Shown here: positions 1 to 30,100 of the stretch, piece after piece
Numbering within the stretch: position 1 is the stretch's first letter
Layout of the letters: each line of letters starts with the position of its first letter
DNA from: a virus
Length of the DNA stretch: 30,100 bases
Strand: one strand, 5' to 3'
IMG/VR virus record: IMGVR_UViG_3300020442_004149
Span: 1-30,100 of that record
The notes under the pieces: model-generated
Databases searched by the model: none
Told to the model about the DNA's origin: nothing
The model's input: only the letters and a program-made list of their open reading frames with translations
Made by a program: the position numbers and the translations under genes

Positions 1-2402
1 TTAGAACGAGGAAGACTACTTACATTGATAAGTGCTACACGCATAGCAATACTGCTTATGAATCGTTCCATACCACTACACATTTCTAATGGCCAATGAC
101 GATCCTCGTAAGTTATCTTTGAGTAAATGTGTTTTCCATCCATTTCAAGATTCATACCAAAATCAACAATTTGAGAAAGTATATTATTAACTTCACTTTC
201 AATACTAGGAATAGTTTTAGAAATTAACTCGTATGAAATGCCATCACGTTTAACAGCATCAAGATAAAGTTCATATCCTCTTTTCTTTCTTTCATATCCC
301 TTTGCTTCTTCTATTGATGCAAGCACATCTTCGTGTTCTTTTTCAACAATTTTAACTTCACCGAAAAGAGTTTGAAGTTTTTCAGTTTCTTTATTTGCGA
401 TTACATTTACACCCGTAAGATTATTTTGCAAAGCATCTACTTCAATTTGTAATGATTTATTAAATTCAATAATATCTTTACATTCATAATATTCTTTTAT
501 ACTCTTTTCATTTAAAACTATATCTTTATCAAGTGCATCTATCATACTAGATAATGCTAAAATCTTTGAATCAGTTTGATTTATTTCATAAGTAAGTTGA
601 GTTATTTCTGATTTTAAATTGTTAAACAACTCATATTCAGATTCAACATTTTTATGTATATCTAATTTCTGTTGTAAATTATTTTTTTGCTTTACTAATT
701 CATCTGCGTCTGCTTTATCTGAATCAAGTTCTTTTTTAGTTTTTTCTGCACTTTCAATTAAATTTTTTGAATTGTTAACACAATATTTACAATTAGGATC
801 ATAATCGTGATTATCATAGTGCTTTAATTTATCAAGTTTTGCATTAACCGATGTTCTTAATACAGCAAGATCTTTATCTACTAAATTTATATTTTCACGA
901 ATTTGCAGAACTTCTACATATGTTTTATCCACACCTTCAAGTTCATTCATCTTTTTAAATTTTATAGATTTTTCCGTTGATAACTTTTTTTTCTTATCAG
1001 ACTCGGATGAACGATTTTCCTTTGCAACTTCAATTCGTTCTTTTAAATTCTTTTTATTAAATTCTAGTTTATCGATGTCAACAGATGATTCATCAAAAGA
1101 ACAATTTTTGAATTGTGAGTTTTTATCGGCAAGTTCTTTATTAAGTTTTTTTTGTTTTAGCAAAGCAACATTAGTTTTACTATCCTGTTCATTATATTGA
1201 TTTTTAATATTTTCTAGTTTTTCACCTACTTCATTTAAAGTTTCATCAAAATCTTCACGATTAAATCTTTTAAGAAGTGCATTTATTTCTTTTATATCTT
1301 CTGATGCCGTTGAGTGAAGTTGATCAAACATATCAATCCCCATAAATTGAGCAAGCAAATCTTTTCGTTCACTTTGACTTTTATCAATAAAAATTGCATT
1401 ATTATTTTGCAAACTTAGTGTTGTTAAAACAAAGTCATCGTAAGAACCAACATGATCACGAATAATAGCATTTGTTCCGGCTCTTTGTTCTCCGTTTAAG
1501 GATATTGTTTGTCCTTCATCATCGTGCTTCCAAAAATCTACTGCTACTGTTACATCTCCATTTTTTTTCGTATTTGCAGTTCTTTCTATGAAATAATTTA
1601 CACCTGAGATTTCAAAATTTAGTTTACAATAAAACGAGTCTGTTTGTGTATTGAGAACATGGGCAGCTTTGAATGCACGATCACATTTGTCAAACAAACA
1701 AAAACTCAATGCACTCATTACACTACTTTTACCACTTGCATTTGAAGCAAACAAACCCATTACACTTTTCATATTTGAAAAATCTATTACATTTCCTTCT
1801 CCGTAACTGAACATATTGCCGAATTCAAACTTCTTTGGTTTCCAAATACAATTTCTTAAAACTTCTTTTACTACTAACTTTTCATTTATTTCTTTGTTAA
1901 TATCAAGAGCAGTTTTTATTTGTTCGTCATCTACTACAAAGTTTCTACGAAGATAATCTTCTATTAATTCATTTTGAACTTGAACTGTAGTAATATCTCC
2001 AAAATCAAATTTATTATCACGATCATACTTTTTTGCTTCTGAAATAGCATCACATCTTGTTACATTTAAATCACTAATATTAGTTTGTTTTCTGATTTCG
2101 GCAATTATTTCTTTAGTTTCAGTTGCCGTTGTATTGTAAACTTTTACTCGCAATCTTGCTTTTTTGGGCAATGCACTTAGATCACTAACACATTTTCCAT
2201 CCTGTACTACAATTGTGTAGTATCCATAATCGTTATGAACTTCGTGGTGAGTGTGACTTTGTTTATTTAAATCCCATAAAACATAACCATGACCAATTGG
2301 TTTTTCACCGTGATTTTGTTGTATCATACTTCCAGAATAAACTACAACTGGTTTATTCTTATTGTGTCGTTTTACTTTTATATATGTTTCTTTATCTTCC
2401 AT
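1..2402 (-). CDS. gp46: Mre11 capping/Rad50-binding region fused to Rad50 (gp46-like) ATPase, 3' end cut by the window
   Basis: The reading frame is open from an ATG at 2402 to the window edge, about 800 codons. Residues 18-33 read PVVVYSGSMIQQNHGE and residues 57-66 NDYGYYTIVV; these match the start of the Mre11 capping domain, which normally follows the last nuclease motif. Residues 130-175 look like the Mre11 helix that binds Rad50. Rad50 begins near residue 190 (NMFSYGEGNVIDF), with a Walker A at 216-227 (GLFASNASGKSS), a Q-loop near 331 (SLQNNN), long coiled coils, a CxxC zinc hook near 538 (CKYC) and an ABC signature near 775 (CSGMERF). The Walker B and D-loop lie outside the window. 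Known role of the family: the gp46/gp47 exonuclease resects DNA ends for phage recombination and recombination-dependent replication. The start overlaps the end of the preceding glycosyltransferase-like gene by 11 bases and has no strong ribosome binding site, so translational coupling is likely. Confidence 0.9.
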   Translation of the reverse strand, partial: MEDKETYIKVKRHNKNKPVVVYSGSMIQQNHGEKPIGHGYVLWDLNKQSHTHHEVHNDYGYYTIVVQDGKCVSDLSALPKKARLRVKVYNTTATETKEIIAEIRKQTNISDLNVTRCDAISEAKKYDRDNKFDFGDITTVQVQNELIEDYLRRNFVVDDEQIKTALDINKEINEKLVVKEVLRNCIWKPKKFEFGNMFSYGEGNVIDFSNMKSVMGLFASNASGKSSVMSALSFCLFDKCDRAFKAAHVLNTQTDSFYCKLNFEISGVNYFIERTANTKKNGDVTVAVDFWKHDDEGQTISLNGEQRAGTNAIIRDHVGSYDDFVLTTLSLQNNNAIFIDKSQSERKDLLAQFMGIDMFDQLHSTASEDIKEINALLKRFNREDFDETLNEVGEKLENIKNQYNEQDSKTNVALLKQKKLNKELADKNSQFKNCSFDESSVDIDKLEFNKKNLKERIEVAKENRSSESDKKKKLSTEKSIKFKKMNELEGVDKTYVEVLQIRENINLVDKDLAVLRTSVNAKLDKLKHYDNHDYDPNCKYCVNNSKNLIESAEKTKKELDSDKADADELVKQKNNLQQKLDIHKNVESEYELFNNLKSEITQLTYEINQTDSKILALSSMIDALDKDIVLNEKSIKEYYECKDIIEFNKSLQIEVDALQNNLTGVNVIANKETEKLQTLFGEVKIVEKEHEDVLASIEEAKGYERKKRGYELYLDAVKRDGISYELISKTIPSIESEVNNILSQIVDFGMNLEMDGKHIYSKITYEDRHWPLEMCSGMERFISSIAMRVALINVSSLPRS

Positions 2403-3318
2403 TTGTAACAATTTTTAAAATTTCAGCACCCACGTCGGCATCACTTAAAAAGGGACTCAGATGAACATGATCTTGATTAGGAAAATACATATTAGGTCCT
2501 AAAAATGGAATTCTACTTTCGAGATTACTTAAATCACCTCCATTTTGTTGCCAAACCACTCCTTTAGGACCAAACATCTGATGAATATAGTCAGTTGTAA
2601 TTATAGTTTTTATTCCAAGTGCCGATGCCATATTTGTGAGACATCCCTCAGAACCAATTACAAAATCACAATTTTTTATTAAACTTGCAGTAAATGTAAA
2701 CTTACTTGTTGAATTGATAGTAGGATATCTTTTAGAAATTGTATCTTCAAGACCCAAAGCAAATAAAATTACTCTTGGGTGATGTTCCATGCAATTAATT
2801 ATATCAAAGGTATTTCTTGTTTTTTGACCATAACCAAAACCAGTTTCTCCTCCAATAGCATTATTGTATTCGTCTTCAGTAAATAAAAAACTTTTTTTGT
2901 GCCAATCCATTTGGTATCCAACTTTTATTATATCAGATTTCCAATCTCCAATATTTTTCAATTCAGACATACTTTTTTCAATAGAATAATCAAGAACTTG
3001 GTTAGTAAAAATTTCAAAGGTATCGTCGAAGTTTTTAATTTCGCACATTTTTTGAAATTGAGAAGTTATTGATTCATACGGATTTAGTGTGAAATTTTCA
3101 GGAATTAAATTATATATAATGTCATAGTTTTTTTCACTATCCATAAAAAAAACTTTATCTATATAAGGATTACAATCTAATAGTTCAAGTGGTTGTAAAT
3201 AATTTATATCAAAATGAATTTCACATATTTTGTTTTGCTTTATTTTTTTAGCAACACTACTTGCAAGAAGAATGTCACCAATGTGAATGTTTCTACACTT
3301 TACAAGTATTTTATTCAT
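2392..3318 (-). CDS. GT9/heptosyltransferase-like glycosyltransferase inserted inside the Mre11 gene
   Basis: A protein of about 308 residues. The N-terminal stretch NIHIGDILLASSVAKKIK matches the first Rossmann motif of the GT9 (ADP-heptose:LPS heptosyltransferase) family. The C-terminal part has FVIGSEGCLTNMASALG followed by FGPKG, resembling the GT9 nucleotide-sugar-binding region. Length is slightly short for the family. ATG 3318 was chosen over the in-frame TTG 3321 just before it; a GGAG lies 8 bases upstream of the ATG. The gene overlaps the Mre11 nuclease-core gene by 8 bases and the next gene by 11 bases, so it fills the break in Mre11 exactly and no intron or IS ends remain. It may glycosylate phage or host molecules, but substrate and role are unknown. 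A catalytically dead GT-fold protein is also possible. Confidence 0.75.
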   Translation of the reverse strand: MNKILVKCRNIHIGDILLASSVAKKIKQNKICEIHFDINYLQPLELLDCNPYIDKVFFMDSEKNYDIIYNLIPENFTLNPYESITSQFQKMCEIKNFDDTFEIFTNQVLDYSIEKSMSELKNIGDWKSDIIKVGYQMDWHKKSFLFTEDEYNNAIGGETGFGYGQKTRNTFDIINCMEHHPRVILFALGLEDTISKRYPTINSTSKFTFTASLIKNCDFVIGSEGCLTNMASALGIKTIITTDYIHQMFGPKGVVWQQNGGDLSNLESRIPFLGPNMYFPNQDHVHLSPFLSDADVGAEILKIVTNGR

Positions 3319-4015
3319 CAATCACACTCCAACCATCAAGTTTGTATTTATCTATATTGCTTTCTGCTATAAATTTATGCTCAGTTTGATATTCTTGTAA
3401 AACTTGATATTTGTGTATATCACCAAGCATAACAATATCATATCCATCAAACATACTTAAATCAATATCACCACCCATAACAACATAACCAACATCAGTA
3501 CGACTTCGTTTTACTGCTCCGTGATAAACTGCTATTTTTGTTTTTATAGAAGTGTCATTGATGTCAAGACCACGAACATAATTACTAGAATCATCCAATA
3601 TACTAAATACACTTACTACAACATCTCCTATTTTATATAATCCACTGTTTTTAAGATAAAACAAATTTTCATCATCCATCATATCCATTATAGGTGACAA
3701 TACGTCAAGACGATCAGGATTGTTTAAATTACAATCGTGATTTCCTGCAATTACAAGTGTAGGGTGTAACTTAGAACACTCACGAAGAAACGATGAAATT
3801 TGATGAATAAGTTCAGGACTCATTTCTGTTTTTGCATGAGCAATATCACCACCTATAAAAATAATAGCATTATCATAATTATCTTCTTTAACTTGATTAT
3901 AGAAGTTTTCAAAAACCTGAGAATATTCTGTGTGACGTTTTACATTTCGGATATGAATATCTGCGAGATGATATACTTTTTCAACATTTCTTAAATCTGA
4001 TTTTAACTCATGCAT
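3311..4015 (-). CDS. gp47: Mre11/SbcD-like (gp47) nuclease core, lacking its capping domain
   Basis: A 234-residue calcineurin-type metallophosphoesterase. All expected metal-binding motifs are present in order: D19-x-H21 (LADIHIRN), D57 (GGDIAH), N92-H93-D94 (AGNHD), H165 (YHG) and D199/H201 (LGDIHKYQ). In Mre11 and T4 gp47 (about 340 residues) the last motif is followed at once by the PGS/YSGS capping segment. Here it is followed by an unrelated tail of about 27 residues (Y209 to E234) and a stop. The missing part is encoded at the start of the Rad50-like gene about 0.9 kb downstream. Expected role: the nuclease subunit of the Mre11-Rad50 end-processing complex. Its start overlaps the primase gene by 13 bases. 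The catalytic core looks intact, so this is not an obvious pseudogene. Confidence 0.88.
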   Translation of the reverse strand: MHELKSDLRNVEKVYHLADIHIRNVKRHTEYSQVFENFYNQVKEDNYDNAIIFIGGDIAHAKTEMSPELIHQISSFLRECSKLHPTLVIAGNHDCNLNNPDRLDVLSPIMDMMDDENLFYLKNSGLYKIGDVVVSVFSILDDSSNYVRGLDINDTSIKTKIAVYHGAVKRSRTDVGYVVMGGDIDLSMFDGYDIVMLGDIHKYQVLQEYQTEHKFIAESNIDKYKLDGWSVIDE

Positions 4016-4947
4016 AACTTTTGTTTCATTAACTCACCAAAATCAAGTAGTTTGGTATTTTTTATTTTAGTAATAACTCGTTGGAATCCTAAATCAGAAG
4101 CATCTTCATTTTCCATTCTGACTAATCTCACTTTAATATTTTCTTTCATAAGTGACTCTGACATACTCATAGCATTTTTATATGCGTCATTGTCCAATAC
4201 AATTGTAATTTCTTTTACATCATGCTCTATGAGTTTCAATTTTAACTTGTTTGGAATATTTTTACCAAGCAAAGCAATAGCATTTCTTCTTATTGCCATA
4301 GCATCAAATACACCTTCGCAAAAAATAATTGGTTCTTCGTAGTTTATTTGATTTTCAAAAACAACTACATCTTTACTAACTGGTGGATTTTTATATTTAA
4401 GATACGCAGATCCTGTGTAGTCTCTTGCAAGAAAGTAATTTAGTTTATTATCACAATCATATGATGGAACGATGATACGACCACCATAATCTCCATCTGA
4501 ACAATATCCTATATCGTATCGTTCAATATCGTATGATTGTATATTTCTTTTTTTTAAATAATTTAATGCTTTTGTGTAATCCAATTCACTTCGGTATTCA
4601 CTTAATTTTTTATATTCATAAGGTAAAGAAATAAATTGTTTTTCGGTATCTTCGGTTTTAGTATTCTTGGGTAATTTTACTATTTTTGATAATTCGGTAA
4701 AATAGTTACTTGGAACTTGCAATCGTTTAAACAATGCGTATATACTTCGTCCTTTTGCATTGGTATCAATCCAACTCTGCCATCTTTGTGTAACAAGATT
4801 TACTGCCAACTTGGGTTTTCTATGGTGAGAAAATGGACATATAAACATAACCTCGTCTTTAGAGACGATTTTACCTGCTCCTAATATCTTTTGCAGAAGA
4901 TTTAGAAGTTTTTGTTCGGAAATACCCACTATTTTAAAGAATACCAA
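4003..4947 (-). CDS. DnaG-type DNA primase (T4 gp61-like) with a degraded zinc finger
   Basis: A 314-residue protein, similar in length to T4 gp61 (342). The catalytic toprim domain is clear: IIFCEGVFDA with E211, and IVLDND with D252 and D254. Before it, GGRIIVPSYD (155-164) matches the DnaG RNA-polymerase-basic motif, and YLKYKNPP (182-189) follows. It should make RNA primers for the lagging strand with a replicative helicase not seen in this window. The N-terminal finger keeps CPFSHH (37-42) and KGRSI (65-69), but the second ligand pair, normally Cys/His-x-x-Cys near WxxW, is replaced by WQSWID (56-61). Zinc binding is therefore doubtful. The gene overlaps the RuvC-like gene by 19 bases and the Mre11 core gene by 13 bases, indicating one operon. 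Confidence 0.87.
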   Translation of the reverse strand: MVFFKIVGISEQKLLNLLQKILGAGKIVSKDEVMFICPFSHHRKPKLAVNLVTQRWQSWIDTNAKGRSIYALFKRLQVPSNYFTELSKIVKLPKNTKTEDTEKQFISLPYEYKKLSEYRSELDYTKALNYLKKRNIQSYDIERYDIGYCSDGDYGGRIIVPSYDCDNKLNYFLARDYTGSAYLKYKNPPVSKDVVVFENQINYEEPIIFCEGVFDAMAIRRNAIALLGKNIPNKLKLKLIEHDVKEITIVLDNDAYKNAMSMSESLMKENIKVRLVRMENEDASDLGFQRVITKIKNTKLLDFGELMKQKLCMS

Positions 4948-5456
4948 TAATAAAGAGATGCCACGATTGCGTCTAACATATCGTAGTTTCTTTTATCATA
5001 ATTTTTTCTGCTATTATATACAATAAATTTAGATAAATCAATCTTATTTTCAAGTTGTTCACGTACAAAAGTTTTACTATCTACTCCCTTTTCACGACTT
5101 TTACCAAGAACCGATTTTCTTAAGGTTGAAACATTAATGTGATTTATTTCAACTCCGTATAATGCTTCTATTACATAACTTACTACTGCATTACACTTTG
5201 CAAGTTTTATAATTGTTTGCTGACTCGTTCTTCCACCACCATATCCACTGAGAGTATCTTCTACTATTATTATATCGGGACCAAAATCAATTTTGTCTAT
5301 AATCTCAGCAAAATGATGTGCTTTTTGTGTTATATCAGATTTTTTGCTGATATCAACAAAACCAGCTGACAATATTTTAGTCTTAGAACTTGAAAAGCAA
5401 TACCCAATTGTGGTAGAACTAATATCAAGTCCTAAACATACATTTATTTTTTGCAT
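4929..5456 (-). CDS. RuvC-like RNase H-fold nuclease (probable Holliday junction resolvase)
   Basis: A 175-residue protein, the usual RuvC length. LGLDISSTTIG gives D11, IIIVEDTLSG gives E66, and the C-terminal YDMLDAIVASLYYW gives D159 and D162. This is the D-E-D-D pattern of RuvC and its relatives. The likely role is cutting branched DNA made during recombination-dependent replication; a related RNase H-fold function cannot be excluded. It is the first gene of the replication block after the virion cassette and overlaps the primase by 19 bases. The ATG at 5456 lies inside one arm of an 8-bp inverted repeat, with no ribosome binding site upstream. No alternative ATG, GTG or TTG lies between this start and the D11 motif, so the start is well placed despite the lack of a leader. 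Confidence 0.82.
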   Translation of the reverse strand: MQKINVCLGLDISSTTIGYCFSSSKTKILSAGFVDISKKSDITQKAHHFAEIIDKIDFGPDIIIVEDTLSGYGGGRTSQQTIIKLAKCNAVVSYVIEALYGVEINHINVSTLRKSVLGKSREKGVDSKTFVREQLENKIDLSKFIVYNSRKNYDKRNYDMLDAIVASLYYWYSLK

Positions 5457-5473
5457 ACAGAATTATATGCAAA
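5450..5473. repeat. Perfect 8-bp inverted repeat over the RuvC-like start codon
   Basis: TTTGCATA at 5450-5457 and TATGCAAA at 5466-5473 are exact reverse complements, separated by 8 bases. On the minus strand the downstream arm contains the ATG of the RuvC-like gene, and the upstream arm overlaps the TATAAT hexamer. A T-run does not follow the hairpin in the direction of transcription, so it is not a usual terminator. It could be an operator or an RNA hairpin that hides the start codon. Confidence 0.6.
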
Positions 5474-5490
5474 TAAATCTAAAAAATCAA
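5462..5490 (-). promoter_or_regulatory. Possible sigma70-like promoter for the replication block
   Basis: On the minus strand TTGATT (5490-5485) and TATAAT (5467-5462) are separated by 17 bases. The -10 is perfect and the -35 matches TTGACA at four of six positions. Initiation about 7 bases after the -10 would fall at or next to the ATG of the RuvC-like gene, giving a leaderless mRNA. Matches like this occur by chance in AT-rich DNA, so confidence is modest. The location, between late virion genes and replication genes, fits a middle or early promoter. Confidence 0.35.
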
Positions 5491-5494
5491 GGAA

Positions 5495-6097
5495 TTATTT
5501 TTTATATACGTTTTGACCACTGTTCGCACGGAAGTCACCCTTTTGTCCATTACGTTGACCAGAAGAGTTTCTGTTTCCACGTGAGTCGGTAAATGCAATT
5601 GTTTCTCCGTAACGACTTGTATCCATGTTCAAACGATAAAAACTTGCATCCGCCGCACTTGCAGGATCACCAGAACCATAATCAGAATTGTCAATTCCAT
5701 AACTCATTGTTTTACCACACATAAAACCACGATTGTTTGGTTTTCCTGTTCCACCTTTTAGATTTGCATTAGCAGCCGCAGCCGAACGTGCTTGATCTGT
5801 AAACGCATTAGTTCCGTTTCCAGCACCACGACCATATCCACCCAATTTTGAATCCTGTCCAAAGAAACTTACACCAGGACGATTATATTTTTTTAAGTCG
5901 GTTTCAGGAATACCAGGAGATCCTGCTAAATTACCAAGTGCTGGTGCAGCCTGACGATATAATGTACTATTAGTATCAAGACGTCCAAGAAGTCCTCCTG
6001 ATCCTGCTCCTCCGAATGCAGAACCCATTGAAGGACGGGTTTTTCCATTTTTAAATTCTACTGCTGGTGTTGGTGTATATTTTTTTACTGTTGCCAT
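5495..6097 (-). CDS. Gly/Ala/Asn/Ser-rich protein of unknown function, probable virion component
   Basis: A 200-residue protein, not recognised. It begins MATVKKYTPTP and is very rich in Gly, Ala, Asn, Ser and Arg, with segments such as GSAFGGAGSGGLLGRLD and ARSAAAANANLKGGTGK. It has one Cys and neither a hydrophobic segment nor a clear domain, and is probably partly disordered. It is the last gene of the virion cassette, 49 bases after the FG-GAP protein, with an AGGA motif about 7 bases before the ATG, one of the clearer ribosome binding sites here. Its richer GC content and small-residue composition differ from its neighbours. It could be a minor structural, internal or assembly protein; no function is assigned. 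Confidence 0.75.
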   Translation of the reverse strand: MATVKKYTPTPAVEFKNGKTRPSMGSAFGGAGSGGLLGRLDTNSTLYRQAAPALGNLAGSPGIPETDLKKYNRPGVSFFGQDSKLGGYGRGAGNGTNAFTDQARSAAAANANLKGGTGKPNNRGFMCGKTMSYGIDNSDYGSGDPASAADASFYRLNMDTSRYGETIAFTDSRGNRNSSGQRNGQKGDFRANSGQNVYKK

Positions 6098-6146
6098 AAT
6101 AAGTTTCCTAAAGTTTAGTGTTTTCTATAAATATTACTTAAAATTC

Positions 6147-9100
6147 CTAAGAATCATATTTTATTAAAAAATTAATGGGATAGTTTGGTATTATTTTAAC
6201 GGGTCTTCCTAATTTTGCTACCATTGCAAGTTCAGCACCTTGATATAATCCAATTGTAGTTGCGTATGGTGCTAAATAACTACCTTTTCTATCTTTTGCA
6301 GTATTTTCACGAAAATCAAGAAAATCTTGTTTTATTTTTCTTCCATAGTTCTTACCTGTTTTTTCATCAAGATATTTTATTATTTCAAATGAAGTAGAAC
6401 GTGTTGCATTTGAATTTTCATCTATTAAGTTTTTTGTTAACTCGTTTCCACGTCTTCCCACAAAGTATCTAGCAAGTAAATGTGCATCAGTTGAACTGAC
6501 AATACCATCCCCATCAATATCTAATCCGTCTGAACCAAGTTGTTTTAGGTTGTCTAAATTACCTATTATTTTTTGATATTCACTTTCTTTGATATCGAAA
6601 TTAGAATTTGTGGAAAATAATGAACTTATTAACAAAACATCTTCTGATTCGGTCATAATAATGTCATCATTCGGATTGTTTGTATTTTGACCCTCTTGTA
6701 GTTTTATTGCACCAGGAACATCTCCACCTGATGGAATTTTAAGTTTCTGACCCACATATAAACTTAAATCACTTCTTAAATTATTTTCTTTTCTAAGTAC
6801 ATCGGTAGTTACACCTGTTACAAGTGATATATGAACCATAGACTCTACTCTTTTTACTATATGTCTTATTTTATTTCTTATCAAAACTAACATTCCAACT
6901 TTAAATGTTCTTTCTGTGACTTTATTTCCAGATGAGTCTTTTATGTCTGAAATATCTACTTCGTATTGTCTTGCTATCGTTTGTAGTGTTTCTTTTCCTA
7001 CCGTATATTCATCTTCACTTGCATCTTTTTGTGTAGGATCAACAAGAGAACCCATTATATATTTATAAATGTTAGCAACATCTCTTATATCAAACAAAGA
7101 GTCCTCGTTTACATCAAATGCTATTTTTTCGTAACTAATTGATGTTGGATTCGTACTAACATTAAATTCATATGGTTCAACCCTACATAAAATCTCATTT
7201 TCATAGATAGTATGCGATCCCTCAAACTCTAACTCAAATCCACGTTCACCTGTACCTGAAAATAACTCATCAAATTGCTCAAATACATTAGAAATAACTG
7301 CTATTCCATTTTTGTAAAATACATTTCCTACATATGTTCTTTTATTGTCACGAATAGCAGTTGATTCATATGCAATTACTTTTCCTCCAATATTATAATT
7401 TAAATAGTCTAATTCATTTATAGAGAAGTTTCCAAAACTTGTTGCAACGGTTCCTACATCACTAAATAAGTAGATTTCATCTTCTTGCATAGTATATAAT
7501 CCAGATACAGGAAACTTTCCCTCAACAGGACAACCAGAGAACATAAAATTTGAACTTAAAGCAACTGATGTTCCTGATTGTTTTCTTATGCTATAACTAT
7601 TCTTATAACTTTTAATAGAGTTTCTAATTACAGGATTATCGTTTATTATAGAATAATAATAAACCGAACCTTCCACAGAATTTCTTTTTGCGTAATAAGC
7701 AAAATCAATTTCATTTATGCTATTTTCCGAATCAATCAACGATTCTAAATTGTTTTGATCAAGACTTATATAGAATTCAACAAAAATCATATCGTTTTCA
7801 TAAATAACATTTGTTTTGTCACGGAATATTCCTTTATTTAGAAATCCAATTTCACGAATATATCCACTTGCGTTTTTATCAATAAAATCTGCATATATTT
7901 CAAAATCTTTTAAGTAATCAAGTTCAAGAATTAAATTTGTAATGTTGATTTTCAGTTTACAATCAATTGGATTTCCTCCCAATAATTCGTAAGTAAAATC
8001 GGTTTTTAAAATTGTATTTGAAATATAAAAGTCTGAATCAGATCCATCTGATCCTTGTGTATAATCAGATACACTTACGTTTTGTAAATCACTGTTTATT
8101 TCTATGCTACTTGTTTCGGTACACGGTGAACCAACTATAAAATTGTCACCTAGAATAGATACATCACTTCCAAATCTAGTGGAAAATAACAATTCGTCTG
8201 TTTCTTCTCCATAAATTTTTTCATTAAAAGTTAATCTTCCATTCTCGATTTTAAAAACATATGCCGATCCAGCCGTAATTTTTATTGGGTCGTTTCTTTG
8301 ATTAAACTCACGATCATTTGGATCACCTATAATGCAATATGATTCATTTGCGTCTAAACTAAACATAAAATTGTTTTGTATATCAAAATTATATTCGTAT
8401 ATAGTTTTAACAATAGCATCACGACTCTGTGTATTATATAAATCGGGACCGATTGAAATTGTTACGACTGATTCATTTCCATGTAACATTCCAAATTTTT
8501 CGAGTCCTAAATAGATTTTGTTTACACCACTTGAAAATTCAGAAAATGGTAATAAAACATTATATGTACTACCACCGAAAACTTTTATAGATTCTACAAA
8601 TGTACCTCCGTGTGTTACTACATTATCTATGTTTTTGTTAAGTGGTTGATTTAATCTATACACAAAACCATCGGAAATATCAGACTCATCAAGTAAAAGA
8701 TTAGTTATTGTAATAGAAACTAATTCTTCTTCATAATCTACATCAAAGGTTGTATCAAAATAAGATGACTCTCTTGTAGGTTCTAAGTTATATTGGAATA
8801 TACCAAGACTACTTATCGTTTGTTCATGAGTATAAGTAAATTCAGTATCATCACTAGCATCCCACGTAAACACGGCACACATCTTATTTTCACGTGAACC
8901 TATAAAAATATTGGTATCTGTTATTTTTACTATTTCTCCAAATCTTTTAAATGATTTTAATTCATCGTTTTTTAATGTAATGACCGAAACTAAATCATAT
9001 GTTGGGTCTCCAATGGCAAACTCAGGTGTTCCCTCGTACTCTCCCTTCGTTGATATGTTCTTATCATCAAAAGTTACGACATCTAGAATTGAGTTATCAA

Positions 9101-10568
9101 TATATGAAATTGGTTCGTCTCTTTCTGATATAACATTTTCTATTTTCCAACGAGTTACATTTCTATTTATTCTATTTACTTCTTCGGTTTCGGTTGGATA
9201 TGTTCCTTTGTGCTTACCCGTTGTTTCATCGTATTCATATTCATCGTAAACATTGGACACACGAATCCAAGGGTGGTTTTCTGTTCTTTTTGTTTTCTTG
9301 AACACATAAACAGAACCATTATTATTATCATGTCCAGGTGATCCAACCAATAAATAATCACGATGTAAAGAACTTGCGAAACCAAATTCTGATCCGGGTT
9401 CACCTTCAAGTATATTTATAAGTCCCCAGTTGTCTATACCCCCTTTATCTTTGTTGTAAACAAAAACATGACCATGTGCGTGGATTTCGTTTGATCCTCT
9501 GATATGTGATTGTGGAGAGCCGACTACGCAATCAAGTCGTGTAATATCAACAGAACTTCCAAACATATCATTTATAGTATAGTTATCATGAACAAGAAGA
9601 TTTCCAAGTTGGTCAGTAAGTATATCATTTCCATCACTACTAATTTCTTGTGAGATTCCGTTTTGGGTAAACGGACAATACAACTCTTTTAATACTGAAA
9701 ATCCACCACTCTCGGTAGAACCTGATTGATTATGTAAAAGTATTTCTGCTTTTCCTGTTTTTATATCAGAGGGTGCATCCTCTGATACTGGACAACCAAC
9801 CAATAAATATTTTTCATAAGCAGATATATTTTTTCCAAAACTTAAATTATTAAAATCAAATGTATTTCCGTCACCAATCTCTCTTGAGATTTCACGTGAG
9901 TTTGAAGATATACCCACAGAATCACTTGAACTTAAAGAAGAATCACTTATAACTAAATTGGTTGCACCATCGTCAATAATTTTAACAGAACCAAGATCGG
10001 AACTTTTATCTTTTATAGTAAACGAATTTGGTGATACTTTATCTCCCATTTTATTTTTTGAAAAATCTAAAACCCATGCCGAGTCACCAAGTTTTCTTAT
10101 TTCTTGTTTTAAGTTTTCACGTGAGTTTATTGCGTCCAAGTGACTTACATCACTTCCATACACACCAGTTTCAGAACCAAATATCATCAGTGGGTTTATT
10201 ATATCATTCTCTCCCTCAGGAGTTCCGTAGTTATTATAAAACAAATGACTTATAGATTTATGAATGGTTCTACAATATGTTCCGTCCTTATTTAAAAGTT
10301 CTTCGTCTTCATTGAAGTGTGGATGTCCACGTGGAAAAAAAGTACCTTCGGTTTTTTTTGCGAATCTAATTGTGACGGCTGGATCAGACTCAGATTGTTC
10401 AAGTGAAATAATATTATTTATGTCAGAAAACAATGGTATCTTTGTTCCACCATCTACTTCTTGTTCAAGAATAAGTTCGTTCGTAGACTCTAATGATGAA
10501 TATTTCCACTTTCGTTTGGCACGAAATTTCCTAACATTCTTATCAGAAAGTTTTATATTCTTTATCAT
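6147..10568 (-). CDS. FG-GAP beta-propeller virion protein with LysM pair and dockerin-like motifs
   Basis: A 1473-residue protein. Seven FG-GAP-like units of the form FG-x-S-V-x(5-8)-L-V-G-S/C-P start near residues 243, 337, 395, 543, 733, 798 and 997, as in a seven-bladed integrin-type propeller. The gaps after the fourth and sixth units hold extra beta-rich inserts sharing an ITNL(L/I)L core. Near 1155-1175 is a dockerin-like loop (DVNEDSLFDIRDV). Two LysM-like segments follow at about 1187-1277 (YTVGKETLQTIARQY, then VGQKLKIP), and a second dockerin-like loop lies near 1350 (DIDGDGIVSSTDAHLLARY). The C-terminus (TTIGLYQGAELAMVAKLGRP) resembles that of the gene before it. It is likely an exposed tail or baseplate protein contacting host surface glycans or peptidoglycan; the binding target is inferred. 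No purine-rich ribosome binding site precedes its ATG. Confidence 0.8.
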   Translation of the reverse strand: MIKNIKLSDKNVRKFRAKRKWKYSSLESTNELILEQEVDGGTKIPLFSDINNIISLEQSESDPAVTIRFAKKTEGTFFPRGHPHFNEDEELLNKDGTYCRTIHKSISHLFYNNYGTPEGENDIINPLMIFGSETGVYGSDVSHLDAINSRENLKQEIRKLGDSAWVLDFSKNKMGDKVSPNSFTIKDKSSDLGSVKIIDDGATNLVISDSSLSSSDSVGISSNSREISREIGDGNTFDFNNLSFGKNISAYEKYLLVGCPVSEDAPSDIKTGKAEILLHNQSGSTESGGFSVLKELYCPFTQNGISQEISSDGNDILTDQLGNLLVHDNYTINDMFGSSVDITRLDCVVGSPQSHIRGSNEIHAHGHVFVYNKDKGGIDNWGLINILEGEPGSEFGFASSLHRDYLLVGSPGHDNNNGSVYVFKKTKRTENHPWIRVSNVYDEYEYDETTGKHKGTYPTETEEVNRINRNVTRWKIENVISERDEPISYIDNSILDVVTFDDKNISTKGEYEGTPEFAIGDPTYDLVSVITLKNDELKSFKRFGEIVKITDTNIFIGSRENKMCAVFTWDASDDTEFTYTHEQTISSLGIFQYNLEPTRESSYFDTTFDVDYEEELVSITITNLLLDESDISDGFVYRLNQPLNKNIDNVVTHGGTFVESIKVFGGSTYNVLLPFSEFSSGVNKIYLGLEKFGMLHGNESVVTISIGPDLYNTQSRDAIVKTIYEYNFDIQNNFMFSLDANESYCIIGDPNDREFNQRNDPIKITAGSAYVFKIENGRLTFNEKIYGEETDELLFSTRFGSDVSILGDNFIVGSPCTETSSIEINSDLQNVSVSDYTQGSDGSDSDFYISNTILKTDFTYELLGGNPIDCKLKINITNLILELDYLKDFEIYADFIDKNASGYIREIGFLNKGIFRDKTNVIYENDMIFVEFYISLDQNNLESLIDSENSINEIDFAYYAKRNSVEGSVYYYSIINDNPVIRNSIKSYKNSYSIRKQSGTSVALSSNFMFSGCPVEGKFPVSGLYTMQEDEIYLFSDVGTVATSFGNFSINELDYLNYNIGGKVIAYESTAIRDNKRTYVGNVFYKNGIAVISNVFEQFDELFSGTGERGFELEFEGSHTIYENEILCRVEPYEFNVSTNPTSISYEKIAFDVNEDSLFDIRDVANIYKYIMGSLVDPTQKDASEDEYTVGKETLQTIARQYEVDISDIKDSSGNKVTERTFKVGMLVLIRNKIRHIVKRVESMVHISLVTGVTTDVLRKENNLRSDLSLYVGQKLKIPSGGDVPGAIKLQEGQNTNNPNDDIIMTESEDVLLISSLFSTNSNFDIKESEYQKIIGNLDNLKQLGSDGLDIDGDGIVSSTDAHLLARYFVGRRGNELTKNLIDENSNATRSTSFEIIKYLDEKTGKNYGRKIKQDFLDFRENTAKDRKGSYLAPYATTIGLYQGAELAMVAKLGRPVKIIPNYPINFLIKYDS

Positions 10569-10599
10569 AAATATAAGTATATATATTTACAACAAATTG

Positions 10600-12030
10600 T
10601 TAGAAATCTAATTTAACTTTTATTAATGTTTCTGAGTCAAAACTCTTTAATATAGGAGTACTTAGTTTTGCTACGGCAACCAATTCATTATTTTCAGTAT
10701 ATAACCCAATTGTTGTAATGTATGTGCGTGGGTCGGATATAAAGTCTTCATGCCTTACACGACCATACCAATAATCTTTAGAAATTCCAGTTTCTACATT
10801 TTTTTGCTTTGCTTCATCACTTTGATAAACATAAGTTGGGTTATTGCTATAATTAAAGTCGGTGTTTTTTACACGAATAAAATAATGCTTTGATGGAATG
10901 TTTTCGGTGCTTCTGCATTTTATATTTTCACCGTCTTTCAAAGCATAAAATAATTTTAAGAAATTTTGATGATTTCTATCTGTTCCATATCTGAAATTAC
11001 TATCCGCACCTTCAACATTCTCAATGCCACCACACCAAGCAAAAAATGTACCTGCATTTTTATCATTATCCTGTGTTGAATATTCTGGAATTGCATTTAA
11101 TTCCGATCTAAAAAAGTTTCCAGAGTCGGATGCAATTGCATATGGATTTAAAATCACTATTCCGAGGTCTGGATAAAACAAACCAAAACCCTCACCGTCT
11201 CCAGTTAATCCACCTCCATCGGAATAATAGTCTTCGGTTTGTGGTGCAATGTCGGTAAGTGATCCTTTGATAATATTAAAAACCTTTCCAATTCTTGATC
11301 TTCCTGCTTCTATCTGAGTATCTGTCTGATATCTACTATCATCTCTAAATGTTTGCTCATATATAAATTCTCTGAGTTCGTTTGTTGATGGGTCGACATA
11401 TTTGTGTTTTAATTTCAAAGTGAATTCTAAATTACCTTCATCTAATTTTTCTTTAATTCTACTTGAAGCAAAATTGATTATGTAAATTGACTCACGATCC
11501 GCAACCTCGTCACCAATTTTAGGAAACGTAAAAAAAGAGTCTCCTGGTCCTAATAATATATTTTTATATTGATTATAAATTGCCTTTGTTACAGACGCAG
11601 ACTTTTCACCGACACGTGAACCATACCCGTTTTTGTCACCATAAGAAACTGTAAATTGAACTTCTGCGTTTGGTTCGGTTGGTGGAAGATTATATACATT
11701 TGCATAGTAATCTCCAGACTTCACACTTGTCCAATTGTCCGTGTGATATAAATTCGTTTCTGATACATTAATATTTTCTGAGTAATTTTCGTTGTATGCA
11801 ATTGCATCGTTTGTAGATATGAAACTTGGTTTTACAATATCAAGTTGACCGTCACCATCGTTATCTAAATTTTGTACAATATAAGACAATGGACTATCAA
11901 GTTCACCACCGTCTGAGTTGTCAATAAACATATCGGTTAATTGAAACTCTTCATTTGAAAATGCACCTGAAGAAATCTTTAGAGTTCTTCCTGTGACTTT
12001 ATCACTTTCTTCAAGTTGTTTGTAAATCAT
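10600..12030 (-). CDS. Tail/baseplate structural protein of marine-myovirus type
   Basis: A 476-residue protein. Residues 54-64 (NLDNDGDGQLD) form an EF-hand or dockerin-like calcium loop. The middle contains ESIYIINFASSRIKEKLD and a region of beta-rich structure, and the C-terminus is TTIGLYTENNELVAVAKLS followed by a basic/hydrophobic end (IKVKLDF). I recall this architecture from structural proteins of T4-like marine phages, but cannot attach a T4 gene number. The C-terminal 40 residues resemble the end of the adjacent FG-GAP protein, suggesting a shared assembly module. The ATG follows the previous gene's stop after one base. Role in the baseplate or tail tip is inferred from position. 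Confidence 0.72.
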   Translation of the reverse strand: MIYKQLEESDKVTGRTLKISSGAFSNEEFQLTDMFIDNSDGGELDSPLSYIVQNLDNDGDGQLDIVKPSFISTNDAIAYNENYSENINVSETNLYHTDNWTSVKSGDYYANVYNLPPTEPNAEVQFTVSYGDKNGYGSRVGEKSASVTKAIYNQYKNILLGPGDSFFTFPKIGDEVADRESIYIINFASSRIKEKLDEGNLEFTLKLKHKYVDPSTNELREFIYEQTFRDDSRYQTDTQIEAGRSRIGKVFNIIKGSLTDIAPQTEDYYSDGGGLTGDGEGFGLFYPDLGIVILNPYAIASDSGNFFRSELNAIPEYSTQDNDKNAGTFFAWCGGIENVEGADSNFRYGTDRNHQNFLKLFYALKDGENIKCRSTENIPSKHYFIRVKNTDFNYSNNPTYVYQSDEAKQKNVETGISKDYWYGRVRHEDFISDPRTYITTIGLYTENNELVAVAKLSTPILKSFDSETLIKVKLDF

Positions 12031-12031
12031 A

Positions 12032-12697
12032 TTAGTAGTTAATTGCGTTTATTAGTTCACTCTCGGATTGTGCTTCAGTAAACACTCTGACAGGTATTGT
12101 AATAGAACCACCCGTTTCATTACCAATTATTGTTAGAGTCGTAACAACACTTTTTGTCAAAGAAGCATTTGGACGAAAAGTAAATTGCAATCCAACCGAT
12201 GTTGTTGATTGTTCACTTGAAGTATCACCAATAAACAAGGATGTGGTTTGTGATACAGACGCATCTACACCAGAACCTTCTAATGTTCCGGCATCACTAT
12301 TTGATAATACCGCAGTATATCCAAGTGTAGTATTGTAAACAGGATCTGTTGTGGGTGTAATTGACACAAACCCTTGATAATCTGTATCAAGAGTAATACT
12401 TTGTTGTCCGAGTTTAATTTTAGGGACCATTTGTGTTCCTGACGGAAGAGTTACCAATTTGTATTTAAGTGCTTGTGTTTCGTCTGTAAGAGGTTCAAAT
12501 ACAGGCATAGTCCTAAGAGCTGCGTCATAATATTGCGATCCCTCAGGGTGGTTTGTGTCGTAAAGTGTATAATCAATTTCATCATCGGCAAGTGCAAAAC
12601 TTGTAATATTTAGTCCGTTTTCTGATGCTAATAGTTCTCTTCCTCGTTTTGTGAGGACTGCTTCAACAGTAATTGTTTCGTTATTTAAGTATCCCAT
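12032..12697 (-). CDS. Conserved virion structural protein with KRGRELLA motif
   Basis: A 221-residue protein. The N-terminus, with VEAVLTKRGRELLA, FALADDEIDYTLYD and MPVFEPLTDETQALKYKLVT, is of a type I recall as conserved in marine T4-like phages, usually labelled structural or hypothetical. The rest is Thr/Ser/Val-rich and probably beta-sheet. It directly precedes the 476-residue structural protein and is the first gene after a TATAAATA late promoter, about 28 bases from the box to the ATG. There is no purine-rich ribosome binding site in that short AT-rich leader. A specific function cannot be given. Confidence 0.7.
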   Translation of the reverse strand: MGYLNNETITVEAVLTKRGRELLASENGLNITSFALADDEIDYTLYDTNHPEGSQYYDAALRTMPVFEPLTDETQALKYKLVTLPSGTQMVPKIKLGQQSITLDTDYQGFVSITPTTDPVYNTTLGYTAVLSNSDAGTLEGSGVDASVSQTTSLFIGDTSSEQSTTSVGLQFTFRPNASLTKSVVTTLTIIGNETGGSITIPVRVFTEAQSESELINAINY

Positions 12698-12725
12698 GAT
12701 TAATATATATATTTTATAGTATAAA

Positions 12726-12733
12726 TATTTATA
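12726..12733 (-). promoter_or_regulatory. T4-type late promoter box TATAAATA
   Basis: The minus strand reads TATAAATA exactly, the T4 late-promoter -10 element recognised by the phage late sigma factor gp55. It lies in a 46-base gap between two virion genes and about 28 bases before the ATG of the 221-residue structural protein, leaving a leader of roughly 20 bases. Location and orientation both fit late transcription. It is the only exact match seen in a gene gap in this window. Confidence 0.7.
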
Positions 12734-12743
12734 TACAATATTT

Positions 12744-13697
12744 TTATGTTGTTATTATTCTTCCTTTTATTTTTCTAAATTTTCCACTAGCAACTTTTCT
12801 TATTCCGTCGTTACTTCCACCACTTACAACAAATTTTTGTTCTTCTTGTTGTTCGGAGTTTAGCATATCCATTGCTTGTTTTTCAGTAAAACCCATATTC
12901 ATTTTGTCTATTATGTTATTCGCATAATTATCAAATGCTTCAACATATTTGTCATCTTGTAAATAATAATAATCAATTCCACCATTTACTCTAAGAAAGT
13001 CTTGTTTAGTAATGGGTTGTCTTTTGGATTCCTCGATATATGAACTTTTTTGTATAGTTCGTCCTTCGTGATAAAAATAGGAAACCTCTGAAATGACCTG
13101 CTCGTTCAATGATACATTTCCATAATCAAGTATGTCGGAATAAAACATAACATTATCTATCATACCACAAAATCTTCCTATTTCAATATTATTAAATGTA
13201 ACATAGGGTCGTGTAAATCCTGTATCGTGTGAACCAACATATACATTATCTACAAACAACCTTGATATACCTGATGGATAGAAGTTTACGACTACACAAT
13301 ACCATGTTTCCTTTTCAAGATTAAAAAAGAAACTTGAATCTTCTTCGTTTTCAGGTGTATTCCAATTTAAACCCAATTCAAGTTCTTCTCCATTTGCATT
13401 GATTACAACACCTGTTTTATTATTTGTATCGGTTGACCTATTTAACATAATGCCCGAAGATGGGGCACTTTCTTGGTCAAGATAAATCCAAAATGCCATA
13501 CACGCAGAATTGGTATAAACATCATTCTGTTGAATTACTTTAATATACTCATGTGTATTTGTGGCATCTTCACTTACATTATTTTTTAACTTTACTATAT
13601 TTCTATACTCACGATCAGAACCACCTGTAAGAAGGTCTCCACCATATATAACTCCATAATTTGGAGTTTCTACCGAATTTATTATTTTTGTTGCCAT
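12744..13697 (-). CDS. LamG/concanavalin A-like domain virion protein
   Basis: A 317-residue protein. Residues of about 65-200 have the LamG-like jelly-roll pattern: AFWIYLD, then WYCVVVNFYPSGISRLFVDN, then IEIGRFCGMIDNVMFYSDIL. Such domains bind carbohydrates or act as structural sandwiches. The last 70 residues are unrelated, with a helical segment (YANNIIDKMNMGFTEKQAMD) and a basic end (RKIKGRIITT). The ATG follows the stop codon of the giant adhesin-like gene directly, so the two are probably co-translated and work in the same tail structure. The target sugar or partner is unknown. Confidence 0.72.
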   Translation of the reverse strand: MATKIINSVETPNYGVIYGGDLLTGGSDREYRNIVKLKNNVSEDATNTHEYIKVIQQNDVYTNSACMAFWIYLDQESAPSSGIMLNRSTDTNNKTGVVINANGEELELGLNWNTPENEEDSSFFFNLEKETWYCVVVNFYPSGISRLFVDNVYVGSHDTGFTRPYVTFNNIEIGRFCGMIDNVMFYSDILDYGNVSLNEQVISEVSYFYHEGRTIQKSSYIEESKRQPITKQDFLRVNGGIDYYYLQDDKYVEAFDNYANNIIDKMNMGFTEKQAMDMLNSEQQEEQKFVVSGGSNDGIRKVASGKFRKIKGRIITT

Positions 13698-16600
13698 TTA
13701 AGTAATCTTTCTGAGTATATTAACACCATAACCGACCGAGTTCTTTAGTTCACACTCATAACAATCTCCATTGGTTCGTAAAAATCTAATTCGTAACGGA
13801 CTTTTAAAGTTCCTAGATAATGAAATTGTCATCCCCCCTTGATTGAAATCCGATGTATTTAATGGACATAAATAGTCTGTTTTCAATTGTTGTTCAGTTG
13901 ATGTATCATCAAAGCAAATCGTTCCATCTTCCGATGATGATATTGTTATACCAAGATTTGTGTAATCCCCAATGTTGTTATCGATTTGTAGTATTGTATT
14001 CATCTCACCACAACAATCGATTGGAGTTGGAGTTTGTGTTGGTGTTTGTGTTGGAGTTGGTGTTTGTGTTGGGGTTTGTGTTGGTGTGGGTGTGGGTGTG
14101 GGTGTTGGTGTAGGAGTCGGTGTTGGTGTGGGAGTTGGTGTCTGTGTAGGTGTCTGTGTTGGAGTTGGTGTAGGAGTTGGTGTTCTTTCTATTACTGAAA
14201 ACGGATATACTGAACCGAATGATGTAAATTTTGGTAGTATAACTTCATAACAAACACCATCTACACTTTCGTATCTTAGCAGAATATCTTCTAGTGGGAT
14301 TGCAGGTAAAGAAAAAGTTAGACCTCCATTTTCAAAATTTGAACTTCCAAATGGACAATTATATGTTACAGGTGTAGTACTTGTACTATTTCTTTTTATT
14401 TCACTATAACAAATTTTTCCTTCAGAAGAGGATACTATTGTAATATACCCACCTTCAAGTAAATTTTCATCTTTTTGTATGTTGAACGAGTTGCTTAAAT
14501 CTTGACAACAATCATATGGAGTTAATGTTTGAGTTGGAGTTGGTGTTGGGGTTGGTGTTGGGGTTTGGGTAGGTGTTGGGGTTTGGGTAGGAGTTGGGGT
14601 TGGGGTTGGGGTGGGTGTAGGTGTGGGTGTGGGTGTCTCGGTTTGAGTTGGTGTGGGTGTCGGTGTATATTCTAATGGTGTTGGTGTACTAAGTACAAAA
14701 GGTGTTGATGTATCAGTTGGTGTTGGGGTTGGAGTTGGTGTTGGAGTTAAGTCCACCGAATCTGTTTCTTCAAATTTGAAATAGAATTCAGGTTGCTTTG
14801 ACAATGATAGCATAGATGGATATTGGGGTGGAGTAAGTTGATTAGAAACAGAGATATTTTCTGTTGGTTTATCGTCTATATACCAAAAAGAATCAACTGG
14901 TGCATCTATGCTTGGAACTCTTTGTCTTACAACACACGGTTTGTAATCCAATCTTCCGTTTTCATCAACTGTATAACTTGGTGTGTTGGTTGAAGTTTTA
15001 GAAAAAATTAAACGTTTACTTCGTCTTCTTACTATTGGTACACCACTATCTATGAATGTTCCTCGTTTTCCTATATCAACCAAATCATAATTTGAAAAAT
15101 CAGTTATTATTTCGTGCAATACATTATTTTTTATATCGTGATTACCCAAATCATAGTCTATATCAAAGTTTGAAATACTAAAGTTAATATCAGTTGGTAG
15201 AGTATATTCGGTTGTATTTTGAAAATCTTCAAATCGTCTAACACCAAATGTAAATTTTGTTTTATACTCAATTTCTTGTATATAATTGGGAAGGTGAATT
15301 TTAGAATTTTGTACTGAAATGGTGTCTGCTACCTCCCACGATTTAGTTGTATAATTTAAATTTCTCCAATTAGCATTTTTGTTTTTATTATTTATAGTAT
15401 TAGTTACCGATATTTTAAGAGGTGGAACAAAGAAATTACTTCTATTGAAGTTATCATTAAATTCAAATTTGTATTTTAAGAAATTGCTTATATCAGAATG
15501 AAATATATTAGGTGTTGAATTAATCTCAATCGGACATATATTTGTTTTGACATTTTCATATGAATTTTTGACATATTTGAATGTAAATATTGATGTTTTG
15601 TGAATAGTATTTGATCCCGAATCTTTAAAATCTTCAAGAAGAAAATCTTCTCCTAAAAATAGATTTTCGTCGTATGACCAAAATATATCAACAGAGTTCA
15701 TGTCAATATTTTTTATTAAATTTTTAATTTGATTTTTATTTTCCTCATTATCTTGAATGTCCGTTAGAATTGTTTCTGTGAAGTATTCACTTTTATTTTT
15801 AATAAGTGGGTGTGGTTTTACACTATTAAATTCATATCCGATTGTATCGGCATATGCGTTTTTTCTAATTCTATATTTGTAAATAGCAATTGGAAGTTGG
15901 GGTCGTTTGAATGCAGTATATGGAAGTTTTTGCGTGTTTGTAGTTTGTAGATTATAAATTGGTTGTCGTTCTCCTACACATCCGTCACATACATTATCAA
16001 CTATATATCCATATTTCAATTCCTCTGTTTCATTTTCACGGGAACTTGCATTTTTCCATGCGAACGAGTTTTCATCACTTTCATCAAAATTTTGAATATT
16101 TGAATTTGTGTTTGAATAACCAACTCGTAAATTGAGTAATCTTTTTTCACAATTTGTTGATGAATTTTCAAGCATCACATAATATGAACCGTCTTCACGT
16201 GGATCACCATTTACTACTTTCCAAGATACTGATAAATTATCATAAAAGATAAACCAACCATTTATATTTTTATATAAAGGGTATTCGTTTAAAATATCAC
16301 TTGTTTTCAAATAAAAACCATCTATGCCGTCATAACGACCTCGTATATTTTTATTTGAAATTGTTATATAAGGTAATATCTTAGATTCATTTAATTTACG
16401 GTTTGTAAGTATACAAAAGGTGTCGGTGTTATTTTCGTGGTACTCTCCATATGCAGGTAAAATTAAATTTAAAGATCTTACACTTAATGTCCATGCCAAA
16501 TTCTTATTACTTATTTGTTGAAACGTGTTAAACAATCGTTTGTTTGGAATTAATACAAAAGAATCACCTGTTGCTACGAAATTTGTTTTTGACTCAATAT

Positions 16601-19600
16601 TAATATCTATGTCGGATTTGTATAGGTCTTCCACTGCAATTGCATCCGACTCGTATATTGATTCGTATATCGGAGCATTTTCAACTGTTGCAAATTGAAA
16701 ATCAAAATTGTTATTACTTTCATTTAAGGAAGAATCAAATGAATCGGTGATATTACTTGAGTTATTTCGTATCCAACTTTTATTTCTTGTTCTGTCTGCA
16801 TTACTAATTATCCACTGCCAACCTTCCTTATATATTATCCAATCACCAATTGGTTTTTGTTTGTAAAATATACCCGACGATGATTCTACTTTTTCGTACT
16901 TTCCATTTACCTTCTCCACATCTTTAGTAAAACCAGATACAATTATGTCACCTTCGGAATTAAAAACATTTGTATTTTTTGGAAAGTAAAAATCTCCACC
17001 CCCACCATTCAGTGTACTAAACTTTGTTGGTCTTTCTTGATTTTTATGTTCGTCGAATATGTACACTAATTTATCGTTTTTAAAATACTCCACTTCTGTC
17101 ATTCCACTTCCAATTGGGTCAATATTTGACAAAATCCATCTATCAAATAAATTACTATAAAAAATATACCACCAAGTATTTTTATTGTTCGTGTATACTG
17201 ATTTTCCGTTGTATAATTCATATCCACGAATATATGTTCCGTTTGCCGAAAACATCTTTCCGTGAAACGAAGAAATACTATAACCCGAATATTCTCGTTC
17301 GTTTAATATCAAGAAAAAGTTTTCAATTCCACGTTGTGTGTAAGTAAAACTATCATTTGCAAGTTCATTAATTTCAATTTTATAGTTTGTATATTCATCG
17401 TTCATATCAAGCATCAATTTACTATCCAACACATCTTCCGAATATATTACTACTTTTTCACTTATTTGACTTTCACTTTTGCTAAATTCACGTATAATAC
17501 CCTGATCAAAAAATAAAGAATGCTTTCCTCGTATTCCAAAATAAACAAAAACATCTTCACGACTTGCAGTTGATTTTAATATTTCATTAAAATCATCGTA
17601 GTTTTTGGGTTGAAATATAAGTTGATCTGATTCAGATTCATTTTCTGACTTGCTCCACCTGCTTTCACAATTATTCAAATGATCCTCACTTTTTCCACTC
17701 ACTCTTTCATTTTTTATTTCGTCAAGATATCCCACAAAATAAAATTTATTATCATACGATGTGCCGGCATCAGTATATGAGTTTACCAACACCTCAAAGA
17801 AACACATCCTCAGTCCATTAGATGTATTTGAAATGTTTTCACTTGCTTCTAATAAAGCATCTTCGTTTATTACTAGGTTTTCGTTTACAAATTCACCTGA
17901 CAAAATCGAATCTACAAGTTCTTGTCCGTTTGTTCCAACCGACAATGGTAAATTATTAGGTAAAATATAATCTCCAATTACATTTTTAGACAATGGAACG
18001 AAACCACTTCCATATTCAACTATTTCAGGTGAATCACTTTTTAGAAAGGGTGCATCAAATCTGTATAATCTTTTTTCAGATAATGTATTCAAAAATTTAT
18101 TACTATATTTTACTTGATGTCCGTTTAGTGTTCCTGTTTCTTCAAGTAATAAAGTAATATCAAGTAAGTCTACATCTGGTATCTGAGTATTAATTTCATC
18201 TAACTGACCCATTTTCCATATAAATGAAATTTCGTTTTTAATATTTATTTGTTTATATTTGTTTAAAAGTTCCTGTGAACAAGCAAGTAACTTTAAATTT
18301 CTAATATGGTTTGTTTTAAGTTTTATTTCCGTTGAAATTTTATAGTCTAGCATAAAAGGTTTTTTGACTATATCTTTTATTTTTATATTATACGATGATG
18401 AATATAATCCAGACGATTTTCGTTTTCCGTCTTCATAAAAAATATCAAAATCAGATTTTCTAATATGTGACAATACTTGTGTGTTTTCATTAATCTGTAT
18501 TATGTTTTTATTTTGAGAAGGTTTTGGTATAAAATCGTAATATGAAAAACTTTTAAATATACCTGTTGTATTTTTATTATTTTGTATCACAGGAACTAAA
18601 TTAGAAGCACGATAACCTAGATTAAAATCAACAATTTTATTAATGCTTAACTCACCACTCGAATTTACTCCGTCTGATGCTATGTATGGGGAGTTACAAT
18701 CATAATAACTTATTTCGTTGAATATTTTACCAAGAACTACTAAGTTTGATACATATCCTGTGAACAATCTTCCTATGAACTTTCCGTCTTGTACATTTAT
18801 ATGTTCAAAAGAACCATCAAATATTTTTTTATTTTCTTTGGTATATTCGTAAAACTTTCCATCTTGGTTTAAGTCTATGTATCTTCCGTAAAATTCACCA
18901 TATATTCTACAATTCAGTATTCCTCGTATGTACCCACCCTCGACTCTGTTAATTTCAGAAGAAAATGTATTAATTTGTAAAATTCTATCATTTTTAATAT
19001 TAGTCGTAACCGTTGCACCATCATCTGCACTTCCGTAAAATGAACTAATCGTAGATGATACTTCCATTGATTGTAGTGGTGTTTTTAAGCAACCACCGTC
19101 AAATTCAGTACACATATTTGAAAATAAAACAGGTAGATTGTTTACATCTGCCTTTGCATTATTTTGCTTTTTTTCTTTTATCCAATAATCTGCTTGATCA
19201 AATATTTCAGGTTCTTTTAAAAACTCAGGATCCTTGTTAATAAGTATCCAACAATCATACGACTTACTGAAAAATATAAACCAACTCTTTGATTTGTTCT
19301 TGAACAGAGGTTTGTTATTTACGTTTTTTGAAGAAAGATATTCACCATTTGCAGAATAAAATCCAATATATTGATCTTGTATTTTTATATTTTTCGTGAA
19401 TCCTGAAATCGTTAAAACAATTGAATTATATACAAAAGAAATATTCCCTATATTTTTATCAGAATTGTACAAGTGTAAATCCTTTTGGATTTTCTCGACT
19501 TTATACTCCTTTCCGTCAATAAAATATGTACCGTTGTTCACGTAAGTACCAAACACACGATCATCAAAATCTAAATCAGGAATTATATTACCAGTAAAAT

Positions 19601-22600
19601 TGTCATTATATGAATTTCCTTTTATTCTATCAATTGACATTCCAGAATCAATAATAAGAATATTTTTGTCTTTGGTTTTAAATCTTGCACGTGTATCTTC
19701 GTTTGCAAAGTTTGCTATATTTTTTCTTTGTGTACTTCTTGATCTTAAATTTATTTGCTTTAAATTATGTACATTGTGACTTTTCGTTCCATCTATAATA
19801 GTAGTTTCTATTACATTTTCCACTTTGGGTGATTTTATTTTATGTCTTTCTAATATACTCGGTTCTATTAAAAGTCCTGAAATAAGACGTGTTCTTGCTG
19901 GTACAAGTTTTTCTACATTTTCAAAAAAAGAAGCATCAACATATGTCTTAAGAATGTTTAAATAAGCCTGCCAATCTATTTTACCAAAACCCTCTTTGTA
20001 AAAAACTTTTCTAAATTGCTCAAATTTTTTATATTCGGTTTCGTATAAATCGAGTGGATCACCTATATATTCTCCAATATCAAAATTTCCAAAGAAACGA
20101 ATTATTTCTCTATTTAAAATGTCCGTTGGACTCATTGTACACAATACGGTGTTATTATCAATTGATACTCTATCAAGTTCTTTTCTTGTTACACTTTTTT
20201 TTGGATTGAGAACACCTGTTTTTATTTGAGTTTCGTGTCTAATTTTTGCATTACTAAATGCCTGTGAACCAAAACTTGGCAATTTTGCATATTGTGTTGT
20301 TGAACTTCCTTCAAAGTCGTATGGATATTCTGTATTTGTAAAATTATACAATTTTACATATTTCATAGAATCATCGATTGCCGAGTTCTCTATTTGTCCA
20401 TACCCCAATCCGTCTTTACTACTTATATCAACGGGTAAATCAAAATTAAGTTTAAGAAATAAATTATTTGCAATATTATGTGGATCACCAAGACTATAAC
20501 CTTGGTCGTAGAATATATGATCATTAAAATTTTCTGAAGTAATCTGTGTTTTATATAATCTAACTTTGTCAATAAGTCCACAGAATAATGATGTTGAATA
20601 ATTTCCTATACATAAATTATTATCGTCTGTTTCTTTTAGGTCACCACAAAAGTTTTTAAATTCAAAATCTGTTATTTTTGTATTAGTGGTAACATCAAGT
20701 ACAAGGTTACCATCTATTTGTTTTCTTATACACGTTTCAATAAAGTAAGATGATAATTTGCTTGTATCTTTCACAGTTTGTAATAAAATATGTATAAATT
20801 CTTCAGTAAATAAATAAATTGGATTTTCTTGCAATGAAGGTGTATATACTTTGTCAGTTGAAACAAGTGAAGATCCTATATTTTTATACTCAAAATAAAA
20901 TCGTCCGTATTCATTTTTTTTCTTTTCATCAAACTCTAAGCAAAATCTCCATGTATTTGTCTCCATTAAAATTAAATCTTCAACAAATCCATTATTAAGT
21001 TCTCGATCATTTATTATTCTACTAACATATGTTTTATTTAATTTAAAACACATTTCAACACATCTTATATCATTTGAGTTCCATTCTATTTCAAGATACT
21101 TTGAAGAATCTATTTTATCATCATCAGGATCAAATTTTAAAGCAAAACTATAAGCATTAAATTCAAACCAATTATCACTTGCAGTTGTGTCATGTGACAA
21201 TCCTCCATATTCTTTTATACTTAGAAAGTGACTTGGAAGTCCGTAGCACTTCATCAATGCACTAATAGACTTTTCTGTTCCTATGTGTTTTACGATATTA
21301 GGTAAATTGTTTAGTATGCGTCTCCATATAATAGACCGTCTTGTTTTTATTAAAGAAGATGTATCCGACACTTCTAAATTTGAATCATCTCCCGAATCAT
21401 CTTCTCCTGTAAATGAAAGTCCAAGAGATGATAGCATATATTGTACAAGTTTGTTTGGTATTCCACGTTCTTCGTGGTTCGAGGCATTTCGAACTTTTCC
21501 CATATTGTCTATAAAAGACACCAATGTATCAAACTGAACACCAACTGAGTTTAGGAAAATAAGAAAATCTTTATTATCCTCATTTCTTGACAGAAACTCA
21601 GGTATACTATTTACAAGTGAAGCATCGTTTTTTTCATCATAAGATGAAGCATCTTTTGCCTGAAACAGATACCATTGATATGTTCCTGTTGACGCAAACT
21701 CGTCTACATTCTCGGGTAAAATTTCCGGCATTCTTTTTAGTATGCTTTCGGAATTTAAAATATTTTCATATCCCACAGATACAGACTCCCCCATAAAACT
21801 TCCACTTGCGTTTGAGTCTATTTTTAATTCAGAGTTTATATAATGTAAATTTGAAATTGTAAACCAGTCGGAATTAATTGTAGTTCTTTGTTTGTTGGAA
21901 ACAACCCACCTACCGAATGTATCATCGTTGTTTTCGTTGTATACAACCTCATAGAATATATAAAAGTTAGAAATCCTATGTTTAAACTCACGTTGATTAT
22001 TAAAAAACCCAACAGGTTCATAGACACCATTTGCCCAACCCACAGAACCAAACGTATCTTGATTTTTTTCAATACCACTAACTTGTAGATTATTTGTTCT
22101 AGGCCACGTAGTAGAAACCTCCGATATGTATGTTGTGTATGCCAAAGATGTTTGCTCTGTGTCCTCTTCATCTGTCCACAATATCTTAGAAATTATTGGA
22201 GTACTGCTATCTGTAAACGCATCATCACTAATTGAAGTTAAACGTACCACTATTTTATTCGCAGTTGAAAACGAAAAATAAGGATTTGTTGTCTGACTTT
22301 TGGACACACTTGATTTGTCATGTTTTCGTCTAAACCACTTTCCTATCTCATTGCTTATGTGTGATGACAAAGTATGTGGTTGCATTCCATCGTAAATGCT
22401 TATTTCTCCGTGATTAGGAGTTTTTTTAGATGTAAACTTTATTTGGATAGAATCATCATCTGGTAATTGTATCTCAAAACCATATATCTGTGATATGTTT
22501 TGATTGCGATTTATTGTATTTTCTTCCTCCGGTTTATTTGTAATACTCGTTAAATTATTAAATTCAATAATTGCAGTTGCGTCATCACTTTTGTTTTCAA

Positions 22601-24236
22601 AAAACAAATATCTTTCATATCCATCAAGTGAAGTAAGTATTTGTTTTTGCTTTTCTTTTTCTTTTGCAATTTCAAGTGTTCTAAGCAAACGAACTGAGTT
22701 TTCAGATATTTTTGCTTCGATATTCCCGATACTTGTTTCGTATTGTAAGTTATATATTTCTTTTTCTATGTTTTTAATTTTGTGCGAAATAACAGAATAG
22801 TTTGTTATTTTAAATAGAAAAGAATCTATTCGTGATTTTGCAGAAGAATATTTTACAAAATTATTAAAGTCAGAATAATCGACATTTAAACTTAAATCTG
22901 ATGTTGCTGATGTATTGAAGTACGCAGCCACATCTCCACTAACATTTTCTATTAGGTCTTCTTGGTTGTATTCTTTTGTGCCACGTGAAGTGCTTACTAA
23001 TGTTAAATTTGGTTGACGAAGTTTACGGGTCGCAACTTTAGATGTCTTATTTAAAATGGTTGTGTAATATAAATCGTCAGAATAATACAAACCACTTATA
23101 TAAAATCTAGTATTAATTTCAACATCTTGATCAAGTGGTTTTGCTAATTTTACCACTAATGGGGTGTATGCTGACTCACCCACAACCTCGGTTGATTTTG
23201 CATATTTTACAATAGGTATTCCATTTCCGAATCCAAGATTTATTACATTATTTAAAAACCTATCAAATCTTTGTGCATATACTTCATTTACATATTCTAT
23301 ATCATACGAATACATTAATAGTTCACGATAAATAGAAATTGAACTATCTGTTGCGGGTAAAAGACTTAGTGTCGGGTGTTTCGTTATTATATAATTTACT
23401 ACAAGTAAATATTCCTCATAAAAATCTGTTTGAGAGAATACATTAGTATACTTTGTTAAAATTATATTTCTATACAGTTTTTTGCACTTTCCATAATATT
23501 CATTTATATCAATGAATAAATTTTTCTGATTCAAATTCATTGAACTCGAAAGAGACTCAATATTTTGTTCGTAATCTTGTATTTGAAGTTCTAATTCATT
23601 TTGAAGATCAGAAGATGAGTAATTTAGTGATTTAACAAAATTTTCTGTTTCATAAAAAATATGAGATACAACAACTCGTCTATTTGAAAAATTCTCAAAT
23701 TCAAATCCAAGGGCAATATCTTCTGCTTTATTGGAGGTTTTCGATACTTCTGGTATTATTTTAATTTCACTACGACTTGGTGATATTTCCTTAATAATTA
23801 AAAACGAACTTGATTCAGAAGAACCAACCACATCATTACGCATTGAAATTCCGACTTTATATGCACTTGGAGCAGTTGCGCCTAATTTCTTGAGTTGATC
23901 TGTAAACGATAATATCAATTTATTATCTTTTACCAAATATCGTGAACCGACTACATCTACACTTCCTATTATATTGTCATCATTATAGTCAAAAAAATTA
24001 AAATTTACTTTGTTAAAATCTTCACTTCCTTGGATCGTAGACCAATATAACAAATCGTTTGTTGTGGAGTATACCGAAAATTCTACTATATCTTTTGAAG
24101 ACTTACCAAATGTTCTAATTGAAGGTTCTTCGTTTAATACAATATTAAGTAAACTTTCATCAACTATATACCCACGTTGAAATGGTTCATCATTTTTAAT
24201 ATTAGGTTCTTTAATATATTGTATTAAGGAATTCAT
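13698..24236 (-). CDS. Giant baseplate/tail adhesin-like protein with gp7/gpI-like N-terminal region
   Basis: A 3512-residue uninterrupted protein filling over a third of the window. Residues 1-1015 resemble wedge proteins near the T4 gp7 position, with a coiled coil near 480-540. Near 880-1015 is a gpI/gp7-like stretch ([47 protein letters not shown]). A LamG-like region follows at about 1020-1260. The middle is beta-rich and holds at least four related aromatic modules (N-K-x-W-x-I-F-Y, then W-x-I-x-N-x-D-P) near 16.2-16.35, 16.8-16.9, 17.1-17.3 and 19.2-19.4 kb. The end has a Thr-Pro linker, a Cys-rich domain (3242-3351), a second Thr-Pro linker of 54 residues, and a related Cys-rich domain (3407-3512). 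It likely joins baseplate assembly to host recognition; the receptor-binding role is inferred. The gp7 relation is probable but not certain. Confidence 0.8.
14022..14183 (-). repeat. Thr-Pro/Thr-Gln dipeptide tract between the two Cys-rich domains
   Basis: A six-base-period repeat of ACN-CCN codons, with occasional CAG or CAA for Gln, coding exactly 27 Thr-Pro or Thr-Gln pairs. The third codon positions vary, so it is held at protein level rather than being a fresh DNA expansion. Such tracts form extended stiff linkers between domains. Confidence 0.9.
14184..14513 (-). other. First copy of a terminal Cys-rich domain in the giant protein
   Basis: About 110 residues starting DCC (residue 3242), followed by KICYSE, YNCPF, GGLTFSL and VCYEV. 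The second copy (13701-14018) has DCC, TICFDD, YLCPL, GGMTISL and DCYEC in the same order. The five Cys positions of the first copy are all present in the second. The copies are well diverged, so the duplication is old. Function is unknown; disulfide-stabilised tip domains are a reasonable guess. Confidence 0.75.
14517..14747 (-). repeat. Second Thr-Pro-rich tract before the first Cys-rich domain
   Basis: Codes 77 residues of Thr-Pro pairs with Gln, Glu and Asp substitutions, broken by two short non-repeat segments (FVLS and LEY). The DNA has the same six-base period as the other tract with mixed third positions. It links the beta-rich body of the giant protein to its Cys-rich end. Confidence 0.88.
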
Positions 24237-24250
24237 TATAAAATTATATT

Positions 24251-24838
24251 TTAATTTCCAAGAAACGGAAATTGATCAACATCGGACATCGTTCCGTTTT
24301 CAATTTGCTCTTGTGATAGTGGAAGAAATGGAAACTTAGGACTAAAATCATCTTTTGATTTACCCTCACCGTTTTGTATTCGTTGACTAATTATTAAGTC
24401 TTTTGTTGCAGTATACATTTCAGCTGCTTCTTCTTTAAACTTAACATTTCTTTCCATTTCTTTATCTAATATATTGCTCAGTTCGTCTATCTGTGCTTGT
24501 AAAAGTTGCTCTTCTTCTATTCTGTTTTCTTGTTCTTCTTCTATTTCTGAATATAGTGCGTTAACATCATCTTCTTGATCGACTCCCTCTACATCGGTAA
24601 ATTCCTCAAAATCAATTGAAAAAAAGGTTTCAATTTGCTCTTGCTTTTGTGTAGTTTTTTCTATGGGAACTCCTACAAGATAATCACCCAAATTACTTTC
24701 TTGTGTAATTTCATCAAACGAAATGTTAAAATTTCCAGCAGAGTCTACATTGTTATTTAATGTACCACTTTTTAGTAGTTCATCAAGTCCGTCTTTATTA
24801 AAATTTTCGTCAGAAATATATTTCGGTAGATTATACAT
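24251..24838 (-). CDS. Acidic coiled-coil protein of unknown function in the baseplate cluster
   Basis: A 195-residue, strongly acidic protein, not recognised. Residues of about 85-150 form a Glu-rich helix (for example [20 protein letters not shown]) likely to be a coiled coil. The C-terminus is Pro/Phe-rich (KFPFLPLSQ, and QFPFLGN at the end), with the short motif FPFL occurring twice. It lies between the DNRLRE-domain protein and the giant protein, one base after the first and 14 before the second. It may be a small connector or chaperone for the giant protein; this is inferred only from position. Confidence 0.75.
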
Positions 24839-24839
24839 T

Positions 24840-26297
24840 TTATGATATTATTCTAAAGTTTCTTTTGTCTGCGTGTATTTCTATTTCTTCATCTATTTCT
24901 GTTTTTAGAAAAAAGGTATAAAACCTTCCAACTGCAAGACACCCAAAATCAAAATTAAAGTAGTGTCCGTTTGAATCACATGAAATTTTTGTGTATTTAC
25001 TAAAATCAATTAATACCTCGTCGGTTTCTGCATCACGTACGGAATAGTAAATTCCATGTGTTACAAAGTTTTCTAATGAATATTGTGACTTTGATGCAAA
25101 TGTTTTTCTTGGTCTTTTACTTCTAACACCAACTCTAATTTTTTTTCGTTCAGTTTGTTTATATTCTTTTTTTATTGTTTTTAAAATCGGCATAAAGTCT
25201 TCTGAAATTAATTGGGTTATGTTTGATTTTTTCACCAAAATTTTTTCTACAGGACTTCCAAATGTACCTGTAATATTATTTTCATCAGTGCATTGTTTAT
25301 TTGTATCTACAACCAAATCAGTATCAATTACTATTGATGCCGATTCGAGTGAAGATGATTCAAGTGAAGATGACTCCAAAGAAGATGATTCGAGTGAAGA
25401 TGACTCCAAGGAAGATGATTCAAGTGACGATGACTCCAGTGAAGAAGATTCAAGTAATCCAGATTCTATGCTACCTGACTCTAAACTTATTTGTTCAATT
25501 GATCCCGAGTCTATTTGTGCTAAGTTGCCTTCTTCTATTTCTTTCATGGAATCAACGCATAAATCTGTTTCACATGATATAGATTTCATGTATACTTGCT
25601 CACACGGTTCAAACCTATAATCATCGTATCGTATCTCTAAATGAGGATAGTAAATTGTATTCGTATCTTTTGAAAAAAACTGAATTGATGAGTGTGCATC
25701 AATTGATTCCTCTGTAAATTTTAAAAGCAATCCATTGTTTTTTATATCACCGAGCAACCATGATTTTACTATGCTTGTAATATTTACTTTTATATCAGAA
25801 AATGCTTCTTTGAAAATAAATTTTAAGTCATCTGTGTCATTTATGTAATATGGAATTTCAGAATGTTCATAATAGTCTCCACCACCAATATAGTTTTTTG
25901 TAGTTCCATCGGATTTCCAAAAATTTTTTGCTACATCGGAATATCTCCAACTAGCACCTTTATATGAAAAATTTGTAGATTCTGTGTCATAGTATCTTCC
26001 AACTCCCTCGTCCCACGACTTCTTAAGTGGGTGTATACTAATTGAATCTTCAATTGATAACTCGGATGAATTTGCAATTTTTAAGTTTAAGTAAAATTCT
26101 GAATTAAGTAGTTTGTTTTTGTTTTTAGTAAAAAGATCATTACTAAATTCAAGTAAAACTCTACTTAACACAAGACCGTCTGTATCTGTGTTTACTTTTT
26201 TAATTTCAAGAATTTCGTCAAATCCTGAGTTTAGTTCAAGTAAATTACGGTGTTTGTATAAAGTTGTGTCTTTGTTTGGATATATAAAATAAATCAT
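24840..26297 (-). CDS. DNRLRE-domain virion protein with LESSS repeats
   Basis: A 485-residue protein. Residues 1-230 match the DNRLRE/disaggregatase-type beta-sandwich pattern: YPNKDTTLYKH, LSRVLLEF, KKSWDEGVGRYYD, a tail INITSIVKSWLLGD, and LLLKF. Residues of about 270-325 are a tandem LESSS pentapeptide. The C-terminal part has a basic segment (KTIKKEYKQTERKKIRVGV) and a beta-rich end (FNFDFGCLAVGRFYTFFLKT). The gene follows gp6 with an ATGA overlap of 4 bases. The position suggests a baseplate or fibre-attachment role; DNRLRE domains are usually carbohydrate-associated or adhesive. The LESSS tract is probably a flexible insertion. Confidence 0.75.
   Translation of the reverse strand: MIYFIYPNKDTTLYKHRNLLELNSGFDEILEIKKVNTDTDGLVLSRVLLEFSNDLFTKNKNKLLNSEFYLNLKIANSSELSIEDSISIHPLKKSWDEGVGRYYDTESTNFSYKGASWRYSDVAKNFWKSDGTTKNYIGGGDYYEHSEIPYYINDTDDLKFIFKEAFSDIKVNITSIVKSWLLGDIKNNGLLLKFTEESIDAHSSIQFFSKDTNTIYYPHLEIRYDDYRFEPCEQVYMKSISCETDLCVDSMKEIEEGNLAQIDSGSIEQISLESGSIESGLLESSSLESSSLESSSLESSSLESSSLESSSLESSSLESASIVIDTDLVVDTNKQCTDENNITGTFGSPVEKILVKKSNITQLISEDFMPILKTIKKEYKQTERKKIRVGVRSKRPRKTFASKSQYSLENFVTHGIYYSVRDAETDEVLIDFSKYTKISCDSNGHYFNFDFGCLAVGRFYTFFLKTEIDEEIEIHADKRNFRIIS
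25342..25455 (-). repeat. 15-bp tandem repeat coding LESSS pentapeptides
   Basis: About seven and a half 15-base units with a clear 30-base higher-order pattern: units reading GATGATTC on the plus strand alternate with units reading GATGACTC. This alternation suggests that a two-unit block was duplicated by slippage or recombination. On the coding strand it gives a Leu-Glu-Ser-Ser-Ser array. Confidence 0.88.
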
Positions 26298-28258
26298 ATT
26301 ACTCTTCCTGTTATATCACGGGACGGATACTTGAGTTCAAATATAGATGGGTCTTTTGATGGATAAATTGTTTTGTTTAATGTCGCAGACTCTATATCAT
26401 ATTCATTTTCAGAATAATTTCCATCATTTATATTTAAATTTTTAATTTCTAGTTTTGTAACATTTTTTACACCTGCCACCTTTGACATTTCTACTTCAAG
26501 TGTTCCCACATCAATTGGTTGGGAAATTTGCCACTTATCTATATTAAAAAACTCTGCTATAATTTCATTTAAAGAAAAAAGTATTTCTTTTTTATTAAAA
26601 TTCATATATGATGTTACTTCGTAGTTAACTCCTATGTTAATGATGAAAGCATTTGTCATATTAATACCATCTGTTAGCATTCTATAATTTGACAAATATT
26701 TACTTAGGTTTCTATAAACAAGTTCGTTTGGAGTAATTAATTTCTTATTTTCGTCAAAACTTAAAACATACAAATTTACTGCGAATGGATTATTAATTTC
26801 TCCGTAAACTCTATTTAATTCTTCGGGTTGTACGTCTTGTTCAAGAGAGTATGAGTTTTTTACAACATCTGTTTGTGCGAATGAATCCAGTGATCCATCT
26901 TTACTAACAAATGCCTTTGCGATACTTCCAAGTCGTGGTGGCATACTATATGCTCTTATTACATAGTCCTCACGTGTGACTGCACGATTTTGTGAAGAAA
27001 AACTAGAAAGTCCTTTGATTCGTATTTCATCTATTGATTCTTCACCACGACCACCGAGTGCAGGATCAGGATTGTTAACACCAACTGTATTTTTTATTGT
27101 TTCTAATACACCTTCTTCTCCATCAGATAAAAATGCGTTAGTTTCATTATATTTTATTTGAGTAATTGTTGTGAGTGAGTTGGATTTCAAATTAGATTCT
27201 ACTCCACCACCTGCGTAATACTCAATTGTTAATGTAGTATTTGCAGGTGCTTCTCCATATGTGTCAGATTTTAAAAAGTTGGCGGGGTCGTAAGAAGACT
27301 CAAAGTTTTTAGTTGCCTTTAAAGAAGAACCTACTGTATTCAGTGAAGGTATAACAATTTCTTCATCTATTTTATCTTTACCTGCACCAAATTCTAAAGT
27401 TGTTGTATTATCACTATTAACAAATGAAGAAAACCTCTTTGAAGTTTTAATGTACCTTAACAAATAAGGAACTGTTAGTGATAAGTTACTTGTGTTTGGA
27501 CTTGTTTTATCTGTATTTGGTTCTTCGATCAATATTGTATCTTGTGATAAATAATCGACTTCATAGTATTTGTTTCCACTTGAGTCTATAACTGAAATTA
27601 TTTCAAGAACATCTGTGTCTGGTAATTCTACTTGGAAAAATTCGTTTGCTTCTCCAACGGTTACAGTAAATGTTTTTCTTGTTCCTGCTGATGCCATTAC
27701 CTTTTTATTTAATAAGTAGAATTGAGGTTGACCAAGTTGATCTCTTTGAAAAACACTTATTTCGGTTGGAGAACTTGGTTCATCCATTCCGAAGTTTATT
27801 GGTTCTGTTGTTCTAAAAATTGTTGAAGAACCACCACTAGATACTATCTCCATGCCTTCATCTATATTAAGTGCGAACTTAATATCTGGTTCTACCGTTC
27901 CGTCTTCTGCTATTTTTGATGGAACTAACTGAAATACGTCAAGAGTGGTTGTCGCCGCAACACTTGCTTTTGGTTTATATCCAAGATAATTTGCTAATGT
28001 AATTACATTTTTTCTTTCACTTGCATATTGCAAAAAACCTTCTTTAAATTGATAATCAATATAATAAGACAACACATCACCAACATAACTTACAAGGTCA
28101 ACAAACATCATACCTGTTGAATTTTCACTAAAATCTTTGTATGTTTTTGAATAGTATGTTTTGATATAATCAATTAAATTAGTTTTAAAACTATCAAAGT
28201 CTTTGCTTAAATAGTTTATTTCTTTTTTTCCGTCTTGAATAGTATTTAGATTATCCAT
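26294..28258 (-). CDS. gp6: Baseplate wedge protein, T4 gp6-like (baseplate_J family)
   Basis: A 654-residue protein, close to T4 gp6 (660). The N-terminus has DFDSFKTNLIDYIKTYY, GMMFVDLVSYVGDVLSYYID and NVITLANYLGYKP, the typical gp6/gpJ opening. The middle has RAVTREDYVIRAYSMPPRLG and the C-terminal half ends in the conserved DVGTLEVEMSKVAGVKNV. It forms the inner baseplate ring that joins neighbouring wedges and carries the conformational change on tail contraction. It follows gp25 by 4 bases and overlaps the next gene by 4, as expected for the wedge module. Confidence 0.94.
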   Translation of the reverse strand: MDNLNTIQDGKKEINYLSKDFDSFKTNLIDYIKTYYSKTYKDFSENSTGMMFVDLVSYVGDVLSYYIDYQFKEGFLQYASERKNVITLANYLGYKPKASVAATTTLDVFQLVPSKIAEDGTVEPDIKFALNIDEGMEIVSSGGSSTIFRTTEPINFGMDEPSSPTEISVFQRDQLGQPQFYLLNKKVMASAGTRKTFTVTVGEANEFFQVELPDTDVLEIISVIDSSGNKYYEVDYLSQDTILIEEPNTDKTSPNTSNLSLTVPYLLRYIKTSKRFSSFVNSDNTTTLEFGAGKDKIDEEIVIPSLNTVGSSLKATKNFESSYDPANFLKSDTYGEAPANTTLTIEYYAGGGVESNLKSNSLTTITQIKYNETNAFLSDGEEGVLETIKNTVGVNNPDPALGGRGEESIDEIRIKGLSSFSSQNRAVTREDYVIRAYSMPPRLGSIAKAFVSKDGSLDSFAQTDVVKNSYSLEQDVQPEELNRVYGEINNPFAVNLYVLSFDENKKLITPNELVYRNLSKYLSNYRMLTDGINMTNAFIINIGVNYEVTSYMNFNKKEILFSLNEIIAEFFNIDKWQISQPIDVGTLEVEMSKVAGVKNVTKLEIKNLNINDGNYSENEYDIESATLNKTIYPSKDPSIFELKYPSRDITGRVI

Positions 28259-28262
28259 TTTT

Positions 28263-28667
28263 CTATCCTGCGTCTATTGATAGTGATAGTTCGTTTTCTG
28301 TGTTTGGTACACTTGCTATCATATATTTAATATTTAAATCTACCCTATGTGGGTCTTTATCTACATCAGACGAAACATCTACCGAAATTACCTCTATATC
28401 AGGCATCCAATTAGCAGTAGTATCTTTTATTTCATCTAGAAAAATTTTATCAACATATTCTGTTATATTTGGGTCAAATAATAATGCACGTAAATTACTT
28501 CCATATTCCGGCATCATAGGTCGTTCTCCTTTCGCAGTCATTAAAAGCATCATAAGATTATACTTTGATCTTTCAATCACAGAATAAGTTTGAGCAAAAA
28601 ATCCATCGTTTTCACCACGTGTATAAGGAATTGATATTCCAACAGGTACTTTCAAGTTTTCGTACAC
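28263..28667 (-). CDS. gp25: Baseplate wedge protein, T4 gp25-like (GPW/gp25 family)
   Basis: A 134-residue protein, the size of T4 gp25 (132). The family core GERPMMPEYGSNLRALLFDP is present near residues 46-65, and the end has VDLNIKYMIA. gp25 sits in the wedge next to gp6 and the tail tube/sheath initiation site. The start is GTG at 28667, one base after the previous stop, with AAGGGA upstream; no ATG gives a full-length product. Order gp25 then gp6 is conserved among T4-like and marine myoviruses. Confidence 0.95.
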   Translation of the reverse strand: MYENLKVPVGISIPYTRGENDGFFAQTYSVIERSKYNLMMLLMTAKGERPMMPEYGSNLRALLFDPNITEYVDKIFLDEIKDTTANWMPDIEVISVDVSSDVDKDPHRVDLNIKYMIASVPNTENELSLSIDAG

Positions 28668-28670
28668 TTA

Positions 28671-29060
28671 TTATGATCCCTTCTTTTTATCTATCGCAGT
28701 CAGTAGTTCAGAATAATCACGGGTTAATGCATTAGAGATACTTTCGGGCAATTCGTTTAAACTAAGTTTATTTCCATTAAAGTCAGTTTGTGTAGAGGTA
28801 TCTGTGGATGAAACTAATTGACCCTCTTGTGGTATACCACCCACAGTTGCTCTTAGTGCTTCATTTAATTTTTCATTTCTAGAATATAATTTACCTGAAT
28901 CAGATTGTTTAGTTTTTTTAATTTTTGCTTCGGTTTTTTCAACACTCATACTTGTCGTTTTATTTTGTGTTTTTATTTCCGACAACAACTCAGGTAGAGT
29001 GGTTTTTAATTCCTCTCTAACTGCTAATTTTATTATTGATATTAATTCACTCTTTTTCAT
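28671..29060 (-). CDS. Small charged protein of unknown function beside gp25
   Basis: A 129-residue protein, not recognised. It begins KKSELISIIKLAVREELK, a short amphipathic helix, then a Lys/Thr/Ser-rich low-complexity stretch (residues 30-70), a Gly/Pro turn (TVGGIPQEGQ) and a polar end. It has no Cys and no membrane segment. It lies between the spike-like protein and gp25. A baseplate helper or connector role is possible but only from context. Confidence 0.72.
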   Translation of the reverse strand: MKKSELISIIKLAVREELKTTLPELLSEIKTQNKTTSMSVEKTEAKIKKTKQSDSGKLYSRNEKLNEALRATVGGIPQEGQLVSSTDTSTQTDFNGNKLSLNELPESISNALTRDYSELLTAIDKKKGS

Positions 29061-29082
29061 AACATAACTTTCATATAATATA

Positions 29083-29090
29083 TATTTATT
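29083..29090 (-). promoter_or_regulatory. Late-promoter-like AATAAATA before the small baseplate gene
   Basis: In the 41-base gap before the 129-residue gene the minus strand reads AATAAATA, one mismatch from the T4 late box TATAAATA, about 22 bases before the ATG. Several overlapping A/T tetranucleotide repeats surround it, so a chance match is quite possible. Confidence 0.3.
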
Positions 29091-29101
29091 TATTTACTTA
29101 T

Positions 29102-30100
29102 TTATCCATCTATAAATACTCTTGTACTTAATAATGTTGGCAATCTTGAACGTAAAGATGCTAAACTTCCTTGTTGTGCAGGTCTTGATGTGGTTATATA
29201 AGGGTCGTGGTGAACATGACTTGACAACCACCCACACAATGCACTTAACCAATCTACAGTATTATTTCCTTTTAAAACCGGATGCCTTCTTGTTATATAT
29301 GCCCCCAGATGAATGGTAGGTGATATTACGGAAGTGTGTGTTTTTGTTTCTGTAACAAATCTATCTATACAATTCATTGTGATTTCATCGTCAGTTGCAA
29401 CAAAAAACTTTTTCTTTGCATAAATACCTGTTTCCTGCGTCTTTGATGAAATCAAGATTCGTTCAGAGTTAATTATAATTTGATTACCTGTAAGTGCTGG
29501 AAGTTGTTTTCCAAAAATTACTTTTGCTTCTGATGCTTCTTTTAGAACTTGCTTTTCTAGTTTACTCAAATTTGAGTTTAAATTTTCTTTTTTTGCTTGC
29601 TTTGCTTGGTTAATTGAACTGTTTACTTTTTCTGTATCTTTAAGTGTTTCCAAATCCTCAGGATGTAATAATGATACTGCGTTCATGTCGGCATTTTCAA
29701 TTGGTGTTCCTTTAAGAGAATCACGTGTAATTGTTTCACCAGTGTGGAATGACTTTACTTCATCTGGATCTTGTGGGGCTGCTTTTACATTATTTGGTTT
29801 AGTTGTTTGCGTCTTTTTTGATTTTACTCCATCACTTACTCCATCATCATCTTTTCTTTTTGTGTCACTTATTTTTTTATCAGTCTCTTTTTTACTTTTG
29901 GCATTTGATTCTTTTGATTTATTATCTGAATCTGTATTGTATTTTACTCCGTCGTTATCAGTTTCATACGATACACCTCCTTTTTGACTTTCTTTATTTG
30001 GATTTTTTATTTCAGTTTTCTCGGAAGTTGTTACACTTGAGGATTCTTTTATTACTTCTTGTTTTCCACTTGGATTTGTAATCTTTGTTCCAGGTGTTGC
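29102..30100 (-). CDS. Probable baseplate spike/hub protein, C-terminal part (5' end outside the window)
   Basis: The frame is open from the window edge (30100) to a TAA at 29102, about 332 codons. A Met at 29686 is internal and not a natural start. The first 130 residues seen are a Lys/Asp/Ser-rich, probably disordered linker (for example SKESNAKSKKETDKK). Then comes a Lys-rich helix, and from about residue 195 a beta-strand repeat (QIIINSERILISSKT, GIYAKKKFFVATDDEITMNC) followed by IHLGAYITRRHPVLKGN, DWLSALCGWLSSHVHH and an end in STRVFIDG. The pattern resembles the needle/hub C-terminus of gp5/gpV-type baseplate proteins, and the place upstream of gp25 agrees. The OB-fold or enzymatic part would lie outside the window. 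Confidence 0.62.
   Translation of the reverse strand, partial: ATPGTKITNPSGKQEVIKESSSVTTSEKTEIKNPNKESQKGGVSYETDNDGVKYNTDSDNKSKESNAKSKKETDKKISDTKRKDDDGVSDGVKSKKTQTTKPNNVKAAPQDPDEVKSFHTGETITRDSLKGTPIENADMNAVSLLHPEDLETLKDTEKVNSSINQAKQAKKENLNSNLSKLEKQVLKEASEAKVIFGKQLPALTGNQIIINSERILISSKTQETGIYAKKKFFVATDDEITMNCIDRFVTETKTHTSVISPTIHLGAYITRRHPVLKGNNTVDWLSALCGWLSSHVHHDPYITTSRPAQQGSLASLRSRLPTLLSTRVFIDG

What the first reader, a model, noticed from the sequence alone, without database searches (positions are those of the whole stretch)
1..4015. Mre11 is cut in two by a glycosyltransferase gene, and its second half is fused to Rad50
Seen: the nuclease core (3311-4015) keeps every metal motif up to LGDIHKYQ and then ends. 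The next motif of Mre11 (VVVYSGSMIQQNHGE) and the capping and Rad50-binding regions start the next recombination ORF (from 2402), which continues into a full Rad50 ATPase without a stop. A GT9-like gene lies exactly in the break. Known: in T4 and relatives gp47 and gp46 are separate whole proteins. Inference: an ancestral fused Mre11-Rad50 gene, or adjacent genes that later fused, was split by a cargo gene at a surface loop between the nuclease and capping domain, yielding a two-chain nuclease that must reassemble. I do not know of a described case.
Basis: partly seen in the sequence, partly recalled or inferred. Interest (0 to 1): 0.85.

Follow-up and report, generated by a model that had tools for sequence, protein, structure and literature searches.

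The report
Phage Mre11 split by inserted gene
In a family of T4-like marine phages the DNA-repair nuclease Mre11, fused to its motor Rad50 in related phages, is made as two separate chains because a sugar-transferase gene sits inside it; the same spot was broken independently in other phages, once by a selfish homing-endonuclease-like gene, which points to how such breaks arise.

Summary
On the minus strand, three overlapping genes read: Mre11 nuclease core (4015-3311), a GT9-like glycosyltransferase (3318-2392), then the rest of Mre11 fused to Rad50 (2402 to the window edge). At least 37 viral contigs from 34 metagenomes have the identical arrangement (GT 50-89% identical). All 30 distinct N chains checked keep every metal motif, and both Mre11 halves are under strong purifying selection (dN/dS about 0.085). 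Contigs of 95-170 kb hold no intact second Mre11. Misassembly and decay are therefore excluded. About 200 related loci, including Microcystis phage Mel-JY01, encode one uninterrupted Mre11-Rad50 chain, so the unsplit fusion exists. New here: the same hairpin loop is broken in two other groups, a clade with no insert and a 484-kb phage in which a homing-endonuclease-like gene occupies the break. A single origin of all splits is rejected (AU p = 1.7e-5). All three N chains carry a similar extra C-terminal tail. Best reading: repeated 'genes-in-pieces' fission at a homing-endonuclease-prone site, with the GT as present occupant, giving a two-chain Mre11 that reassembles without splicing. Reassembly and the endonuclease origin of the GT-clade split are inferred. 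Known kind (Aeh1 nrdA), new host protein and new occupant.

The parts
3311..4015 (-). Mre11 N chain (234 aa): metallophosphoesterase core with all metal motifs, ending after LGDIHKYQ, plus an extra C-terminal tail of about 27 aa
   Evidence: PHROG 100 E 3.4e-16; AF2 mean pLDDT 85 and Foldseek hits to Mre11 structures, best 3dsd_A E 3.3e-6; dN/dS 0.085
3311..3394 (-). Tail of the N chain (EYQTEHKFIAESNIDKYKLDGWSVIDE and stop), absent from unsplit homologues, conserved in the GT clade
   Evidence: similar to tails of the two other split groups beyond shuffles
2392..3318 (-). GT9-like glycosyltransferase gene inside the break (308 aa from ATG), overlapping both neighbours
   Evidence: TIGR02201 heptosyltransferase III, best E 9.2e-6, 12 of 14 members, far below the curated cut-off; PDB 3tov GT9 E 0.28; dN/dS 0.175; found only at this site in 37 of 37 loci
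3..2402 (-). C chain: extra leader (MEDKETYIKVKRHNKNK), last core strand and capping and Rad50-binding part of Mre11, then Rad50 ATPase; runs off the window
   Evidence: PHROG 100 positions 220-379 E 1.4e-8 and PHROG 77 E 2.3e-31; AAA_23 E 3.2e-12; dN/dS 0.086
4003..4947 (-). DNA primase (Toprim) gene directly upstream, overlapping the N chain; context only
   Evidence: PHROG 47 E 2.7e-37

Best explanation
These T4-like phages descend from forms with a single-chain Mre11-Rad50 nuclease. The gene was broken at the hairpin between the last metal motif (GDIH) and the next core strand (VVYSGS). I infer that a free-standing homing endonuclease gene made the break, because the flanking sequence is among the most conserved in the gene and because a homing-endonuclease-like gene occupies the identical break in a distant relative. 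In the window's clade the occupant is now a glycosyltransferase. The three genes are read from one message with overlapping stop and start codons (probable termination-reinitiation). The N chain (nuclease core) and the C chain (last core strand, capping domain, Rad50) then assemble without covalent joining into a working Mre11-Rad50, with Rad50-anchored capping domains receiving a separate nuclease chain. Shown: the split, its conservation, the unsplit relatives, selection on both halves, recurrence at the same site. Inferred: reassembly, the endonuclease origin in this clade, replacement by the GT.
For: The same split with a GT in 37 contigs from 34 metagenomes; 30 of 30 distinct N chains with intact metal motifs; dN/dS 0.085 (N), 0.086 (C), 0.175 (GT); one N and one C match and no intact second Mre11 in each of seven GT-clade contigs of 95-170 kb; about 200 unsplit fused loci; LR756508.1 with N chain, then a 305-aa gene matching PHROG 1271 HNH endonuclease (E 3.5e-15) and PF08722 TnsA-like nuclease (E 5.8e-6), then C chain; a second independent split clade without insert, with all splits as one clade rejected, AU p 1.7e-5; model of a fused homologue is Mre11 (3tho_B, E 1.7e-14) with the break in the loop between strands 189-193 and 207-209. 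Precedents in PMC2988022: Aeh1 nrdA/mobE split yet active, T4 60/39 mobA, 43A/43B; free-standing endonuclease genes overlapping the upstream ORF.
Against: No homing endonuclease relative was found in seven GT-clade contigs, so the endonuclease stage is unseen in this lineage. Only one genome shows the endonuclease at the site. The insert-free clade shows a break can exist with no gene in it. No two-chain model or experiment was possible. The N chain alone is modelled with low confidence at residues 201-214.
Confidence: 0.68

Rival explanations
1. The glycosyltransferase gene inserted directly into the fused gene (illegitimate recombination or capture), with no homing endonuclease stage in this clade.
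For: The GT family is found only at this site and no homing endonuclease relative was found in seven GT-clade contigs.
Against: A GT has no known means of targeting; the same hairpin carries a homing-endonuclease-like gene in LR756508.1, and N-chain tails resemble each other across groups.
Confidence: 0.27
2. The tail and leader are two parts of a small domain that was inserted in the hairpin before the break; the break fell inside it and the parts now act as a clip that holds the chains together. (Not exclusive of the best explanation.)
For: L155 is unsplit yet has about 38 extra residues in exactly this hairpin; tails of the three split groups are alike (L166-L071 score 66 vs 28+-5, L166-GT 50 vs 21+-4); a short helix is predicted in the tail.
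Against: Similarity of the L155 insert to tails and leaders is weak (single-test p 0.01-0.5 for tails and 0.006-0.29 for leaders); the GT-L071 tail similarity is weak (23 of 1000 shuffles); L155 could instead be a re-fusion.
Confidence: 0.25
3. The halves are joined after transcription or translation (intron removal or split-intein trans-splicing), so an ordinary single chain is made.
For: Fractured genes with split inteins around an endonuclease gene are known in phage metagenomes (Dassa 2009, known to me only as a citation and from memory).
Against: No Rfam intron in the window region or in five relatives; no intergenic space, since the GT overlaps both halves; tails of about 27-37 aa and leaders of about 9-20 aa are too short for intein halves, and no intein family was hit.
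Confidence: 0.04
4. The N chain is a decaying remnant and Rad50 acts without Mre11, or a host nuclease substitutes.
For: Splitting often precedes loss (general knowledge).
Against: All metal motifs kept in 30 of 30 distinct N chains and dN/dS 0.085, the same as the Rad50-bearing half.
Confidence: 0.03

Closest known systems
Aeromonas phage Aeh1 nrdA split by mobE (genes-in-pieces; Friedrich 2007, described in PMC2988022)
   Same: A phage gene broken at one point by an inserted gene; both halves kept; the review reports a fully functional two-part enzyme.
   Different: The protein is Mre11, already fused to Rad50; the occupant here is a glycosyltransferase, not an endonuclease; the split clade is widespread and the same point is broken in at least one further lineage.
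Phage T4 genes 60/39 (mobA) and split DNA polymerase genes 43A/43B of Aeromonas phage 25 (PMC2988022)
   Same: DNA-metabolism genes of T4-like phages made as two chains by insertion, with occupants that vary between relatives.
   Different: Other proteins; occupants are an endonuclease gene or an untranslated spacer.
T4 gp47/gp46 and bacterial SbcD/SbcC
   Same: Same Mre11 and Rad50 domains and motifs.
   Different: There Mre11 is one whole chain, separate from Rad50; here half of Mre11 is a separate chain and the other half is on Rad50.
Single-chain Mre11-Rad50 of Microcystis phage Mel-JY01 (WWT39521.1, 1066 aa)
   Same: Unsplit homologue with the same domain order.
   Different: No break, no insert, no tail or leader.
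Fractured genes with split inteins and an endonuclease gene between (Dassa 2009, not readable here)
   Same: Two half-genes around a free-standing gene.
   Different: No intein halves here.

Membership tests
Mre11/SbcD nuclease | Phosphoesterase metal motifs I-V | tested here: met
   DIH, GD..H, GNHD, YHG and GDIH in 30 of 30 distinct N chains of the clade; motif V is GDxH and not GHxH, as in the unsplit relatives
Mre11/SbcD nuclease | Mre11 fold with capping and Rad50-binding parts | tested here: met
   Fused homologue L080 1-374 matches Mre11 structures (3tho_B E 1.7e-14); window C chain matches PHROG 100 positions 220-379
Mre11/SbcD nuclease | One continuous polypeptide for the nuclease and capping domains | tested here: not met
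   Two ORFs with a GT gene between
Rad50/SbcC ATPase | Walker A, CxxC hook, signature, Walker B | tested here: met
   All four read in the complete relative L002; the window copy is cut by its edge
Homing-endonuclease genes-in-pieces | Gene uninterrupted in relatives, interrupted at one point here, both halves conserved | tested here: met
Homing-endonuclease genes-in-pieces | Occupant is a homing endonuclease gene | tested here: not met
   Window occupant is a GT; the feature is met only in LR756508.1 (PHROG 1271 E 3.5e-15)
Homing-endonuclease genes-in-pieces | The halves assemble into an active enzyme | not testable with these tools
   Needs biochemistry
Split-intein fractured gene | Intein halves at the break | tested here: not met
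   Only short tails and leaders, no intein profile hit
Group I/II intron | Intron RNA core around the inserted ORF | tested here: not met
   No intron match in Rfam, window and five relatives
GT9 glycosyltransferase | Significant match to a GT9 profile | tested here: inconclusive
   TIGR02201 best E 9.2e-6 in 12 of 14 members but below the curated cut-off; Pfam GT9 not hit

The most novel reading that the evidence does not exclude
Not just tolerated damage: the tail and leader form a shared clip, so that the nuclease chain docks reversibly on the Rad50-anchored capping half and nuclease loading becomes a separate, adjustable step, with the overlapping GT gene setting the chain ratio.
Probability: 0.15. 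Interest if true: 0.8.

Novelty: new variant of a known kind. Interest (0 to 1): 0.62.

Why it matters
It gives a natural two-part Mre11 cut inside its catalytic core, so one can ask how the last core strand and capping domain act on the active site. Unsplit, split-empty, endonuclease-filled and GT-filled versions of one site in related phages make the route from homing insertion to a fixed multi-chain enzyme with replaced cargo directly testable. It also warns that half-length Mre11 genes in phage annotation may be functional.

Tried and rejected
Misassembly: rejected by 37 independent contigs. Intron: no Rfam hit. Split intein: no profile hit, tails too short. Pseudogene: rejected by selection and motifs. 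Intact second Mre11: not found. One ancestral split for all: rejected; for GT clade plus LR756508.1 it is not rejected (p 0.26). DNA-glycosylation role for the GT: no thymidylate-synthase-family gene in seven partial GT contigs, so unsupported but not excluded. Origin of the tail: no Pfam hit, only weak PHROG hits, nothing in phage records or viral contigs. My first idea that the tail is an endonuclease footprint became uncertain when L155 turned up. LR756501.1 was too distant to place in the tree.

Full report
What is there. On the minus strand the window reads primase (4947-4003), a 234-aa Mre11 nuclease core (4015-3311), a glycosyltransferase-like gene (ATG 3318 to stop 2392) and an ORF from ATG 2402 that runs off the window after 800 aa. 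The first Mre11 piece matches PHROG 100 (SbcD) at positions 28-222 and the start of the last ORF matches the same profile at 220-379, so the two pieces tile Mre11 with no gap; the remainder of the last ORF is Rad50/SbcC (PHROG 77, E 2.3e-31; AAA_23, E 3.2e-12). In the closest relative L002 the C chain is complete (866 aa) with Walker A, CxxC hook, signature and Walker B.

It is not an artefact. The arrangement recurs in all 37 viral contigs, from 34 metagenomes, that carry this GT family, and the GT was found nowhere else. N-chain identity to the window runs 68-94% among aligned members and GT identity 50-89%. All 30 distinct N chains keep the metal motifs. Nei-Gojobori dN/dS medians are 0.085 (N), 0.175 (GT) and 0.086 (C). 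Each of seven GT-clade contigs of 95-170 kb has one N and one C match and no intact second Mre11. The GT start overlaps the N stop (8 nt in the window, as in L002) and the GT stop overlaps the C start by 8-14 nt throughout, which leaves no room for an intron and suggests coupled translation; no Rfam intron is present.

The unsplit state exists. About 200 related locus records (116, 84, four more; some contigs fetched more than once) encode one ORF of about 1050-1100 aa containing all of Mre11 followed by Rad50, including Microcystis phage Mel-JY01 (WWT39521.1). In these the hairpin between LGDIHKxQ and GSxIQQNHGE is short and varies in length. The AlphaFold2 model of the fused homologue L080 (residues 1-374, mean pLDDT 84.9) is Mre11 by fold (3tho_B, E 1.7e-14) and places the break in the loop between strands 189-193 and 207-209, so the C chain supplies the last core strand as well as the capping domain. 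The window N chain alone is modelled well up to residue 200 and poorly at 201-214, with a short helix in the tail.

The same hairpin is broken elsewhere. In L071 and L089-L093 the N and C chains are separate ORFs with no gene between. In the 484-kb uncultured phage LR756508.1 the break holds a 305-aa gene that matches an HNH endonuclease family (PHROG 1271, E 3.5e-15) and a TnsA-like nuclease domain (E 5.8e-6), with a NUMOD3-like segment visible by eye, and its start overlaps the N-chain stop. Trees place the insert-free clade within fused relatives; holding all splits as one clade is rejected (AU p 1.7e-5), while grouping the GT clade with LR756508.1 is not rejected (p 0.26). So there were at least two separate fissions at one hairpin. 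The direction fused to split is inferred from the nesting and the number of fused lineages; the trees are not rooted by a usable outgroup.

Extra residues at the break. All split N chains carry a C-terminal tail that the unsplit proteins lack, of the form V.E.EL..YL.SG.W/Y.L. Tails of LR756508.1 and L071 score 66 against 28+-5 for shuffles, LR756508.1 and GT clade 50 against 21+-4, GT clade and L071 31 against 23+-3 (23 of 1000). This comparison was chosen after seeing the tails. One unsplit protein, L155, has about 38 extra residues in the same hairpin, with weak resemblance to tail and leader. The tail may therefore be a mark of the inserting element, or a small domain that was there before the break. 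No homologue of the tail was found in the other collections searched.

Mechanism. By analogy with Aeh1 nrdA, T4 60/39 and phage 25 gene 43 (PMC2988022), I conclude that a free-standing homing endonuclease most likely broke the gene at a conserved site and that in the window's clade the occupant is now the GT; direct GT insertion remains possible. The product is most likely a non-covalent two-chain Mre11 whose second part is anchored on Rad50. That it reassembles is inferred from conservation, not shown.

The glycosyltransferase. It is remotely GT9-like (TIGR02201, best E 9.2e-6 in 12 of 14 members, below cut-off; 3tov E 0.28). No thymidylate-synthase-family gene was found in seven partial GT-clade contigs, so a role in DNA glycosylation has no support here. 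Its target is unknown; host surface sugar is a guess.

Setting. The GT-clade contigs and LR756508.1 all encode a T4 gp23-type capsid protein and the window has baseplate wedge proteins, so these are T4-like myophages. No held paper describes a split Mre11 or a natural phage Mre11-Rad50 fusion; the held library lacks most subscription journals.

Noticed in passing
L166 (LR756508.1) 3527-7752: Homing-endonuclease-like gene inserted in Mre11-Rad50 of a 484-kb uncultured phage, at the same point as the GT of the window.
   Followed up: yes
L071, L089-L093: Second, insert-free split of the same protein, N stop overlapping or close to the C start.
   Followed up: yes
L155 5257-8565: Unsplit Mre11-Rad50 with about 38 extra residues in the hairpin where others are split.
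   Followed up: partly
window 6147-10568 (-): 1473-aa protein with FG-GAP repeats, LysM and dockerin type I domains, an unusual mix for a phage structural or adhesion protein; L155 216-3374 has a similar dockerin-like pattern by eye.
   Followed up: partly
window 13698-24236 (-): 3512-aa ORF with no Pfam match at E 0.01 and two Thr-Pro-rich repeat stretches (tandem repeats near 14021-14184 and 14533-14666), each next to a Cys-Cys module.
   Followed up: no
window 25342-25455: 15-nt tandem repeat encoding SSLES repeats in the ORF 24840-26297.
   Followed up: no
N chains, motif V: The usual GHxH metal motif is GDxH throughout this Mre11 family, split or not.
   Followed up: partly
window 12744-13697 (-): Laminin-G/concanavalin-like lectin domain protein in the tail gene cluster (E 8.7e-9).
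   Followed up: no
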